Source: Eubacterium ventriosum (lineage in GTDB: Bacteria; Bacillota; Clostridia; Lachnospirales; Lachnospiraceae). Taken from it: DNA of 64,000 bases. The DNA is taken from the NCBI RefSeq assembly GCF_025150745.1, contig NZ_CP102282.1:941501-1005500 (forward strand), read 5' to 3'. A program made the position numbers and the translations under genes. Below are positions 1-64,000 of this stretch, piece after piece (the stretch's first letter is position 1; every line of letters starts with the position of its first letter). The notes under the pieces were generated by a model. That model was not told where the DNA came from. It searched no databases and was given only the letters and a program-made list of their open reading frames with translations.

Positions 1-228
1 GCCTTTAGAAGCACGGATATAAAGGAAATCAAGAATACCCTTGAATTTTTCGGCGTGGATAAGGAGGACGAGGGCAACCAGAAGCGATTGCGTGACTTAG
101 AGAACGGACAATGCCTGTTTCAAGATTTGTATGGGCGTGTAGGTGTTATCCAGATTCACCCTGTATTCGCTGATTTGTTCCATGCCTTTGATACCAGACC
201 GCCCGTACAGACGGAAGAATCGAGGTGA
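1..228 (+). CDS. C-terminal end of Tn916 Orf16-type conjugation ATPase (partial)
   Basis: An open frame enters from the left edge and ends with TGA at 226-228, giving the last 75 residues of a protein. Its position directly before orf15, orf14 and orf13 homologues, in Tn916 gene order, identifies it as the end of Orf16, the VirB4-like ATPase that powers the conjugation channel. The tail seen here (ending in VQTEESR) carries none of the Walker motifs, so the assignment rests mainly on synteny. Its stop codon overlaps the GTG start of the next gene, which suggests translational coupling. Confidence 0.75.
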   Translation, partial: AFRSTDIKEIKNTLEFFGVDKEDEGNQKRLRDLENGQCLFQDLYGRVGVIQIHPVFADLFHAFDTRPPVQTEESR

Positions 229-2375
229 AGCCTATGCGTAAACGAAAAATCCTGAGATTCTTCGGTATCGCTCTGCTGGTGGTTCTCGGTGTGCTGGTGT
301 TCCTATCTATCACAGGCACGGTGGCTCATGCCGCTGGTCTGGTTGACAGTACAGTGAGTGACGCTAACGCCTATTCTAAATATCCGCTGGAAAACTACCA
401 GCTTGACTTTTACGTTGACAGCTCGTGGGACTGGCTGCCTTGGAACTGGTTAGACGGTATCGGGAAAAGTATCCAGTATGGCTTGTACGCTATCACAAAC
501 TTTGTCTGGACGGTGAGCTTATATATTTCCAATGCAACGGGATATGTGGTACAGGAAGCCTACAAGCTGGACTTTATCTCTGATACTGCAAGCTCTATCG
601 GAAAGAACATTCAGACGCTTGCTGGTGTCACGCAAAGTGGTTTTTCCAGTGAGGGATTCTATGTGGGATTCCTGCTTATCCTCATTCTGGTAATGGGTAT
701 CTATATCGCCTACACAGGACTTATCAAGCGGGAAACCACAAAAGCGGTTCATGCAGTCGTCAACTTCCTTGTGGTCTTTATCCTGTCAGCGTCCTTTATT
801 GCTTACGCTCCGAACTATATCAGTAAAATCAATGATTTTTCCGCTGATATAAGCAGCTCGGCATTATCGCTCGGTACAAAGATTGTGCTGCCCGATTCCA
901 ACAGCAAAGGGAAAGACAGTGTGGATTTGATAAGGGACAGCCTGTTTTCCATACAGGTGAAACAACCTTGGCTGCTCTTGCAGTATGGGGAATCCGATAT
1001 TGACAAGCTCGGCTCTGACCGTGTGGACAGCCTGTTAGAAGCAAGCCCAGATACGGACGACAGAGAAGATATAGTGGTTGAGGAAATCGAGGATAAGGAC
1101 AATGCAAACCTAAGCGTTACAAAGACCATGAGCCGATTAGGAACAGTGGTATTTCTGTTCATCTTCAATATCGGAATCTCTATCTTTGTATTCCTGCTTA
1201 CTGGCATGATGATTTTCTCACAGGTGCTATTCATCATTTACGCTATGTTCCTGCCTGTCAGCTTCATTTTATCCATGATACCGACCTATGAGGGCATGGC
1301 AAAAAAGGCACTTACGAAGCTGTTCAATACCATCATGTTAAGGGCAGGTATTACGCTGATTATCACCACAGCATTTAGTATCTCAACTATGTTTTACTCA
1401 ATTTCTTCTGGCTACCCGTTCTTCATGGTGGCATTTTTACAGATAGTCACTTTTGCAGGAATCTACTTCAAGCTCGGTGACTTGATGGCAATGTTCAGTC
1501 TGCAATCTTCCGATACACAGCAGGTCGGCAGACGTATCATGCGGCGACCTTATATGTTCTTAGGCAGAAGTGCAAGACGCTTGGAGCGTAAAATCGGCAG
1601 GACGGTTGCGGCTGGTGCTGCTGGCGGTGTAGCTGGTGCGGTGGTCGCTTCAAATAGCCGCAAGGCTGATACAGCAAAAGGAAACAGTCATACACGACCA
1701 AACCATGACACCGCTTCTGATACTTCCACTTTTGGGAAACGTGCTGGTGCGAAAGTCGGTGCAGTGCTTGATGGTAAAGACCGCTTGAAAGATAAGGCAA
1801 AATCCATTAGACAACAGGTCAAGGATATGCCGACACAGGCACAGTATGCAGTACATAGCGGTGTAAACCAGATACAGGAAAATGTATCAGACTTCAAGCG
1901 TGGCATTGTGGAGGAAAAAGCGACCAGAAAACAGGGTCGTGCAGAGAAACAAGATAAGCACAGACAGACAGTTGCGGAAAAACGTATGGAACTGGATAAA
2001 GCGAAAGAAAGCACAGGATTAGTGACAAAAGGAACTGCCCCTGTGCATGAGCGACCAGTGACAACGCTTGTATCTGCAAAAGCAGCTCCACAGGTGGCAG
2101 CTTCTAAGCAGGAGCAAACGGTCAAGGAACGTCCTGCTGTTACAAGGGAACAATCTTCTGTAAAGAAAGAGCCTGTTACGAAACAGCAGGATAATGTGAG
2201 GACGCAGGTTGTCAGAGAATCCTCTCCAACCGTGAAACAGGCTTCAACAGCAGCTACAAAACAATCTGTCCGTCAGACCATGCAATACCAGAAGCAGACA
2301 AAGTCCGTACAGAAAAAGACCACAAATCCGTCAACCATGAAGAAAACGACCAGCAGGAAAGGCGGTAAGAAATGA
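225..2375 (+). CDS. Tn916 Orf15-type conjugative channel membrane protein (VirB6-like)
   Basis: This 716-residue protein has an N-terminal signal or membrane segment (about residues 10-37). Several hydrophobic segments follow between about residues 85 and 420, including pairs near 145-200 and 300-400. The C-terminal ~270 residues are soluble and rich in Lys, Gln and Thr. That architecture fits Orf15 of Tn916, the polytopic inner-membrane component of the conjugation machinery. The GTG at 225 overlaps the stop of orf16, and an ATG three codons downstream (234) is an alternative start. The end overlaps orf14 by four bases, so orf16-orf15-orf14 are probably one transcript. The GC content is clearly higher than in the cargo at 4,400-7,060. 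Confidence 0.85.
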   Translation: MKPMRKRKILRFFGIALLVVLGVLVFLSITGTVAHAAGLVDSTVSDANAYSKYPLENYQLDFYVDSSWDWLPWNWLDGIGKSIQYGLYAITNFVWTVSLYISNATGYVVQEAYKLDFISDTASSIGKNIQTLAGVTQSGFSSEGFYVGFLLILILVMGIYIAYTGLIKRETTKAVHAVVNFLVVFILSASFIAYAPNYISKINDFSADISSSALSLGTKIVLPDSNSKGKDSVDLIRDSLFSIQVKQPWLLLQYGESDIDKLGSDRVDSLLEASPDTDDREDIVVEEIEDKDNANLSVTKTMSRLGTVVFLFIFNIGISIFVFLLTGMMIFSQVLFIIYAMFLPVSFILSMIPTYEGMAKKALTKLFNTIMLRAGITLIITTAFSISTMFYSISSGYPFFMVAFLQIVTFAGIYFKLGDLMAMFSLQSSDTQQVGRRIMRRPYMFLGRSARRLERKIGRTVAAGAAGGVAGAVVASNSRKADTAKGNSHTRPNHDTASDTSTFGKRAGAKVGAVLDGKDRLKDKAKSIRQQVKDMPTQAQYAVHSGVNQIQENVSDFKRGIVEEKATRKQGRAEKQDKHRQTVAEKRMELDKAKESTGLVTKGTAPVHERPVTTLVSAKAAPQVAASKQEQTVKERPAVTREQSSVKKEPVTKQQDNVRTQVVRESSPTVKQASTAATKQSVRQTMQYQKQTKSVQKKTTNPSTMKKTTSRKGGKK

Positions 2376-3373
2376 AGCTAAGACACTTCGCTGTGTTCGG
2401 TGGGATTTTCACGGTGATTATTTGTCTGCTTTTGTTCCTGTTTATCGTGACCGCAGATGATGAAGAAAACAGCACTTCCCACTTTGATTTTTCTGGACTG
2501 AATCTGTCAGAGGAAGTGCTGAAACATCAGCCGACGGTAGAAAAATATGCGAAAGAATATGGAATTTCGGACTATGTGAACTATCTGCTTGCCATCATGC
2601 AGGTGGAATCTGGCGGTACAGCTACGGACGTTATGCAGTCGTCAGAATCAATGGGGTTGCCGCCTAATTCCCTCTCGACGGAGGAATCCATCAAACAGGG
2701 GTGTAAATACTTCTCGGAGCTTTTAAAATCCGCAGAAGCGAAAGGCTGTGACATTGATACAGTGGTACAAGCCTATAACTATGGCGGTGGCTTCATTGAC
2801 TATGTGGCGAAGCATGGAAAAAAGTACACTTTTAAACTGGCTGTCAGTTTCGCTAAAGACAAATCGGGCGGTGTCAAAGTCACCTATAAGAATGAGATTT
2901 CCATTAAGGAAAATGGCGGCTGGCGTTATAAGTATGGAAATATGTTCTATGTCCGTCTGGTGAACCAGTATTTAGCTGTTCCCAGTTTCGGTGACGCTAC
3001 CGCACAGGCAATCTTCAAAGAAGCATTGAAGTATCAAGGCTGGAAGTATGTCTTTGGCGGCAGCAATCCGAACACCAGCTTTGATTGTTCTGGTCTTACG
3101 TCTTGGTGCTATGGGAAAGCTGGTATCAGTCTACCTCGTACCGCACAGGCACAGTATGACGCTACGCAGCACATACCGCTGTCACAGGCGAAAGCTGGTG
3201 ATTTGGTATTCTTTCACTCTACTTATAACTCTGGAACGTATGTCACCCATGTGGGAATCTATGCAGGAAACAACAGAATGTATCACGCTGGAGACCCTAT
3301 CGGATATGCAGATTTAACAAGCCCCTACTGGCAGAAACACTTGATTGGTGCTGGTCGGGTAAAATCAAAATAG
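2372..3373 (+). CDS. Tn916 Orf14-type cell-wall hydrolase (lysozyme-like plus NlpC/P60)
   Basis: This 333-residue protein, the same length as Orf14 of Tn916 as I recall it, is thought to open the peptidoglycan locally so that the conjugation channel can be built. A membrane anchor lies at about residues 7-27. A lysozyme-like domain follows (about 45-200), with a candidate catalytic Glu in MQVESGG. The C-terminal NlpC/P60 domain (about 210-333) shows the nucleophile in FDCSGLTSWCYG and the histidine in THVGIYAG. Its ATG overlaps the stop of orf15 by four bases. Confidence 0.92.
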   Translation: MKLRHFAVFGGIFTVIICLLLFLFIVTADDEENSTSHFDFSGLNLSEEVLKHQPTVEKYAKEYGISDYVNYLLAIMQVESGGTATDVMQSSESMGLPPNSLSTEESIKQGCKYFSELLKSAEAKGCDIDTVVQAYNYGGGFIDYVAKHGKKYTFKLAVSFAKDKSGGVKVTYKNEISIKENGGWRYKYGNMFYVRLVNQYLAVPSFGDATAQAIFKEALKYQGWKYVFGGSNPNTSFDCSGLTSWCYGKAGISLPRTAQAQYDATQHIPLSQAKAGDLVFFHSTYNSGTYVTHVGIYAGNNRMYHAGDPIGYADLTSPYWQKHLIGAGRVKSK

Positions 3374-3388
3374 AAAGGAAATGGTACT

Positions 3389-4294
3389 ATGATATTTAAG
3401 AAAAAGGACAAGGAATCAAAACCGAAAAAAGAGAAAAAAGTGCCTGTGATGAAAGTCGGCACACACAAAAAAACCGTGATTGCCTTATGGCTGGTGCTGA
3501 TTGCAAGCGTCAGCTTTGGGGTGTATAAGAATTTCACCGCCATTGATATGCACACGGTACATGAAAAAGAAGTCATTGAACAGCGTATTGTCGATACCAA
3601 CAGGATAGAGAACTTTGTCAAGGCATTTGCGAAGTCCTACTATTCTTGGAGCAACACGCAGGAATCCATTGATAAAAGAACCGTGGCAATCAACAACTAT
3701 CTGACTAAGAGCTTGCAGGATTTGAATGTCGATACGGTAAGGCAGGATATACCCACAAGTGTGGCGGTTACGGACGTAAAGATTTGGGATATAGAACAAG
3801 CTGGAACAGACGACTTTACCGTTGTCTACTCGGTAGATCAGACGGTAACGGAGGGTGAAACGTCAATCGGCTACACTTCCGCTTACATGGTAGTGGTTCA
3901 TGTAGATGGTGACGGGAACATGGTTATCACACAGAATCCGACCATCAGCAGCACACCGACAAAATCCAGCTATGAACCAAAGACAAAGGAATCTGACGGA
4001 ACGGTGGACGCTGCCACTACGGAGGAAGTGACAGAGTTCTTGGAAACATTCTTTAAGCTGTACCCTACCGCTACGGAAAAAGAGCTTGCCTACTATGTAT
4101 CTGGAAATGTGCTTGAACCTGTAAACTGTGATTATCTGTTTTCAGAGCTGGTGAATCCTATCTTTATCAAAGATGGGAAACAGGTCAAAGTTTCGGTATC
4201 GGTGAAGTATCTCGACCAGAGGACAAAGGCAACACAGATTTCACAGTTTGATTTGACGCTGCAAAAAGATAGTAACTGGAAGATTGTGAGATAA
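3389..4294 (+). CDS. Tn916 Orf13-type conjugative transfer protein (TcpC/VirB8-like)
   Basis: This 301-residue bitopic membrane protein has a short Lys-rich cytoplasmic tail (MIFKKKDKESKPKKEK), one transmembrane segment at about residues 30-47 and a large extracellular part. That is the layout of TcpC, which forms the periplasm-facing part of Gram-positive conjugation channels as VirB8 does in Gram-negative systems. A good ribosome-binding site (AGAAAGGAAATGG) lies just upstream. It is the last mating gene before the cargo. A hairpin terminator follows within 10 bases of its stop codon. Confidence 0.9.
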   Translation: MIFKKKDKESKPKKEKKVPVMKVGTHKKTVIALWLVLIASVSFGVYKNFTAIDMHTVHEKEVIEQRIVDTNRIENFVKAFAKSYYSWSNTQESIDKRTVAINNYLTKSLQDLNVDTVRQDIPTSVAVTDVKIWDIEQAGTDDFTVVYSVDQTVTEGETSIGYTSAYMVVVHVDGDGNMVITQNPTISSTPTKSSYEPKTKESDGTVDAATTEEVTEFLETFFKLYPTATEKELAYYVSGNVLEPVNCDYLFSELVNPIFIKDGKQVKVSVSVKYLDQRTKATQISQFDLTLQKDSNWKIVR

Positions 4295-4303
4295 TATGAT
4301 GAA

Positions 4304-4345
4304 AGGCTTGCATTTCGCATATAAGAATGAAATGCAAGTCTTTTT
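4304..4345 (+). terminator. Terminator after orf13
   Basis: CTTGCATTTC (4307-4316) pairs perfectly with GAAATGCAAG (4329-4338), the stem extends with wobble pairs, and a run of T follows at 4341-4345. It separates the conjugation operon from the cargo genes. An in-frame ATG-ATG at 4296 reads through the stem, reminiscent of the leader/attenuator before tet(M) in Tn916. Confidence 0.85.
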
Positions 4346-4349
4346 ATAG

Positions 4350-4370
4350 TGAATGAATATTATTCATTGA
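4350..4370. promoter_or_regulatory. TetR-type operator 1
   Basis: The 21-bp site has arms TGAATGAATA and TATTCATTGA around one central base, matching at 9 of 10 positions. It overlaps the -35 box of the promoter at 4367-4395. Closely related sites precede the tetR gene (5035-5056) and the MATE gene (5705-5723). This makes it a strong candidate for the binding site of the TetR-family protein encoded at 5100-5660. Confidence 0.7.
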
Positions 4371-4395
4371 CTTTTGCTTCTACAGATTGTATAAT
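4367..4395 (+). promoter_or_regulatory. Promoter of the cargo methyltransferase
   Basis: TTGACT (4367-4372) and a perfect TATAAT (4390-4395) are separated by 17 bases, a near-consensus vegetative promoter. The operator overlaps the -35 box, so repressor binding should block RNA polymerase. Confidence 0.8.
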
Positions 4396-4421
4396 ACGAA
4401 ACTGAAAGGAGGCTTATGTTT

Positions 4422-5030
4422 ATGGATAGTATAAAAGAGAGGTCAAAAATAGCTTTTAACCAACAAGCACTTACTTATGATAAGGATATAAAAGGTCAAC
4501 ACGCCAGAAATCTTTATCCTTACATATTAAATATGCTAAAAGATAGACATTTTTCCTCTATCTTAGATTTAGGGTGTGGTACGGGAGAACTTCTTTATCA
4601 AATACAACAAATATATCATTCAAAAGATTTAACTGGTATAGATATATCTGATAAAATGATTGATATAGCTAATAGAAAAAAGATTAACAATGCTCATTTT
4701 GTAATGGGTGATACAGAAGATTTACCCTTTAAAAATAGTACATTTGATATTGTTGTTTGTAATGATTCTTTTCATCATTATCCGGCACCAGAGAAAGTAT
4801 TAGACGAAGCATATCGTGTTTTAAAAGACAGTGGCATAATTATTATTGGTGATTGCTGGCAGCCATTATTTGCACGACAGCTAATGAATCTGTATATGAA
4901 ATACAGTAAGGAGGGTGATGTAAAAATATATTCCAAAAAAGAAATGATTAACCTTTTATTAAACAAATTCCATAATGTTAATTGGGAGCGTATAGGAATT
5001 ACTTCTTGTATATCATTTGCGACAAAATAG
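4422..5030 (+). CDS. Class I SAM-dependent methyltransferase (ICE cargo)
   Basis: This 202-residue protein of the ubiE/type-11 methyltransferase class has motif I ILDLGCGTGELL near residue 50, the acidic GIDIS loop that follows it, and motif IV as IVVCNDSFHHYP. The substrate cannot be read from sequence. ATG 4422 was chosen because it lies nine bases after AAAGGAGG; ATG 4416 is only three bases from it. The gene sits where Tn916 carries tet(M), under an operator shared with a TetR regulator and a MATE pump, which suggests a role in handling the same small molecule. Codon use is much more A/T-rich than in the flanking ICE genes, which points to separate acquisition. Confidence 0.82.
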   Translation: MDSIKERSKIAFNQQALTYDKDIKGQHARNLYPYILNMLKDRHFSSILDLGCGTGELLYQIQQIYHSKDLTGIDISDKMIDIANRKKINNAHFVMGDTEDLPFKNSTFDIVVCNDSFHHYPAPEKVLDEAYRVLKDSGIIIIGDCWQPLFARQLMNLYMKYSKEGDVKIYSKKEMINLLLNKFHNVNWERIGITSCISFATK

Positions 5031-5034
5031 ATAT

Positions 5035-5079
5035 GAGTGAATATCAGTCATTGACACTTTATTTTGTAAATGTTACTCT
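5035..5079 (+). promoter_or_regulatory. TetR-type operator 2 and promoter of the tetR gene
   Basis: The sequence around 5035-5056 matches the region of operator 1 at about 18 of 22 positions, including the shared TCATTGAC. TTGACA (5051-5056) is followed after 17 bases by TACTCT (5074-5079), a plausible but weaker -10 box. The layout implies that the repressor controls its own gene. Confidence 0.65.
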
Positions 5080-5099
5080 ATAAAAAAGGAGGTTTTTGT

Positions 5100-5660
5100 A
5101 TGCGTATTTCCAAAGAACCAGAAGCAAGAAAACAAGAAATATTAGAAACCGCTATGAAATTATTCGCTGAAAAAGGATATGAAAAAACGTCCATATCTGA
5201 TATTGCAAAAGAAATTGGAGTGGCACAAGGGCTATGTTACCGCTATTTTCCATCAAAAGATATTCTTTTTCAAACGGCAATCAATGAATATGCAAATATA
5301 TTAGTCGATAAATTAAAAACAAACATCAATATTGAACAGGATTCTATAAAGGATATTTTAAATCATATGGAAGTATTATCGGAAAGTACAAATGATACAT
5401 ATTATGATATATTCCATAATGAAAAAAATAAAACTTTTCACGACTTATTATCCTTAAGTGTATGCAAAAAGTTAGTGCCTGTCGTTGCAAAACTGATAAA
5501 AAATGCAAATGTAACGGGAGAGCTTAATGTTTCTGATGTAGAATCATATGCTAATTTTTGTGTATACGGTCAGCTTGGAATTTTGACAGATGATAATTTG
5601 TCATCAGAAGAAAAAAACAGAAAGATAAAAGCAATTTTATTTGATTTATTCAAGCTATAA
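5100..5660 (+). CDS. TetR/AcrR-family repressor (ICE cargo)
   Basis: This 186-residue protein has the typical TetR N-terminal helix-turn-helix (about residues 8-55: KLFAEKGYEKTSISDIAKEI followed by GLCYRYFPSKD) and a variable helical ligand-binding part. The ATG at 5100 was chosen because it follows AAAAAAGGAGG at the correct spacing; the frame is open 30 bases further upstream. It lies between a methyltransferase and a MATE pump. Related palindromes precede all three genes, so it most likely represses the whole cargo until a ligand, perhaps the pump substrate, is bound. The ligand is unknown. Confidence 0.88.
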   Translation: MRISKEPEARKQEILETAMKLFAEKGYEKTSISDIAKEIGVAQGLCYRYFPSKDILFQTAINEYANILVDKLKTNINIEQDSIKDILNHMEVLSESTNDTYYDIFHNEKNKTFHDLLSLSVCKKLVPVVAKLIKNANVTGELNVSDVESYANFCVYGQLGILTDDNLSSEEKNRKIKAILFDLFKL

Positions 5661-5662
5661 TC

Positions 5663-5695
5663 TTTCCCCTGCTTTTACGGGCAGGGAAAATTTTT
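5663..5695 (+). terminator. Terminator after the tetR gene
   Basis: A stem of CCCTGC with GCAGGG, extended by TTT/AAA past one bulged C, is followed by five T residues (5691-5695). It would cut read-through into the MATE gene, so that gene probably needs its own promoter or leakage through the terminator. Confidence 0.75.
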
Positions 5696-5704
5696 AAACA
5701 ATAA

Positions 5705-5723
5705 ATGAATGATATTCATTCAT
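5705..5723. promoter_or_regulatory. TetR-type operator 3, upstream of the MATE gene
   Basis: Perfect 8-bp arms ATGAATGA (5705-5712) and TCATTCAT (5716-5723) surround TAT. It is the most symmetric of the three cargo operators. It lies just before the ribosome-binding site AAGGAGG, and I see no convincing -35/-10 pair downstream of it. Confidence 0.65.
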
Positions 5724-5736
5724 CAAGGAGGATTAC

Positions 5737-7065
5737 ATGAATACGAAATTAGATTTTATAAACGGAAATACTAAAAAATGTTTGCTGGCAATGACACTTC
5801 CTATGATTGTAGCTATGTTTTTAAATATGGCTTATAACTTGGTTGACAGTCTTTGGATTGGGAATTTACTAGGCGAAACAGCGTATGCTGCATTAACTAA
5901 TTCTACACCTATTGTATTACTTTTGACTTCTGTTGCGATGGGAGCAACAAATGGGATTTCTATTTTGCTCTCACAGGCAATAGGAGCTAGAAATGAACAA
6001 AAGAAAATGAAATTGATTTCTACGTCCTTTTGTATTGCAATAATTTTTTCTCTGTTTATTACTTTAATTTTAGAGTTGTTTTTGCCTGTTATATTAGCGG
6101 CATTAAATACGCCAGCGGAAATAATGAACATGGCAAGAGATTATTTATCAATTTATATTTTAGGTTACTTAGCTGTATATCTTTACTTATATTTTACAGC
6201 GGTTCTTCGCAGCTTTGGAAATACAATGTTTCAAGTGATTGCTATGCTTATATCAACAATTTTAAATATCATTTTAGACCCTATTTTTATTCTTAAAATA
6301 GGTTTTCGTGGAGCTGCGATTGCGACATTACTCTCACAATCAATGTGTTTAATTTTTATGATTATTTATATTAAGAAACGAAATGTTTTTAAAATTTCAT
6401 TTGCGGATTTTGATAAAAAAGAAATTATTCCGCTAATAAAAAGTGCTGTGCCATCTGTAATTCAGCAAAGTATTCCAGCAGTTAGTACCACTTTTTTGAC
6501 TTCGCTTGTCAGCACTTATAGTATTTCTGCCATTGCAGCATATGGCGTTACAGGAAAATTAGAAACAATATTATTTTATCCTGCAATGGCATTTAATATG
6601 GTTCTAACTTCCATTGTTGGACAATGTATTGGTGCAAAAAGAGTTGATAGAGCAAAAGACTATTTAAAATTATCCTTGAAATACGGTATTACAGTTTTAT
6701 TTATACTTTCAACTCTGATTATTATTTTTTCAAAACAGTTAGCAGGCTTATTTGTTTCAAGCAATCCTGTAGCACAAATTGTAAAAGAATATTTTATGAT
6801 TATTAGTATTGGATATGTGTTGAATACCATAACAAATTGTTATTTAGGTTGCTTGAATGGAATGGGAAAACCTACAAAGAGTATGCTTTTAATGATTTTC
6901 TATTATTTAGTTGTTCGCATACCTTTAGCTTATGTTTTCTCATATATAGGACTTGGTTTAAATGGCATTTGGATTGCAATTTTAATTAGTCATATAATTG
7001 CTTGCATTACAGCTATTTCAACTGGTACACACTTATTTAAAGAGAATATAAGAATGGAGGGTTAA
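5737..7065 (+). CDS. MATE-family multidrug efflux transporter (ICE cargo)
   Basis: This 442-residue integral membrane protein has about 12 hydrophobic segments in two homologous halves. The first half begins with the MATE hallmark around [20 protein letters not shown], and both halves show the usual pattern of short polar loops. MATE pumps export cationic drugs and other small molecules using a Na+ or H+ gradient. The ATG follows AAGGAGG and operator 3. Its stop overlaps the end of the convergent orf9-type regulator by four bases. Together with the methyltransferase and TetR genes it forms a compact resistance or detoxification cargo; the substrate cannot be predicted. Confidence 0.9.
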
Positions 7066-7418
7066 TTTCCCTCCACTCCCTTAGACTTAATGATTCCGTC
7101 TGCAACGCTTTCCATGATAACTAAATCCTTATCAGACAAGTTATCAAGCTGTCTTTCCAACTGTATTCTTCTGGTGCTTTTCGCCAGATCAGAAGCAGGT
7201 AGGAAAAAAGCGTCTGCTGATACATTTAACAAATGAACAAGGTCATAAAACACCTGTAAACTTGGGTGCTGCCCCTTATTCTCAATATTCGTCAAATAAC
7301 GTGGGTCAATCTCAATCATTGCTCCTACCTGTTCACGGGTAAGACCTTGTTTTTTACGAGCTTCTTTGATGGCAAGACCAAAGGCTCTGAAATCATACTT
7401 ATCTTCTTTTTTACGCAT
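7062..7418 (-). CDS. Tn916 Orf9-type XRE transcriptional regulator
   Basis: This 118-residue protein has an N-terminal Cro/C1-type helix-turn-helix (about residues 10-65: [19 protein letters not shown] and [15 protein letters not shown]). It matches Orf9 of Tn916 in length, orientation and place. In Tn916, Orf9 is thought to hold down the promoter that drives orf7 and orf8, which in turn start excision and transfer. It is transcribed towards the cargo and away from orf7. Confidence 0.88.
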
Positions 7419-7525
7419 ATTTAATCACCTCACTACATTTTACTGTTCCTGTTGATTTTCTAACAGGTATAGAAAAACGTATAGTATGGTTTGTCAGTTC
7501 CTATTATGCGTATAAAGGTGAAAAT

Positions 7526-7568
7526 GTACTGCCTAGCGGCAAATAAAAAAAACCGCTATCAACAGTAC
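7526..7568 (+). terminator. Nested hairpin in the ICE regulatory region
   Basis: GTACTG (7526-7531) pairs with CAGTAC (7563-7568), and inside it TAGCGG (7534-7539) pairs with CCGCTA (7553-7558). The sequence CGTTTTTG follows. It lies between orf9 and orf7, where Tn916 uses transcription attenuation. Confidence 0.55.
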
Positions 7569-7603
7569 CGTTTTTGCATGTCACAAAATATCTTTTTCCA
7601 GAT

Positions 7604-7626
7604 GGCGGTTGAAAAGCCGCCTTTTT
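7604..7626 (+). terminator. Second hairpin terminator between orf9 and orf7
   Basis: GGCGG and CCGCC enclose a short loop and are followed by TTTTTC. A further small stem, GCGGCT with AGCCGC, lies about 40 bases downstream. The 7419-7989 gap contains hairpins but no recognisable gene. Confidence 0.6.
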
Positions 7627-7816
7627 CTTTTCCCATCAATAGGAAAACAGCATAATGGTTTTGGTTTAGCGGCTCTGGGAGGTAGCCGCATTGAAAGACC
7701 TGTATAATCGACAATCTTCGATATATCCGTTATTGTCAAAAAAAACCTAGCTTTTACAGCGGCAGAATATACCCTTGAATGTGGTTTTTTACATTACACA
7801 ACAGGAACAATTTTTA

Positions 7817-7856
7817 AAGCACAAGAACAGCATTTCTTTCATGCACTTGTGCTTTT
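7817..7856 (+). terminator. Strong terminator upstream of orf7
   Basis: AAGCACAAG (7817-7825) pairs perfectly with CTTGTGCTT (7846-7854), followed by six T residues. Transcription has to pass it to reach orf7, so it is a likely control point for ICE activation. Confidence 0.75.
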
Positions 7857-7989
7857 TTGCTACTCAAAAAAATTTTTAAAATTTTATCTGGTTTGGGTTA
7901 CAAATCTTCCCTCCGTGTTGAGTGTTAGTGCGGAAAGAGGTAAAAAGCCTTTTCGCTTTGGCAACTTCAACTTGAAAGGAGGTGAGATT

Positions 7990-8409
7990 ATGAAACCTTC
8001 TTCATTTGAGAACGCTATAAGACTTCAATTTGACTGTCTGGTTCGTAAGGTGATTGGCAGAACCGTCAAGAACTATAACAAAGAACTTGCCAGACGTTCA
8101 AAGCATGAAATATCTTTCTGTGAAATGCCAGAGCTGGAATTATGCCAGTTAGGTGTAACGGACGAATACTCGATTGAATTTACTTCTTTTGATGTGTTCG
8201 GTACAGAAGTTCGTGTCTATGATGAGAAATTATGTGAAGCAATCAAAAAATTAAGTGAAAGACGACGCAATGTTATATTGATGTTCTACTTTTTGGAACT
8301 GCCTGACGCAGAAATTGCAGAGATTCTGAATATTTCCAGAAACTCTGTTTATAGAAACAGAATGTGTTCACTAAAACTCATTAGAGATATGTACGAGGAG
8401 GAATTATAA
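7990..8409 (+). CDS. Tn916 Orf7-type sigma-factor-like regulator
   Basis: This 139-residue protein matches Orf7 of Tn916 in size and place. Its C-terminal half is a sigma region 4-type helix-turn-helix (LSERRRNVILMFYFLELPDA, then IAEILNISRNSVYRNR). In Tn916, orf7 and orf8 turn on the excision and transfer genes. ATG 7990 was chosen because it follows AAAGGAGGTGA; the open frame extends upstream through the terminator at 7817-7856 but has no start with a ribosome-binding site there. The stop is one base before the next gene. Confidence 0.88.
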   Translation: MKPSSFENAIRLQFDCLVRKVIGRTVKNYNKELARRSKHEISFCEMPELELCQLGVTDEYSIEFTSFDVFGTEVRVYDEKLCEAIKKLSERRRNVILMFYFLELPDAEIAEILNISRNSVYRNRMCSLKLIRDMYEEEL

Positions 8410-8410
8410 C

Positions 8411-8650
8411 ATGATGAAGTCTACAAAAAAGTGTCCTCTATTCTCCACAATCAGTTTAGCTGCTGATGGCGACAGTGTGGCAATAGAGAAAATACTAAAT
8501 CACTATGACGCTTACATATCAAAAGCTAGTTTACGTCCATTCTATGATGAACACGGAAATATGTATATTGTGGTCGATATGGAGCTAAAAGGCAGAATTA
8601 GAGCTGCCCTTATCAAAGCAATTCTAGGTTTTGAAGTCAGAGTGAAATAA
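8411..8650 (+). CDS. Tn916 Orf8-type helix-turn-helix protein
   Basis: This 79-residue protein is similar in size and place to Orf8 of Tn916, with the family pattern LAADGDSVAIEKILNHYD near the N terminus. It is thought to act with Orf7 as an activator of ICE transcription. It begins one base after the orf7 stop, with GAGGAATTATAAC as ribosome-binding region, so the two genes are probably coupled. Confidence 0.85.
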   Translation: MMKSTKKCPLFSTISLAADGDSVAIEKILNHYDAYISKASLRPFYDEHGNMYIVVDMELKGRIRAALIKAILGFEVRVK

Positions 8651-8721
8651 ACAAAAATATATGGAGTGCAATACTACCTCATTCCAGCTCCGTTTAGAAA
8701 TGTGTTCTTTGAAAACTGAAT

Positions 8722-8955
8722 AAAGTAATCAGATACGTTTGATATACGGTAAGCCGACGGACTGGAACGCCATGACCCATGAAAGGAGGGATATAAGAGC
8801 GAGCGACCACGCCAGTGATCCGTAAGCGACTGTTGGAAAAGTTGCTGCCATGACCCGTATATCAGAATAATGATACACTCGCATGGTGCGATTCACCCAT
8901 AAGAATGGGAATGGTGAAATTCCAGTGGAGCTTGCCAAAGCCATCTGATTACTTT
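8722..8955 (+). ncRNA. Candidate structured RNA of the ICE (unidentified class)
   Basis: The segment is closed by a perfect 13-bp pairing of AAAGTAATCAGAT (8722-8734) with ATCTGATTACTTT (8943-8955). Inside, TGATATACGG (8740-8749) pairs perfectly with CCGTATATCA (8855-8864). Smaller hairpins include AGCGAC/GTTGCT (about 8825-8846), CCCAT/ATGGG (about 8896-8909) and GGAAT/ATTCC. GCCATGACCC occurs twice, near 8770 and 8849. There is no plausible + strand protein, and the minus-strand open frame is explained by the stems. The position is between orf8 and the recombinase genes. I cannot assign it to a known RNA class. A DNA-level role such as a transfer or excision site is an alternative. Confidence 0.5.
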
Positions 8956-9032
8956 CTATTTATAGACAAATTCTTTCATAACGTACAAGCATTTTTGCAT
9001 ACTTTGTAAATATATTGTAGTGAGGTGGTTCA

Positions 9033-9176
9033 ATGGCAAATGATATAAAGGTAGTTTGCAAGAATGTTTTTAAAAATTGTGATAAAGCGGCGTTTACAAA
9101 AGCATTTACTCTAAAATGGATAGAGTTGATAAATCAATATGAAAAAAATAAAGGAAAGGCAACTCCTGCCAGATGA
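9033..9176 (+). CDS. 47-residue ORF in the excisionase position
   Basis: This short ORF begins MANDIKVVCKNVFK and ends KGKATPAR. It has a ribosome-binding site (TGAGGTGG) six bases before its ATG and ends about 80 bases before the recombinase. In Tn916 the corresponding place is held by xis. The product is basic and small, as recombination directionality factors often are, but I see no clear family motif. Treat it as a conserved-looking hypothetical gene. Confidence 0.55.
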   Translation: MANDIKVVCKNVFKNCDKAAFTKAFTLKWIELINQYEKNKGKATPAR

Positions 9177-9257
9177 TAGACAAACTATCCTACAAGATGT
9201 TATAATAACATTATGTAGAGATAGTTTGTTTCGTCTTCTCTAAAAGGAGAACGAAGC

Positions 9258-10826
9258 ATGATAGAATCGAAATCAAGAGTTGCTATCTATTGCCGCTTAT
9301 CAGAGGAAGATAGAAACAAACAATCAGAAACAGACGACAGTAACAGTATTCAAAATCAAAAGTCAATGTTACTTCAATACTCATTAGAACATGGTTGGGA
9401 AGTCTACAATATATACAGTGATGATGATTACACTGGTTCTGACAGACGACGACCAGAATTTAACAGGTTGTTGGAGGACGCAAAGAATCGTAAATTTGAT
9501 ATTGTCCTTTGCAAGACACAATCCAGATTTACCAGAGAACTGGAATTAGTGGAAAAATATATCCACGGTCTTTTCCCTCTTTGGGGTATTCGTTTCATCA
9601 GTATTGTTGATAATGCGGATACTGCCAATAAGGGGAATAAGAAATCTCGACAGATTAACGGTCTGGTAAATGAGTGGTACTTGGAGGATATGTCAGAGAA
9701 TATTAAAAGTGTTCTCACTGACAGAAGAAAGAACGGACACCATATCGGTGCTTTCGCCCTGTATGGGTACAAAAAAGACCCAGATGTAAAAGGTCATTTG
9801 ATTATTGATGAAGAAGCTGCGGAAGTTGTCAGAGAAGTTTTTACACTGTTTTCACAAGGGTATGGAAAGACCGCCATTGCCCGTATGCTGAATGACAGAG
9901 GAATCCCGAATCCTACGGAATACAAACGACTTCATGGATTACGTTACAAACAACCGAAAACGAAAAATAACACTTTATGGAAATATTTTAATATTTCTGA
10001 TATGTTAGTAAATGAAATGTATATTGGAAATATGGTACAGGGTAAATATGGCAGCATATCTTATAAAACAAAGCAAAATAAACCCAGACCAAAAGACCAA
10101 TGGTACAGAGTTGAGGGTACACATGAGCCGATTATCGAACGTGAATTATGGGATAGAGTTCAAGCTATGGTCGCTCAAAAAGCAAAACCTTTTATAGTAG
10201 GAACAATCGGTTTGTTTGCAAGAAAGGCTCGTTGCATGAATTGCGGTTATACAATGCGTTCATCAAAAAATCGTGGCAAGCACTATTTACAATGTTCTTG
10301 TCGTCATATATCAAAAGACGCTTGTATAGGCTCTTTCATTTCTGTAGATAAACTAGAAAAAGCTGTGATTGATGAACTTAATAGGTTATCCGCAGAATAT
10401 CTTGATAAAGATGAGCTTGAACAAAATGTGCAATTCAACAATGACTTGCGAGGTCAAAAGGAAGCTCTGGAAAAGGGGATTGCCGCTTATCAAAAGAAGA
10501 TTGCGGAATACACAAAAGGAATCCGTGAGTTATATTTAGATAAGGTAAAGGGTATTCTTTCAGAACTCGATTATTTGGATTTATCCAAAGACTTCTCAAC
10601 ACAAAAAGAAAGGCTCGAAAAACTGGTAATTGATACGCAGAAACAGCTTGACGTTATCGAAAGGAAAATGCTGATTGGCGACAACAGACGACAGTTAATC
10701 GAGCAATATACAAATCTTGAACACTTAGACAGGGAAACAGTTGAAAAACTGATTGATTATGTATTGGTCGGTAAGAAAGACCCTGTAACTAAGGAAGTAC
10801 CTATTGAAATACATTGGAATTTCTAA
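9258..10826 (+). CDS. Large serine recombinase (TndX/TnpX-type ICE integrase)
   Basis: This 522-residue recombinase integrates and excises the element. The N-terminal resolvase domain (about residues 7-150) shows the catalytic serine in YCRLSEEDR (Ser15) and conserved arginines in SRFTREL. A recombinase domain follows (about 165-270), then a zinc ribbon (CMNCGYTM with CSC and DAC) and a coiled-coil-rich C-terminal part (about 390-480). The length is close to TndX of Tn5397 (about 530). Tn5397 likewise has a Tn916-like body with a serine recombinase in place of the tyrosine integrase. It starts after AAAGGAGAACGAAGC. Confidence 0.93.
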   Translation: MIESKSRVAIYCRLSEEDRNKQSETDDSNSIQNQKSMLLQYSLEHGWEVYNIYSDDDYTGSDRRRPEFNRLLEDAKNRKFDIVLCKTQSRFTRELELVEKYIHGLFPLWGIRFISIVDNADTANKGNKKSRQINGLVNEWYLEDMSENIKSVLTDRRKNGHHIGAFALYGYKKDPDVKGHLIIDEEAAEVVREVFTLFSQGYGKTAIARMLNDRGIPNPTEYKRLHGLRYKQPKTKNNTLWKYFNISDMLVNEMYIGNMVQGKYGSISYKTKQNKPRPKDQWYRVEGTHEPIIERELWDRVQAMVAQKAKPFIVGTIGLFARKARCMNCGYTMRSSKNRGKHYLQCSCRHISKDACIGSFISVDKLEKAVIDELNRLSAEYLDKDELEQNVQFNNDLRGQKEALEKGIAAYQKKIAEYTKGIRELYLDKVKGILSELDYLDLSKDFSTQKERLEKLVIDTQKQLDVIERKMLIGDNRRQLIEQYTNLEHLDRETVEKLIDYVLVGKKDPVTKEVPIEIHWNF

Positions 10827-10912
10827 GGTTCTCATATCTGGCAGCTAGTATGCCAGATTATCGGGAACTATCTTTTAAAACCTCAATGTTGTTTTTACAT
10901 AATCGTACCATC
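10827..10912. other. Right end of the ICE and attachment junction inside cotJC
   Basis: Between the recombinase stop and the cotJC reading frame lies an ICE terminal segment with an imperfect stem around TCTGGCA and TGCCAGA. Reading cotJC on the minus strand, similarity to CotJC stops after EDMAA and only a few foreign codons follow. A GA dinucleotide on the minus strand at 10911-10912 coincides with the expected start of the next native Glu codon. GA is the crossover dinucleotide of TndX-type recombinases. The exact crossover point is inferred. Confidence 0.6.
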
Positions 10913-11317
10913 CGCAGCCATATCTTCTATAAGGTCTGCAATAGGATCACCACAAGATTGGAAGGTAGTAGCTGAGAAAGGAACACCTCCGGCAGACTGT
11001 GGCCATACGCCCAAAGTGTGGTCGACATAGTATTTCTCAAAGCCTGCAAGGTCAATATCATCACAAGGAAGGTCTTTTACAAGCTGGGAAACAATGGAGC
11101 CGACCATTTCGAGATGCCCAAGTTCTTCCACCGCAATATCATTGATTAAACCTGCAACTTTAGGGTTTTTCATTGCAAATTTCTGTGACATATAACGCAT
11201 TGCGGCCGCTGATTCTCCGTCAGGACCCCCATACTGACTCAAAACTATTTGAGCAATTTTTGGACTTTTGATTTTAATATTTACAGGATACTGTAATCTT
11301 TTTTCATAATTATACAT
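10895..11317 (-). pseudogene. cotJC: CotJC spore-coat manganese-catalase-like protein, truncated by the ICE
   Basis: The first ~134 codons match CotJC of spore formers: MYNYEKRLQYPV at the start, then YGGPDGESAAAMRYMSQ, EELGHLEM and GDPIADLIEDMAA. After that the frame runs into ICE sequence and stops at 140 residues; the B. subtilis protein is about 189. The missing part normally contains the Glu after AAE and the His in REREIVH that complete the di-manganese site, so the product is probably inactive as a catalase. The remainder should lie beyond the left end of the ICE, outside this window. It is the third gene of the cotJABC operon and its start overlaps cotJB. Confidence 0.88.
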
Positions 11318-11589
11318 TAGCAGTTACCTCCTTCCCAAGGCATTGGACCTTTATTCCAGTCCCAGTAGTCCTTATTTGCTACATCATATGCCGAAAGAGG
11401 TCCAAAATTGTTAGTGTACATTTCCCACGCCTCTTCCCGCATTTCCTTCGCCTTGCGATAGTATTCAAGGGCCTCCATGCAATTGGGATGAGTATCAAGG
11501 AACAGCTTTACGTCATCCATTGCAAAACTTGCTTTAGTAATAATATCCATAAGTTTTTCTTTACTCATATCACACTTCATCGCCCACAT
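11317..11589 (-). CDS. cotJB: Spore coat protein CotJB
   Basis: This 90-residue protein matches the CotJB family in length and pattern: a helical N-terminal part with DVKLFLDTHPNCMEALEYY, followed by a Tyr/Trp-rich tail (YDVANKDYWDWNKGPMPWEG). CotJ proteins form part of the inner coat of Bacillus and Clostridium spores and are made in the mother cell during sporulation. The frame overlaps cotJA upstream and cotJC downstream, a tightly packed operon. The recognisable start may be MSKEKLMDI, six codons into the frame. Confidence 0.92.
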   Translation of the reverse strand: MWAMKCDMSKEKLMDIITKASFAMDDVKLFLDTHPNCMEALEYYRKAKEMREEAWEMYTNNFGPLSAYDVANKDYWDWNKGPMPWEGGNC

Positions 11590-12047
11590 CCCCTTCCAAC
11601 ATAAGGTTTATAAAGTTCCTTGAATATGGTTCCACAGCCTATAGCCTGGTCAATGTCATAAACATCCTGCCATTTTTGCCAAGGGACAAAACACATACCG
11701 GGAGCCATATGGTCGACATGTTCTGTTCCACGGTCACAACCCTCATTGTTCCGTTTCATATTGCAACCACAACCCTGATTATCATAAGTCATATTGCAAC
11801 CACATCTATGGTTATCATTTCCGATACTGTGATTCATAGTATTGCGTTCCATACCACGATTTGGGTTATCCATTTTTCGTTCTCTCACATTGTTGTTCAT
11901 TTCACATCCACATTCCTGTCCCGACATAGGTCTGCCACATGGCATCATTCTGTTACAATTACCACGATTATATCTTCCGTTTCTTGGCGTATTCATATTG
12001 TTATGATTAAAACAATTTGCGTTTTGATTGCAATTGTTACAGTCCAT
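11577..12047 (-). CDS. cotJA: Spore coat protein CotJA, with Asn/Cys-rich N-terminal extension
   Basis: The C-terminal ~45 residues (CFVPWQKWQDVYDIDQAIGCGT and GRGCGR at the end) are the CotJA domain. The N-terminal ~110 residues are low complexity, rich in Asn, Cys, Met and Arg with repeated CGCNM motifs, and are longer than in B. subtilis CotJA (about 80 residues in total). The Cys-rich part could support disulfide cross-linking in the coat. The start at 12047 is preferred because GGAG lies six bases upstream; another ATG is at 12059. It heads the cotJABC operon, whose last gene is broken. Confidence 0.85.
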   Translation of the reverse strand: MDCNNCNQNANCFNHNNMNTPRNGRYNRGNCNRMMPCGRPMSGQECGCEMNNNVRERKMDNPNRGMERNTMNHSIGNDNHRCGCNMTYDNQGCGCNMKRNNEGCDRGTEHVDHMAPGMCFVPWQKWQDVYDIDQAIGCGTIFKELYKPYVGRGCGR

Positions 12048-12280
12048 AAAAATCTCCATTTTCTTTTTGTTCTACAGTATTATTCTATGCATAAAATAAT
12101 TTGGTGTTAAATAAAAATAAAAAAATAAAATAAATGCAATATTTTTTGAAAACCTTTCGTTTAATATGTAAAGACACAAGGAAAGCTAGCAAAATAAAGT
12201 GACTTTGAAACAACAGTAAGGAAGACTATGAAAAATCAGTATTAAATCAAGAAGGATACACAAACAAGGAGGTAGGAGCT

Positions 12281-14254
12281 ATGAGGAAAACATCAAAATT
12301 TTTATTTGCAACAGCTATGGCAGTAACTGTTTTGGCATTGGCTAATCCATCACCAACAGTAATGGCTAAATCAAAAGGGAAAAAGGCAAAGGTAGTATAC
12401 ACGCTTAAAAAAGGCACACTTACAATCTCAGGAAAAGGTGAAATGCCTAAGAAAATGACTTTCAAAAATAATAAGAAAGTTAAAAAAGTAGTTATTAAAA
12501 ACGGTGTAACGTCAGTTTCAGACAAAGCATTTTATAAGTGTAAAAACTTGTCAAAAGTAACAATTGGCAAATCGGTTAAGAAAATAGGAATTGATAGTTT
12601 TAATGGAACAAAAATTAAGAAAGTAACAATTCCTAAGAAAGTAAAAGAAATCGGTCAGGATGCTTTTGAAAATTGTAAGCAGTTAGAAAATATCACATTA
12701 CCAGGAAAGTATACATTAAAAAAGAAAAAAGGTGATGACGCTTATGCAACAATTATGGGCGGTTCAATGGCTGACACAGTAACTTTTTCAACAAGTATTG
12801 ATTTAAAGACAGTTACATATGTTAATTCTAATGTTTTTGATGTTAGTGCAAATGACAAGAATTATACATCAAAGTCAGGAATGATTTACACAAAGGACGG
12901 AAAAACTCTTGTAAGAGTATCAGCAGGAACAAAGGAACTTTCAATAGATGAAGGTTGTGAAACATTTGCATTACAGTCAATTCTCTATGCAAGATATTTT
13001 GATGGAGATGATTATGTAGTTTGTAACAAACTTGAAAAGATAAGAATACCGGCATCAGTCAAGAAGATTGACTTATATGCATATGAAGCGGGAGATTCTC
13101 TTGACAGATTTGATGAAGTAAAAGATGTAGTGATTTCAGCTACAGATTTAGATGGGGAAAGTATTGTAAATCTTTGCAACCGTACAAATATTTCTACATG
13201 GGCAAATGTTGCAAAGCAGGTACCAGACGTAAAGGTTGAGGATGGAATGTATATTTCAAAGGAAGGAGTAATGCTTGGTTACGAAGGTAAAGACGAGAAA
13301 GTTGTAATACCTGAAGGTGTTAATACTATTGCTTCAAATGTATTAAAAGTAAAAAATATTGATGGAAAAAAAGTAGCAAAAGAAATTGTAATGCCTGACA
13401 CAGTTACTACAATAGAGGATGATGCTTTCTATGAGGCAAAGGGTGTTGAACAGGTTACATGGTCAAAGAGCCTAAAAACTGTAGGAGATAGCGCTTTTGC
13501 AGGTTGCAGTTTAATAACATTGGATATGCCAACAACAGTGACAAAGTGGGGCGAAAATGTATTTGCGGATAATCAGTTGGAAAAGATTACAATTTCAAGT
13601 GCAATAAAAGAAATTCCACAGAATATGTTTACAAGATGTGGTTTCTTAAAAGAAGTTGTTATACCTGACAATATTGAAAAAATTGGATGCTCAGCTTTTG
13701 CAAATTGTGGCAGATTAGAAAAAATAACAATAGGAAAGAATGTAAAAGTCATTGAAGCGGCTGCATTTAATAATACGGATTTAAAGGAACTTGTAATACC
13801 GGCAAATGTAGAAAAAGTTGAAACAGATGCTTTCAGTGAGATTTGGTACCTTGGAAATGTTACAATAGAAGGCAAAACAGTTATTGAAAATGGTGCATTT
13901 GGCAGCTCATCATATCCAACTTTAGACTATAGAGCAGGTGCACAGTATAATAAAACTAGTATAAAATTAAGAAGCGTTAAAAAGTCCAAAAATAAATACC
14001 TTACAACTAAGACAAAATGGGTTAAAGTCAAAGGTGTTAGCGGTTACGAAGTAAAAGTTGCAACAGACAAAAAGTTCAAGAAGAACACAAAAACTGTAAA
14101 AGTAACCGAAACAAAAACAGATGTAACTGTTAAAATTAAAGTTAAAGATGTTAAAAAAATCAAAAAAGTTTATGTTAAAGTAACTCCATACACATTTGTT
14201 AATGGTACAAAAGTATATGGAATTGCACAGACAGATTTAATGGAGATTAACTAA
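12281..14254 (+). CDS. Secreted BspA-type leucine-rich-repeat protein
   Basis: This 657-residue secreted protein has a signal peptide (about residues 1-29, ending TVMA) and many LRR_5/BspA repeats of about 23 residues with the pattern I-x-x-x-AF-x-x-C-x-x-L-x-x-V-x-I. Clear blocks are around residues 60-135 and 345-530. The C-terminal ~90 residues form a basic Fn3-like domain (KTKWVKVKGVSGYEVKVATD). No sortase signal or transmembrane anchor is present. Such proteins are common in gut Firmicutes and are thought to bind host or bacterial surface molecules. The ribosome-binding site is AGGAGGTAGGAGCT. A strong terminator follows. Confidence 0.88.
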   Translation: MRKTSKFLFATAMAVTVLALANPSPTVMAKSKGKKAKVVYTLKKGTLTISGKGEMPKKMTFKNNKKVKKVVIKNGVTSVSDKAFYKCKNLSKVTIGKSVKKIGIDSFNGTKIKKVTIPKKVKEIGQDAFENCKQLENITLPGKYTLKKKKGDDAYATIMGGSMADTVTFSTSIDLKTVTYVNSNVFDVSANDKNYTSKSGMIYTKDGKTLVRVSAGTKELSIDEGCETFALQSILYARYFDGDDYVVCNKLEKIRIPASVKKIDLYAYEAGDSLDRFDEVKDVVISATDLDGESIVNLCNRTNISTWANVAKQVPDVKVEDGMYISKEGVMLGYEGKDEKVVIPEGVNTIASNVLKVKNIDGKKVAKEIVMPDTVTTIEDDAFYEAKGVEQVTWSKSLKTVGDSAFAGCSLITLDMPTTVTKWGENVFADNQLEKITISSAIKEIPQNMFTRCGFLKEVVIPDNIEKIGCSAFANCGRLEKITIGKNVKVIEAAAFNNTDLKELVIPANVEKVETDAFSEIWYLGNVTIEGKTVIENGAFGSSSYPTLDYRAGAQYNKTSIKLRSVKKSKNKYLTTKTKWVKVKGVSGYEVKVATDKKFKKNTKTVKVTETKTDVTVKIKVKDVKKIKKVYVKVTPYTFVNGTKVYGIAQTDLMEIN

Positions 14255-14310
14255 GACTTTAATGGCTTAACAGCAACAAAACCCAGAAAAACTTAATATT
14301 ATGGTAATAA

Positions 14311-14356
14311 CCCGGGAAATCAGAAAGGTAACAAACAAGATTTCCCGGGTATTATA
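14311..14356 (+). terminator. Terminator after the LRR gene
   Basis: CCCGGGAAATC (14311-14321) pairs perfectly with GATTTCCCGGG (14339-14349), followed by a T-rich stretch. Confidence 0.85.
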
Positions 14357-14380
14357 TTTTGTATAGAAGAAATATAACTG

Positions 14381-14409
14381 TTGGTTTTTGTCAGAAACTG
14401 GGGTATACT
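14381..14409 (+). promoter_or_regulatory. Promoter of pfp
   Basis: TTGGTT (14381-14386) and TATACT (14404-14409) are 17 bases apart, about 30 bases before the ribosome-binding site of the phosphofructokinase gene. Confidence 0.55.
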
Positions 14410-14441
14410 AGATTTCGTGGAATAAAGTTTTGGAGGTAATT

Positions 14442-15677
14442 ATGAGAAATTGTTTAGTTGCACAGTCTGGTGGACCGACTGTGGCTATTAACTCAAGCTT
14501 GGCGGGAGTAATTCAGGGAGCAATCGACAGCAAAAAGTTTGACAAGGTTTACGGCTCTCTTAATGGTGTACAGGGACTTTTAAATGGATGCCTTATGGAT
14601 TTGACTGAAAAAGTTGAACAGGTGCCTATGTTTATTGAATTGTTAAAAAAGTCACCTTCTATGTATTTAGGTTCATGTAGATATCAGTTGCCTGATTATA
14701 CAGAAGACGATGCACCATATGCATATATTTTTAATAAGTTTGAAACATATGAAATAGATGCATTTTTCTATATTGGCGGAAATGATTCTATGGACACGGT
14801 AGACAAGCTTAACACATATGCAAAAGCTGTTGGAAAGGATGTTAAGATAGTTGGTATTCCTAAGACTATTGATAATGATTTGTGTATTACAGACCATACA
14901 CCGGGCTATGGTTCAGCAGCAAAATATGTGGCATCTACTTTACTGGAAATAGGTCACGACACATCAATTTATCCAATTAACAGCGTAACTATTGTAGAAA
15001 TTATGGGACGTGATGCAGGGTGGCTTACAGGGGCTTCAGTCCTTGCAAGAAATAAATATAATCATGCACCTCATCTTATTTATTTGCCGGAAGTTGCTTT
15101 CGATGAGGCTCAGTTTATTGAAGATGTAAGAGAGGCAATTAAGAAATACAATAACGTTGTAATTGCTGTTTCAGAGGGAATCAAAAATGCAGAAGGAAAG
15201 TACATTAGTGCCACATCTGCAGTGGAAGATACTTTTGGACACAGCCAGTTAAGCGGAACAGGAAAGTGCTTAGAATATATTATTAAGCAGAATCTTCAGG
15301 TAAAGGTTCGTTCTGTTGAAATTAATATTTTGCAAAGATGTGCTGCACATATGTCTTCTATTACAGATATTGGCGAAGCATTCAGACTTGGGCGTCATGC
15401 AGTTGAAACTGCACTTGAAGGCAAGTCAGGCGTTATGGTTACAGCAATCAGAAAAGCTAACGAACCATATAGTGTTAAAATGGGAGACACAGATGTTAAA
15501 AATGTGGCAGGCCTTGTAAAACATGTTCCAAGAGAATGGATTAACGAAAGAGGAAATGATGTAACACAGGATTTTGTTGATTACGCATATCCGCTTATTC
15601 TTGGGGAACCGGTTGTTAAGTATGAGAGAGGAATTCCTGATTATTTGGATGTTTCTCATTTGTATCCTAATAACTAA
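14442..15677 (+). CDS. pfp: Pyrophosphate-dependent 6-phosphofructokinase
   Basis: This 411-residue enzyme phosphorylates fructose 6-phosphate to the 1,6-bisphosphate, here probably with pyrophosphate as donor. The nucleotide/PPi loop is AQSGGPTVAINSS, the substrate region is IPKTIDNDL, and MGRDAGWL and EG (VSEGI) follow in family order. PPi-type enzymes carry GGND and a Lys in KTIDND as seen here (YIGGNDSMD), while ATP-type enzymes have GGDGS. The start at 14442 follows TTTGGAGGTAATT; an upstream in-frame TTG at 14430 has no separate site. Fructose-bisphosphate aldolase, the next glycolytic step, is encoded directly downstream under its own promoter. Confidence 0.93.
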   Translation: MRNCLVAQSGGPTVAINSSLAGVIQGAIDSKKFDKVYGSLNGVQGLLNGCLMDLTEKVEQVPMFIELLKKSPSMYLGSCRYQLPDYTEDDAPYAYIFNKFETYEIDAFFYIGGNDSMDTVDKLNTYAKAVGKDVKIVGIPKTIDNDLCITDHTPGYGSAAKYVASTLLEIGHDTSIYPINSVTIVEIMGRDAGWLTGASVLARNKYNHAPHLIYLPEVAFDEAQFIEDVREAIKKYNNVVIAVSEGIKNAEGKYISATSAVEDTFGHSQLSGTGKCLEYIIKQNLQVKVRSVEINILQRCAAHMSSITDIGEAFRLGRHAVETALEGKSGVMVTAIRKANEPYSVKMGDTDVKNVAGLVKHVPREWINERGNDVTQDFVDYAYPLILGEPVVKYERGIPDYLDVSHLYPNN

Positions 15678-15747
15678 AGTAGAGAACAAACTTCACAATA
15701 ATTTTATAAAAGTGCAAAAAACATAGTTATATTAGCGAATATTAGTG

Positions 15748-15775
15748 TTGCAATACTACCAAAATGGGTTATAAT
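15748..15775 (+). promoter_or_regulatory. Promoter of fba
   Basis: TTGCAA (15748-15753) and a perfect TATAAT (15770-15775) are 16 bases apart, about 50 bases before the aldolase start. Confidence 0.65.
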
Positions 15776-15826
15776 ATAAGCAGTTGTTTAAAAATTAACA
15801 ATGAATGAATTTTACGGAGGTACATT

Positions 15827-16693
15827 ATGTTAGTATCAGCTAAAGAAATGTTAGAAAAAGCTAAAGCAGGCCACTATGCAGTAGGTCAGTTTAATATCAA
15901 CAACCTTGAATGGACAAAGTCAATTCTTTTAACAGCAGAAGAATTAAAGAGCCCTGTTATTTTAGGTGTATCTGAAGGTGCTGGAAAGTACATGACAGGA
16001 TACAAGACAGTAGTAGGAATGGTTAACGGAATGATGGAAGAACTTGGAATTACAGTTCCAGTTGCTCTTCACTTAGATCATGGTTCATATGAAGGATGTT
16101 TAAAGTGTGTTGAAGCAGGATTTTCATCAATCATGTTCGACGGTTCACATTATCCAATCGAAGAAAACATCGAAAAGACTAAAGAATTAGTTAAAATCGC
16201 TAACGAACACGGTATGTCACTTGAAGCAGAAGTTGGTTCAATCGGTGGTGAAGAAGACGGTGTTATCGGTAGGGGTGAATGTGCAGATCCTGATGAATGT
16301 AAGGCTATTGCTGATTTAGGAGTAACTATGTTAGCAGCAGGTATTGGTAACATTCATGGTAAATATCCAGCAAACTGGGAAGGATTAAGCTTTGAAACAT
16401 TAGCAGCAGTTAGTGAAAAAGTTGGTAATATGCCATTAGTTCTTCATGGTGGTACAGGAATTCCTGCAGACCAGATTAAGAAAGCTATCTCACTTGGCGT
16501 TTCAAAGATTAACGTTAATACAGAATGTCAGCTTTCATTTGCTGAAGCTACAAGAAAATACATCGAAGCTGGTAAGGACTTAGAAGGAAAGGGATTCGAT
16601 CCTCGTAAGTTACTTGCACCAGGTGCTGAAGCAATCAAAGCAACAGTAAAAGAAAAAATGGAACTTTTCGGTTCAGTTGGAAAAGCTGAATAA
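15827..16693 (+). CDS. fba: Class II fructose-bisphosphate aldolase
   Basis: This 288-residue zinc-dependent aldolase cleaves fructose 1,6-bisphosphate into two triose phosphates. The catalytic and zinc ligands are visible in order: LHLDHGS (Asp and His), EAEVGSIGGEEDG (Glu), GIGNIHGKY (His) and LHGGTGIP (His), then the phosphate-binding KINVNTECQ. It follows pfp in the order of glycolysis, has its own promoter and ends at a strong terminator. The ribosome-binding site is ACGGAGGTA. Codons are strongly biased, as expected of a highly expressed gene. Confidence 0.96.
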   Translation: MLVSAKEMLEKAKAGHYAVGQFNINNLEWTKSILLTAEELKSPVILGVSEGAGKYMTGYKTVVGMVNGMMEELGITVPVALHLDHGSYEGCLKCVEAGFSSIMFDGSHYPIEENIEKTKELVKIANEHGMSLEAEVGSIGGEEDGVIGRGECADPDECKAIADLGVTMLAAGIGNIHGKYPANWEGLSFETLAAVSEKVGNMPLVLHGGTGIPADQIKKAISLGVSKINVNTECQLSFAEATRKYIEAGKDLEGKGFDPRKLLAPGAEAIKATVKEKMELFGSVGKAE

Positions 16694-16722
16694 TCCATAC
16701 AAAAATAAAGCAAGAATACATG

Positions 16723-16745
16723 CCCCGGCAAAAGCCGGGGTTTTT
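16723..16745 (+). terminator. Terminator after fba
   Basis: CCCCGGC (16723-16729) and GCCGGGG (16734-16740) form a perfect 7-bp GC-rich stem with an AAAA loop, followed by TTTTT. Confidence 0.93.
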
Positions 16746-16884
16746 CTTTTGGCAGGAGGAGATTCCTATACATAATGATATAATTGATTATTTTGCTATG
16801 TTAGATAATATAATCAAAAATCACTTATATAATTCTTGATTAAAGTTTAAAAAGTATTTATACTTTACTAAGAAAGGTTATGAT

Positions 16885-17955
16885 ATGAAAACTAACAAAA
16901 AAGAATTAGGAAAAGAACAGAATACAAAAATAGAATCTGAAAAAACAGAAAATAATAAATCAATTGAAACAGATGAAAAAAATTCTACAACAATTGAAGA
17001 CAAAAAAACAAGCTTGGATGACTTATCACCTAAGTCTAAGAAGTTTGCAAAGATTTATAATGCTGTAAGATTTCTTGTGATTATTGCGGCAGGAGTAGCC
17101 TTGATTTATGCGTCTTACAGCCTGACAGAATCTTATTTGAATTACAAGGATGATGAGAAGAAGTATGCAAGTCTTAATGATATGTTTGTACAGGATGCTA
17201 AAGGAAATACAGGCTCAGATAGTAGTGCCGGTTTAAATGGAAACAAAGCTTTAAATAATAGCGAGGTTTCAGACAGCAATTCAACTGCCAACAGCACAAA
17301 TTCCAATACTTCAAACACAGGCTCAAGTACCACAAGTTCAAACAGTTCAAGTTCAGACACCTTAAACTACAGTGCTGATAGCAAGAAGTGGGTTTGGAAC
17401 TATGATGCCATGCTTAAGTATAATGATGAGGCAAAGGGGTATATTAAGTTAGACGGTACAAGAATACAGTATCCGATTTTTGAACATAGTGATAACAAGT
17501 ATTATTTAAAGCATGGTGCAGACAAGATTTATAATGGAGCAGGTGCGATTTTTATTGACTATAGAACAGCAGGTCTTGAAGGAGATATGTGTATTTTGTA
17601 TGGTCACAATATGCTTGACGGTTCTATGTTTAAAGAAATTATGAATTTTAGAGATAAGGATTTCTGCAAGAAACATCCAACTTTTGATATTTATATTGGT
17701 CGCAAGCATTACATTTATTATGTTTTCTCTGTTTTTTCGGGAAAAGACGTTGATGAGAAGATTTACCAGTATGGTTTTGAAAATAAAAGCGATTTCCAGA
17801 GCTGGATTGACAGAGTTTACAGCAAGAGCACATACAAGTTTGATACAAGAAAGCCAACGACGGATGACAAGATTATTATGTGTTCAACATGTGTGGACGA
17901 CTATGGAAACAGACAGCTTGTTTGTATGTACAGAGGGGAAGAAGTTGTGGATTAA
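16885..17955 (+). CDS. Class B sortase with long N-terminal extension
   Basis: This 356-residue membrane-bound transpeptidase has a charged cytoplasmic tail of about 55 residues, one transmembrane segment (about 58-80) and a Ser/Thr/Asn-rich linker (about 100-160). The sortase domain shows the catalytic His in LYGHNM, Cys in MCSTC and Arg in NRQLVCMY. It is longer than a typical sortase B (about 250) because of the tail and linker. No substrate with a recognisable sorting signal is adjacent, so it may be a housekeeping sortase acting on proteins encoded elsewhere. A terminator follows at 18089-18137. Confidence 0.9.
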   Translation: MKTNKKELGKEQNTKIESEKTENNKSIETDEKNSTTIEDKKTSLDDLSPKSKKFAKIYNAVRFLVIIAAGVALIYASYSLTESYLNYKDDEKKYASLNDMFVQDAKGNTGSDSSAGLNGNKALNNSEVSDSNSTANSTNSNTSNTGSSTTSSNSSSSDTLNYSADSKKWVWNYDAMLKYNDEAKGYIKLDGTRIQYPIFEHSDNKYYLKHGADKIYNGAGAIFIDYRTAGLEGDMCILYGHNMLDGSMFKEIMNFRDKDFCKKHPTFDIYIGRKHYIYYVFSVFSGKDVDEKIYQYGFENKSDFQSWIDRVYSKSTYKFDTRKPTTDDKIIMCSTCVDDYGNRQLVCMYRGEEVVD

Positions 17956-18088
17956 GGACTTACACTTAATTTTATTAAGAAAAAGGTTTAAAAAATTAGA
18001 TAAATACTCATATGCTATTGATTTTTGTAAAGAAATGATGTAAGTTATGACACGTACAGAGCAAAAAGCTCAACCGCTAAATGAGATT

Positions 18089-18137
18089 AAGGACAAGGAC
18101 GTTCTTCAAAAGTGAAGTTTGGAGAAGTGTCCTTTTT
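18089..18137 (+). terminator. Terminator after the sortase gene
   Basis: AAGGACA and TGTCCTT form the outer stem, with partial inner pairing, and a run of seven T follows. The gap 17956-18262 otherwise shows only an AT-rich stretch upstream of glnN with no clear gene. Confidence 0.75.
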
Positions 18138-18262
18138 TTATAAGTGACGTTCATTAGTGTATTTACTATCATAAATGCCATTTATAAAACTTTAAGATGA
18201 AATTGTTAATTATATTTATTATAGCGGACGAAAAATTTGTTGTATAGGAAAGGAACAGAACT

Positions 18263-20362
18263 ATGGGAGTAAACATTGAAAAAGTTTTTGGGGAAAACGT
18301 ATTTGACGATGCAGTAATGAAAGTTCGTTTACCAAAGAGCGATTACGAAACAGTTAAGAAACTTATGTACGAAGGCGGTGAAATCACAGAAGATTTAGCA
18401 GATGTGGTTGCACAGGCAATGAAGGAATGGGCGTTGGAAAAAGGTGCTACACACTTTACACATGTGTTCCAGCCATATGTAATTTCAGTAGGAGCTGAAA
18501 AACATGATTCATTTGCTTCTGTTCCAATAGATGGAAAAATCGAAAACACATTTACAGGAAAAGATTTATTAATGGGTGAACCTGATGCTTCATCTTTCCC
18601 TTCAGGTGGTTTAAGAGCTACTTGCGGAGCAAGAGGATATACAGCATGGGATATTACATCACCTGTTTATGTTAAAGAAGATACCCTTTGTATTCCAACG
18701 GCGTTTTGCTCATATACAGGGGAATCACTTGATACAAAGACACCATTACTTAAAGCAATGCATGCAGTAAGTAAGCAGGGTGTAAGACTTATGAGATTAT
18801 TCGGTGATCAGGATACTAAGAGAATTTTCTCTTATGTAGGACCTGAACAGGAATACTTTTTAGTAGACAGAGAAAAATATTTAAAGAGACCTGACCTTAT
18901 GTATTCAGGACGTACACTTTTCGGAGCAATGCCTCCTAAGGGACAGGAAATGGACGACCATTACTTTGGAGCAATTAAGCCTAGAGTAAAAGCTTTTATG
19001 GAAGATATTAACATTCAGTTATGGAAATTAGGTATTACAGCAAAAACAGAACATAACGAGGTTGCACCTGCTCAGCATGAAATTGCACCAATTTTTTCAA
19101 TTTCAAATGTAGCATTAGACAATAACCTTTTAGTAATGGACGTATTAAAGAAAACAGCTACAAAGCATGGTCTTGTATGTTTATTACATGAAAAACCATT
19201 TGATGGAATCAATGGTTCAGGTAAACATAATAACTGGTCACTTACAACTGATGACGGAATTAACTTGTTTAAGCCAGGTAAGAAACCTGAAGAAAATAAA
19301 TTATTCCAGTTAGTACTTGCCTGCACAATGGCAGCAGTTGACAGACATGCAGTATTATTAAGACTTGCAGCATCAAATACAGGTAACGATCACAGATTAG
19401 GAGCTAACGAAGCACCTCCAGCAATTATTTCAATGTATCTTGGTGATCAGGTTGGAGATATTGTAGAGCAGATTCTTAAGAACGGTAAGGCTACTTCAAG
19501 TCTTTCATCAGGAACACTTGAATTTGGTATTAAGAAACTTCCTGTACTTGAAAAAGATCCTACAGATAGAAATAGAACATCACCTTTTGCATTCACAGGT
19601 AACAGATTTGAATTTAGAATGGTTGCTTCATCTAACTCAATTGGTGATACAAATACAGTGCTTAACGCAATGATGGCAGAAGCATTTAGCGAAGCTTGCG
19701 ATGCCCTTGAAGGAGCAGCAGATTTCGATAAGGCAGTTGAAGAATATACAGCTAAGTTAATGAAAGAACATGCAAGAATCGTATTTAACGGTAACGGATA
19801 TTCAGATGAATGGCCAATTGAAGCTGAAAAGAGAGGACTTCCTAACTGCAGATCAATCGTTGATGCAATCCCTGCATTAGTAGACGATACAACAGTTGCA
19901 ATGTACGAGAAATTCAACATTTTATCAAAGGCTGAATTGGAAGCAAGAAAAGAAATTCTTTTTGAACAGTATGCAGGCGTGCGTAACATTGAAGCATTAA
20001 CAATGGTTGAAATGTCAAACAGAATCATTATGCCGGCAGTTACAAAATATACAAAGGATCTTGCTGATACAGTTATCGCTGTTAAGGAAGCAGGAGCTGA
20101 CGCATCAGTTCAGGCTGGATTATTAGGAGAAATCTCAGCTAAGTTAGCTGAAACAAAGGCAGCTACAACAGCACTTGCTGAAATTGTAGAAGAAGCAAAA
20201 GCTAAGGATGACAGTAAGGCAATTGCAATATCATACAAGGACGACGTAATGGCAGCTATGGCAGCTTTAAGAAAGCCTGTAGATGAGCTTGAAGTAATTA
20301 TGCCTAAGGAAGTATGGCCAATGCCTACATACGGTGATTTAGTATATGAAATCGATAAATAA
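18263..20362 (+). CDS. glnN: Type III glutamine synthetase
   Basis: This 699-residue GSIII makes glutamine from glutamate, ammonia and ATP, the main entry of ammonia into metabolism. The length (about 700-730 in this family, against ~450 for GSI) and motifs identify it: SSFPSGGLRAT, GPEQEYFLVD, EVAPAQHEIAPIF, NGSGKHNNWS (catalytic core) and NRTSPFAFTGNRFEFR. It has its own transcription unit between two terminators. The ribosome-binding site is GGAAAGGAACAG. There are no signs of transfer. Confidence 0.96.
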   Translation: MGVNIEKVFGENVFDDAVMKVRLPKSDYETVKKLMYEGGEITEDLADVVAQAMKEWALEKGATHFTHVFQPYVISVGAEKHDSFASVPIDGKIENTFTGKDLLMGEPDASSFPSGGLRATCGARGYTAWDITSPVYVKEDTLCIPTAFCSYTGESLDTKTPLLKAMHAVSKQGVRLMRLFGDQDTKRIFSYVGPEQEYFLVDREKYLKRPDLMYSGRTLFGAMPPKGQEMDDHYFGAIKPRVKAFMEDINIQLWKLGITAKTEHNEVAPAQHEIAPIFSISNVALDNNLLVMDVLKKTATKHGLVCLLHEKPFDGINGSGKHNNWSLTTDDGINLFKPGKKPEENKLFQLVLACTMAAVDRHAVLLRLAASNTGNDHRLGANEAPPAIISMYLGDQVGDIVEQILKNGKATSSLSSGTLEFGIKKLPVLEKDPTDRNRTSPFAFTGNRFEFRMVASSNSIGDTNTVLNAMMAEAFSEACDALEGAADFDKAVEEYTAKLMKEHARIVFNGNGYSDEWPIEAEKRGLPNCRSIVDAIPALVDDTTVAMYEKFNILSKAELEARKEILFEQYAGVRNIEALTMVEMSNRIIMPAVTKYTKDLADTVIAVKEAGADASVQAGLLGEISAKLAETKAATTALAEIVEEAKAKDDSKAIAISYKDDVMAAMAALRKPVDELEVIMPKEVWPMPTYGDLVYEIDK

Positions 20363-20408
20363 AAGGCAATAACAATAGAATAATTTTGCTAAAGCAATAC
20401 AAATAAAG

Positions 20409-20450
20409 TAGGGATACTGTTTTTGAGTAAAGACGGTATTCCTATTTTTT
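20409..20450 (+). terminator. Terminator after glnN
   Basis: TAGGGATACTG (20409-20419) pairs with CGGTATTCCTA (20434-20444) with two wobble or mismatch positions, followed by six T residues. Confidence 0.8.
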
Positions 20451-20580
20451 GTGCTATAATGTTAAAAAATCTTATTTCACCTGTGATTGATAAAGGTGAA
20501 ATAATGAGCTATATCTGTTGCATAAATGCCAATAATTGTATAAAATAATATCTATGCGATTAAAAAGAAAAGGTGAATAA

Positions 20581-21600
20581 ATGAAAACAATATTAGATAT
20601 TATTTTATTATTAGTAGGATTTGTGCTTCTTATAAAAGGAGCAGACTATTTTGTAGACGGAAGTTGTGCAGTGGCGAAGAGACTTAGAGTACCATCAATA
20701 GTAATCGGACTTACAATTGTGGCAGTTGGAACTTCCCTGCCGGAACTTGCAGTAAGTACATTTGCAGCAGTTAAACATTCTAATGCCATAGCACTTGGAA
20801 ACGTGGTAGGTTCTAACATATTTAATCTTTTGATGGTAATTGGTATTACTGCATTATTTAAAGATATGTTAGTAAAAAAATCCATACTAAAAAGAGAAAT
20901 GCCACTTTTGCTTATAATATCAGTACTGTTAATATTTTTGGCAGGAGATATTTTATGGTTTGGAGGAATAATTAAGAAAAACAACATTTTCCTATTTGAA
21001 AATGGATCAACAATGGTAGGAAATGTTAACAGAATTGATGGTATATTATTGCTTGTACTTTTCGTAGGATTTATAGCCTGGACTGTAAGTTATGCTTTAA
21101 AAGAAAGAACAGAAGAAGATGGTACCGATGAAGTTATAATGCTTTCAAAAAGAAAAAGTGCAATTTTCATAGTTGGTGGTGCAATTGCCATAGCGGTAGG
21201 AGGACAGGTTGTTGTAGACAGCGCAAAGAGTCTGGCTCTTGCAGCAGGAATGTCTGAAACATTGGTAGGACTTACAATTGTAGCAATGGGAACATCACTT
21301 CCTGAACTTGTAACATCAGCAGTTGCAGCTTCCAAGGGAGAGGCAGACCTTGCAATAGGAAATGTTGTAGGTTCAAACATTTCAAACATTCTTTTAGTAC
21401 TTGGATTATCAGCAGCAATTTCATCAGTTGGAGTTACGGCAATGAACTTCGTGGACATAATAGTTTCATTGGCTGCTACAATTATCGTGTTTATTGTTGC
21501 ATCAACACAGAGAACAATTAAGAAGAAAGAAGGAATCTTTCTTGTAATAATTTATGCATTCTATATGGCATACATTATTTGCAGACAGATTTATGGATAA
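20581..21600 (+). CDS. Na+/Ca2+ exchanger of the CaCA family (YrbG-like)
   Basis: This 339-residue membrane protein has about 10 hydrophobic segments in two inverted halves. Each half holds the signature alpha-repeat: VGTSLPELAVS near residue 55 and MGTSLPELVTS near residue 240, each followed by GNVVGSNI. The conserved Glu of each repeat lies in the ion-binding site. The family exchanges Na+ (sometimes with K+) for Ca2+ across the cell membrane. It is a single-gene unit. The start follows AAAGGTGAATAA, a usable ribosome-binding site. Confidence 0.92.
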   Translation: MKTILDIILLLVGFVLLIKGADYFVDGSCAVAKRLRVPSIVIGLTIVAVGTSLPELAVSTFAAVKHSNAIALGNVVGSNIFNLLMVIGITALFKDMLVKKSILKREMPLLLIISVLLIFLAGDILWFGGIIKKNNIFLFENGSTMVGNVNRIDGILLLVLFVGFIAWTVSYALKERTEEDGTDEVIMLSKRKSAIFIVGGAIAIAVGGQVVVDSAKSLALAAGMSETLVGLTIVAMGTSLPELVTSAVAASKGEADLAIGNVVGSNISNILLVLGLSAAISSVGVTAMNFVDIIVSLAATIIVFIVASTQRTIKKKEGIFLVIIYAFYMAYIICRQIYG

Positions 21601-21610
21601 AAATGAAAAA

Positions 21611-21724
21611 AGAGCTTCACGTTTCGTGAAACTCTTTCCGTGCAAAAAGGATGCAACGCACGCATCCTTTCCGCAAATATATTCTAATAATAAAAAAGGG
21701 AGGGAATCGGATTAAATCCGATTC
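21611..21724 (+). repeat. Three consecutive hairpins after the exchanger gene
   Basis: AGAGCTTCACG pairs with CGTGAAACTCT (21611-21635, one mismatch). AAAGGATGC pairs perfectly with GCATCCTTT (21646-21670). GAATCGGATT and AATCCGATTC form a perfect palindrome around 21714. The first probably terminates the exchanger transcript. The second and third have no clear T-run on the + strand and no assigned role. Confidence 0.7.
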
Positions 21725-21739
21725 AAAAAAATTATGAAA

Positions 21740-21787
21740 AAACATAAACAAATGATTAATTTCTTTTGTTTATGTTTGTATTATAAT
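21740..21787 (+). promoter_or_regulatory. 13-bp inverted repeat and -10 box upstream of the cyclophilin gene
   Basis: AAACATAAACAAA (21740-21752) is a perfect inverted repeat of TTTGTTTATGTTT (21765-21777). TATAAT follows at 21782-21787. The right arm lies where the -35 region of that promoter would be, so the repeat could be an operator. No good -35 hexamer is visible, which may mean activator dependence. Confidence 0.45.
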
Positions 21788-21863
21788 TTTTAAACGTGAA
21801 AAAAGAGTGTTTTACGTGTAAAAGAAATATGAACAAAATGTAAAAGTTAAAGGAGATATTAAA

Positions 21864-22388
21864 ATGGCAGAAAAAAATCCAATAGTAACAATTGAAATGA
21901 ACAACGGAGATGTTATGAAAGCTGAACTTTATCCTGAAGTTGCGCCTAACACAGTTAACAACTTTATCAGCCTTGTAAACAGAGGATACTATGATGGAAT
22001 TATTTTCCACAGAGTAATCAGAGGCTTTATGATTCAGGGTGGAGATCCTGAAGGAACAGGTATTGGCGGACCGGGATACTCAATTAAGGGCGAATTTACA
22101 CAGAACGGCTTCAAGAACGACTTAAAGCATGAACCGGGCGTACTTTCAATGGCACGTACAATGATGCCAAATTCAGCCGGATCACAGTTTTTCATAATGC
22201 ACCAGACATCACCTCACCTTGATGGTCAGTATGCTGCATTTGGCAAGGTAATCGAAGGAATAGAGGTAGTAAACAAAATTGCAGACGTGGCAACAGACAG
22301 AATGGACAAACCATTAGAACCACAGGTAATGAAAAAAGTAACAGTAGAAACATTTGGAGTAGACTATCCGGAACCTGAAAAATGCTAA
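21864..22388 (+). CDS. Cyclophilin-type peptidyl-prolyl cis-trans isomerase
   Basis: This 174-residue cytoplasmic cyclophilin speeds up proline isomerisation during protein folding. Family motifs are present: FHRVIRGFMIQGGDPEGTG (catalytic Arg and the Gln/Met/Phe pocket), GVLSMARTM, SAGSQFFI and LDGQYAAFGKV. There is no signal peptide, so it acts in the cytoplasm. The ribosome-binding site is AAAGGAGATATTAAA. A DUF1858-type gene follows 75 bases downstream and may be in the same transcript. Confidence 0.95.
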   Translation: MAEKNPIVTIEMNNGDVMKAELYPEVAPNTVNNFISLVNRGYYDGIIFHRVIRGFMIQGGDPEGTGIGGPGYSIKGEFTQNGFKNDLKHEPGVLSMARTMMPNSAGSQFFIMHQTSPHLDGQYAAFGKVIEGIEVVNKIADVATDRMDKPLEPQVMKKVTVETFGVDYPEPEKC

Positions 22389-22462
22389 AAAACATAATTA
22401 TTGAAAAATAATTATAGAAAAGGCAAAAATCAGAACAAAATTAAAATAAGGAAGTAAAAAAC

Positions 22463-22675
22463 ATGGCAAAGATAACAAAAGACATGATAATCAAAGATAT
22501 CATAAACATAAACATGGGCTGTATTCCAATCCTCTTAAATGAAGGAATGCACTGCGTAGGATGCCCTGCATCACAGGGAGAAACATTGGAAGAAGCATGT
22601 ATTGTACACGGACTGGATGCAGATGTACTTGCAAAGAAATTAAATGATTTCGTAGTAAGCGTAGACGGCGAATAA
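22463..22675 (+). CDS. DUF1858-type small CxxC protein
   Basis: This 70-residue protein begins MAKITKDMIIKDIININ and carries HCVGCPAS, the Cys-x-x-Cys pattern typical of the DUF1858 (hybrid-cluster-associated) family. The function is unknown. A redox or metal-binding role for the cysteine pair is often assumed but not shown. It follows the cyclophilin gene, and a terminator (22701-22729) ends the unit. Confidence 0.85.
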   Translation: MAKITKDMIIKDIININMGCIPILLNEGMHCVGCPASQGETLEEACIVHGLDADVLAKKLNDFVVSVDGE

Positions 22676-22700
22676 TAGAAACATATCTAAAGAACATCGA

Positions 22701-22729
22701 AGGGAGCATACAAGTTGTGCTCTCTTTTT
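22701..22729 (+). terminator. Terminator after the DUF1858 gene
   Basis: AGGGAGCA (22701-22708) pairs with TGCTCTCT (22717-22724) with one wobble pair, followed by a T-run. Confidence 0.8.
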
Positions 22730-22822
22730 ATTTGATTTATATTGTGTCGGCAGAGAAAAAACACCTTCAAACACGTTGATTTTATCATTTTACGCGTTAC
22801 TGCAAGCGGTGCATGAATTAGT

Positions 22823-22851
22823 GAAAAAAAGAGCCGCACAAATGCGACTCT
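22823..22851 (-). terminator. Terminator of the DUF6465-type gene
   Basis: On the minus strand AGAGTCGCA and TGCGGCTCT form a 9-bp stem with one wobble pair and a TTTG loop, followed by seven T residues. Confidence 0.85.
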
Positions 22852-22877
22852 CCTGATATCTTTAGTATATGTAGGAA

Positions 22878-23390
22878 TTATAAAGCTACGTCACCAATAA
22901 TTCCGTCGATTACGTAATAAGCTTTCATGTCTTCAGGCTTAATGTAGATAGAAACTGACTTCATATCCTTCTTACCATTCTTTGCTGTGTAATCAGCCTT
23001 TACAGCCTTTTCGATTGCAGCAGTATCAAATTCCATACCTGAGAACTGAACATAAATGTTGTTTTCAACTTTAGCAGCCTTAGCAGGTGCCTTTTTAGCA
23101 GTTGTAGCTGCTTTCTTAGTAGTTGTAGCTTTCTTGGCAGCCGGTTTCTTTTCAGCAACTTTTGTAGCAGCCTTAGCAGGTGCCTTATCTTCTTTCTTAG
23201 CTACAGTCTTAACTTCTACAGCCTTTTCAACTTTTTTAGGTTCAGCTTTTTTTACTTCAGCTTCTTTCTTAGCTTCAACCTTAGCTTCTTTCTTAGGTTC
23301 AGCTTTAGTCATTGCTGCTACTACAGGAATCTCTACTGTATTGTCTTTCTTAGCAGCAACAGGTGTTGTTTTTTTCTTTGTGTTTGCCAT
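22878..23390 (-). CDS. Ala/Lys-rich protein with C-terminal DUF6465-type domain
   Basis: This 170-residue protein begins MANTKKKTTPVAAKK. The first ~110 residues are a low-complexity Lys/Ala/Val/Glu chain reminiscent of histone H1-like tails. The last ~60 residues form a compact domain (NIYVQFSGMEFDTAAIEKA to the end) of the kind annotated DUF6465 in Lachnospiraceae. The function is unknown; the basic tail could bind nucleic acid. The start at 23390 was chosen because AAGGAGG lies nine bases upstream. The frame is open 18 codons further but without a site. A long + strand open frame opposite it is a mirror of the repetitive codons. Confidence 0.82.
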   Translation of the reverse strand: MANTKKKTTPVAAKKDNTVEIPVVAAMTKAEPKKEAKVEAKKEAEVKKAEPKKVEKAVEVKTVAKKEDKAPAKAATKVAEKKPAAKKATTTKKAATTAKKAPAKAAKVENNIYVQFSGMEFDTAAIEKAVKADYTAKNGKKDMKSVSIYIKPEDMKAYYVIDGIIGDVAL

Positions 23391-23775
23391 AACAAAATTC
23401 CTCCTTAACAAACTTTCGGGAAAACTAATTTCCATATCTTCCATATTTAATACAGATCCCGAATTTACAATTAACTTATATATTTGTTAATTATAATGGT
23501 AGGTCGATACTAAGTCCGTAATGTCAAGTTAAGAAATTTATCAACCAAAATAATAAATGCATACCTCACAATAATACAACTTTTGTGAAAAATATGCAAT
23601 CTTTGGGAAAAAGTTTATGAAAATATTACAAGATGTATTAACTAATATATGCTTTTAATAAGGAATTGGTTAATAAAAATTTAATTAAAAAAGTTAAATG
23701 TTAAAATCTAACAATAAAAGAAAAAATCAGCTGAAAAAAATTAAGCATTTTAGGTATAAAATATATGACAAAAAA

Positions 23776-23804
23776 TTGACATAGACTGTAATATTTGTTA
23801 CAAT
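23776..23804 (+). promoter_or_regulatory. Promoter of the SH3-domain gene
   Basis: TTGACA (23776-23781) and TACAAT (23799-23804) are 17 bases apart. The rest of the 23391-23864 gap is AT-rich with no recognisable gene. Confidence 0.75.
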
Positions 23805-23864
23805 TTTTAAAGACGATGACGAAATTTGACAGGAAAATTCGAAAAATCAGAGAAGGAACCATTA

Positions 23865-24422
23865 ATGGATAGCAATAGATTAGAGAGAAAAAAGAGAATA
23901 GAGAGAAACAGAAAGAGAAGATTATACAGAAATGTTAATAATCTTATGTACGCCGGTATTTTTGTTATGGCAGCAATTATTACAATAGCTGCAGCAGTTA
24001 GCAGAAATAATAAGATTGAATATGTAGATACAGCTCAGATGGCATCAACAGAGTCAATCAGAGTTAACAATAGCAATACAGACAAGGTTGCAGCTAAGGC
24101 TGAGGAAACAACCAAGAAATCAAAGAAGAAGGTAGTTACAACAGAAGAGGCAGTTGAGAGTACAACAGCCGAAGCTGAGACAACAACAGAGCCTGAAACC
24201 ACTACAACAAGGGAAAATAACCTTGAATTAGGCGGAAGAATTAAGATTACGGCAGATACGTTGTATGTAAGAGAGGAAGCTTCAGCAGACAGTTCAGTGC
24301 TTGGAATGGCATCAACAGGCGATGAGTTCTACGTTCTTGGAAAAGAAGGGGACTGGGTTTTAGTCAACTATCAGGGTAATGATGGTTATATCAAAGCAGA
24401 GTTTGCCGAATCAGCAGATTAA
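23865..24422 (+). CDS. Membrane-anchored SH3b-domain protein
   Basis: This 185-residue protein has a basic cytoplasmic tail (DSNRLERKKRIERNRKRR), one transmembrane segment (about residues 25-45), a Thr/Glu-rich linker (about 75-120) and a bacterial SH3 domain at the C terminus (about 125-182: ADTLYVREEASADSSVLG and EGDWVLVNYQGNDGYI). SH3b domains usually bind peptidoglycan or cell-wall peptides, so it is probably displayed at the cell surface. The start at 23865 follows GAAGGAACC; an upstream in-frame TTG is less likely. Confidence 0.85.
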   Translation: MDSNRLERKKRIERNRKRRLYRNVNNLMYAGIFVMAAIITIAAAVSRNNKIEYVDTAQMASTESIRVNNSNTDKVAAKAEETTKKSKKKVVTTEEAVESTTAEAETTTEPETTTTRENNLELGGRIKITADTLYVREEASADSSVLGMASTGDEFYVLGKEGDWVLVNYQGNDGYIKAEFAESAD

Positions 24423-24436
24423 TATTTATGTAGGAT

Positions 24437-24490
24437 AATAAATCTTGAGTATAATGTATAAAATAAAATATACTTAGGGTTTATTTTTTT
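24437..24490 (+). terminator. Terminator after the SH3b gene
   Basis: A long AT-rich imperfect stem (AATAAATCTTGAGTATA with TATACTTAGGGTTTATT) is followed by TTTTTTT. Confidence 0.65.
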
Positions 24491-24538
24491 GCGTTTAGAT
24501 GATAAAATTGCATAAAATGAAATGAAAGGAAGATGAGT

Positions 24539-24964
24539 ATGAGCTATATTGCTTGGCTTGTAGTGTTTGTTGTTTTTGCAGCACTTGAGTTGGTATCACT
24601 TGGCCTTACCTGTATATGGTTTGCCATTGGAGCTTTAGCCGGATGTGTGGCAGCATTGCTTGGAGCAAACTGGATTGTTCAGGCAGTTGTTTTTCTGGTA
24701 GTTACCATGGTGGTATTAATATTTATAAGACCATTTGCCATTAAGTATGTAAACAACAAAGCTGAAAAGACTAATGTTGAATCAATGGCAGGTAAACAGG
24801 GAAAAGTTGTTGTGGAAATTGATAACATTAACGCAAAAGGAATGATTAAGGTAGACGGTATGGAGTGGACAGCCAGAAGTGTAGATGGAGAGATTATTCC
24901 TAAAGATTCATTAGTTACAGTTGTGTCCGTAGAAGGGGTAAAAGCTATGGTCAGAAAGGCCTAG
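24539..24964 (+). CDS. NfeD-family membrane protein
   Basis: This 141-residue protein has two or three N-terminal transmembrane segments (about residues 3-70) and a C-terminal OB-fold domain (about 80-140: GKQGKVVVEIDNINAKGMI). That is the short NfeD form without the protease part. NfeD proteins almost always sit next to an SPFH/stomatin gene, as here, and are thought to act with it in organising membrane microdomains. The ATG at 24539 has better spacing to AAAGGA than the one two codons upstream. Confidence 0.88.
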   Translation: MSYIAWLVVFVVFAALELVSLGLTCIWFAIGALAGCVAALLGANWIVQAVVFLVVTMVVLIFIRPFAIKYVNNKAEKTNVESMAGKQGKVVVEIDNINAKGMIKVDGMEWTARSVDGEIIPKDSLVTVVSVEGVKAMVRKA

Positions 24965-24982
24965 TATACAAGGAGGTAGAAT

Positions 24983-25897
24983 ATGATATTTTTTATTATT
25001 TTAATTGTGTTAGCCATTGTATTGGTTTCAACATGCGTAAAGATTGTGCCACAGGCGCATTCATTTGTTATTGAAAGATTAGGTGTTTACAAAGAAACAT
25101 GGTCAGTGGGACTTCATTTCAAAATTCCATTTTTGGATAGAGTATCAAGAAAAGTTAATTTGAAGGAACAGGTTGCAGACTTTGAACCACAGCCTGTTAT
25201 TACAAGAGATAATGTTACAATGCAGATAGATACAATTATTTTCTATCAGATTACAGATCCAAAGCTTTATGCTTATGGTGTTGAAAATCCAATTGTGGCT
25301 ATTAAGTCTTTAACGGCTACAACACTTAGAAATATTGTAGGTGATCTTGAACTTGATGAAACTCTTACTTCAAGAGAGACAATCAATGCTAAGATGCGTA
25401 CAGAATTAGACGTTGCAACGGATCCTTGGGGAATTAAGGTTAACAGAGTTGAGCTTAAGAACATTATTCCACCAAGAGATATTCAGGAAGCAATGGAGAA
25501 ACAGATGAGAGCTGAACGTGAAAAGCGTGAACAGATTCTTAGAGCTGAAGGTGAGAAAAAATCAGCAGTTCTTATTGCAGAAGGTAAGAAAGAAGCAGCT
25601 ATTCTTAATGCTGAAGCTGACAATCAGGCAGCAGTTCTTAAGGCCGACGCAGAAAAGAAGAAGAGAATCCTTGAAGCTGAAGGTGAGGCACAGGCTATTC
25701 TTAGTGTCCAGAAAGCTACAGCAGACGGTATCAAAGCCATTAAGGAAGCAGGAGCTGATGAGGCAGTTCTTACACTTAAGAGTCTTGAAGCTTTTGCAGC
25801 AGCAGCAGACGGTCAGGCTACAAAGATTATTATTCCATCTGAAATTCAGGGAATTGCCGGTTCAGTAAAGGCTTTGGCTGAAGTTATTAAGGATTAA
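24983..25897 (+). CDS. SPFH/band-7 (paraslipin/QmcA-type) membrane protein
   Basis: This 304-residue protein has an N-terminal membrane anchor (about residues 2-20), the SPFH domain (about 25-185: IVPQAHSFVIERLGVYKET and DRVSRKVNLKEQ) and a long Ala/Glu/Lys coiled coil (about 185-255: repeated AEGEKK and AEADNQAA). Stomatin-like proteins form large oligomers in the membrane. It lies 18 bases after its NfeD partner gene, with AAGGAGGTAGAAT as ribosome-binding site. Confidence 0.93.
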   Translation: MIFFIILIVLAIVLVSTCVKIVPQAHSFVIERLGVYKETWSVGLHFKIPFLDRVSRKVNLKEQVADFEPQPVITRDNVTMQIDTIIFYQITDPKLYAYGVENPIVAIKSLTATTLRNIVGDLELDETLTSRETINAKMRTELDVATDPWGIKVNRVELKNIIPPRDIQEAMEKQMRAEREKREQILRAEGEKKSAVLIAEGKKEAAILNAEADNQAAVLKADAEKKKRILEAEGEAQAILSVQKATADGIKAIKEAGADEAVLTLKSLEAFAAAADGQATKIIIPSEIQGIAGSVKALAEVIKD

Positions 25898-25931
25898 GAA
25901 TTAATTTAATTTTTACTGATAAGGAAGAAAT

Positions 25932-26261
25932 ATGTTTAACGAGAAAATGGTATTGTGTGGTGCTAACGCATACGACAAAAAATATTATTTAAATGAGCAG
26001 TTTTCCAACCTGCCAGAACAGATTAAACAGGAATTGCAGATTATGTGTGTTCTTTTTACGGAGGAAGTTGGAGGAATACTTGTTCTAGAATATGATGAGG
26101 AAGGCAATCTTCAGATTATAACAGAAGCTGATGAAGGGGATTTGTTATATGATGATATTGGCTGTGGACTAAAGATAAGACAGATGCAAATGGAAAAAAG
26201 AGATTTACTGGAATCTTTAGAAATGTACTATAAAGTTTTTGTATTGGGAGAAGAAATATAA
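25932..26261 (+). CDS. Small conserved hypothetical (DUF6145-like)
   Basis: This 109-residue acidic protein has no signal peptide or membrane segment. It begins [19 protein letters not shown] and contains [20 protein letters not shown] and [19 protein letters not shown] associate this pattern with a family of unknown function in Lachnospiraceae that lies beside coaX, but I cannot confirm the family number. Its stop shares a base with the coaX start, so the two are almost certainly co-translated. Confidence 0.7.
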
Positions 26262-27037
26262 TGTTACTTACTGTTGATGTTGGAAATACTAATATAACAC
26301 TTGGACTATTTAAGGAGGATAAGGTATTTGCCACATTTAGAATGAATACCCAGATGGTGAAAACATCTGATGAATATGGTTCAACAATAGCCGAATTAAT
26401 AGCGAGAAAGAATATTAATATTAACGAGATTGAGAATGTTATTATTTCATCGGTAGTTCCTAAAGTTATGTATTCCTTAAATAATGGTATTATTAAGTAT
26501 TTTGGAATAAAGCCTATAATTGTAGGCCCGGGGACAAAGACAGGAATAAGAGTTAAAAGAACTGATCCGAGGGAACTTGGTTCAGACCGTCTTGTGGATG
26601 TTGTGGCAGCATATGAATTATATGGCGGACCTTGTATTGTAATAGATTTTGGCACAGCTACAACTTATGATTTGGTTGGAGCTGACGGTACTTTTGAAGC
26701 AGGAGTTATTTCGCCGGGAATAAAGATTTGCACAAAGGCTTTGTGGAATGAAACAGCTAAGCTCCCTGAAATTGAAATCAAAAAGCCTGAAAGCATTTTA
26801 GCTAAGGATACAATTTCATGCATGCAGGCAGGTATTGTTTATGGATACATCGGTCAGACAGAATATATTATTGAAAAGATGAAAGAGGAAAGCGGTCTTA
26901 CAGATGTTAAGGTTGTTGCCACAGGTGGCCTTGGAAGAATAATATGGCAGAATACAGACAAAATAGACATATATGACAAGGAATTAACTCTTCAGGGAAT
27001 GAGAATTATTTACGAGAAGAACAAGAATAATAAATAA
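26261..27037 (+). CDS. coaX: Type III pantothenate kinase
   Basis: This 258-residue kinase carries out the first step of coenzyme A synthesis, phosphorylating pantothenate. The ASKHA-fold phosphate loop is at the N terminus ([15 protein letters not shown]), followed by [27 protein letters not shown] and GVISPGI in family order. The start overlaps the previous stop (TAATG). dusB follows after 15 bases, so the 25932-28006 genes probably share a transcript. Confidence 0.95.
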
Positions 27038-27052
27038 GCTTGGAGATTAATT

Positions 27053-28006
27053 ATGAAAATAGGCAATGTTGAAATTGAAAATAGTTTGGCATTGGGACCA
27101 ATGGCAGGTGTAACGGACCTGCCATTTCGTCTGCTTTGCAAAGAGCAGGGATGTGGCATGCTTTACACGGAAATGGTAAGTGCCAAAGCTATTTTGTATA
27201 AAAATAAAAATACAAACATATTATTAAATATTGATAAGGCTGAGCATCCAATAGCTGTTCAGCTTTTTGGCTCTGATCCTGACATTATGGCGGAAATCGG
27301 TGCAAAGGTTGCAGAAGGTCCTTGTGATTTTATTGATATTAATATGGGGTGCCCGGTGCCTAAGATTGTTAACAATCATGAAGGTTCTTATTTGCTTACG
27401 CAGCCTAAACTTGTGGAACAGATTCTTACAAAAATGGTTAAGGCAATAAAGAAGCCTGTTACAATAAAGGTTAGAAAGGGCTTTAAAGACGGTGAAATTC
27501 AGGCACCTGAGATTGCAAGAATTGCGGAAAGCTGTGGCGTATCAGCAATTGCCGTTCACGGAAGAACAAGGGAGCAGTATTACAGCGGAAAAGCAGACTG
27601 GGACGTGATTAAAGAGGTAAAAGAGGCTGTGAAAATTCCTGTAATTGGTAACGGTGATATTTTTTCTGCAAAAGATGCAAAGGCAATGAAGGAATATACC
27701 GGATGTGACGGGTTAATGGTTGGAAGAGCCGCAAGAGGAAATCCATGGATTTTTAAACAGATAAAAGAGTATCTTGAAAATGGAATTATTGTGGATGAAC
27801 CGTCTTCAACAGAAGTACGCGATATGGTTTTGAAACACGCAAGAATGCTTATTGATTACAAAGGTGAATATACAGCAGTTAGGGAAATGCGAAAACACAT
27901 AGCCTGGTATACACAGGGCTTGCCACATTCTGCAGAGCTTAGACGCAGATGCAATGAGATTGTGGACTGGCAGTCCCTAGAGGAGCTAATTAAATCAAAA
28001 TTATAA
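27053..28006 (+). CDS. dusB: tRNA-dihydrouridine synthase (DusB type)
   Basis: This 317-residue flavoenzyme reduces uridines in the D-loop of tRNA. Visible motifs are GPMAGVTDLPFR at the N terminus, IDINMGCPVPKI (the active-site Cys sits in MGCP), KVRKGF, VHGRTREQYYSG (substrate and FMN contacts), IGNGDIFS and VGRAARGNPW (FMN phosphate binding). The coaX-dusB-greA-lysS order is common in Firmicutes. greA downstream has its own promoter. Confidence 0.95.
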   Translation: MKIGNVEIENSLALGPMAGVTDLPFRLLCKEQGCGMLYTEMVSAKAILYKNKNTNILLNIDKAEHPIAVQLFGSDPDIMAEIGAKVAEGPCDFIDINMGCPVPKIVNNHEGSYLLTQPKLVEQILTKMVKAIKKPVTIKVRKGFKDGEIQAPEIARIAESCGVSAIAVHGRTREQYYSGKADWDVIKEVKEAVKIPVIGNGDIFSAKDAKAMKEYTGCDGLMVGRAARGNPWIFKQIKEYLENGIIVDEPSSTEVRDMVLKHARMLIDYKGEYTAVREMRKHIAWYTQGLPHSAELRRRCNEIVDWQSLEELIKSKL

Positions 28007-28047
28007 GGTTTTATAGGCTTTTTGTACACTTTTTCGGGGCTTTAACA

Positions 28048-28076
28048 TTGACAATAAATGGTGGTTGGGCTATTAT
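28048..28076 (+). promoter_or_regulatory. Promoter of greA
   Basis: TTGACA (28048-28053) and TATTAT (28071-28076) are 17 bases apart, just upstream of the greA ribosome-binding site. Confidence 0.75.
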
Positions 28077-28120
28077 AAAGTGTAAAACTATGAACGAACA
28101 TGTAGATGGAGGAAGTAAAC

Positions 28121-28606
28121 ATGGCAGATGCAAAGAAGAATATATTGACATATGCAGGTCTTCAGGAATTAGAAGCAGAATTAGAAGATTTAAAGGTAAA
28201 TAAACGTAAAGAAGTAGCACAGAAGATTAAGGAAGCCAGAGAGCAGGGGGACTTATCAGAAAACGCTGAATACGATGCAGCTAAAGATGAACAGAGAGAC
28301 ATTGAAGCAAGAATCGAAGATATTGAAAAGATTCTTAAAAATGTTGAAGTTGTAGCTGAATCTGATATTGATGATACAAAGATTAACGTTGGATGTCATA
28401 TCATCATTCATGATTTCGAATATGATGAAGACCTTGAGTTCAGCATAGTTGGTTCAACACAGACAAACAGCTTAAGTGGAAAGATTTCTAACGAATCACC
28501 ATTAGGTCATGCACTTATTGGACACGAAGTTGGAGATATTGTAGAGGTTGAAATGGGCGATACAGTATCAAAATATAAAGTTCTTGATATTAAGAAAAAG
28601 AAATAA
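28121..28606 (+). CDS. greA: Transcription elongation factor GreA
   Basis: This 161-residue factor rescues backtracked RNA polymerase by stimulating transcript cleavage. The N-terminal coiled coil carries the acidic tip in LSENAEYDAAKDEQ, and the C-terminal FKBP-like domain ends VSKYKVLDIKKK. The start at 28121 follows GGAGGAAGTAAAC; the ATG at 28106 overlaps that site and is less likely. The length matches the family (about 158-160). Confidence 0.95.
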   Translation: MADAKKNILTYAGLQELEAELEDLKVNKRKEVAQKIKEAREQGDLSENAEYDAAKDEQRDIEARIEDIEKILKNVEVVAESDIDDTKINVGCHIIIHDFEYDEDLEFSIVGSTQTNSLSGKISNESPLGHALIGHEVGDIVEVEMGDTVSKYKVLDIKKKK

Positions 28607-28620
28607 ATTATATTATACAG

Positions 28621-28770
28621 TGTCAAAAGGTCTTAGCCCACCTGTGCTTGCACAAAGGTGGGAAAATGACCTTGAGACACGCTCCGATATGAGCATAAAA
28701 GGGAAGCGTAAGCTTCACGATATGCGAATAATCGGGGAGGATTGCGGGAGTGCGAAGTGCGGAGCAATCC
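28621..28770 (+). ncRNA. Three-hairpin structured element between greA and lysS (unidentified)
   Basis: Hairpin 1 is a two-tier stem: TGTC/GACA and AAGGTC (28627-28632)/GACCTT (28668-28673) around CCCACCT (28637-28643)/AGGTGGG (28656-28662). Hairpin 2 has CTCCGAT/ATCGG, GCATA (28693-28697)/TATGC (28721-28725) and GAAGC/GCTTC capped by a GTAA (GNRA-type) tetraloop. Hairpin 3 is GGATTGC (28739-28745)/GCAATCC (28764-28770). The local GC is well above the surroundings. It lacks the T-box motif expected of a tRNA-sensing leader. It could be an unknown leader or small RNA, or a copy of a dispersed structured repeat. Confidence 0.5.
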
Positions 28771-28848
28771 GTATAATAGAAATATAGATAATAGATTTAT
28801 AATTGGTTTAACCAGTTGAATATATACTACTTTAAGGAGTTTAAGAAA

Positions 28849-30390
28849 ATGGCACAGCAGAATAAGAATGAACAGCAGGTTGACGTTAATCAGCTTTTAA
28901 AGGTGCGTCGTGAGAAGCTTGCTGATTTACAGGAAAGAGGAAAGGATCCTTTCCAGATCACAAAGTATGATGTAACAAACCATACTACAGAGATTAAGGA
29001 TAACTTTGAAAAGTTTGAATGTGAACATGATGAAGAAGGAAAGCTTGTTAAAGATCCTGCAAAGCTTGTTTCAATTGCAGGTCGTATTATGCTTAAGCGT
29101 GTAATGGGTAAAGCTTCATTCTGCAATGTTCAGGATAAAACAGGAAATATTCAGGTTTATGTTGCAAGAAATGAATTAGGTGATGAACCTTTTGAAGAAT
29201 ACAAGGATTTCAAGAAGATGGATATCGGTGATATCGTTGGTGTTAAGGGATATCCTTTTGTAACAAAGACAGGTGAAAAGAGTATTCACGCTACAGAAGT
29301 TACTCTTCTTTCAAAGAGTCTTCAGATTCTTCCTGAAAAGCATCATGGCCTTACAAATACAGACCTTAGATACCGTCAGAGATATCTTGACCTTATTATG
29401 AATCCTGAAGTTAAGGAAACATTTATTAAGAGATCAAAGATTATCAGTGAAATCAGAAAATACTTAGACGGACAGGGATTTATGGAAGTTGAGACACCTA
29501 TGCTTGTACACAATGCAGGCGGTGCAGCAGCACGTCCATTTGAAACACATTTTAATGCTTTAGATGAAGATGTTAAGCTTCGTATTTCATTGGAACTTTA
29601 TCTTAAGAGACTTATCGTTGGTGGTCTTGAAAGAGTTTATGAAATTGGACGAGTATTCCGTAACGAAGGTGTTGATACAAGACACAACCCTGAATTTACA
29701 CTTATGGAATTATATCAGGCATACACAGACTACCACGGCATGATGGATTTAACAGAAAATCTTTACAGACATCTTGCTGAAAAAGTTTGTGGAAGTGCTA
29801 AGATTGAATATAATGGCATTGAAATGGATTTAAGCAAGCCTTTTGAAAGACTTACAATGGTTGATGCAGTTAAGAAGTATGCCGGTGTTGACTGGAATGA
29901 AGTTGAAACAGTTGAACAGGCTAGAGAACTTGCAAAAGAACATCATGTTGAATTTGAAGAACACCACAAGAAGGGTGATATCTTAAACTTGTTCTTTGAA
30001 GAATTTGTTGAAGAACATTTAGTACAGCCTACATTTATTATGGATCATCCAATTGAAATTTCTCCTTTAACAAAGAAGAAACCTGAAAACCCTGAATATG
30101 TAGAAAGATTTGAATTTTTCATGAATGGTTGGGAAATGGCTAACGCTTATTCAGAGCTTAACGATCCAATTGACCAGAGAGAAAGATTTAAGGCTCAGGA
30201 AGAATTATTAGCACTTGGTGATGAAGAGGCTAATACAACTGACGAAGACTTTATGAACGCACTTGAAATTGGTATGCCACCTACAGGCGGTATCGGATTT
30301 GGTATTGATAGAATGTGTATGTTACTTACAAACGCAGCAGCTATCAGAGATGTTTTATTATTCCCGACAATGAAGCAGTTGGATAAATAA
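28849..30390 (+). CDS. lysS: Lysyl-tRNA synthetase (class II)
   Basis: This 513-residue enzyme charges tRNA-Lys. An N-terminal OB-fold anticodon-binding domain (about residues 60-170: VSIAGRIMLKRVMGKASF) precedes the class II catalytic core. Motif 2 lies around YEIGRVFRNEGVDTRHNPEF and motif 3 is GIGFGIDRMCML. ATG 28849 was chosen as the start because AAGGAG precedes it and MAQQNKNEQ is a normal beginning; an in-frame TTG 33 bases upstream is unlikely. It is the last clearly housekeeping gene before the accessory region. Confidence 0.96.
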   Translation: MAQQNKNEQQVDVNQLLKVRREKLADLQERGKDPFQITKYDVTNHTTEIKDNFEKFECEHDEEGKLVKDPAKLVSIAGRIMLKRVMGKASFCNVQDKTGNIQVYVARNELGDEPFEEYKDFKKMDIGDIVGVKGYPFVTKTGEKSIHATEVTLLSKSLQILPEKHHGLTNTDLRYRQRYLDLIMNPEVKETFIKRSKIISEIRKYLDGQGFMEVETPMLVHNAGGAAARPFETHFNALDEDVKLRISLELYLKRLIVGGLERVYEIGRVFRNEGVDTRHNPEFTLMELYQAYTDYHGMMDLTENLYRHLAEKVCGSAKIEYNGIEMDLSKPFERLTMVDAVKKYAGVDWNEVETVEQARELAKEHHVEFEEHHKKGDILNLFFEEFVEEHLVQPTFIMDHPIEISPLTKKKPENPEYVERFEFFMNGWEMANAYSELNDPIDQRERFKAQEELLALGDEEANTTDEDFMNALEIGMPPTGGIGFGIDRMCMLLTNAAAIRDVLLFPTMKQLDK

Positions 30391-30553
30391 TTTATTTTTA
30401 AAAACTGTAGAACCCCTTTATTTATGGGCATTGTAACAAGTTATTAGTAATTAAAAATTTACTAATTAAAGCAAAAGGACGTATAAAAGGACGTAGAAAT
30501 TTTACGCTATAATAAGTCATAGTACGTTAACTTAATAATTAAATAAAAAATTT

Positions 30554-30597
30554 AGACACTTTCTAAAAAGAAATTTTTAGAAGGTGTCTTTTTTTAT
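30554..30597 (+). terminator. Strong terminator before the accessory region
   Basis: AGACACTTTCTAAAAA pairs with TTTTTAGAAGGTGTCT over 16 positions with one wobble pair, followed by TTTTTTATTT. It lies about 165 bases after lysS. The stretch 30391-30553 holds short AT-rich repeats (AAAGGACGTA twice) and a possible TATAAT near 30510, so a short transcript ending here is possible. Confidence 0.8.
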
Positions 30598-30660
30598 TTA
30601 CATTTTCAGCACTTGTGATTTTGTAGGAGATATAAAAAATATAAAAGGAGGAAGAAAGAA

Positions 30661-31443
30661 ATGTGTAAGGTAATTGCAATAGCAAACCAGAAGGGTGGAG
30701 TAGGAAAAACTACTACAACAGTGAATTTAGGTATTGGATTAGCAAGAAAGGGGAAAAGGGTTCTATTAATAGATGCAGACCCACAGGGTAGTATGACAGT
30801 AAGTCTTGGAATTGATGAACCAGACAAGATTGAGTATTCATTAGCAAATGTGTTAATGGATGTTGTAAATGAGGAAGAAATCGATTATGCAAAAATAATT
30901 TTAAAACATGAAGAAAATATTGATTTTGTTCCGGCAAACATAGAGTTGGCAGGATTAGAGGTTTCTATGGTTAATGTAATGAGCAGAGAATTAGTAATGA
31001 AAAGATTTATTTCTGATATAAAAGAAAACTATGACTATATTCTTATTGACTGCATGCCGAGCCTTGGAATGATAACCATTAATGCACTTGTGTGTGCCAA
31101 TTCAGTGTTAATTCCTGTTCAGGCATCATATTTACCGGTAAAAGGATTACAACAGTTAATAAAGACAATAAGCAGAGTAAGAAGACAAATAAATCCGGAA
31201 CTAAAAATAGAAGGTATGGTTATGACAATGGTTGATATGCGTTCTAACTATACAAAGGACATATTAGAGGCATTAGAAAGCACCTACGGAGAAACAATTG
31301 GAATATTTGACAGTAGAATACCAATGTCAGTAAGAGCTGCAGAAACAAGTGCTGAGGGAAAGAGTATATATATTCATGACCCAAAAGGAAAAGTGGCAAG
31401 AAGTTATGAAGAATTAACAGAGGAGGTGCTTGTACATGAGTAA
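30661..31443 (+). CDS. ParA-family partition ATPase
   Basis: This 260-residue Walker-type ATPase drives partition of plasmids or chromosomes. The deviant Walker A motif QKGGVGKTTTTVN is at residues 9-21, LLIDADPQGS follows, and Walker B is ILIDCMPSLG. A good ribosome-binding site (AAAAGGAGGAAG) precedes the ATG. parB overlaps its end and a RepA_N-type initiator overlaps parB, giving a three-gene block typical of plasmids and of ICEs in Lachnospiraceae. It is therefore more likely an element-borne ParA than the chromosomal Soj. Confidence 0.93.
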   Translation: MCKVIAIANQKGGVGKTTTTVNLGIGLARKGKRVLLIDADPQGSMTVSLGIDEPDKIEYSLANVLMDVVNEEEIDYAKIILKHEENIDFVPANIELAGLEVSMVNVMSRELVMKRFISDIKENYDYILIDCMPSLGMITINALVCANSVLIPVQASYLPVKGLQQLIKTISRVRRQINPELKIEGMVMTMVDMRSNYTKDILEALESTYGETIGIFDSRIPMSVRAAETSAEGKSIYIHDPKGKVARSYEELTEEVLVHE

Positions 31444-32284
31444 AGTAAGAGAAAAAATAAAATTAACAAGTTACGATGAATTATTGAAAGTGGAAACAAC
31501 AGATGGATTAAAAGAAATAGATGTAGATAAATTACATGATTTTAGTAATCATCCATTTAAGGTTTCGGATGATGAAAAGATGGAAGAATTAACAGAGTCA
31601 ATAAGGGAAAGAGGCGTACTTCTTCCTATATTGGTAAGGAAAACAAATGACGAAGAATACGAGATAATATCAGGGCACAGAAGAACACATGCAGCAAGGC
31701 TTGCAGGACTTGAAAAGGTGCCGGTTATTATAAGAGAATTGAGTAATGACGATGCAACAATAGTAATGGTTGATTCAAACATTCAAAGGGAAGAAATACT
31801 TCCAAGTGAAAAAGCCTATGCATTTCAAATGAAACTTGAAGCGATTCACCATAAAGGAATAAAAGGAGCAGAAAGCAGGGAAGTTGTAGGAGAGGCAAAT
31901 GGCTTGTCAGGGAGACAGGTATCACGATACATAAAACTTACTAATCTGTTACCGGAGTTACTTGAAATGGTAGATAAAAAAAAGATTGCCATAAAACTTG
32001 CAGTGGAAATAGCAGAATTGTCCGAGAGTGAACAGCAGGAAATTTTAGATTATTTCAATCTTGGATATAAGGTTAGTTTAGAGCAGGTTAAGGCAATTAA
32101 AAATAAGGAAAAATCAACGGACATCATTGAAAGACCAGAAGAGAAAACCAAGGAGAGTACAAAGGTTACAATATCCAGGAAGAAACTTAAGCAGTATTTT
32201 CCTGAAAATTATACAAAGGCGGAAATGGAGAACATAATTTACCAGTTATTGGAGAAATGGAAGAGTGACGGTTATGACATTTGA
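31436..32284 (+). CDS. ParB/Spo0J-family partition protein
   Basis: This 282-residue DNA-binding partner of ParA has a ParB N-terminal domain (about residues 20-115: LTESIRERGVLLPILVR, then ISGHRRTHAARLAG and NIQREEILPSEKAYAF). A helix-turn-helix region follows (NGLSGRQVSRYIKL), then a C-terminal part with KSTDIIERPEEKTKEST. ATG 31436 follows GAGGAGGTG; its frame overlaps the end of parA by eight bases. No palindromic parS of the chromosomal type was seen in the window. Confidence 0.92.
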   Translation: MSKVREKIKLTSYDELLKVETTDGLKEIDVDKLHDFSNHPFKVSDDEKMEELTESIRERGVLLPILVRKTNDEEYEIISGHRRTHAARLAGLEKVPVIIRELSNDDATIVMVDSNIQREEILPSEKAYAFQMKLEAIHHKGIKGAESREVVGEANGLSGRQVSRYIKLTNLLPELLEMVDKKKIAIKLAVEIAELSESEQQEILDYFNLGYKVSLEQVKAIKNKEKSTDIIERPEEKTKESTKVTISRKKLKQYFPENYTKAEMENIIYQLLEKWKSDGYDI

Positions 32285-33398
32285 TTATTATTATGGAGCT
32301 CAGGCAGAGCAGTTTAATTTCATAAGAATTCCCAAAGCAATGATTGTGGACCCAATGTTTGCAGATTTGTCAGTCAATGCAAAACTTCTTTATGGAGTTT
32401 TGCTTGACCGAATGAACCTGTCAATGAAGAACAGATGGTTTGATTCAGAGAACAGAGTGTACATAATTTATCAGATTGCAGAAATAATGGAGGACTTTAA
32501 TTTCAGTAAAAAGACAGCTGTAAGATATTTAAATGAGCTTGAGAATTTTGGATTGGTTGAAAAGAAAAGAAGAGGTTTGGGACTTCCAAGCCTCTTATAT
32601 GTAAAGAATTTTGTTGTGTTTCAGGACCATTCGGAGCCTGATGACACAGATTTTGATGATGTAGCGGAAGATGATAATTTGAATGAAAATATGGAAACTT
32701 CAGGAGGTATACAGAAGGAAACTTCCAGAGGTGTAGGAACTTACACTTCAAGAAGTGTAGATATGGAAACTTCTAAAGGTGCACAGGAGGAAACTTTAAG
32801 AGGTGTAGAAACTTACACTTCAAGAGGTGTAGATATGGAAACTTCTAAAAGTGTACGACAGGTTACATCAAGAGGTGTAAAAAGTGAACTTCAAGAAGTA
32901 ACCAAAAGGGGTCCGCTCATTAGTAAGACTAATAGTAATAATATTAATATTAATAATACTAAAGAGAGTAATAATATCTTATCTAATCCCATGGTGAAAA
33001 ATGCAGTTGATGTGATGGGAAGAGAAGAAGAATCAATTTTTGAAAAATATACAAAAATGGTAAAGGATAACATAGACTATGATGTTTTAATTAGCAGACA
33101 TTATCTTGAAAAGTCAATGATAGATGGAATGGTTAATCTTATTGTTGAAACCATTATCAGTGAAAATGATTATATTATTATTTCAAGTACAAAGTTTCCA
33201 AAAGAGGCTGTAAAGTCCAGATTCTCAAAATTGGACATCAGTCATATTGAGTATGTGTTAGAGTGTATGAATCATAATACAACAAACATAAAAAACATTA
33301 AGAAATACCTGTTGGCAGCACTTTATAATGCACCAACAACAATTGACAGTTATTATAAGGCAAGAGTGCAACATGACATGCCAGAACTTGCAAATTAG
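32274..33398 (+). CDS. RepA_N-type replication initiator with internal repeats
   Basis: The N-terminal ~115 residues match the RepA_N family (YYYGAQAEQFNFIRIPKAM, then FADLSVNAKLLYGVLLDRM and FNFSKKTAVRYLNELENFG, a winged-helix core). The middle (about residues 140-210) is an eight-residue degenerate repeat around ETSRGV. The C-terminal ~130 residues are a helical domain of the kind often labelled DUF6017. RepA_N proteins start replication of low-copy plasmids and of some ICEs. ATG 32274 gives the family's usual start; a GTG at 32265 is an alternative. It overlaps the end of parB. Confidence 0.85.
   Translation: MTFDYYYGAQAEQFNFIRIPKAMIVDPMFADLSVNAKLLYGVLLDRMNLSMKNRWFDSENRVYIIYQIAEIMEDFNFSKKTAVRYLNELENFGLVEKKRRGLGLPSLLYVKNFVVFQDHSEPDDTDFDDVAEDDNLNENMETSGGIQKETSRGVGTYTSRSVDMETSKGAQEETLRGVETYTSRGVDMETSKSVRQVTSRGVKSELQEVTKRGPLISKTNSNNININNTKESNNILSNPMVKNAVDVMGREEESIFEKYTKMVKDNIDYDVLISRHYLEKSMIDGMVNLIVETIISENDYIIISSTKFPKEAVKSRFSKLDISHIEYVLECMNHNTTNIKNIKKYLLAALYNAPTTIDSYYKARVQHDMPELAN
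32694..32902. repeat. Iteron-like 24-bp repeats inside the rep gene (candidate origin)
   Basis: About nine degenerate units recur every 23-25 bases, each near GGAAACTTCWARAGGTGTA. Good copies begin at about 32694, 32717, 32765, 32789 and 32837. Related copies at 32742 and 32814 include the perfect palindrome TACACTTC-AA-GAAGTGTA (32742-32759). In RepA_N plasmids such as pAD1 and pSK41 the replication origin lies inside the rep coding sequence, so these repeats are the likely initiator-binding iterons. The encoded peptide repeat (ETSRGV) would then be a by-product. Confidence 0.65.
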
Positions 33399-33597
33399 AA
33401 AGTGGGACACCGGGTCCCAATGTTTAAAATACAGAGTATGGTTGAAAGAGTCGAAATTCAACCACATTAGAATTTGAAATCGAAGATTACTATGATAAAA
33501 TGTATTTATCAATTCTTGGTGGAATTACCACAACACTAAGAATGATGGATATTTGTTATAAATGGTTAAAATACAATTCGACAGAAGGGTTGGAACA

Positions 33598-34521
33598 ATG
33601 ATTAAGAAAATTAAATATGCGATTATAGTAATGTTGATTATCGCCAATGTGATATGTTTAAATAGTATTGAGGCTGCAGAAATATCCAAGGTGACTAATG
33701 TAAAGACAAGAGAAGTTACTAAAACTTTCAAGACTATTAAGGATGCAAGTCTTGCGACAACTAAGTTAAAGTACATAGCAGGTTACAAGATAAGCTGGAA
33801 AAAGCAAAAGAAAGTTACAGGTTACAATGTTTATGTTTACTATCCAGCAACAAAAAACTGGAAGAAAATAAAGACAACAAAGAAAAATTGCTTTACATTA
33901 ACTAATTGCTTTCAAGGTGAAAAAGTAAAAATAAAGATAAGAGCATATAAAAAAATTAATGGAAACAATGTATATGGACAGTTTTCAAAAGTGAAAAGTA
34001 TTAAAATCAAAAAAGCTCTTTATTCAAGAACGAAATGGGGCAAAATCAAAAAGCCCTTCACAGACAGAATAGCATCTGAAAAAGCATTTGAACTTCAAAA
34101 TGAATACCGAAAATCCGTAGGTTCTGACAAAATTAAATGGTCAGAGAATTTATATAATGTTTGTCTGGAAAGAGCAAAGCAAATTAGTAAGAATTACAGC
34201 CATAATGGATGGTATGAAACAACGATGAAAGTTCTTTCAAAAAAATACAAGATAGATGACGAGTTTATTTGGATTAAAGAAGGAGATTCCGAATATGGTA
34301 TAAATTATGCTTCCGGTGAAAATATTCTTAATGGAGCGTATTCATACAAGGAAGCAATGAAACAATGGAAAAGAAGTAGTGCTCATTACAACAATTTGAC
34401 ATTAAAAAGTCATGTTAAGGGAGCGATAGCATGCTATAAATCAAAAGGAGATTATTATTGGGTCGCATTGTTTGCAGATGCGGACATTGATAAGCTCCTA
34501 GAAGAAAAATGTAAAAAATGA
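33598..34521 (+). CDS. Secreted CAP/SCP-domain protein with Fn3-like domain
   Basis: This 307-residue secreted protein has a signal peptide (about residues 1-28), a basic Fn3-like domain (about 45-130: GYKISWKKQKKVTGYNVYVY) and a C-terminal CAP domain (about 150-305). In the CAP domain, KAFELQNEYRKSVG, NLYNVCLERAKQIS, ASGENIL and SSAHYNNLT give the family order, including the histidine of the CAP cavity. CAP proteins of bacteria are poorly understood. ATG 33598 was chosen for the signal peptide and the AGAAGGG site; the frame opens at 33562. It lies between the rep gene and the pilin-like gene. Confidence 0.88.
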   Translation: MIKKIKYAIIVMLIIANVICLNSIEAAEISKVTNVKTREVTKTFKTIKDASLATTKLKYIAGYKISWKKQKKVTGYNVYVYYPATKNWKKIKTTKKNCFTLTNCFQGEKVKIKIRAYKKINGNNVYGQFSKVKSIKIKKALYSRTKWGKIKKPFTDRIASEKAFELQNEYRKSVGSDKIKWSENLYNVCLERAKQISKNYSHNGWYETTMKVLSKKYKIDDEFIWIKEGDSEYGINYASGENILNGAYSYKEAMKQWKRSSAHYNNLTLKSHVKGAIACYKSKGDYYWVALFADADIDKLLEEKCKK

Positions 34522-34535
34522 ATATAAGACAGATA

Positions 34536-34577
34536 ACGCCTTATTAAATCACAATTGATTTGATAAGGCATTTTTTT
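34536..34577 (+). terminator. Terminator between the CAP and adhesin genes
   Basis: GCCTTAT (34538-34544) and ATAAGGC (34563-34569), with an inner AAATCA/TGATTT stem, are followed by seven T residues. A terminator built on the same GCCTTAT core occurs at 62714-62772. Confidence 0.85.
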
Positions 34578-34607
34578 GTTTTTTTCAAGAAAGGAAAGAG
34601 GTATAAG

Positions 34608-37600
34608 ATGTTTAATAAAATGAAAAAAATGGTAGCAGGATTATTAGCTACAATAATGATTACAACAAATGTTTGTCCAATGTTTCCAGTAAGAGCTGCA
34701 AGTGGAGTTGCCAGCTTGGAATCACTGGGAAAACTAGGAACAGTAAATATAGGGTCAAAGAGTGAGAGTGGAACATGGCTTCAAACTCAAGTAGATTCAA
34801 AGCCGGTTTTTTGTATGGATTTGGGAAAGGCATGCCATACGGGATATACTTACAAATCTGAATCAAAAACAATTAGTAGCGATGATTCCAGTACAAAGAA
34901 TAAGTTAGAAGCCAAGATTGGATATTGGTATGACCAAGTGAAAAAAGGTAGTAATAAGGCTTGGGTTTATGCACAGTGTCTTATCTGGAGTGTTGAAGAG
35001 GGGTGCACAAGTGAAAGTAATTTAAAAAGTGTAATAAATCAGGTTAAAAAAAATACAGGATATTATAAAGATGATTCATTATATTCAGATATTTTTGAAG
35101 TAAGTAAAAAAGTAGAATGTGATATTTATATATGGAAATATTCAGGAACTACAGATGACAGTGAAGTTCAAAAGCTGTTACAAATCAAATCAACTGATGA
35201 AGAATATAAGTATTTAGCTACAAATGGAAAAAGATACTACAGACAAAGAATAACACTTGAAAAAGTTGATGAAGATGGAAATGCGCTTCCAAAAGTTGCT
35301 TTTATGTTTACAGCTAAAAACATAAAGGAATTATATTCCTATCAGTATAATGGTTGGGGAGATTCAGTGAAAGAAGAGGCTGATGAGGATGCAACAAAGT
35401 TTAGTCAGGATGTAATGACAGATTCAAATGGAAAAATTGTATTTAGATTTACATATATATTGAATTCAAAAAAATATTATTATGTTTCTGATGATGAATT
35501 ATCAAAGATGAGTTCATCTGAGAAAAAGCAAATGAAAGACTTATTAGATGATAAAGGATATAATTATGCATCTGATTTATCTAAAGCTAGTGCTGAAAAA
35601 TTAAAAGAAGCAGATCTTGATGACCAGATGGATGATATCAGTAACAAGTATGTTATTGAGGAAGTAAATTCAGGAAATGACAATATATTAACTTCTTTTG
35701 TGGTAGATAAGGGAAATAAGAAGATAACAGATGCAACTAATAATAAAGTGACAGTGACACTGACTAAGGCTGATTCATGGACAAGAAACAGTGACGGAAA
35801 GTGGCCTGAAACTGCAGAAGAATCTTATAGCAATTATAAGCTTGCATACAAGCCTGTTCTTAAGGACAAGTATAAGAAAGTGAAATTAACTGCAGTAAAA
35901 ATTGATGAAGAAACAGGCAAGGTTGCCCAGGGTGATGCAACACTTGAAGGTGCAGTGTATGGAGTGTATTCAGACGTAGCCTGCACAAAGTTACTTAAGT
36001 CATATACAACAGACAAGAACTACCAGTTTGAAACAGATTATATGAGATGTGGAAAGACATATTATCTAAAGGAAATCACACCACCAAAGGGATATCTTAA
36101 GAATGACAAGGTGTATGACATTGTGGCTGACGGTACAAACTTCACTGCAGAATACAATTCAATTGAAAAGCAGGTTTCAGAAAGGCCAATCAAGGGTGAT
36201 GTGGCAATCATCAAGGGCATGGGTAACGGAACTGCAGGCATTGTACCATTTGAAAAGAGTGCACAGTTTCAGGTATATCTTGCAAGTGCAGGTTCATATG
36301 ACAAGGCAAAGGCAACTGAAAGAGACATTTTAACAACAGACTTAAACGGATATGCCAAGTCAAAACAGTTACCATATGGTACATATGTTGTACATCAGAT
36401 CATTGGAGCAGACAATACTGAAAAGTGTCCTGACTTTTACGTGAATGTGAAGGAAAACGGAAAGACATACAAGTATCTTTTAAACAATCCGGAATTCAAC
36501 GCATATCTAAAAATCGTAAAGAAGGATTCAAAAACAAATCAGACAGTTTTAAAGGCTGGAACAACATACCAGATTTACAAAGTTGATAAAGATGGCAAGG
36601 AAACTCTTGTGACACAGACACACAGCAATGTAAATGCAATAGAGGTTGTGGACAGATTTGTAACAGATGAAACAGGAGAAATCATTACTTACGAAAAGTT
36701 AAAAGCCGGTACATATAAGGTTTATGAAATTGAAGGTCCGGAAGGATACAGGGTAAACAGACAGCCGGTGATGGTTGAGATTAACAGTAACTCATACAAG
36801 ACAATGGTGGACAAGCTTGGCAAGGAATATCTGTACGCAGAGTGTGAGTACTATAATGATGTGACTTACGGAAAATTTACAATAAATAAAATTGGTCCTG
36901 AATTATGCAAGAAGGATGATGAAAGTGATTATGCAGATAAAAATGCGGATGGCAAAGAAAATGCAGGCTTGGAAAATAAAAACGGCAATGAGGACAAAAC
37001 AACAGTAAATGATAGCAATAAGTTAAATGACATTGCCATAAATCCATTTAACTATAAGGACACATTGCTAAATGGTGTTGTGTTTGAACTTACTGCAAGA
37101 GAAGACATCATGTCACAGGATAATCAGGGAACAGTATTGTTTAAGAAGAATTCAGTTGTTGCAAAAATTACAACAGGTGAAAGGGCAGAGTTTACAAATG
37201 ATTGCAATGGCATCTGTAATTTTGTGTTAAACGATGACGGAACAATCACACTTAATGTCCCACTTGGAGAATACACTTTAAAGGAAGTAAAGACAAAGTA
37301 TGGTTATGTTCTTCCAGAACAGTCATTCTGGGACTTAAGTTTTAAGTGGAATAACAAGGATGATGAGTATGTGTTTGACATTTCTGAAAACTCAAAGGAT
37401 GGAAAGATTGACATACACAATGACATGGTAAAGACAGACATTACACTTGAAAAGCAGGATTCAAAGACAAATGAGCCTGTTGGAAATGCAAGATTTGGAT
37501 TTTATTCAAGGGACAACATTTATGACAGGAATGGAAATGTGATTGTAGCTGTAGGTGAAAAGATTGCAACAGTTACAACTGACAAGGAAGGAAAGGCAAA

Positions 37601-38903
37601 GATTCCTTTTGATGTGCCTGCAATGGATGAAGGTTATGGAAAGATGGAAGGCAACTTAAATTCAGGAGATTACTATTTCCTTGAAGAAAGTGTTAGCAAC
37701 AGTTATTACATTAACAGGGAAAAACATCAGGTACATCTTGAATACAAGGATCAGGAAACTGCAGTTGTATCAGCAAAGGCAGTGGTTAAGGAAGACCAGA
37801 CTGAAACAGTAATCAGCAAAAGAATGATTGCATCATCAGTTGAGATTAAGGACTGCCATTTGAAAATCAGTGATGAAAACGGTAACGAAATCGTAAGCTG
37901 GATAACAGGTGACATTTCGTCAGTTAAGTTAAATGAAAAGCTTGATGAGATGGGATATGACAACGTTCATGTAGAAAAATGCGACGGTTATGCAGTTAAG
38001 ATATACGGATTACTTCATGACAGGGAATACACCTTAACTGAAACAAAACCATCAGACGGTTTCGTAACTGCAAGTGATATTATCTTTAAACTTGCGGAAA
38101 GTGATGATGCAAATGCCAAGACAAGAGTACTTATAAAAGATGGTGATGCTTTTAATGAAAATATTGACAATCAGGTGGTAATGTATGATGACACAACAAA
38201 GATTGAATTTTCAAAGACAGACATTACAAATGGAAAGGAACTTCCGGGATGTCATATGCAGGTAACTGAAAAGGACACAGGAAAGGTAATGGATGAATGG
38301 GTTTCATCAAGACAGAGCCATGTGATTGAAGGAAAGTATGCCGTGGGAAAAACTTATGTTTTAATGGAAACAAAACCAAGAGACGGATACGCAACAGCAA
38401 CAAGTATTGAATTCACGGTGGCTGATGATGGAAAAGTCCAGAAGGTAAACATGGTGGATGACACAATCAAGGTTGAATTCAACAAGATTGCATCAGACAC
38501 AAAGAAACAGCTTGGCGGTGCAAAGTACAAGGTATATGACAGCAATGGCAAAAAGGTGTATGAGTTTACAACCGGAAAGAAAGCAGAATTCATAGAAGGC
38601 ATGTTTAAGGCAGGAGAAACCTACACATTTAAGGAAGTGGATGCACCAGAGCATTACAAGGTTGCAAAGAATAAGAAAATCAAAGTTAAGGATACAGGAA
38701 AAGTTCAGAAACTTACGGTTACTGATGAAAGAATCCCTGTGGTACCTGACACACCACAGACAGGCATTAATGGAAAGACAGCAGGAATGGCAGTTTCACT
38801 TATTTCTTTATTACTTGCACTTGGATGTTTTGCATGCGTAAGAGCAAAGGATAAGTCAAAATACAATTTCAAAAAGGAGAAGGACGATGAAGAGGATAAT
38901 TAA
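34608..38903 (+). CDS. Large CnaB-repeat surface adhesin/pilin with thioester domain and sorting signal
   Basis: This 1,431-residue cell-wall protein has a signal peptide (about residues 1-31). An N-terminal thioester-type domain shows PVFCMDLG with the reactive Cys near residue 69 and the partner Gln in AQCLIWSVEEG. A long series of CnaB/SpaA-type Ig-like domains follows, several with a starting Lys and a closing Glu (YTLTETKP, YTFKEVDAP, YKVYEIEGP) able to form isopeptide bonds. The C terminus has TPQTG, a hydrophobic segment and a basic/acidic tail, a sortase signal. Thioester domains attach covalently to host amines. Its 3' end overlaps the sortase gene, its likely anchoring enzyme. ATG 34608 follows AAGGAAAGAGG. 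Confidence 0.9.
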   Translation: MFNKMKKMVAGLLATIMITTNVCPMFPVRAASGVASLESLGKLGTVNIGSKSESGTWLQTQVDSKPVFCMDLGKACHTGYTYKSESKTISSDDSSTKNKLEAKIGYWYDQVKKGSNKAWVYAQCLIWSVEEGCTSESNLKSVINQVKKNTGYYKDDSLYSDIFEVSKKVECDIYIWKYSGTTDDSEVQKLLQIKSTDEEYKYLATNGKRYYRQRITLEKVDEDGNALPKVAFMFTAKNIKELYSYQYNGWGDSVKEEADEDATKFSQDVMTDSNGKIVFRFTYILNSKKYYYVSDDELSKMSSSEKKQMKDLLDDKGYNYASDLSKASAEKLKEADLDDQMDDISNKYVIEEVNSGNDNILTSFVVDKGNKKITDATNNKVTVTLTKADSWTRNSDGKWPETAEESYSNYKLAYKPVLKDKYKKVKLTAVKIDEETGKVAQGDATLEGAVYGVYSDVACTKLLKSYTTDKNYQFETDYMRCGKTYYLKEITPPKGYLKNDKVYDIVADGTNFTAEYNSIEKQVSERPIKGDVAIIKGMGNGTAGIVPFEKSAQFQVYLASAGSYDKAKATERDILTTDLNGYAKSKQLPYGTYVVHQIIGADNTEKCPDFYVNVKENGKTYKYLLNNPEFNAYLKIVKKDSKTNQTVLKAGTTYQIYKVDKDGKETLVTQTHSNVNAIEVVDRFVTDETGEIITYEKLKAGTYKVYEIEGPEGYRVNRQPVMVEINSNSYKTMVDKLGKEYLYAECEYYNDVTYGKFTINKIGPELCKKDDESDYADKNADGKENAGLENKNGNEDKTTVNDSNKLNDIAINPFNYKDTLLNGVVFELTAREDIMSQDNQGTVLFKKNSVVAKITTGERAEFTNDCNGICNFVLNDDGTITLNVPLGEYTLKEVKTKYGYVLPEQSFWDLSFKWNNKDDEYVFDISENSKDGKIDIHNDMVKTDITLEKQDSKTNEPVGNARFGFYSRDNIYDRNGNVIVAVGEKIATVTTDKEGKAKIPFDVPAMDEGYGKMEGNLNSGDYYFLEESVSNSYYINREKHQVHLEYKDQETAVVSAKAVVKEDQTETVISKRMIASSVEIKDCHLKISDENGNEIVSWITGDISSVKLNEKLDEMGYDNVHVEKCDGYAVKIYGLLHDREYTLTETKPSDGFVTASDIIFKLAESDDANAKTRVLIKDGDAFNENIDNQVVMYDDTTKIEFSKTDITNGKELPGCHMQVTEKDTGKVMDEWVSSRQSHVIEGKYAVGKTYVLMETKPRDGYATATSIEFTVADDGKVQKVNMVDDTIKVEFNKIASDTKKQLGGAKYKVYDSNGKKVYEFTTGKKAEFIEGMFKAGETYTFKEVDAPEHYKVAKNKKIKVKDTGKVQKLTVTDERIPVVPDTPQTGINGKTAGMAVSLISLLLALGCFACVRAKDKSKYNFKKEKDDEEDN

Positions 38904-39588
38904 AATATCTGTGATACTTCTTTTAGTGGGGATGGCTGTGATTGCAGCTGTCCCTTTTTTGAAGGAAAAAAGAGCAGAGAAAAAGTATGAGAATGATTTT
39001 AAGAACATACAGGAGAGCGTGATAGAAAAGAAGTCAGATGCAAATGGTCTTGTAAAGAAAAACAAGGACTGTATAGGTTATGTGGAAATACCGGGAACAA
39101 CCATAAGTTATCCTGTGATGCAGACAAAGGACAATCCGGATTTTTATTTGAATCATGATTTTAACAGGAATTACAGTTTTTATGGAACACCATATTTAAG
39201 TGCATACTGTGATGTGACAAAATCAGACAACCTGCTTATTTACGGTCATAACATAAACGGAGGAAAAATGTTTGGAGCGCTGGAACAGTATAAGGATAAG
39301 GAGTTTTTTAATAAGCACAGGAAGATATATTTTACAACAGATAAAAAGAGGGAGTATGAAGTGTTTGCAGTGATGTGTGTTAACATACATGAGTTTGAGT
39401 ACTGGAAATTTGTTATGGCAAGGAATAAGAAAGAGTATGACGAGTTAGTTGACAAGATGGAAGAGCATAGTTTGTGGAGAAGGGAAAATAAGCCAAAGTA
39501 CGGAGACCAGATGCTGATGTTGTCTACTTGCGATAATAAAAAAGGGGATAATTGGAGAATTGTGGTTATTGGAAAAGAAATATTTTAA
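38887..39588 (+). CDS. Class B sortase paired with the CnaB adhesin
   Basis: This 233-residue transpeptidase has one N-terminal membrane segment (about residues 5-22). The catalytic His lies in IYGHNINGG, the Cys in MLSTCDNK and the Arg in NWRIVV. The CEB-type spacing and the class B pattern (GYVEIPGTTISYPVMQ, DNPDFYLNHDF) are clear. It overlaps the end of the adhesin gene by 17 bases, so the two are co-translated; the TPQTG signal is the probable substrate. It is shorter than the chromosomal sortase at 16885-17955, which has a longer tail and linker. Confidence 0.93.
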   Translation: MKRIIKISVILLLVGMAVIAAVPFLKEKRAEKKYENDFKNIQESVIEKKSDANGLVKKNKDCIGYVEIPGTTISYPVMQTKDNPDFYLNHDFNRNYSFYGTPYLSAYCDVTKSDNLLIYGHNINGGKMFGALEQYKDKEFFNKHRKIYFTTDKKREYEVFAVMCVNIHEFEYWKFVMARNKKEYDELVDKMEEHSLWRRENKPKYGDQMLMLSTCDNKKGDNWRIVVIGKEIF

Positions 39589-39600
39589 AAATAGTAAAAT

Positions 39601-39646
39601 AATCTGGTAGTATCTACAGATAAAATAAGTAAAATACTACCAGATT
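39601..39646. terminator. Bidirectional hairpin between convergent sortase and agrB genes
   Basis: AATCTGGTAGTAT (39601-39613) is a perfect inverted repeat of ATACTACCAGATT (39634-39646). The T-runs are modest on both sides, but the position between two gene ends fits a shared terminator. Confidence 0.7.
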
Positions 39647-39664
39647 ACAATTTTGTACAGATTG

Positions 39665-40255
39665 TTAAGTGCCTTTGATATTATGTGTTAACTCAACTTT
39701 TATTTTAAGTGTTTTTTCTAAAATAACTAGAATGGCTGCCAAATCAATAGATGTAAAAAGCGTAGTAGAATATAGAAAATATTTTGTAAAAAATAAAACG
39801 ATTCCAATAAAAAGGATCACCAGTAAGGCTACACGTTTAATTTTTGTGTATTGAATAATTTCGAAATTCTCCAAACAACGAGTCTGATTTCCTTCTGTTT
39901 GAGTAAAAAACAAGTAAATAAAATTTGCAAAAGATATTATTATTAAAATAACAATATTTTTATAAAAAAATGGTTGACTAACCAGCAAAATAACAATAAT
40001 TATGTTAGAAATCACATAGCAAAGAAAACGCGATTTACAATGGAATCCACCACAATATGAACGTAACGGTATGAAAGATATTAGAAAAAATAGCAATATA
40101 TCTGTTTTTTTGACTATATATGAAAGAAATAATGCTGTTAAAAAATTTGCGATTATCATAAAACCATTATTTAAACCATAAATGTAAAATTCCTTATTTT
40201 CGCTAATAATTTTTTTCTCTATCATTTTGTCAACTAAATAATCTGTAATTACCAT
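39665..40255 (-). CDS. agrB: AgrB-family peptide-processing membrane protease
   Basis: This 196-residue polytopic membrane protein cuts and cyclises an AgrD peptide into an autoinducing thiolactone. The catalytic His and Cys are in YCGGFHCKSRFLCY, with the usual seven-residue spacing (H then C), and the preceding Arg/Ser region is conserved. Four to six hydrophobic segments follow. It starts two bases after the agrD stop codon, so the two genes are translated together. They run opposite to the regulatory genes downstream on the + strand. Confidence 0.9.
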   Translation of the reverse strand: MVITDYLVDKMIEKKIISENKEFYIYGLNNGFMIIANFLTALFLSYIVKKTDILLFFLISFIPLRSYCGGFHCKSRFLCYVISNIIIVILLVSQPFFYKNIVILIIISFANFIYLFFTQTEGNQTRCLENFEIIQYTKIKRVALLVILFIGIVLFFTKYFLYSTTLFTSIDLAAILVILEKTLKIKVELTHNIKGT

Positions 40256-40257
40256 AA

Positions 40258-40425
40258 CTAAAATTTCCTTAATTTTTTAGCATTTTCAGGTAATTTTTCT
40301 TCGTGTAATACATACCAACATCTTTGATTGGATGCGACAGTAGTAATGACTAATGCAAATGTGGCAAATGAAGAAAGCATTTTTATATTTGCATTTGAAA
40401 TGAATTTTTTAAGAATTGCCTTCAT
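40258..40425 (-). CDS. agrD: AgrD-type cyclic autoinducer peptide precursor
   Basis: This 55-residue precursor has an amphipathic N-terminal leader (MKAILKKFISNANIKMLSSF), a hydrophobic stretch, the core around NQRCWYVL and a charged tail (HEEKLPENAKK). Cys36 would close the thiolactone; by analogy with other AgrD peptides the ring would be the five residues Cys-Trp-Tyr-Val-Leu, but the N-terminal cut is not predictable. AGGAGG lies seven bases before the ATG at 40425. The open frame continues upstream to 40581 but only the inner start has a ribosome-binding site. Confidence 0.88.
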   Translation of the reverse strand: MKAILKKFISNANIKMLSSFATFALVITTVASNQRCWYVLHEEKLPENAKKLRKF

Positions 40426-40622
40426 AAATAAACCTCCTTTTTTATTTTGATAAATATTATCACAAATGATGCAAAAAAAACGAAATTGTAATAAAAGGTA
40501 TTTTATATGTAATATTTTCACAAAAAATATATAAAATATTGTCGAAAGTAGCACTATATATAGACCTAGTTTTGAAAACAAACGAGTAAAATTGTAGCAG
40601 GACTATATATGGGAGGAGTGCT

Positions 40623-40853
40623 ATGACTTCAAATGAAGCAATCTGTAAGAGAATATCAGATTTGTGTAAGGAACAAAATATTACTTATTATGCATTAGCA
40701 TCTCGTGCGGCTATTCCAAAATCTACACTCATGAACATATTGTCTGGTACTAATACAACTGTTGCTACCATTAATAAAATATGTAGTGGTTTAGGAATAA
40801 CGATGTATGAGTTTTTTCAGTCAGAGTATTTTGAAGATTGTGAAGATGATTAA
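40623..40853 (+). CDS. Small XRE-family DNA-binding protein
   Basis: This 76-residue protein consists almost entirely of a Cro/C1 helix-turn-helix: ISDLCKEQNITYYALASRAA, then PKSTLMNILSGTNTTVATI. It starts after GGGAGGAG and ends 16 bases before the first LytTR regulator, so it heads the regulatory operon. It is divergent from agrD, and the 200-base AT-rich gap between them probably holds both promoters. A short motif (GTAGCA followed by ACTATATAT) occurs twice there, at about 40547 and 40597. Confidence 0.88.
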   Translation: MTSNEAICKRISDLCKEQNITYYALASRAAIPKSTLMNILSGTNTTVATINKICSGLGITMYEFFQSEYFEDCEDD

Positions 40854-40869
40854 TATGAAGGGGAGAAAA

Positions 40870-41574
40870 ATGTTACGTTTGGCAGTTTGTGATGATGATA
40901 AAATTGTTGTAGAACAAATAGAGTCATATATAGAACAATTAAAAGAATTATCTATAGTATATGAGGTGTACTTTTCAACAGAAGAATTTTACGGTCACAT
41001 GTTTGAATTAGATTTTGATGTATACTTTCTAGATATAGAAATTGCAGACAAATCAGGAATAGAATTGGCTAAAAAAATAAGACAGGCAAATCAATATGCA
41101 GTGATTGTATTTATAACCAGTTATTCTAAATATGTTATAGATGTGTTTGATGTCAATACCTTTAATTTTATTTTAAAGCCATTGACGTATGAAAAATTCA
41201 AAAAAACTATATGTAAAGTATCTGACTATATTTTTACTTCTAAAACTAATTTTGTCTTTATGCATAACAAAAATCAGTATGCTATTCCTTATCATAATAT
41301 TATTTACATAGAAAAGAGAAAACGTAAAGCATATATTTATACAAATTCTGGGTATGTGTATAAATGCAATATGACTATGGAACAAATTATAGAACGACTT
41401 ACGACAAATAGATTTGCAAAAATAAATCGAGGATGTATCGTTAATTTGGCAATGATTGATGAAATTATAAGAGAAGAAATTCATTTGCTAAATGGGGAAA
41501 TTCTATATATAGCACGAGATTGTAAAATGGACATAAAAGAAAAGCATCTAAATTATTTTAGAAAAATGATATAA
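40870..41574 (+). CDS. LytTR-type response regulator 1 (AgrA-like)
   Basis: This 234-residue response regulator has an N-terminal receiver domain (residues 1-120: LAVCDDDK acidic pocket, phosphoryl Asp in VYFLDIEIAD, Lys in ILKPLTY). The C-terminal LytTR DNA-binding domain (about 135-234: NIIYIEKRKRKAYIYT and RFAKINRGCIVNLAMIDEI) follows. AgrA-type proteins of this class activate agr and downstream peptide genes after phosphorylation by an AgrC kinase. ATG 40870 follows GGGGAGAAAA; the frame is open further upstream through the end of the XRE gene. Confidence 0.92.
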   Translation: MLRLAVCDDDKIVVEQIESYIEQLKELSIVYEVYFSTEEFYGHMFELDFDVYFLDIEIADKSGIELAKKIRQANQYAVIVFITSYSKYVIDVFDVNTFNFILKPLTYEKFKKTICKVSDYIFTSKTNFVFMHNKNQYAIPYHNIIYIEKRKRKAYIYTNSGYVYKCNMTMEQIIERLTTNRFAKINRGCIVNLAMIDEIIREEIHLLNGEILYIARDCKMDIKEKHLNYFRKMI

Positions 41575-41677
41575 TAAATCTGCAAGATAAGTATAAAAGA
41601 GTACATTTATTAGGCTGATTTAGATAGGTAAGTGTGTTATAATTACAAAGTCATTAAATCTAAAGGAGAGACAGAGG

Positions 41678-42385
41678 ATGAAAATTGCAATATGTGATGA
41701 TGACACAAATGTAATTGAGCAAATAGAACAATATATTGAAAACATTAATGATAAGTCATTGGAATACGAAGTATTTTTTAGTGCAGAGGAGTTAAAATGG
41801 TATATAACTAAAAACGATGCAAAATTTGATTTGTTTATATTAGATATTGAGATGAAAGAAGTGTCTGGAATAGATTTTGCAAAAAATCTTCGTGAGAAAG
41901 ATATGGATACGTTAATTGTTTTTATGACAAGTCATTCTAAATATGTATTTGAAGTGTTTGATGCAATAACATTTGACTTTATTGAAAAACCGTTGACTTT
42001 TGAAAAAATGAAAAATATGTTGGAAAAAGCAAAAAAGTATCTGGGTATGGCACAAAAAAGATTTGTGTTTTCTTATAGAAAAAATAGTTATAGTATTGCT
42101 TTTTCAAATATTAACTATTTAGAGAAAGCAGGTAGAAAAGTATGGATATATACGACGGATGACAAAAAATATCAGTCTAATATGACATTGGAAGAAATAG
42201 TGTCACAATTAGATGCTGAAATGTTTGGGCTATTGAATAGATCTTTGATTGTAAATATTTCAAAGATTGAAGGATTTATAGGTGAAAATGTAATCATACA
42301 AGGTGGAAAAATGCTATATGTAAGTAGAGATTATAAAAAAGAACTTAAGAAAAAACACTTAGATTATTTAAGGGGGCAAGTATAA
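41678..42385 (+). CDS. LytTR-type response regulator 2 (AgrA-like)
   Basis: This 235-residue paralogue of the preceding regulator has the same domain order: receiver with CDDDT, phosphoryl Asp in FILDIEMKE and Lys in IEKPLTF, then LytTR (NINYLEKAGRKVWIYT, AEMFGLLNRSLIVNISKI). The two proteins are clearly related along their length but well diverged, so this is an old duplication. It has its own upstream region (TTATAAT near 41640) and AAAGGAGAGACAG as ribosome-binding site. The histidine kinase follows two bases after its stop. Confidence 0.92.
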   Translation: MKIAICDDDTNVIEQIEQYIENINDKSLEYEVFFSAEELKWYITKNDAKFDLFILDIEMKEVSGIDFAKNLREKDMDTLIVFMTSHSKYVFEVFDAITFDFIEKPLTFEKMKNMLEKAKKYLGMAQKRFVFSYRKNSYSIAFSNINYLEKAGRKVWIYTTDDKKYQSNMTLEEIVSQLDAEMFGLLNRSLIVNISKIEGFIGENVIIQGGKMLYVSRDYKKELKKKHLDYLRGQV

Positions 42386-42387
42386 GC

Positions 42388-43647
42388 GTGATTTACGATA
42401 TTATAATAAATTTAATTGATTATTTAATCATTTTTAAATATTTCAATTGCTTTGGCAAAAAAAGAAATTTGAAAAAGAAATATTGCATTAGTATTTTTTT
42501 CAGTTGTATTGTATTAGTAAGTGTAATTAATCAGTTGCAGAATCAGTATATAAATCTTATTTTATGCATATTAATGATTTATTTATACAGTTTATCCTTT
42601 TCATATGGAATATCTTATCATATTGTTTTGCCTATTCTGTATATTGGGTTTGGAATTGTGGCTGAACTAATAGGATTCATTATTTTAAATGTTTCAGGAA
42701 GTATATTACCATATCCAGTTCAATATTATGGCAGTTCATTCATCTGTGAATTTATTCGCTATTTGATTGTTTGCGTTTTTTGCAGTATCAAAAAAATAAA
42801 GCTTCCAAAATTATCTTTCAAAATAGGTAAATTTCTGGTGATTATCCCGATTTCAAGTATTATTATATGTTGTATTGCAATTAATATTATTCAAAATAGT
42901 AAAAATAATCTAGTTAATATGATGTGTATGGTAATAATTATTATGACAATTACTAGTAATATTTTGATGTTTAAAATGTTTTTTAAAGTAATAGATACAT
43001 TATCAGATAATTATGAAAAAGAAATGTTATTACTAGAAGCAGAAGCAAAAGAACAATATTATCAGGAACTAGAAAAGAGTAGCAGAGAAGTACGCAAAAT
43101 CAAACATGATTTAAAAAATATGTTATTAGCAATATGTGGAAAAGCAAAAAAGCAGAATGAGATTTCAGAAGAAATTTATAAAATTATTAAGGAATTGGAT
43201 GAAAGCGACAAAAAAATATATACATCTAATGTGGTTATCAATACAATAATAAATCACAAGATTAGTCAGGCAAAAAAATTAGAGATAAAGACAGATGTAA
43301 ATATTAAAGTGTCAAAAGCTATTCATATAGACTATAAAGACGCTGGAATTTTGTTAGGAAATATATTAGATAATGCAATAGAAGCGTGTGAAAAGATAAA
43401 AAAGAAAGAGAGATGGATTAAAATAGACATGCTTCATAATAAGAATACATTGTTTATTGAAGTATGCAATAGTAAAGGAAAGGAGCTAACAAATATCAGT
43501 AAAAGCAGTAAAAGTGATGCTCATAATCATGGAATAGGAATATCAAGTATAAAGGCTATTACAAAGAAGTATGATGGTTATGTAGAATTTGTCGATAAAG
43601 GAGAAGAATTTGAGGTTGTCGTGAACTTATACGGAATGAGTTTTTAA
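42388..43647 (+). CDS. GHKL-type sensor histidine kinase (AgrC-like)
   Basis: This 419-residue membrane kinase has six or so N-terminal transmembrane segments (about residues 1-205) and then a dimerisation helix with the phospho-acceptor in RKIKHDLKNML. The GHKL ATPase domain has the N box LGNILDNAIEAC and the G box NHGIGISSIKAI. This is the layout of AgrC, which senses cyclic peptides in the membrane. The GTG start at 42388 follows AAGGGGGCAAG. Only one kinase is present for two regulators, so it may phosphorylate both. Confidence 0.92.
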   Translation: MIYDIIINLIDYLIIFKYFNCFGKKRNLKKKYCISIFFSCIVLVSVINQLQNQYINLILCILMIYLYSLSFSYGISYHIVLPILYIGFGIVAELIGFIILNVSGSILPYPVQYYGSSFICEFIRYLIVCVFCSIKKIKLPKLSFKIGKFLVIIPISSIIICCIAINIIQNSKNNLVNMMCMVIIIMTITSNILMFKMFFKVIDTLSDNYEKEMLLLEAEAKEQYYQELEKSSREVRKIKHDLKNMLLAICGKAKKQNEISEEIYKIIKELDESDKKIYTSNVVINTIINHKISQAKKLEIKTDVNIKVSKAIHIDYKDAGILLGNILDNAIEACEKIKKKERWIKIDMLHNKNTLFIEVCNSKGKELTNISKSSKSDAHNHGIGISSIKAITKKYDGYVEFVDKGEEFEVVVNLYGMSF

Positions 43648-43814
43648 AATAAAGTATATAGATTACACATTTTTAATGAGTAGAGGTTGTTTTTAGGAAG
43701 AGTATGTAGAAATATGTGCTCTTTTTTGAATATTAGCATATAGAAAATTATATTGAAAAGCGAAATTGTTGAGAGATGCCGATTTTTTGGAGGGTATTTT
43801 GTGAGGGCTAATTA

Positions 43815-44088
43815 ATGAGTTTGGTAACTCCAGATATTCTTCTAGTATTATTAGTTTTGATAATTTTTTTTTCTAGAAAAGTTTTTTGGAGTTGTACAAA
43901 CAAAAATAAGTGATATTAAGACATACAAAAAGGTAAGTGCATCAAAGATTGAAAAATTCATCATCGTATTCATTGTAATAGTATTCTTCGGCAACAAAAT
44001 AGATTATGTTTGTAAAATTAGAACCACTCATGTCCTTGAAAAAATCAGTAGTTATTGTTCTAAAAGGAGTGTTCGTATAATTTTTTAG
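43815..44088 (+). pseudogene. Small two-segment membrane protein broken at a T9 run
   Basis: An ORF starts at ATG 43815 with TGAGGG as ribosome-binding site and begins MSLVTPDILLVLLVLIIFF, a transmembrane helix. It stops after 32 codons. Removing one T from the nine-T run at 43864-43872 would open a continuous frame of about 90 codons to the TAG at 44086, with a second hydrophobic segment (KFIIVFIVIVFFGNK). This suggests a frameshifted, phase-variable or misread gene. I do not recognise the product. Confidence 0.45.
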
Positions 44089-44861
44089 TTTTGTAACAAG
44101 TTTTGAGTTTTGCTCCTCTAACTCGATAATAGGATAAAACTCTTAAACTGAACCCTAAAAAAATCACCATTCTAAAAAATTTAGTTACCACCTAAATATA
44201 GTTGGTTAATATTAATAAATAAAGTTAGATAGAAAGTATCAAATAAATTCACATGATTAAATTTAAGTATTTTATATCAATTAGGAGAAAACAAAATCAA
44301 TTATTGTATCTATTAATTATGGTTGGAATAAATCAAGATATAGATATTTGAAAAAAATTTTAGAAAAGCAAAAAAGGGAAAAGTTATTTAAGAATAGGTA
44401 GTGCATATTTTTTATTTTGATATGGAAAGTGTCATCGTGTTGTTGCACCGATGGTTTGTTAAATGTCTTGTTATGAGTTAGTATACGAAACATTTTAACT
44501 AATATATTATTCAAACTATTTTTAGCATATTAGTCAAATAATAGATGGAATCATAAAATCTTTTATTTGAAGTCTAAAATCTTATAACTTATTTTGGCTT
44601 ATTCACATATATGTCAGAAATCTTATAATATTAAGATGTGTCTTGATTAAAAAATATATATTGTGCCTTTTATTACAGATAAACGACAAATCATGACATA
44701 TGAAAAGAAATAGAAAAAATATGTGTATAATAAATGACAGTTATTTGAATTGAAAAAATAGAAATTTACATTCAAACATGAGACGAAATGTCAAAATGGA
44801 AGACAAATTATGATATTTAATAGGTATAAAAAATACAATATATATAAGAGGAATAAGAAGA
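44089..44861. other. AT-rich gap upstream of the peptide cluster
   Basis: There is no convincing gene. A motif GACAAATYATGAYAT occurs twice (about 44687 and 44803), and ACAGTTATT, resembling a LytTR-type half-site, lies near 44736. These sit upstream of possible -10 boxes (TATAAT near 44728; TACAATATA near 44833), so the promoter of the radical SAM gene and its control sites are probably here. Confidence 0.4.
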
Positions 44862-46208
44862 ATGGCATCTACTACATACAAATTATCAAACTATAATTTT
44901 GTAGTTGAAAATAATGGGGAACTAATAGTTTATAACTCATATATAGGAATGAATAGTATACTGAAGATTTCATCGGAAGAACTGAAAAAAATTATTAAAC
45001 CAGATTGTGAGAGAATGGCTATTGGTGATAATAAATATGTTGAAATATTAATTGAAAAAGGGTTATTAGTAGAAAAAAATATTGATGAATTAACACTTGT
45101 AAACAAGAAAAAAGAAGAATATTTTAGCAATAATATGTTGGAGATAACGATATCATTGACAAAAAAGTGCAATTTCAATTGCACATATTGTTATGAGAAA
45201 AAAGATAATTGCACAATGAATATTAAAACAATAGAAAATTTAGTTAAGTTAATTAAAATCTTGATGAGAAATAAAAAAACATTGAAGGTTAATTGGTTTG
45301 GCGGTGAACCATTGATAGAGAAAAATATTTTAGAGGCTTTATCAAGAGAACTTATAAAATATTGCAGAGAAAATAAAAAATTATATTTTTCTACAATGAC
45401 AACAAATGGATATTTATTGGATATTAATACATTAAAGTTGTTAATGAAATTGAAAGTTTACAGTTTTCAAATTACGATTGATGGAACAAAGAAAACTCAC
45501 AATACATTAAGACCATTAAGTAATGGAGGAGAAACTTATGATAAAATTTTAATAAACTTGAAAGAGATAAGTAAAAAAATAAAATCACCAATGTTAAGAA
45601 TTTTGTATAGATGTAATTTTACAAGTGACAGTTGGAATGATTATAAATCAGTAATAGAGGAGTACTGCAAGAATTTTCTGGAGGACAATAGATTTAATTT
45701 TTTACCGATGATAGTGAATGATTGGGGAGGGGAAAAAGTAAAATCTATTAAAAATGATATAATTTCAAAAGAAAAATTTTCACAGCTTGAAAAGAATGTG
45801 AATAATGAGCTTTTTAAAAAGGGATATGATAAAAATAATTATTATAATCAACTTGAGGAGTTAGAGATACGATCAAATTGTCAGTATTTTATTAATGATA
45901 ATTTTTCGGTTGAACCTAATGGAGACATATATAAATGTACAGTTCTTCTTAAAAATAGAATAGGAAATGTTAATGAAAACATTGATTATAAAAAAATGAA
46001 AGTTAATATGGACAAATTTAAGAATTGTACTGAGTGTGTTTTTTATGGAATGTGTAATCAAATTTTGTGCAATAAATTTGATAATAAGTTAACTTGTAAA
46101 AATGTTGAAAAGCATATAAGTACTATTTTAGAGAATATCCCAGAAGAGCTTTTTGTTAAAGTGGCAAATTTGGAAGGAGTTAAAGAATTAAGAGGATTTA
46201 AGTTATGA
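44862..46208 (+). CDS. Radical SAM/SPASM peptide maturase (Cys-rich peptide type)
   Basis: This 448-residue enzyme has an N-terminal ~95-residue peptide-recognition-like part and then a radical SAM core with the cluster motif KKCNFNCTYCYEK (Cys103, 107, 110). The C-terminal SPASM-type region has many cysteines (YKCTVLL, NCTECVFYGMCNQILC, TCKN) for auxiliary Fe-S clusters. Such enzymes install thioether or C-C crosslinks in ribosomal peptides. The pairing with an acyl-carrier-like gene resembles, from memory, the CLI_3235-type clostridial Cys-rich peptide systems (CcpM maturases). It overlaps the next gene by four bases. Confidence 0.9.
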   Translation: MASTTYKLSNYNFVVENNGELIVYNSYIGMNSILKISSEELKKIIKPDCERMAIGDNKYVEILIEKGLLVEKNIDELTLVNKKKEEYFSNNMLEITISLTKKCNFNCTYCYEKKDNCTMNIKTIENLVKLIKILMRNKKTLKVNWFGGEPLIEKNILEALSRELIKYCRENKKLYFSTMTTNGYLLDINTLKLLMKLKVYSFQITIDGTKKTHNTLRPLSNGGETYDKILINLKEISKKIKSPMLRILYRCNFTSDSWNDYKSVIEEYCKNFLEDNRFNFLPMIVNDWGGEKVKSIKNDIISKEKFSQLEKNVNNELFKKGYDKNNYYNQLEELEIRSNCQYFINDNFSVEPNGDIYKCTVLLKNRIGNVNENIDYKKMKVNMDKFKNCTECVFYGMCNQILCNKFDNKLTCKNVEKHISTILENIPEELFVKVANLEGVKELRGFKL

Positions 46209-46480
46209 ATGAAATATTAAAGATAAAAATGATACTAGAAGATATAGGCATAGAAATTAATATTGATGAGAAAAATTGTGATGATATAGATTTAACTGAA
46301 TACATAGAAGATTCAATGGAATTTATGGAGTTTATGATGAATGTAGAGGAAGAATTTGAGATTGATATACCAGATGAATGTATGAGTTTAGAGGCTATAA
46401 AGTCATTAAATGGCTTTTTAAATATAATTATTTCCTGTAAAGAGGAACAAAAGAAAGATGGCTTGAATAGCAAATTATAG
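46205..46480 (+). CDS. Acyl-carrier-like protein of the peptide maturation cluster
   Basis: This 91-residue acidic protein is predicted to be helical. YIEDSMEFMEFMMNVEEEFE corresponds to the acyl carrier protein signature D-S-[LM] at the start of helix 2, with Ser37 as possible phosphopantetheine site, followed by IDIPDE, the usual turn before helix 3. Acyl-carrier-related proteins are known companions of the clostridial Cys-rich peptide maturases. Whether it carries an acyl group or only serves as a docking protein cannot be told from sequence. It overlaps the maturase gene and is followed after 19 bases by the candidate precursor. Confidence 0.8.
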   Translation: MNEILKIKMILEDIGIEINIDEKNCDDIDLTEYIEDSMEFMEFMMNVEEEFEIDIPDECMSLEAIKSLNGFLNIIISCKEEQKKDGLNSKL

Positions 46481-46499
46481 GAAAGGGGAGTGAAAAGGA

Positions 46500-46589
46500 A
46501 TGAAGTTATATAAGAATAAAAGTTCTAAGAACTTAAATTTATATGCTCAAGAAAAAGTGATCATTAATATCTATAGATGCAATTGCTAA
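46500..46589 (+). CDS. Candidate precursor peptide (29 residues, C-terminal Cys-Asn-Cys)
   Basis: The short ORF begins MKLYKNKSSKNLNLYAQEK and ends INIYRCNC. It has a purine-rich ribosome-binding site (GGAAAGGGGAGTG and AAAAGGA) and a hairpin terminator 22 bases after its stop. It sits directly after the maturase and carrier genes in the same transcript. The two Cys and adjacent Tyr, Arg and Asn at the C terminus are plausible sites of modification. There is no Gly-Gly cleavage motif, which fits processing by the subtilisin at 48758 rather than by a peptidase-containing exporter. Confidence 0.65.
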   Translation: MKLYKNKSSKNLNLYAQEKVIINIYRCNC

Positions 46590-46610
46590 ATCTTGAAATA
46601 ATATTAAGTA

Positions 46611-46640
46611 AAAGGCTGTCAAATGGCAGCCTTTGTTTAA
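46611..46640 (+). terminator. Terminator after the precursor peptide
   Basis: AAAGGCTG (46611-46618) and CAGCCTTT (46627-46634) form a perfect stem, followed by GTTTAAG. It is likely to stop most transcripts after the precursor, so the transport and protease genes may be expressed at a lower level. The gap 46641-46956 is AT-rich and shows no other gene. Confidence 0.75.
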
Positions 46641-46956
46641 GATTATTTTAATAAAATATATACTACAAAGTATATGCTACTTTTATATTCAATATATTGC
46701 GATAAAAATGATTTTAATTAAAATAAAAGATCTTTATAATTAATTATTATATTTTTAAAATGTCTATTTACTAAAAATAATTTGCGGTCAATTTGATAAT
46801 ACAATATTTAGGTGGATAATAGTGAAAAGAAAATTATCGTGTGCTGTCACTATAAAGGTTATTATTAAAATAATAAATGGTAAGATGGTTTTATCGCTAT
46901 TTAAAAGGCAAGTATTTTTTTACTGAGATCATCAATTTATGGAGGTGAAAATTAGC

Positions 46957-48783
46957 ATGGACAAATTGAAAAAGAAAATTGGATATTTATTTTTACTCGT
47001 GAAAATTTTACATCGTACAGATAAGGGTTTTTTATGGACGTTAATTATACAGATTGGATTTTTGGCGATTATTCCATTTATTCAATTAGAGCTGACAAGA
47101 CAATCAATAAAGATGCTGACGGATTATTCAAAGTATGATGCATATATATGTAACATAGTGACATTATTATTAATTTTACTTTTATTAAATATAATGAGTA
47201 CTTTTTTTCAAGGAAAAAATGAACTTAAAGCAAATGTAATTGGACAAATATTGTATAAAGAAATATTAAAAACTTGTCTTTTTATGGATTATGAAGAACT
47301 ACAGAAAAAGCAAACGCAAGAAAAAATGAAAACCGCGACTTTAGCATTTGAAAATGGATCGCTACAAAATTTAACAAGAGAATTCAAAGTTATTATTTCA
47401 TCTGTTGTAATAATAAGTGGAATAATAGGAATCGTCGCGTATTCAAATATCTATTTGTTAGTTATTTCTTGTGGGATTATTCTTGTGAATTATTATATCT
47501 TGAAAAATGTAAAAGCAAAACAATATAATGTAGATAAAGAAATAGTACCAATAGGAAGACAAATTGAGTATTTTGATAATATTGCGGCAGACTTTTCTAT
47601 TGCTAAGGAAGTGAGATTATACCATACAGAAAATGCAATGTTAAATGAATACAATAATTTAAAACATCGTTTGGTTAATATAGCAAACAAAATGATTAAA
47701 ACTAGAATTGATAGCGAAATGTATATAAACATCGGAAATCATATTTTAGAAATTGCCATTTATATTATTTTAGGCTATAGCGTTTTGATAAAAAAAGAGA
47801 TATCTGTTGCTGAATTTTCAGCTGTTGCTGTTGCGGTTAGAACATTTAGCTCATGTATGAATGATATGTTGGATTCTTTTACGGACATAGAAAAAAATTC
47901 AATGCATTTGAAAGATTATTTCGAATTTATTCAAATAAAGTCAAAATTTAAAAAGAGTGGTAATAGAAAGATTGAAGCTTCAAAGTTTGAAATTGTATTT
48001 AAAAATGTAAGTTTTAAATATCCTGAGAGTGAAGTATATGCATTAAAAAATTTGAATTTAAAAATTAGAAATGGAGAAAAGATTTCTATTGTAGGGGAGA
48101 ATGGTTCTGGAAAGACTACCTTTGTTAAACTGTTATTGAGATTATATGATCCAACGGAGGGGAATATTTATATAAATAATATTAATATAAAGGATATTAA
48201 ATACGAAAATTATTTAGACTTGTTCTCTACAGTTTTTCAGGATTATAAATTATATGCCTTTACTATTAAAGATAATATACAAATGTTTAATAAGGATAGA
48301 AATGAAAGCGAAAATGACAATAAACATATTATGAATATTTTAGAAAAGTTAAATATTAAAGACAGAATTGAAAGCTTAGAAAATGGGTTAGACACATATT
48401 TGTATAGAATATTTGATGAGAATGGTGTTGAATTATCTGGTGGACAAAATCAAAAAATTGCTATTGCAAGAGCAATATATAAAAATGCTGGGATATTTGT
48501 GTTGGATGAGCCTACAGCAGCATTAGATCCGAGAGCTGAACATGAAATATTTAATGATTTTAATAATATGGTTCAAGGGAAAACTGCAATATATATATCT
48601 CATAGATTGTCAGCTAGTTTATTAGCTGATAGGATAATTGTCTTAAAAAATGGATTGATTGTTGAAGAAGGTAAACATAAAGATTTAATCGATAGAAACG
48701 GATTATATGCGGAATTATTTAATTTGCAAGCACAATATTATATCGGGGAAGAAGGAAATGGCAAAAATTGTAATAATAGATAG
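46957..48783 (+). CDS. ABC exporter of the peptide cluster
   Basis: This 608-residue half-transporter has six transmembrane segments (about residues 20-300) fused to an ATPase domain (about 345-590). Walker A is VGENGSGKTT (about 379), the signature is LSGGQNQK (about 492) and Walker B is IFVLDEPTAALD, with a switch His in ISHRLSA. It lacks a C39 peptidase domain, so leader removal must be done by another protein, here probably the subtilisin encoded downstream, whose start overlaps by 26 bases. ATG 46957 was chosen as the start because GGAGGTG lies nine bases upstream; the upstream ATG overlaps that site. Confidence 0.92.
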   Translation: MDKLKKKIGYLFLLVKILHRTDKGFLWTLIIQIGFLAIIPFIQLELTRQSIKMLTDYSKYDAYICNIVTLLLILLLLNIMSTFFQGKNELKANVIGQILYKEILKTCLFMDYEELQKKQTQEKMKTATLAFENGSLQNLTREFKVIISSVVIISGIIGIVAYSNIYLLVISCGIILVNYYILKNVKAKQYNVDKEIVPIGRQIEYFDNIAADFSIAKEVRLYHTENAMLNEYNNLKHRLVNIANKMIKTRIDSEMYINIGNHILEIAIYIILGYSVLIKKEISVAEFSAVAVAVRTFSSCMNDMLDSFTDIEKNSMHLKDYFEFIQIKSKFKKSGNRKIEASKFEIVFKNVSFKYPESEVYALKNLNLKIRNGEKISIVGENGSGKTTFVKLLLRLYDPTEGNIYINNINIKDIKYENYLDLFSTVFQDYKLYAFTIKDNIQMFNKDRNESENDNKHIMNILEKLNIKDRIESLENGLDTYLYRIFDENGVELSGGQNQKIAIARAIYKNAGIFVLDEPTAALDPRAEHEIFNDFNNMVQGKTAIYISHRLSASLLADRIIVLKNGLIVEEGKHKDLIDRNGLYAELFNLQAQYYIGEEGNGKNCNNR

Positions 48784-50545
48784 TGGAATAGACTTAACAA
48801 ATAGAGAATTTGAAGGAAGAAAGATTTCGGGTATACATATTTATGAAGACAAGGCTGGTAAAATAAATATAGATGAGAACATTAAAGATCAAATAGGTCA
48901 TGGAACGGCAGTTGCAGCAATATTAAATGAAGATTTAGATAATGAATTATTCGTTATTAAGATTTTTGATGAAGAAATGGAAGGTGATATTAATTTATTA
49001 GTGCGAGCATTGGAGTATGTCTATGAAAATGTGAAGTGCGACATAATTAATATGAGCGTAGGGTTTACCGAATTTGATTCTATAGCTGAAATAAATAATA
49101 TTTGTAATAAATTATACTTTGAAAAAGGGATAATTATGGTTTCTGCTTTTGATAATTTTGATACAATATCATATCCAGCAGCATTAGATACCGTCATAGG
49201 TGTAGACATATCAAATGAAATACATAAAAAAAGAGAGTTTTACTATTTAAAAAATAGTGTTGTTGACATATTATTAAAAGATTCAATGCATAGAGTAGTA
49301 TGGTTAGATAAAAAAATTATGGTTCATGGAACAAGTTTTGCAACTCCAAAATTTGTTAAAATGTTAGCAAAAGAATTAAAAACAACTGATAAAGAAAAAA
49401 TAAGAGAAAGGCTTGAACATATAGCAACAAAAGTTGTTGATTTTAAAGATGAAAAATATGAATCAAAATTGGAGTATTTTAAAATTGAAGAGGCTATTGT
49501 ATTTCCTGTAAATAAAGAAATGCATACATTAATAAGATTTGAAGAAGATTTGAAATATACTATGAATTTTTATGATATAAAATATTCAGGTAAAGTTGGT
49601 TCAAATACATCACGATTTGTGCCAAAATCTAATCATATAATAATGGATATAGATAAAATAGATTGGACAGGAAAATTTGATACTGTAATTTTGGGACATT
49701 GTAATGAGTTATCAAATATAACAAATAGGGATTATATAGATAATATTTTGAATAATGCTATCAAATATAAAAAAAATGTGTTCGCTTTTGATGATTTGAA
49801 AGAATATAGTAGTCTAATAGATAGAATTAAAAAAAATGGAAATCATGTATATTATCCATTTGTGACAAAGCGAAAAGGGAGAAGTACATTAAGTAAATTG
49901 CATTATATACCCAAACCCGTACTAGCAGTATGTGGAACAAGCTCAGTACAAGGAAAGTTTACACTTCAATATATGTTGAGAAAAAAATTTGAAGAACAAA
50001 ATATTAGTGTTGGACAAATTGGAACAGAGCCAACATCATTATTATTAGGATTAGATGCAGACTTTACAATCGGGTATGATTCAAGAGTTGAGGTGGGAGG
50101 ATATGATTTTATTTCTGAAGCAAATAAAGTTATATTTGAAGTATCTCAAAAGAATAATGATATTATTATAACAGGTACACAATCAAGTACGATACCATAT
50201 AGTTATAATTCTTTAAAGAATATACCTTTGCATTCACTAGAATATTTAATGGCTGTAAAACCGGATGCGGTAGTATTGTGTGTGAATAGGTATGATCCGA
50301 TAGAGTATATAAAAAGAACAATATTAACCATAGAAAATTTGTTTAACACAATTGTAGTTGCTATATCGGTATATCCTATAGATAAAACTAGAGAGAAATT
50401 TAAAAATAAGGAAAGAGAGAATAGCGAAGAATTCATTGAAGAGATGTCTATGAAAATAGGAAAAAAATGTTACTTAATGAATTCTGAGAAGAAATTAGGG
50501 TGTTTATTTGATGATGTATTAACGTATTTTACTACACCAAAATAA
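48758..50545 (+). CDS. Subtilisin (S8) protease fused to a DUF1611-like P-loop domain
   Basis: The 595-residue protein begins directly with a subtilase domain that has a complete triad: Asp8 in IIDSGID, His48 in GHGTAVAA and Ser193 in HGTSFATP. There is no signal peptide or propeptide, so it acts in the cytoplasm, probably as leader peptidase. From about residue 270 to the end is a second domain with the P-loop-like VCGTSSVQGKFT (residues 391-402) and IGTEPTSLLLGLDADF, resembling the ATP-binding half of DUF1611 proteins. The fusion is unusual. It overlaps the exporter gene and is followed after 15 bases by the next gene. Confidence 0.82.
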   Translation: MAKIVIIDSGIDLTNREFEGRKISGIHIYEDKAGKINIDENIKDQIGHGTAVAAILNEDLDNELFVIKIFDEEMEGDINLLVRALEYVYENVKCDIINMSVGFTEFDSIAEINNICNKLYFEKGIIMVSAFDNFDTISYPAALDTVIGVDISNEIHKKREFYYLKNSVVDILLKDSMHRVVWLDKKIMVHGTSFATPKFVKMLAKELKTTDKEKIRERLEHIATKVVDFKDEKYESKLEYFKIEEAIVFPVNKEMHTLIRFEEDLKYTMNFYDIKYSGKVGSNTSRFVPKSNHIIMDIDKIDWTGKFDTVILGHCNELSNITNRDYIDNILNNAIKYKKNVFAFDDLKEYSSLIDRIKKNGNHVYYPFVTKRKGRSTLSKLHYIPKPVLAVCGTSSVQGKFTLQYMLRKKFEEQNISVGQIGTEPTSLLLGLDADFTIGYDSRVEVGGYDFISEANKVIFEVSQKNNDIIITGTQSSTIPYSYNSLKNIPLHSLEYLMAVKPDAVVLCVNRYDPIEYIKRTILTIENLFNTIVVAISVYPIDKTREKFKNKERENSEEFIEEMSMKIGKKCYLMNSEKKLGCLFDDVLTYFTTPK

Positions 50546-50560
50546 TGAAAGAGGAATAAA

Positions 50561-52615
50561 ATGATACATAAATTTTCTATACCAAAATTTCAGACATATC
50601 CAGATATGACAGGAATTTTAGGAATTTTAACAGCTTTAGGCATTGAAAAAAATTGGATATATAATAATTATTTATTATTATGGTCTTATAAGAAAATCGA
50701 CGACGATAATTATTGGTGTGATTTTAAACAAGGAGATTATCTTATTGACAATTCTATACTTCCTTTGAAATTTATTGAATTTGATAAAAAAAATTTCAAC
50801 AGTAAGAGAGAAGTTATAACATTTCTTAAAAAACTTTTAAAAAATGGGTATATATTAACAGATTTAGATACCTTTTATTTTGATGAATGGTGGTCTAATG
50901 AAAGTATAAGAGAACATAATAGTCATACGGTAATGATATTTGGTGATACTGAGGAAGAATTTTTATGTGCCGATTTTTTGAAAAGTAAATATGGTTTGTT
51001 TTCGGGGAAATATATGGATATAGCAGAGGCTTTTTTCCGGGGGAATAATAAAATATATGGGATAGAAATTACAAATACTAAGCTGGAGAAAAATAATGAT
51101 TTATTAAAAAAACAAATTATTGATTTTATACATTGCAGTGGAAATTCAGTGACTAATTTTTTGAATTTATATACTTATGAAAATACTCTATATGGATTTG
51201 AAGCATTAAAAAACATTTTTTTGAAAATAAAAATATGTTTTGAGAAGAGGGAATTTATTGATTTGAGATCAATACAAATTATTCTGATTTTTGCTAGAAT
51301 TATGAAAGAAAGAGTAATTTTCTGGAATAATAATAGTTTAACAAAAAAATATGATTACATAATGGATATATGCGTTAAACTAGAAAGTAAAGTATTTAAT
51401 TTACTTATTTTGTGTATGAAAATAAATTATAAGAAGAAATATACAAACAAGAAATATATATATAGATTAACAGATGATATTTTAAGAGAAACCACGTTGT
51501 TGTTTGAAGAGTTATTAGAATGTTTAGATATCGAATTATCTGAAGTTGAGAAAGATATATTGTGGAAAAATTGGGATAAATTAAAAAAAGATAGAGTGAT
51601 AATGCATGAGTGTAGAAAAGTAATTGGAGATGAAATAAATATTAGTTTTTTTAGAAAAGTAAAAGTAAAGTTTGATGATTGTTTAAATAAACCTAACAAA
51701 TTAGAAAATATGATATACAATATAAAAAATGAATGTATAGCGATTTATACAAATGATTTTTGGAAAAATGTTTTTCAATTTGATATCGAAGAAAATGGAT
51801 TTGAAAAAAATGGGAAAATAATTTCAGATAAAGAGTGTAATAATCAAGTTTCGGAAAAAGTTTATTTTTTTGATGCTCAAAAAAGGATAAAAATGATTGA
51901 GTACAAGAATAAATTTATGAAGAACATTTATCTAATCTATGAGTATGAAGGTAATCATATTATAAGATATAAAGTAAATAAAGAATCTAAAACGATACAT
52001 CAAGTATTATTTGACATACATAATAAAGATAAAGAAATTCAATACATATATGCAGAAGAATATAAAAAATTAATTATGTATGAATTAAAAAAAGGAAGAA
52101 AAAAGAGAGCTTTAATATACAAAACTTCTGATTTTAATATGCCCGATAATATTTGGATAGATAATAATTGGAGTGAAAATCAAGAATATATTTACAATAG
52201 TAAAAACGAATTATTACAAATAATTAGAACTGATTATGAGAAAAATAATCAGTTGATTTATTCAAACCTAGGCAGGCATTTAAATGAGGGATTAATAATG
52301 GAACAGTTTAAAGTAATTCTTAATTCAATTATTCAAAGGAAGAACATTAAGAAAAGTGATAGGATTGTTATTAATTTTAATACATCTATTCATACTGTAA
52401 CTGTAAAAATAAATAATGAGATATATGATAGTATGTCTTTTTTAGAAGAATATAAGTTATATAGAGAGGCATTAAATAGGTTTACAACCATTTTTTCTAT
52501 TGAAATATTTAAATATAATAAATTGTATAAACTTAATATTTTTTTAACAGTAAATAATTTAAAAGTTGTTCTAGAAAAACAAATTTTAAGCAATAAAACG
52601 ATATTTTATTGTTAA
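50561..52615 (+). CDS. Uncharacterised 684-residue protein of the peptide cluster
   Basis: The protein is large, soluble and strongly Lys/Asn/Ile-rich, with no signal peptide or clear transmembrane segment. The N-terminal ~165 residues have a pattern (GYILTDLDTFYFDEW, then NSHTVMIFGDTEEEFLCADF) that reminds me of the BtrH-type N-terminal acyltransferase fold, but the usual catalytic Cys near the start is not seen. The middle is helical. The C-terminal ~250 residues contain FDAQKRIKMIEYK-type beta-rich segments. With a carrier-protein-like gene in the same cluster, an acyl-transfer or scaffold role is conceivable. The function is not known. It is last in the operon. Confidence 0.6.
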   Translation: MIHKFSIPKFQTYPDMTGILGILTALGIEKNWIYNNYLLLWSYKKIDDDNYWCDFKQGDYLIDNSILPLKFIEFDKKNFNSKREVITFLKKLLKNGYILTDLDTFYFDEWWSNESIREHNSHTVMIFGDTEEEFLCADFLKSKYGLFSGKYMDIAEAFFRGNNKIYGIEITNTKLEKNNDLLKKQIIDFIHCSGNSVTNFLNLYTYENTLYGFEALKNIFLKIKICFEKREFIDLRSIQIILIFARIMKERVIFWNNNSLTKKYDYIMDICVKLESKVFNLLILCMKINYKKKYTNKKYIYRLTDDILRETTLLFEELLECLDIELSEVEKDILWKNWDKLKKDRVIMHECRKVIGDEINISFFRKVKVKFDDCLNKPNKLENMIYNIKNECIAIYTNDFWKNVFQFDIEENGFEKNGKIISDKECNNQVSEKVYFFDAQKRIKMIEYKNKFMKNIYLIYEYEGNHIIRYKVNKESKTIHQVLFDIHNKDKEIQYIYAEEYKKLIMYELKKGRKKRALIYKTSDFNMPDNIWIDNNWSENQEYIYNSKNELLQIIRTDYEKNNQLIYSNLGRHLNEGLIMEQFKVILNSIIQRKNIKKSDRIVINFNTSIHTVTVKINNEIYDSMSFLEEYKLYREALNRFTTIFSIEIFKYNKLYKLNIFLTVNNLKVVLEKQILSNKTIFYC

Positions 52616-53240
52616 TTTAAGGGTACACAAAATATTTAGACAAATGTGCTGTACCCGCTGTAATTATTGTGGTAAAAACTACTTTTCAGTGAAAGTGGCG
52701 CAACTATTTTTGTTGTTTAAAGCATCAGTTTTATGTTGCAAGTTCTTTACATAAGTAGCCATTGATGGAATATATTATAAGACAATAATACTGAAATCAT
52801 TTAATTGTTACATTGTCAAAAAGTTATGTGTGTAGGAGACATAAGCAAAGAGCCGTATTGAGCAAAATGCAGGTAGGTGGCTCAAAGTATCCTGATATAA
52901 TTAGTTTCAATCTATCATATTTTGCTGGAAAGTTGCATAATGAAGAATAGGGATTAACAATTTTCTATATTAGAAAAGAGACCGTTTATAGTAAAAAATG
53001 GAAATATAGAGAAGTCGTAGTAATGGGGTATAATGCTTTTAATAGCAGAGTGAATAGTCTGCTTTCGAATAAATCACCTGTCCAGCATGAGCGAGTCACG
53101 ATTCTATTTTGTCATAAGCCATCATTCCAGTTACAATGAGCCACTTGTTTAATAATAGAATTATGCGCAGTCATTGTGTAAATCTATTAAGAAGGAAGTC
53201 ACCATTATGGCAAATATCGTTAAATACTAATATTATCTAA
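52616..53240. other. Gap after the peptide cluster
   Basis: GGGTACA and TGTACCC (about 52621-52657) form a hairpin that may end the operon, though without a T-run. A 36-codon Cys-rich frame starts at 52644 (MCCTRCNYCGKNYF) but has no ribosome-binding site. The rest shows no gene. Confidence 0.45.
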
Positions 53241-53349
53241 TTAATGAATTATTATCGAAAAACTTGATTTTATATGAAAAAGAAAATTATAACAATGAAA
53301 AAGCTGATACAACTGAGTGATGTGACCCCAAGACACACTTATACAAGCA

Positions 53350-53528
53350 ATCTGCTTTGTATAGTCATCCTCATGTACATATGTTTCTGCGTGAGGAAGC
53401 ATTTCTCTTACCATGTTGCAGTTAGCACGCCAGTAATCGGACGGTATGAAATGATGTGCTTGAATATTCGTATCAAGCCATATCTGCATCACAGCGTCTA
53501 TATCGTTATCGCTGTATTGTCTTACCAA
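53350..53528 (-). pseudogene. N-terminal fragment of a GNAT acetyltransferase
   Basis: Read from 53528, the frame begins MVRQYSDNDIDAVMQIW and continues to a region like HEDDYTKQI, the first ~60 residues of a GNAT-type N-acetyltransferase (ribosomal alanine acetyltransferase-like). After that, similarity is lost and the remaining frame is low complexity. The acetyl-CoA-binding core is absent, so this is a remnant. It points to decay or recombination in the stretch between the peptide cluster and the secreted proteins. Confidence 0.6.
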
Positions 53529-53901
53529 TTCTCTATCTACTAACTACTTATTTCTTGTTCCAAAAGTGGAAGTTATTATTGAGTTTTCTTTCTTGATTTT
53601 GCCGAGAAACTATTTATAGCGATCGCCAACAGAAGTGATGACTCCAATATCTTCTACCCCCATAATTCTTGCTGTCGTTTTATGGATTTCTGTAATACCT
53701 GCATAGATGCCATCGATGCGGATACTCAGAAGCATACCGCATTTTTTTAGTTTTGATGGCTTACCCAAGGCGTAAATTTTACCAATAAAAAATAAATTTG
53801 ACAAAATAAGACAAATATAATAACATCAAATTAAGGATGGATTAGATAAAAATCCATAATTGAAAGGGAAAATGAAGCACTTAAAGAAAGAAGGGGACAC
53901 T
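53529..53901. other. Gap with a possible gene remnant
   Basis: A 64-codon minus-strand frame at 53610-53804 (containing ITEIHKTTARIMGVEDIGV) could be the tail of a lost gene, but I do not recognise it and it lacks a convincing start. Nothing else is visible. Confidence 0.3.
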
Positions 53902-55224
53902 ATGGAACAAAATAAGAAACGTTTATGCATAATCTCATTATTCATAATGGGGTTATTTTTTTGTATTGGCTCGGAAACAGTTAATGCAAAGACAAAGGTT
54001 GTAACACCCAAGAGGATAAGGAGAATTTATCAAAATGTGGAATACAAATATGAAGACAAAAATGGGAATACAGTAAGAAGAACAGAAAATGAACCAATAT
54101 CCTGTGGAATTGAAACGTGTAATCAGCATAGCAGTGAACACATTGTGGAAGGAATAAAAAAAGGGATACATGCAAAGGAATATGTTAAGTGCAATTCAGG
54201 CTCAAACCTTTACATGATAAAGATTCCATTAAACACAATAAGGAACAAAAAGGTTGAGAAGGAATACAAAACCCTTAAGGAACTTAAATTTTATTCAATG
54301 CAGGGAAGCTGCTGTAAGGGAAATGACATATACATAGCATTCAGTGACAAGGGAAGAAGCGGAAAAGTAAATGACATAAAGAAAAGCACGGGAATTGAAG
54401 AACTTAATCTCACAGCGATCGTAAAGCTTAAACTGGAAGGCAAGGATTACAAGGTGGCACAGGTTGCCGTAATAAAAGGATTTGAAAACATGGATGATTC
54501 CATTAATTATATGGGACATGCAAATGACATGACTTACTGCAATAAAAAACTTCAGACAACATGGTATGAAGTTAAGGGAAAAAAAGGTAAAAAAAGATTT
54601 ACACTGGGTTACATCGACATAAGTGATACCGTTAAGGGAATGGCGACCAACATAGGAAATGATGCGGATTCAAAGAAGAAATCAGTGTTTGGAGTGGCAA
54701 AGTACAAGAACAGAGACAATGAACTGGCAGTGGGCATCCGTGAAAAGGGAAAAAGCGTGAAGAGATATGTGGATGTTTATAAATGCGTGAAGAAAGACAA
54801 CACAGGAATTAAATATCGGTATGTGAGAAAAAAGAGACTGTTTGACATAAAAGCCTCAAAAATAAACAAACAGAAGTATTCCATTACACAGTGCATGGAA
54901 AGCAGTGGAAATTACATATTCGTCAATCAGTTTTATGAAAAAAACAAGGGAAACAATAACTGCATACAGATATATAAAAACAATAAACATAAAAAAAACA
55001 TTGTAATAAGGGATCCGGGAATTAGAATGCCGGGACAGGAAAAAGAGACATCATTAAGTAACAAGAGATGGGAAATGGAAGGTTTCGGAAAAATTAAGGG
55101 AGATACCTATTACTGTCTAATGGCAATGCCATTAACAGACAAAAAGGATGGGATAAATAACGACAAAAAGGTAACATTAAAAACCAAACAGGCATACCTG
55201 TGCACAATGAAAATAAAAAAATAG
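53902..55224 (+). CDS. Secreted protein of unknown function, 440 residues
   Basis: It has a clear signal peptide (EQNKKRLCIISLFIMGLFFC, with cleavage after about VNA near residue 30). The mature part contains CGIETCNQHSSEHIVEGIKK, MQGSCCKGNDIYIAFSDKG and a repeated beta-strand pattern (DIYIAFSDKGRSGK, SGNYIFVNQF) that suggests a propeller-like fold. No anchor is present. ATG 53902 follows AAGGGGACACT; the frame opens 14 codons earlier. It is the first of a run of four secreted-protein genes (53902-59681) with similar spacing that may form one transcript. I do not recognise the family. Confidence 0.72.
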   Translation: MEQNKKRLCIISLFIMGLFFCIGSETVNAKTKVVTPKRIRRIYQNVEYKYEDKNGNTVRRTENEPISCGIETCNQHSSEHIVEGIKKGIHAKEYVKCNSGSNLYMIKIPLNTIRNKKVEKEYKTLKELKFYSMQGSCCKGNDIYIAFSDKGRSGKVNDIKKSTGIEELNLTAIVKLKLEGKDYKVAQVAVIKGFENMDDSINYMGHANDMTYCNKKLQTTWYEVKGKKGKKRFTLGYIDISDTVKGMATNIGNDADSKKKSVFGVAKYKNRDNELAVGIREKGKSVKRYVDVYKCVKKDNTGIKYRYVRKKRLFDIKASKINKQKYSITQCMESSGNYIFVNQFYEKNKGNNNCIQIYKNNKHKKNIVIRDPGIRMPGQEKETSLSNKRWEMEGFGKIKGDTYYCLMAMPLTDKKDGINNDKKVTLKTKQAYLCTMKIKK

Positions 55225-55243
55225 AAGAGGGAAGAGAGTGGAA

Positions 55244-57187
55244 ATGAAGAAGAAAATTTTAATGATGGTGTTAATGCTGTTGCTTGTGACAACAATGATG
55301 CATTCGCCGGAGAAGGCAATTGCAGCCGAAGAAGGAAAGGTACAGATATGGAGCAATACCCATAATGAAAGAATAGAACACAGAAGCATTGCAGTTGGAG
55401 ATTCAAATCCAAACTTTTCAATAAGGATAACTCCGGAAGGGACTGCATACGGCAATGCACTGTGGACAACAAATAATACTGCAACAGCGGAAGTTACCGG
55501 GGATGAAAGCGGAGCAACCGTTCAGGGAAAGGCTGAAGGTTCAACAAGGCTTAATCTGTCGGTGGACACAACAAAATACGGAAGACTAAGTTATGACTGC
55601 ATCATATCAATATATACACCGATAAACGATGTGTCAGGAAAAATAAAAAAAGCCACAAAATTATATCGTGGTGCAGACAGCGATTCATGGGTAAGAACTG
55701 AAAAAGTAAGAATTGGACAGAGTTTCGTAATAAAAGGTTCATGTGGAGACTATTATTACATAACCATGCCGGATGATTATAAGTTTGATGATGAAAGAAA
55801 ACAGAGAGAGGCATATGTTGCAAAATCCGATGTACACATTCCGGTCACATCAATAAAAGTAAGCAAAGACAACATTGTTATGAAAAAAAATGAAAGTGAG
55901 CATATACAAACGGAACTGTTGCCGGAGCTTGCATCAGACAGGACATACGTATACAAAACCACAAACGGAAACATTGCAATGGTGGATCAAAACGGAATGA
56001 TAAAATCAACAGGAGAGGGATTTGCCGTGGTTTCATCAAACGCAACAACAGACGGTAAAACAGCAGAATGCAGGGTGTCAGTGTATTCACCAATTAATCC
56101 GGTTAATGGAACAACCATGGAACACGCAAGGCTGTATGAGGGTGCAGACACATCATGCAGAATAAGAAAAGACAATGCAGGGAAGAATGAAAAGCTTAAG
56201 GTGATTGGAAAATGCGGAAATTTTTACTATGTGGAAATGCAGGACAACCATTTTGGAGAAGGGGACAACAGGGCATTCATTTCCAAGTCAGACGTGTACA
56301 TTCCGGTGGAAAGAATAGAATTAAGTGAGTCAAACTTAATACTTAACATAAATCAAAAAAAGAAAATAATGGTGAAAATATATCCGGAAATAGCAACGGA
56401 CAAAAGTGTAAGATTTTATTCAAAGATGGGAAATGCGAAAGTTGATGTAGAAGGTATTGTTTCAGTGTCTAGGTTGGATGAAGATATAATATGGGCAGAA
56501 ACAAAAAGTGGCATAACAACAAACGAATGCACAGTACAGGTTCTATCAGATAAAATAATTGAAAAACTTGATCCACAGGGAACGTTTAAGATATCATCAT
56601 TAAAGACTGACCTGGACGGAAATCACGTCACATTTTCAAAATGTAAGGGGGCATCGGAATACATAGTGTTCAGAAAGGGAAGGAAAGGTGGCTGGAAGGA
56701 CATCTACTACATATACAATAATGACTCAAAGAATCAAAGGCACGTCTTTGACATGGGAGCAAAACCGGGAGAGAAATACAGTTACAAGGTATTGGGATAT
56801 TACAAGTACATAACGTATGAAAACGGAAGGCTGGTGACAAAGAGAATAAGCAAGGCGGTTGAATCTGGAAGCATAACAACAGGGGAACCCACACTTAACA
56901 CAAAAATTGTCAGGAACAAAAAGAAAAAAATAAAATACATACAGCTTAACTGGAACAAAATGTCATATGATTATGGAGGAAAACATCAAAAGACAGAATA
57001 TGAGCTGCAAAGAAAAGAAGGAAAAGGAAAAAGAAAAAAGATAAAGACATTTAATGAAAAAACGTTAAGCTATAAGGATAAAAACGTGAAAAAGAACAAG
57101 GAATACACATATTACCTGAGAGCATTTTACAAAACAGGAAAAAAGAATGAGTTTCCTGAAAAAAAGATAAAAATAAAAACAAAGTAA
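55244..57187 (+). CDS. Secreted Ig-like (Big_2) and Fn3 multidomain protein
   Basis: This 647-residue secreted protein has a signal peptide (about residues 1-28). Bacterial Ig-like (Big_2) segments follow, with the usual patterns TTNNTATAEVTGDESG and KTTNGNIAMVDQNGMIKSTG. Two internal repeats each read YTPIND/YSPINP, then LYRGADS/LYEGADT, then GSCGDYYYITMPDD/GKCGNFYYVEMQDN, an SH3-like repeat unit. The C-terminal ~190 residues are Fn3-like and strongly basic. No cell-wall anchor is seen. ATG 55244 is preferred over the GTG two codons earlier. Confidence 0.78.
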   Translation: MKKKILMMVLMLLLVTTMMHSPEKAIAAEEGKVQIWSNTHNERIEHRSIAVGDSNPNFSIRITPEGTAYGNALWTTNNTATAEVTGDESGATVQGKAEGSTRLNLSVDTTKYGRLSYDCIISIYTPINDVSGKIKKATKLYRGADSDSWVRTEKVRIGQSFVIKGSCGDYYYITMPDDYKFDDERKQREAYVAKSDVHIPVTSIKVSKDNIVMKKNESEHIQTELLPELASDRTYVYKTTNGNIAMVDQNGMIKSTGEGFAVVSSNATTDGKTAECRVSVYSPINPVNGTTMEHARLYEGADTSCRIRKDNAGKNEKLKVIGKCGNFYYVEMQDNHFGEGDNRAFISKSDVYIPVERIELSESNLILNINQKKKIMVKIYPEIATDKSVRFYSKMGNAKVDVEGIVSVSRLDEDIIWAETKSGITTNECTVQVLSDKIIEKLDPQGTFKISSLKTDLDGNHVTFSKCKGASEYIVFRKGRKGGWKDIYYIYNNDSKNQRHVFDMGAKPGEKYSYKVLGYYKYITYENGRLVTKRISKAVESGSITTGEPTLNTKIVRNKKKKIKYIQLNWNKMSYDYGGKHQKTEYELQRKEGKGKRKKIKTFNEKTLSYKDKNVKKNKEYTYYLRAFYKTGKKNEFPEKKIKIKTK

Positions 57188-57209
57188 GAATAATGAAAGG
57201 AGAGTAGCA

Positions 57210-58361
57210 ATGAAAAGAATAACAATAATGATGACAATGGCATTAATGGTCTGTTTGTGCCTGGGAATAAACGGTACGGAAGTAAAGGCAGAAAGCATGA
57301 CACAACAGGTTTCTGCACCTAAAGGATTTCAGGGAACATCCACTAATGGAAAGATAAAGCTTAAGTGGAAAAAGAACGGTGATGCAAGTGGCTACATACT
57401 TTACAGAAACGGAAAGAAGATAAAAAAATTAAAGTCGACAACAACATCATATGTGGACAAAAAAGTAAAAATCAACAAAAAATATAAATATCAGATACTT
57501 ACTTATAAGAAAACAGAAATTCAAACTGAAAAAAGTGCGAAAAGCTATAAAATAACAGTAGTTGCAACAGACAAGAAATCAAAAAAACTAAATGCTGCAA
57601 GATTTGTAAATATTAAAAGTAATTACAAGATTGGATGGGGCGAAACATTAAAATTAAAACCGGTAGCAAAGTATTCAAAAAAAATCAAAGGAAAGTATAA
57701 GAAAGGTAAAAAGGTATACAGCAAGAAGATTAAATGGAAATCCTCAAATCCACAGCTTGTAAAGGTTAACAAAAACGGAAAAATCACGGCGACATCAGAA
57801 AGAGTAATCGGAACAGCAAAGATAACAGCAAGAAGTCATAACGGAATAAGGAAGACCTTAAATGTAAGTGTGGTTAACTTTGCAAGGTTAGATAAGATAC
57901 AAAATCTGGAAAAAGTAAAGGATGAAGGAATAAAAAAATTGTTAACAACACAAAAAGATGCAACATCTATAATAGCAGATTTCTTTCAAAATAATATACC
58001 AAATCAAGAGTTAGAATTGACATTAGGAATGAAGCAAGTGAAGACAGAAGATGGAGCGATAACACATGCTTGGAGCATAATCATAAACCCGGAAGAAGAA
58101 ATAGAAAGTAATATGTATAATTACATTTTAAAATATTTATCTGATAATTATAGAACAAGCATAAAAATAACGAAAGATTATATACGTTTTCAAAAACGTC
58201 AATTATACACCTGGGGCTACGAACTTAACGATCTAGTTTATGTGTTTAACAACAAAAGTGCGTTAGACAATTATCAGTATGATAATGCGGTATATGACAT
58301 CGTCAAAGTAGCAGACAGATGGTATTATGGAACAACCAATGCATACGGGCTGGCATATTAA
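57210..58361 (+). CDS. Secreted Fn3/Ig-like protein (intact copy of a tandem pair)
   Basis: This 383-residue protein has a signal peptide (about residues 1-27), an Fn3 domain (about 35-115: NGKIKLKWKKNGDASGYILY) and a basic Big_2-type Ig domain (about 130-220: IKWKSSNPQLVKVNKNGKIT). A C-terminal domain of about 150 residues ends DRWYYGTTNAYGLAY. It begins 23 bases after the previous gene, with AAAGGAGAGTAGCA as ribosome-binding site. A near-identical second copy lies directly downstream. The function is unknown; surface binding is likely for the Fn3/Ig part. Confidence 0.82.
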   Translation: MKRITIMMTMALMVCLCLGINGTEVKAESMTQQVSAPKGFQGTSTNGKIKLKWKKNGDASGYILYRNGKKIKKLKSTTTSYVDKKVKINKKYKYQILTYKKTEIQTEKSAKSYKITVVATDKKSKKLNAARFVNIKSNYKIGWGETLKLKPVAKYSKKIKGKYKKGKKVYSKKIKWKSSNPQLVKVNKNGKITATSERVIGTAKITARSHNGIRKTLNVSVVNFARLDKIQNLEKVKDEGIKKLLTTQKDATSIIADFFQNNIPNQELELTLGMKQVKTEDGAITHAWSIIINPEEEIESNMYNYILKYLSDNYRTSIKITKDYIRFQKRQLYTWGYELNDLVYVFNNKSALDNYQYDNAVYDIVKVADRWYYGTTNAYGLAY

Positions 58362-58392
58362 AGAAGTACATTTTAATTAGAACTATTTCATT

Positions 58393-58445
58393 ACACAGTT
58401 TTCTCTATAGTATTGATTTCAAAAAATATGCAGAGAAAACTGTGT
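58393..58445. repeat. 14-bp perfect inverted repeat between the tandem copies
   Basis: ACACAGTTTTCTCT (58393-58406) pairs with AGAGAAAACTGTGT (58432-58445). It lacks a T-run, but it lies after the first copy and may act as its terminator. Confidence 0.65.
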
Positions 58446-58524
58446 GGGAAATATGAATGTAGGATTATGCCTATTGCAATAAATACAAGGGAAAATGAAT
58501 CACTTAAAGAAGGAAGGTAAAACT

Positions 58525-59681
58525 ATGAATCAAAGGAAGAAATGCTTATGCATAATTTCATTATTATTAATGGGATTACTTTTTGATATTCACATAGAAG
58601 CAACCAAAGTAAAGGCAGAAAACATGACACAACAGGTTTCTGCTCCTAAAGGATTTCAGGGAGCATCCACTAATGGAAAGATAAAGCTTAAGTGGAAAAA
58701 GAACAGTGATGCAAGTGGCTACATACTATATAGAAATGAAAAAAAGCTAAAGACATTAAAGTCAAAAAACACATCATATGTGGACAAAAAAGTAAAAATC
58801 AACAAAAAATATAAATATCAGATACTTTCTTATAAGAAAACAGAAACTCAAACTGCAAAAAGTGCAAAAAGCTACAAAGTAACAGTAGTTGCAACAGACA
58901 AGAAATCAAAAAAACTAAATGCTGCAAGATTTGTAAATATTAAAAGTAATTACAAGATTGGATGGGGCGAAACATTAAAATTAAAACCGGTAGCAAAGTA
59001 TTCAAAAAAAATCAAAGGAAAGTATAAGAAAGGTAAAAAGGTATACAGCAAGAAGATTAAATGGAAATCCTCAAATCCACAGCTTGTAAAGGTTAACAAA
59101 AACGGAAAAATCACGGCGACATCAGAAAGGGTAATCGGAACAGGATAACAGCAAGAAGTCATAACGGAATAAGGAAGACCATAAATGTAAGTGTGGTTAA
59201 CTTTTCAGGATTAGACAAGATACAAAATCTGAAAAAAGTTAAGGACAAAAACATTATAAAAATGTTAACTGATGAAAAGCAGGAGACATCTGATATCGCG
59301 GATTATTTTCAAAAGAACAAAGTCAATGAAGAAGTTGAATTAGAATTTGGACAAAGGAAGGTAAACACAGAAGATGGAGGAATAACATATGAAATATGTA
59401 TAAAGATGAACTCAGAAATAAAAATAGAAACGGATATGTATAATGAAATATTAAAATGCATAGATGATAATTTTATTAAAATAAAAATAACACCTGAATA
59501 TATTCGTTTTCAACATAATTATTTATACACCTGGGGTTACGAACTTAATGATCTAGTGTATGTGTTTAACAACAAAAGTGCGTTAGACAATTATCAGTAT
59601 GATAATGCGGTATATGACATTGTTAAAGTAGCAGACAGATGGTATTATGGAACATCCAATGCTTATGGGCTGGCATATTAA
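58525..59681 (+). pseudogene. Second tandem copy of the Fn3/Ig-like gene, frameshifted
   Basis: It has the same domain order as 57210-58361, with signal peptide, Fn3, Ig-like and the same last ~45 residues. The frame stops at 59148 because four bases (CAAA) present in the first copy are missing after 59143, so GGA-ACA-GGA-TAA ends the protein in the Ig domain. The remaining reading frame continues from about 59193 to 59681. The DNA of the Ig domain is almost identical between copies while the C-terminal middle is diverged, which suggests a recent duplication or gene conversion of that block. The 5' product (about 207 residues) might still be secreted. Confidence 0.88.
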
Positions 59682-59719
59682 CTGGATATAGGGATGAATT
59701 AAGTCATATAAAAAACTAA

Positions 59720-60470
59720 GTGATTTTTGAAAAGATTACAGAAAATAAAGGTCGATATGGTTACAGACGAATTCACGCCCTACTTAAGCGTGAAAATATA
59801 ATTGTCTCAGAAAAAGTTATTCGTAGGATTATGAAAGAAGAACAACTTGTAGTAAAAATCAAACGAACTCGTAAATATAATTCCTATCAAGGTGAAATAT
59901 CTCCAGCAGTAGATAATCTAATTAACAGAAATTTTTCTGCATCTAAACCTAACGAAAAGTGGTTAACAGATATAACCGAGTTTGCAATTCCGGCAGGAAA
60001 GGTTTATTTATCGCCTATAGTAGATTGTTTTGATGGCTTACTTGTCAATTGGAATATAAGCACTTCTCCAGATGCATTACTTGTCAATTCTATGCTTGAC
60101 GATGCAGCTAAATTACTATCTGTAGGAGAAAAACCAATCATACATTCAGACAGAGGCGTACACTACCGCTGGCCAGGCTGGATTTACAGGATTGAGAAAA
60201 ATGGTTTCATACGATCAATGTCAAAGAAAGGCTGTTCACCTGATAATTCTGCCTGTGAGGGCGTATTTGGAAGAATTAAAAATGAGATGTTCTATAATGC
60301 AGATTGGTCTGGGGTAAACATCTCAGAATTTATTGGTATTTTAAATGATTATCTTTATTGGTATAATGAAAAAAGAATAAAAAAATCATTAGGATATTTG
60401 AGTCCTATAGAGTACAGACATAGACTTGGATTGGTCACTTAGATAGTCCAAGAAAATGTCCGCACCCTCG
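59720..60470 (+). mobile_element. 5'-truncated IS3-family (IS150-like) transposase
   Basis: The frame encodes 240 residues of an OrfB-type transposase: an HTH_21-like segment (NKGRYGYRRIHALLKRENI), then the DDE core with Asp in WLTDITEF, Asp in HSDRGVHY and Glu in ACEGVFGRIKNEMF, and the end NEKRIKKSLGYLSPIEYR. The first ~40 residues of OrfB and all of OrfA are missing, so the left end was lost next to the broken secreted gene. The right end probably lies near 60470, after AATGTCCGCACCC. It is not expected to move on its own. Confidence 0.85.
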
Positions 60471-60489
60471 ACTCGTTAAGTATAAAGAT

Positions 60490-61171
60490 TTATTTTTTTG
60501 TTTTTCGTTGCTTAACGACAATATCGTCTCCGATTGCTTTTTTAGCAGTGAAATTTCCTACGTGGTCATCAAAAAATAAATCTTTTTCCCATACTTCTCC
60601 AGTTGTAATAGAGTAAATAGGGTATATTGTTATTGTTACAGGATATTTGTAAGTATTACTCCAACTTATACTAAATTTATTTGTTTTGGTAACGTTGTAT
60701 CCCAACTGTGCGTTTAATATTTTTGATGTAACTCCACCAGAAGCAGAAAATGTGTTACTTATGCTAACACTTTCTGAAATTTTTACTTTTCCAGCAGGTC
60801 TTTTATATTGTCTTAAGACATTACTTTTATCTGTTTTTCTAGTTACTTTTTTTGTTTTTTATACAATAATCATCACCAAAATATAATGTTTGTATCATAG
60901 CATTTTCGTTAGGAACATCAATATGTCTGTATATTTCTATTATATCTGGATCGTATTTCAGTCCCATTGATTCTTGGTATTCTTTTATTTCCTGCTTATT
61001 TGTAATATGTATAGTTCCTTCCTGGGAAAATTGATTTGTTTTTGTAGCTATTTCAGCATTGCTAACTTTGTCATAAGTCAAATTATCTCCAAGTGTAGCT
61101 GCGGATGAATTAATAGAAATACATAATGTAGTAATCATACAAATTGTAATTAAGCTTAATAATTTCTTCAT
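60490..61171 (-). pseudogene. Secreted protein gene broken at a homopolymer run
   Basis: Read from 61171, a signal peptide (MKKLLSLITICMITTLCISI) and about 110 residues are encoded before a stop at 60839. Removing one A from the seven-A run (60847-60853 on this strand) would restore one frame of about 226 residues to 60490, including ISWSNTYKYPVTITIYPIYS. That suggests a frameshift mutation, phase variation or a base-calling error. The ribosome-binding site CAGGAGGTAAAAC is good. The product is not recognised. It probably forms an operon with the XRE gene just upstream (61198-61908). Confidence 0.75.
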
Positions 61172-61197
61172 AGTGTTTTACCTCCTGTTATTTGTTA

Positions 61198-61908
61198 TCA
61201 ATCTTTAATTTCCCGAGAGAATAAAAGTATTGCACACGCGATATAAATAATTGATATAACGAGCTCTAAAAAATTCAGTGAAACAAAAGGTTTTGTATTT
61301 ATTTCATATAATGATTTTATGCAAAATATCATAATCATTGCATATCCAATTAAGGTTAATAAGATATTTTTCTTGGATTTATTTTTCTTTTTAACAATAA
61401 AAAAAGAAAAAAATGTAAATGATAACATAAACAAAAGCAATGCTATATTAACAATTCCATACAAATCATAATAATCGATGAATCCTATAAAACCTGTATA
61501 CCAGGTTCCAGATTCTGACTGTCTGGCAATGGGAGTTTGAAAAAATGTTGATATTAATTTTATTAGTATAAGGAAAATAATCGAAATAGCCATTCCAGAT
61601 CCTGGCAATATGAATTTGAGATGCCTTTTGATTGCAGTGGCTTTTGTGCCTACATTTTCATTATTTGCAATCTTATTTTGTTCGTTGCTAAATTCCTCCT
61701 CAAATTGGTCTTCTTTATCATCATTCATAAGATAATCTAAAGAGCAATCAAAAAAATTGCTTATCTTTACTAAATTATTAATATCCGGTAGGGTTCCTAG
61801 TTCCCATTTTGAGATGGCTTGTCTGGATACACATAACTCAGAAGCTAGTTGCTCTTGCGATAAGTTATTATCCTTTCTTAATTTTTGCAATTTACTAGAA
61901 AACGTCAT
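61198..61908 (-). CDS. XRE-family regulator with C-terminal membrane segments
   Basis: This 236-residue protein has an N-terminal Cro/C1 helix-turn-helix (about residues 5-60: LQKLRKDNNLSQEQLASELC, then SRQAISKWELGTLPDI). A linker follows, then four hydrophobic segments (about 95-232). Membrane-tethered XRE regulators of this form are frequent in Firmicutes and often sense cell-envelope signals. AGGAGATATAAAT precedes the ATG. The broken secreted-protein gene follows 27 bases downstream on the same strand and may be its regulatory partner. Confidence 0.88.
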   Translation of the reverse strand: MTFSSKLQKLRKDNNLSQEQLASELCVSRQAISKWELGTLPDINNLVKISNFFDCSLDYLMNDDKEDQFEEEFSNEQNKIANNENVGTKATAIKRHLKFILPGSGMAISIIFLILIKLISTFFQTPIARQSESGTWYTGFIGFIDYYDLYGIVNIALLLFMLSFTFFSFFIVKKKNKSKKNILLTLIGYAMIMIFCIKSLYEINTKPFVSLNFLELVISIIYIACAILLFSREIKD

Positions 61909-62713
61909 TATTTATATCTCCTCTCCTTCTTGTTTTTTGTATAGTACAATAACTCAAGCTACCAAATTGCTTAAAAAATTAAAAAGTGAGCCCCCCCTAT
62001 CTCGCAATCTATAAATTTGGATATGAGTAAATGTACAGTTACAAATTTTAGTGAAAAAATGAAAATCCTCAACCATTTAAAGTTGGAACTTCCGCAACTC
62101 ACAGTAGCATCTTGCCTATTTCAGGCGTTTCTCTTGTATTTTTCGTATGTAAATTCTATACATTTGCAATTTATAATATCATAAATATTAGGAGAGATTC
62201 AAATTATTTTGAATCATTTACCTTCGAGAGTATCTCTTAATTTTTTATCTGAAGTGTAAAAAATTAAAAATATTTTGCAAGAATTTCTGTATGTTGTAAA
62301 ACAAGAGAAGATAGAGAAAGTAAGATTGTATATTGATTAGTGGCAAAAAAATAAACCAAATTGAAGATAATAAAAATAACTTAATGAAATAGCTAACTTA
62401 TGTTATAATTCCCTCGTGGCAACACGAAATCAGAAGGATAATACAGATTATATAACATAGGTAGAAAAACGGCTGAAAGAACATTGAACTTAAACAAATA
62501 TGCTTAAGCTATACTCTGTACACGCTGAGTCATAATCGTTAGAGCACAGTTCCTTTTCTTTTTCATATTCATTCAATAATTTAAACCACAATACGGTTTA
62601 TTTTCCTAAATCCCATCCACGTTAGAATTCGACATAGACACACTGCAATAGTAAAATATAACCATAAAGTTTGAGACCAACAAACCTTAAAACTTTAAAT
62701 CAAAAATAAATAA
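61909..62713. other. Long AT-rich gap
   Basis: No gene is visible. A perfect hairpin, GATTCAAA/TTTGAATC with a TTAT loop, lies at 62196-62215. The sequence up to about 62700 shows short AT-rich stretches and a possible promoter around 62400, but nothing I can support as a gene. Confidence 0.5.
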
Positions 62714-62772
62714 ATGCCTTATTGAGAACAGTAGTTTAAGAAACTGACTGTTTTTCAATAAGGCATTTTTTA
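62714..62772 (+). terminator. Long hairpin terminator before the DUF5688-type gene
   Basis: ATGCCTTATTGA (62714-62725) pairs with TCAATAAGGCAT (62755-62766), with a second inner stem AGTTT/AAACT, followed by TTTTTATT. The GCCTTAT core is shared with the terminator at 34536-34577. Confidence 0.8.
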
Positions 62773-62793
62773 TTGCAAAAATGGAGGTGTCTT

Positions 62794-62829
62794 ATGAAAA
62801 GTGAAAGCATTTTAGTTGTTCCACCGTAG
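62794..62829 (+). CDS. Possible leader peptide MKSESILVVPP
   Basis: The 11-codon ORF has a strong ribosome-binding site (GGAGGTG, six bases before the ATG) and ends Pro-Pro-stop, 51 bases before the next gene. Consecutive prolines next to a stop codon slow the ribosome, so a role as a regulatory leader is possible. It could also be the start of a decayed gene. Confidence 0.4.
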   Translation: MKSESILVVPP

Positions 62830-62880
62830 GAGTGAAACAGGGCCAATATTAGAATTATGAAATTTTTTAGGAGGACAAAT

Positions 62881-63897
62881 ATGAATTTAAATTACGAAGA
62901 ATTTAAGGAAAAGATTAAGGAAGATATTAAGGATTACATGGATGAGAAGTACAAGGATTGTGGAGTTGTAATCAGAAAGGTTAATAAGACTAACCGTGAG
63001 GTTGATGGATTAAATTTTTATGATATTCCAGGATTAAAAAATGCCACACCAACATTATACGTAAACAACCTGTATGAAGAATACGAAAGAACAGTAAATT
63101 ACGAAGATGTTGTAAGAATGGCAGCTGAAACAATGGAAAATGGAATTGAATCATTTAACAAGGAAATTAAGGCAGATTTTTTAGATACGTCAAGACTTAA
63201 GGATAACGTATTTTTTACATTAATAAATGCTGAACAGAACAGAGAGTTATTGAAGACTGTTCCACACAGAAAATTTGAAGACCTTGCAATTGTGTACAGA
63301 TGGAATCTTGGAAATGATTCATTAGGAACATATACAAATCTTGTTAACAATGATTTAGCAGCAAAGGAAGGTCTTACAGAAAATGACTTATACAATGCAG
63401 CAAATAAGAACACAAAGGAATTATTCCCAGTGTCAATTAAGAACATGAATGAAGTCATTAGTGAAATTATATTTGGTGAAAGTGAATTGGGTGAAGAAAT
63501 GCAGGAAGAATTCAATGAAGTAATGATGGAAACACCTAATGAACATTCAATGTATGTAATTACAAACGAAAGTAAATTGTATGGAGCAGCTTCAATTTTG
63601 TATGAAGAGCCACTACACGAATTAGCAGAAAAAATTGGAAGTGACCTGTATATTTTGCCATCAAGCATCCATGAAGTTATTGCCGTATCAGCAGATTTTG
63701 GTTTACCTGATGAATTGGCAGAAATGGTTTATGAAATCAATATGGACCAGGTAGACATTAATGACCGTCTTTCAAATCAGGTATATTGCTACGACAAGGA
63801 TTTAAGAACATTAAGACTTGCAACAGACACAATAAATAAGAGTCTTGATGACGTTGACCGTGGAGCAATATCAAGTCCGGAAAGAGAGGGCAGATAG
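62881..63897 (+). CDS. DUF5688-type protein of unknown function
   Basis: This 338-residue soluble acidic protein begins MNLNYEEFKEKIKEDIKDYM. It contains VVIRKVNKTNREVDGLNFYD, PTLYVNNLYEEYE and LYILPSSIHEVIAVSADFG, the pattern of the DUF5688 family that I associate with Lachnospiraceae mobile elements. The function is not known. ATG 62881 follows TTAGGAGGACAAAT; the frame opens eight codons earlier. The next partial gene begins immediately after its stop, probably in the same operon. It supports the view that the 30.6-64 kb region is mobile DNA. Confidence 0.78.
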   Translation: MNLNYEEFKEKIKEDIKDYMDEKYKDCGVVIRKVNKTNREVDGLNFYDIPGLKNATPTLYVNNLYEEYERTVNYEDVVRMAAETMENGIESFNKEIKADFLDTSRLKDNVFFTLINAEQNRELLKTVPHRKFEDLAIVYRWNLGNDSLGTYTNLVNNDLAAKEGLTENDLYNAANKNTKELFPVSIKNMNEVISEIIFGESELGEEMQEEFNEVMMETPNEHSMYVITNESKLYGAASILYEEPLHELAEKIGSDLYILPSSIHEVIAVSADFGLPDELAEMVYEINMDQVDINDRLSNQVYCYDKDLRTLRLATDTINKSLDDVDRGAISSPEREGR

Positions 63898-63899
63898 TC

Positions 63900-64000
63900 A
63901 TAGAAGATTTTCAAAAAGAATTGGCAGAGAGGATAAAAAGTGAAGTTGCTAACTGCAGTTCGGATGAAGAGTTTTTCATTAAAGTTGAGGTGATTGCAGA
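63900..64000 (+). CDS. Start of a further gene, cut by the window edge
   Basis: An open frame (reading EDFQKELAERIKSEVAN) runs to the right edge in a different frame from the preceding gene. The acidic, Lys/Glu-rich beginning resembles that of DUF5688-type proteins, which often occur in series. The exact start is uncertain because no ATG with a ribosome-binding site lies in the visible part. Confidence 0.4.
   Translation, partial: MEDFQKELAERIKSEVANCSSDEEFFIKVEVIA

Follow-up and report, generated by a model that had tools for sequence, protein, structure and literature searches.

A serine-bearing carrier protein and a protease–DUF1611 fusion in a radical SAM peptide cluster of Eubacterium ventriosum

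The window analysed here, a 64,000-nucleotide stretch of the Eubacterium ventriosum genome, harbours six genes of a radical SAM ribosomal peptide (RiPP) cluster, in which the maturase is accompanied by a carrier protein and by a cytoplasmic subtilisin fused to a DUF1611 P-loop half. The gene set recurs in other genomes and is more than a chance association. Judged from its proteins, the cluster is a relative of the CLI_3235 type and not a member of it. The reading favoured here, tentatively and at somewhat less than even confidence, is a fused-protease kind of RiPP pathway to which a carrier-dependent acyl step may have been added, perhaps one of 'cut and cap'.

Gene set, recurrence and precursor peptide

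The list of open reading frames (ORFs) contains the six genes at the positions given in a preliminary description of this DNA, and Pfam matches agree with the identities proposed there: Radical_SAM, PP-binding, ABC_tran, and Peptidase_S8 together with DUF1611. The sixth gene, here gene 6, has no Pfam match. The features are as follows.

44862..46208, + strand: radical SAM/SPASM peptide maturase, 448 aa (Pfam Radical_SAM, 72.6 bits)
46205..46480, + strand: carrier protein, 91 aa, attachment Ser37 in DSMEF (Pfam PP-binding)
46500..46589, + strand: probable precursor peptide, 29 aa (model ranks; position and strand as in relatives)
46611..46634, + strand: hairpin just 3' of the precursor, likely a terminator or mRNA stabilizer (RNA fold)
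46939..48783, + strand: ABC exporter, 614 aa (Pfam ABC_tran, 109.8 bits)
48758..50545, + strand: S8 subtilisin, cytoplasmic, joined in one protein to a DUF1611 P-loop half that starts at about 49496
50561..52615, + strand: gene 6, 684 aa, no Pfam or NCBIfam family match
50561..51565, + strand: gene 6 N-terminal domain, residues 1–335, predicted papain-like fold of the AziU2-U3/CtaG/CcbD kind
51566..52615, + strand: gene 6 C-terminal part, about 350 residues, low AlphaFold2 confidence

The cluster had been described as a compact run with overlaps and short gaps. The carrier ORF does overlap the radical SAM ORF by 4 nt, but a 349-nt gap separates the peptide ORF from the ABC gene and a hairpin follows the peptide, so that this is not one tight run. 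The segment 46590–46650 folds at −22.1 kcal/mol (z −6.6; none of 200 shuffles as strong), and the hairpin is not among the terminators listed by a simple terminator scan. As the strong hairpin and the gap both lie between peptide and exporter, two transcription units are likely, and a single operon for the whole cluster is doubtful. The longest protease–DUF1611 ORF spans 48707–50545 (612 aa); the ATG at 48758, behind GAAGGA, appears the more likely start. Just upstream of the cluster lie genes for AgrB (86.3 bits), two LytTR regulators and an AgrC-like kinase; an AgrD-like ORF, recognized by eye, adjoins AgrB at 40258–40581.

The genome scan for related loci used the DUF1611 half from fused proteins as its query, so that a predominance of fused proteins is built into it. 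Among the best 80 of the 110 confirmed loci, 73 contain a protease ORF of fused length (at least 480 aa), 68 an ABC gene, 55 a carrier, 54 a radical SAM gene and 52 a gene-6-like ORF; all six parts occur together in 31. The possibility that homologues would not co-occur elsewhere is thus disposed of. At the thresholds used, 26 of these 80 loci give no radical SAM match and 25 no carrier, many being cut by contig ends; among the 37 loci flanked by about 10 kb to either side, 7 likewise lack radical SAM. In two Latescibacterota loci (L133 and L135), which give no radical SAM match, protease–DUF1611 and gene 6 are found together with a carrier-like ORF; L133 also has a GNAT gene ahead of its protease. 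The loci include isolates of Tumebacillus, Paenibacillus, Sutcliffiella, Anaerocolumna and [Clostridium] polysaccharolyticum. A compact example is locus L058 of Tumebacillus flagellatus, with a gene-6-like ORF at 6017–7057, radical SAM at 7322–8728, carrier at 8725–8988, precursor at 9085–9174 and protease–DUF1611 at 9230–11071. Viral carriage was discarded: 37 pattern matches in viral contigs yielded none that was confirmed.

The 29-residue peptide consists of a leader with MKL.K and LYAQE, followed by a core ending RCNC. A model lacking the peptide's own row, but whose remaining rows had been collected in a search that started from the peptide, places the peptide first among the 1931 small ORFs of the window (E 0.0069). 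Clear recognition by a model built without the peptide was weakened by a stricter rerun, never seeded or trained with it: the peptide ranked fifth of 1931 (E 2.1), and first of 96 when ORFs in the cluster gaps only were considered. The peptide's own sequence support is thus moderate; it is strengthened by the location of the ORF, immediately 3' of the carrier gene and in the same orientation. The ORF probably encodes a divergent precursor. Precursors were found in 49 of the 80 related loci (best 80 of 110), and with both strands scanned all 70 precursors of the window and of L058–L137 share the orientation of the core gene closest to them; the alignment contains 32 peptides chosen by the author from 70 unique ones. 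The small ORF, whose conservation had been in question, thus has conserved precursor-like counterparts beside the genes of relatives. Such an arrangement, in which a short conserved precursor accompanies a modifying enzyme, a protease and an exporter, is that of a RiPP cluster.

Relation to the CLI_3235 type

CX3CX2C is intact in all 53 aligned rows of the maturase, and seven SPASM cysteines are kept in 52–53 of them; at the enzyme level this is a SPASM maturase with its cluster cysteines, as in sactipeptide and ranthipeptide systems. Its best NCBIfam match, as for the maturases of five relatives, is TIGR04463 (178 bits, cut-off 525), and the Clo7bot family TIGR04334 gives 150 bits (cut-off 600). 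Both are far below cut-off, and membership of either family is ruled out.

A resemblance to CLI_3235-type systems had been proposed. In the SacP23 cluster of Paenibacillus polymyxa, as described in PMC10731318, a radical SAM gene stands with a carrier-related protein, a TIGR04066 protein, a subtilase and an ABC gene; that paper labels the TIGR04066/DUF1611 protein 'immunity'. The CLI_3235 type, represented by SacP23 and by Roseburia intestinalis L1-82, shares with the window the maturase, the carrier-related protein, the TIGR04066/DUF1611 protein, the subtilase, the ABC exporter and a Cys-containing peptide. The window differs in joining protease and DUF1611 in one protein, in its shorter peptide, in the attachment serine of its carrier and in gene 6. 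Membership was not borne out, and four NCBIfam cut-offs rule it out. The maturase reaches 90 bits against TIGR04068 (cut-off 500; five relatives 69–98), the DUF1611 half 72 bits against TIGR04066 (cut-off 200; three relatives 74–99) and the carrier 18.4 bits against TIGR04069 (cut-off 70). TIGR04065 (cut-off 26 bits) does not match the window peptide and gives two relatives 7.5 and 12.4 bits; at E ≤ 10 it matches 3 of 32 peptide relatives, with a best E of 0.00085. The genome itself shows no TIGR04069 carrier at E ≤ 0.001.

The best surviving alternative, though an unlikely one, is a divergent sactipeptide or ranthipeptide cluster of CLI_3235 type, in which carrier and gene 6 would serve only as scaffolds and the product would be cross-linked and trimmed but non-acylated. 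The TIGR04066 score of the DUF1611 half, the weak TIGR04065 matches, the similar parts of SacP23 and the missing cysteine of the window's gene 6 all speak for it, and so do the carriers of CLI_3235-like loci. The attachment serine is present in one of 11 distinct proteins and missing in 10, so that a cargo-free carrier can serve such systems; this count omits L050 (the same protein as L142) and L144 (which did not align), and only L138 and L139, one of which has the serine, reach the TIGR04069 cut-off. Against this alternative, Ser37 is kept in all 56 aligned rows of the fused kind. Moreover, no gene-6-like ORF (E < 1) was found in the eight CLI_3235-like loci L050–L057, six of which have separate proteases and two distant fused ones.

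Carrier, protease–DUF1611 fusion and gene 6

The carrier scores 21.2 bits with Pfam PP-binding, just over the cut-off of 20.8, and an attachment serine inside this domain is the signature expected of a functional acyl or peptidyl carrier. Rows for the carrier and radical SAM alignments were chosen by score and length thresholds. No C39 peptidase is present among the ten Pfam hits of the ABC protein. In the fused protein Peptidase_S8 (47.3 bits) and DUF1611 (40.3 bits, cut-off 25) both exceed their cut-offs, and the protease triad D25, H65 and S210 and the P-loop residues G410 and K417 are kept in 61 of 61 rows (the window and 60 of 65 suitable loci proteins, both halves checked residue by residue). 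The S8 half is closest to the QhpE subtilisin (92 bits, cut-off 165). QhpE is a cytoplasmic protease whose substrate is a protein cross-linked by a radical SAM enzyme, and unlike the window protein it has no DUF1611 half.

A predicted model of the DUF1611 half, built from 60 of the 61 rows (L111 dropped), matches the structures 2g0t, 2obn and 7xrj, sharing fold and P-loop with them; 7xrj, the DgcN N-acetyltransferase, gives E 1.2e-9. DgcN is described as a stand-alone protein of D-amino-acid metabolism (PMC12363236, PMC10845958), whereas here the corresponding half is fused to a protease and lies beside a carrier gene. Dethiobiotin synthetases come next after DgcN, and by this likeness the DUF1611 half may be an ATP enzyme. 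An improbable second alternative builds on this: the half would load the carrier or activate a carboxylate, and gene 6 alone would transfer. The invariant P-loop agrees with such a role, as does the lack of another recurring loading gene: acyl-activating genes are absent from the top 25 Pfam families listed for 100 of the 127 neighbour ORFs, and one A-domain query, run on 89 sequences, found no loading enzyme in the fused loci. It sits poorly with an N-acetyltransferase as the nearest functionally named structure, and with the missing cysteine of gene 6 described below.

For the N-terminal domain of gene 6, all 16 Foldseek matches of the AlphaFold2 model at E ≤ 0.001 are AziU2-U3, CtaG or CcbD (E 5.5e-8 to 1.1e-4; target-normalized TM 0.45–0.62, for a predicted model), and one matched CcbD entry has a carrier (PCP) domain bound. 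Gene 6 would share its predicted papain-like fold with a chain of AziU2-U3 and with CtaG (closthioamide), CcbD (celesticetin) and BtrH. By their structure titles, AziU2-U3, CtaG and CcbD act on carrier-bound substrates; CtaG is described as a peptidyl transferase between carriers (PMC6772006) and BtrH as an acyl carrier protein:aminoglycoside acyltransferase (PMC10318531). These proteins serve NRPS or aminoglycoside pathways, whereas the window's gene 6 is devoid of the cysteine and carries an additional part of about 350 residues. His122 is kept, and Pro14 stands at the place of the fold's catalytic cysteine; the column holds Cys in 9 of 50 rows (50 of 52 aligned, L065:2-1009 and L077:18786-19613 dropped). 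The CtaG and CcbD structures include Cys variants, by entry titles. At the sequence level no link to solved structures emerged, a profile of gene 6 retrieving none of the AziU2-U3, CtaG and CcbD entries. BtrH_N (cut-off 29.7 bits) does not match gene 6 of the window and stays below cut-off in every relative where it was matched, the best reaching 25.0 bits. The C-terminal part has no Pfam match and, with a one-sequence model, no relative in 89 sequences. One gene 6 relative (L043) is fused to a GNAT acyltransferase (45.9 bits), and a congeneric genome encodes another (29% over 267 aa), accompanied there by two ABC genes and a fused AMP-binding/PP-binding protein.

A carrier-dependent acyl step and its meaning

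An acylation in addition to radical chemistry had been suggested from the presence of the carrier. The invariant Ser37, the gene 6 fold, the DgcN-like half and the congeneric AMP-binding/carrier fusion support it indirectly; Pro14 in place of the cysteine and the lack of a recurring acyl-activating gene argue against it. For the favoured pathway as a whole, the GNAT associations of L043 and L133 and the Latescibacterota loci count as further points in favour; the related loci with no radical SAM or carrier match, the E of 2.1 for the window peptide in the stricter rerun, the likeness of DUF1611 to dethiobiotin synthetases, and the results of the gene 6 profile and of BtrH_N count against it. 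The analysis shows which genes are present, that they recur, that radical SAM protein, carrier and protease have intact catalytic or attachment residues, and which folds are predicted; from these we infer a cross-link and an acylation along the following lines. As its enzyme family suggests, the radical SAM protein, guided by the Lys-rich leader, would cross-link core cysteines of the peptide. The carrier, with a phosphopantetheine arm on its invariant serine, would hold an acyl or aminoacyl group. The subtilisin, its triad complete, would cleave off the leader, with the cut probably close to LYAQE. The DgcN-like half and gene 6, the latter as carrier-binding partner, might then pass the carried group to the amine set free on the peptide or to some other nucleophile; this 'cut and cap' transfer is the weakest step of the proposal. 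The product would leave through the ABC exporter, itself devoid of a peptidase.

That the peptide is a signal and not an antimicrobial, under the control of the neighbouring agr-type genes or feeding into them, is very improbable: AgrB, kinase and regulator also adjoin L042, but the AgrB of the window has its own AgrD-like ORF, and with a single AgrB among 100 of the 127 neighbour ORFs a general dependence on Agr was rejected.

Carrier proteins are at home in the synthesis of fatty acids, polyketides and non-ribosomal peptides, and a conserved serine-bearing carrier inside a radical SAM ribosomal peptide cluster is unusual. The isolates among the loci make the cargo of the carrier directly testable, and the fold matches give a testable role to TIGR04066/DUF1611 and to gene 6, both without a settled one. 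A bolder and rather doubtful extension of the favoured pathway is a new peptide class joining ribosomal and carrier chemistry: the protease–DgcN-like fusion would cut the leader and cap the new N-terminus with a group delivered by the carrier and its CtaG-fold partner, radical SAM chemistry being an optional add-on. If this were true, the Latescibacterota loci with the carrier module and no radical SAM match would represent a non-radical branch of the class.

The six-gene cluster and its setting

The six ORFs reported in the preliminary description at 44862–52615 are present at those coordinates with the expected domains, as ORF, Pfam and NCBIfam checks established. The first two encode a radical SAM/SPASM maturase and a carrier protein; they are followed by a 29-residue peptide, an ABC exporter lacking a C39 peptidase domain, a fusion of subtilisin with a DUF1611 P-loop half, and finally gene 6, whose 684-residue product matches neither Pfam nor NCBIfam. 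The carrier gene starts within the last 4 bases of the maturase gene, and 19 bases separate carrier from peptide; a strong hairpin (46611–46634, z -6.6) and a 349-base gap lie between peptide and ABC gene. The protease gene begins within the ABC gene, and ATG 48758, behind GAAGGA, agrees better with the homologues than 48707 does. The GC content drops to 24–29% at 40 to 54 kb, against 32–38% (12 to 40 kb) and 31–37% (54 to 64 kb) on either side. Across 23 genomes of the genus, the maturase search gave 981.7 bits in its own genome and at most 57.4 elsewhere, with no close relative in the others. The cluster was probably acquired as an island. The following features were also observed in the window.

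1–4 kb, higher GC (45–46%)
1–10826, conjugative-element-like genes, the last a large serine-recombinase-like ORF at 9258–10826 (by eye)
39665–43647, agr-type set adjoining the cluster: AgrB, AgrD-like ORF, two LytTR regulators, AgrC-like kinase
40258–40581, the AgrD-like ORF (by eye)
57210–58361, surface-type protein gene (by eye)
58495–59148 and 59193–59681, near copy of that gene split over two ORFs (by eye)
59720–60442, integrase-like transposase ORF after the near copy (by eye)

Recurrence and the probable precursor peptide

When 299 genomes of the family were searched with the protease, 51 had a match at E<=0.001; both halves were matched at seven places in six genomes, the window aside, and the 20-kb stretches around them show the same neighbours again, along with small ORFs that end in Cys and share a pattern. 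A GTDB genome scan with the alignment of the DUF1611 half yielded 110 confirmed places, the best 80 of which were retained (loci L058–L137). These 80 belong to Clostridia, Paenibacillus, Tumebacillus, Sutcliffiella, termite-gut Treponema, other Spirochaetaceae, Bacilli, Latescibacterota and Gemmatimonadota. Profile models with fixed thresholds detected, among the best 80 of 110, a fused-length protease ORF in 73, an ABC exporter in 68, a carrier in 55, a maturase in 54, a gene-6-like ORF in 52 and a precursor in 49; all six occur together in 31, and contig ends truncate many of the incomplete loci. No maturase match was found in 7 of the 37 loci with ~10 kb on each side.

In Latescibacterota and Gemmatimonadota MAGs (L127, L129–L131, L133–L136), fused protease-DUF1611 genes have no radical SAM match and are adjoined by carrier-like ORFs (20–40 bits); gene-6-like ORFs occur in L133 and twice in L135. 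A scan of 100 neighbour ORFs in L058–L137 gave 12 Radical_SAM and 8 Transglut_core matches, hence an additional radical SAM or transglutaminase-like enzyme at some loci. At locus L048 (56–2105, at a contig start), an ABC gene with 55.6% identity to that of the window is followed by a 304-aa subtilisin ORF matching only residues 3–281 of the fusion.

Of 1680 candidates, an iterated model picked out 77 as precursor-like peptides; the window and L058–L137 account for 70. The peptides share M-K-K-L-x-K-P, a basic stretch, L-Y-x-x-E and a Cys-containing tail, and 68 of the 70 unique ones have a cysteine within the last 60%. Each of the 70 shares its strand with the nearest core gene, the candidates offered in L058–L137 being 924 plus-strand versus 604 minus-strand. 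The peptide of the window, MKLYKNKSSKNLNLYAQEKVIINIYRCNC, belongs to this group as a divergent member. A model from 31 other peptides, which came from a search seeded with the window peptide, ranks it first of 1931 small window ORFs (E 0.0069; next 0.26). A strict model that never contained it places it fifth of 1931 (E 2.1), and first of 96 small ORFs in the three gaps of the cluster, where E scales to ~0.1. It lies after the carrier gene and has a Shine-Dalgarno-like stretch; that it is the precursor is very likely. Beside a divergent fused protease locus (L049, 12075–12643) stand four tandem Cys-rich precursor-like peptides (MKKP.KEYE.., CES/CEYCNxCN).

Carrier, gene 6 and the case for acyl chemistry

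The carrier passes Pfam PP-binding narrowly (21.2 versus a cut-off of 20.8 bits), and every one of its 56 aligned rows has both Ser37 and Glu48. Whereas Ser37 is invariant in the fused kind, where protease and DUF1611 half form one protein, only one of 11 distinct CLI_3235-like carriers, gathered via TIGR04069 and from loci, has Ser there, the rest having Pro, Ala or Asp; nine of the 11 fall short of the TIGR04069 cut-off, and one of the two that reach it is the Ser-bearing protein. From this sequence contrast the fused kind seems to use a cargo-bearing carrier and its relatives mostly not. As the two kinds are separate lineages, the contrast counts as one correlated difference, not many.

The AlphaFold2 model of gene 6 (50 sequences) is mostly of high confidence over residues 1–335 and poor in the C-terminal half. 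All 16 PDB matches at E<=0.001 are AziU2-U3 complex chains, CtaG or CcbD; the last was solved together with the carrier domain of CcbZ, and CtaG is called a peptidyl transferase between carriers (PMC6772006). The family sequence profile found no solved structure, and BtrH_N gave only below-cut-off matches, in gene 6 relatives. The 50-row alignment keeps Tyr97 (50/50), His122 (48/50) and Gly128 (50/50). A cysteine would be expected where the first helix starts; 9 rows have it (e.g. TECWSY), and the window protein has Pro14 there. The window's gene 6 thus has the predicted fold of carrier-dependent amide-forming enzymes without their usual nucleophile, and may perform other chemistry or serve as a docking partner.

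In the fusion, all 61 of 61 rows keep the protease triad and the P-loop. The modelled DUF1611 half (pLDDT 91.9) matches the DUF1611 structures 2g0t and 2obn and the N-acetyltransferase DgcN (7xrj, E 1.2e-9), followed by dethiobiotin synthetases. DgcN takes part in D-glutamate conversion through acetylation.

Further, independent hints of acyl chemistry come from other genomes. A gene-6-like protein (L043) carries a C-terminal GNAT domain (45.9 bits), and in L133 a GNAT gene precedes the protease. L133 and L135 have protease-DUF1611, a carrier-like ORF (38–40 bits, under the count threshold) and gene 6 side by side, with no maturase match. The congeneric genome G282 harbours a different cluster, in which a relative of gene 6 (29% over 267 aa) is accompanied by two ABC exporters and a protein joining AMP-binding and PP-binding domains (203 and 37 bits). 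This cluster is a direct case of such a gene 6 next to a carrier loaded by adenylation. Against the acyl reading, no adenylation-type loading gene was found in 89 fused-type sequences searched. The G282 neighbours are AgrB and relatives of the window's regulators (kinase pieces 80–82%, the kinase being split over two ORFs; regulator 77%). The agr-bordered place (window 39665–43647; L174/G282) looks like an exchange site for peptide or NRPS-like clusters.

AgrB-looking ORFs were seen by eye near CLI_3235-like clusters in four of eight loci (L050–L057), accompanied by kinase and regulator matches:

L050, 16786–17376
L053, 187–768
L055, 17322–17933
L056, 4706–5281

Standing and novelty of the fused variant

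The genes in all probability form a RiPP cluster, and the carrier is likely to be charged in the cell. Whether the carried group finishes on the peptide is evenly balanced; that the fused DUF1611 half performs this transfer, after cleavage, is a tentative and rather doubtful proposal. The whole mechanism, from radical cross-link to export, falls slightly short of an even chance. In the open-licence papers searched, TIGR04066 appears in the SacP23 and Roseburia clusters, both CLI_3235-type, and no open-licence paper describing clusters of the fused kind was found. CLI_3235-type clusters are already known; what is new is the variant in which protease and DUF1611 are fused.
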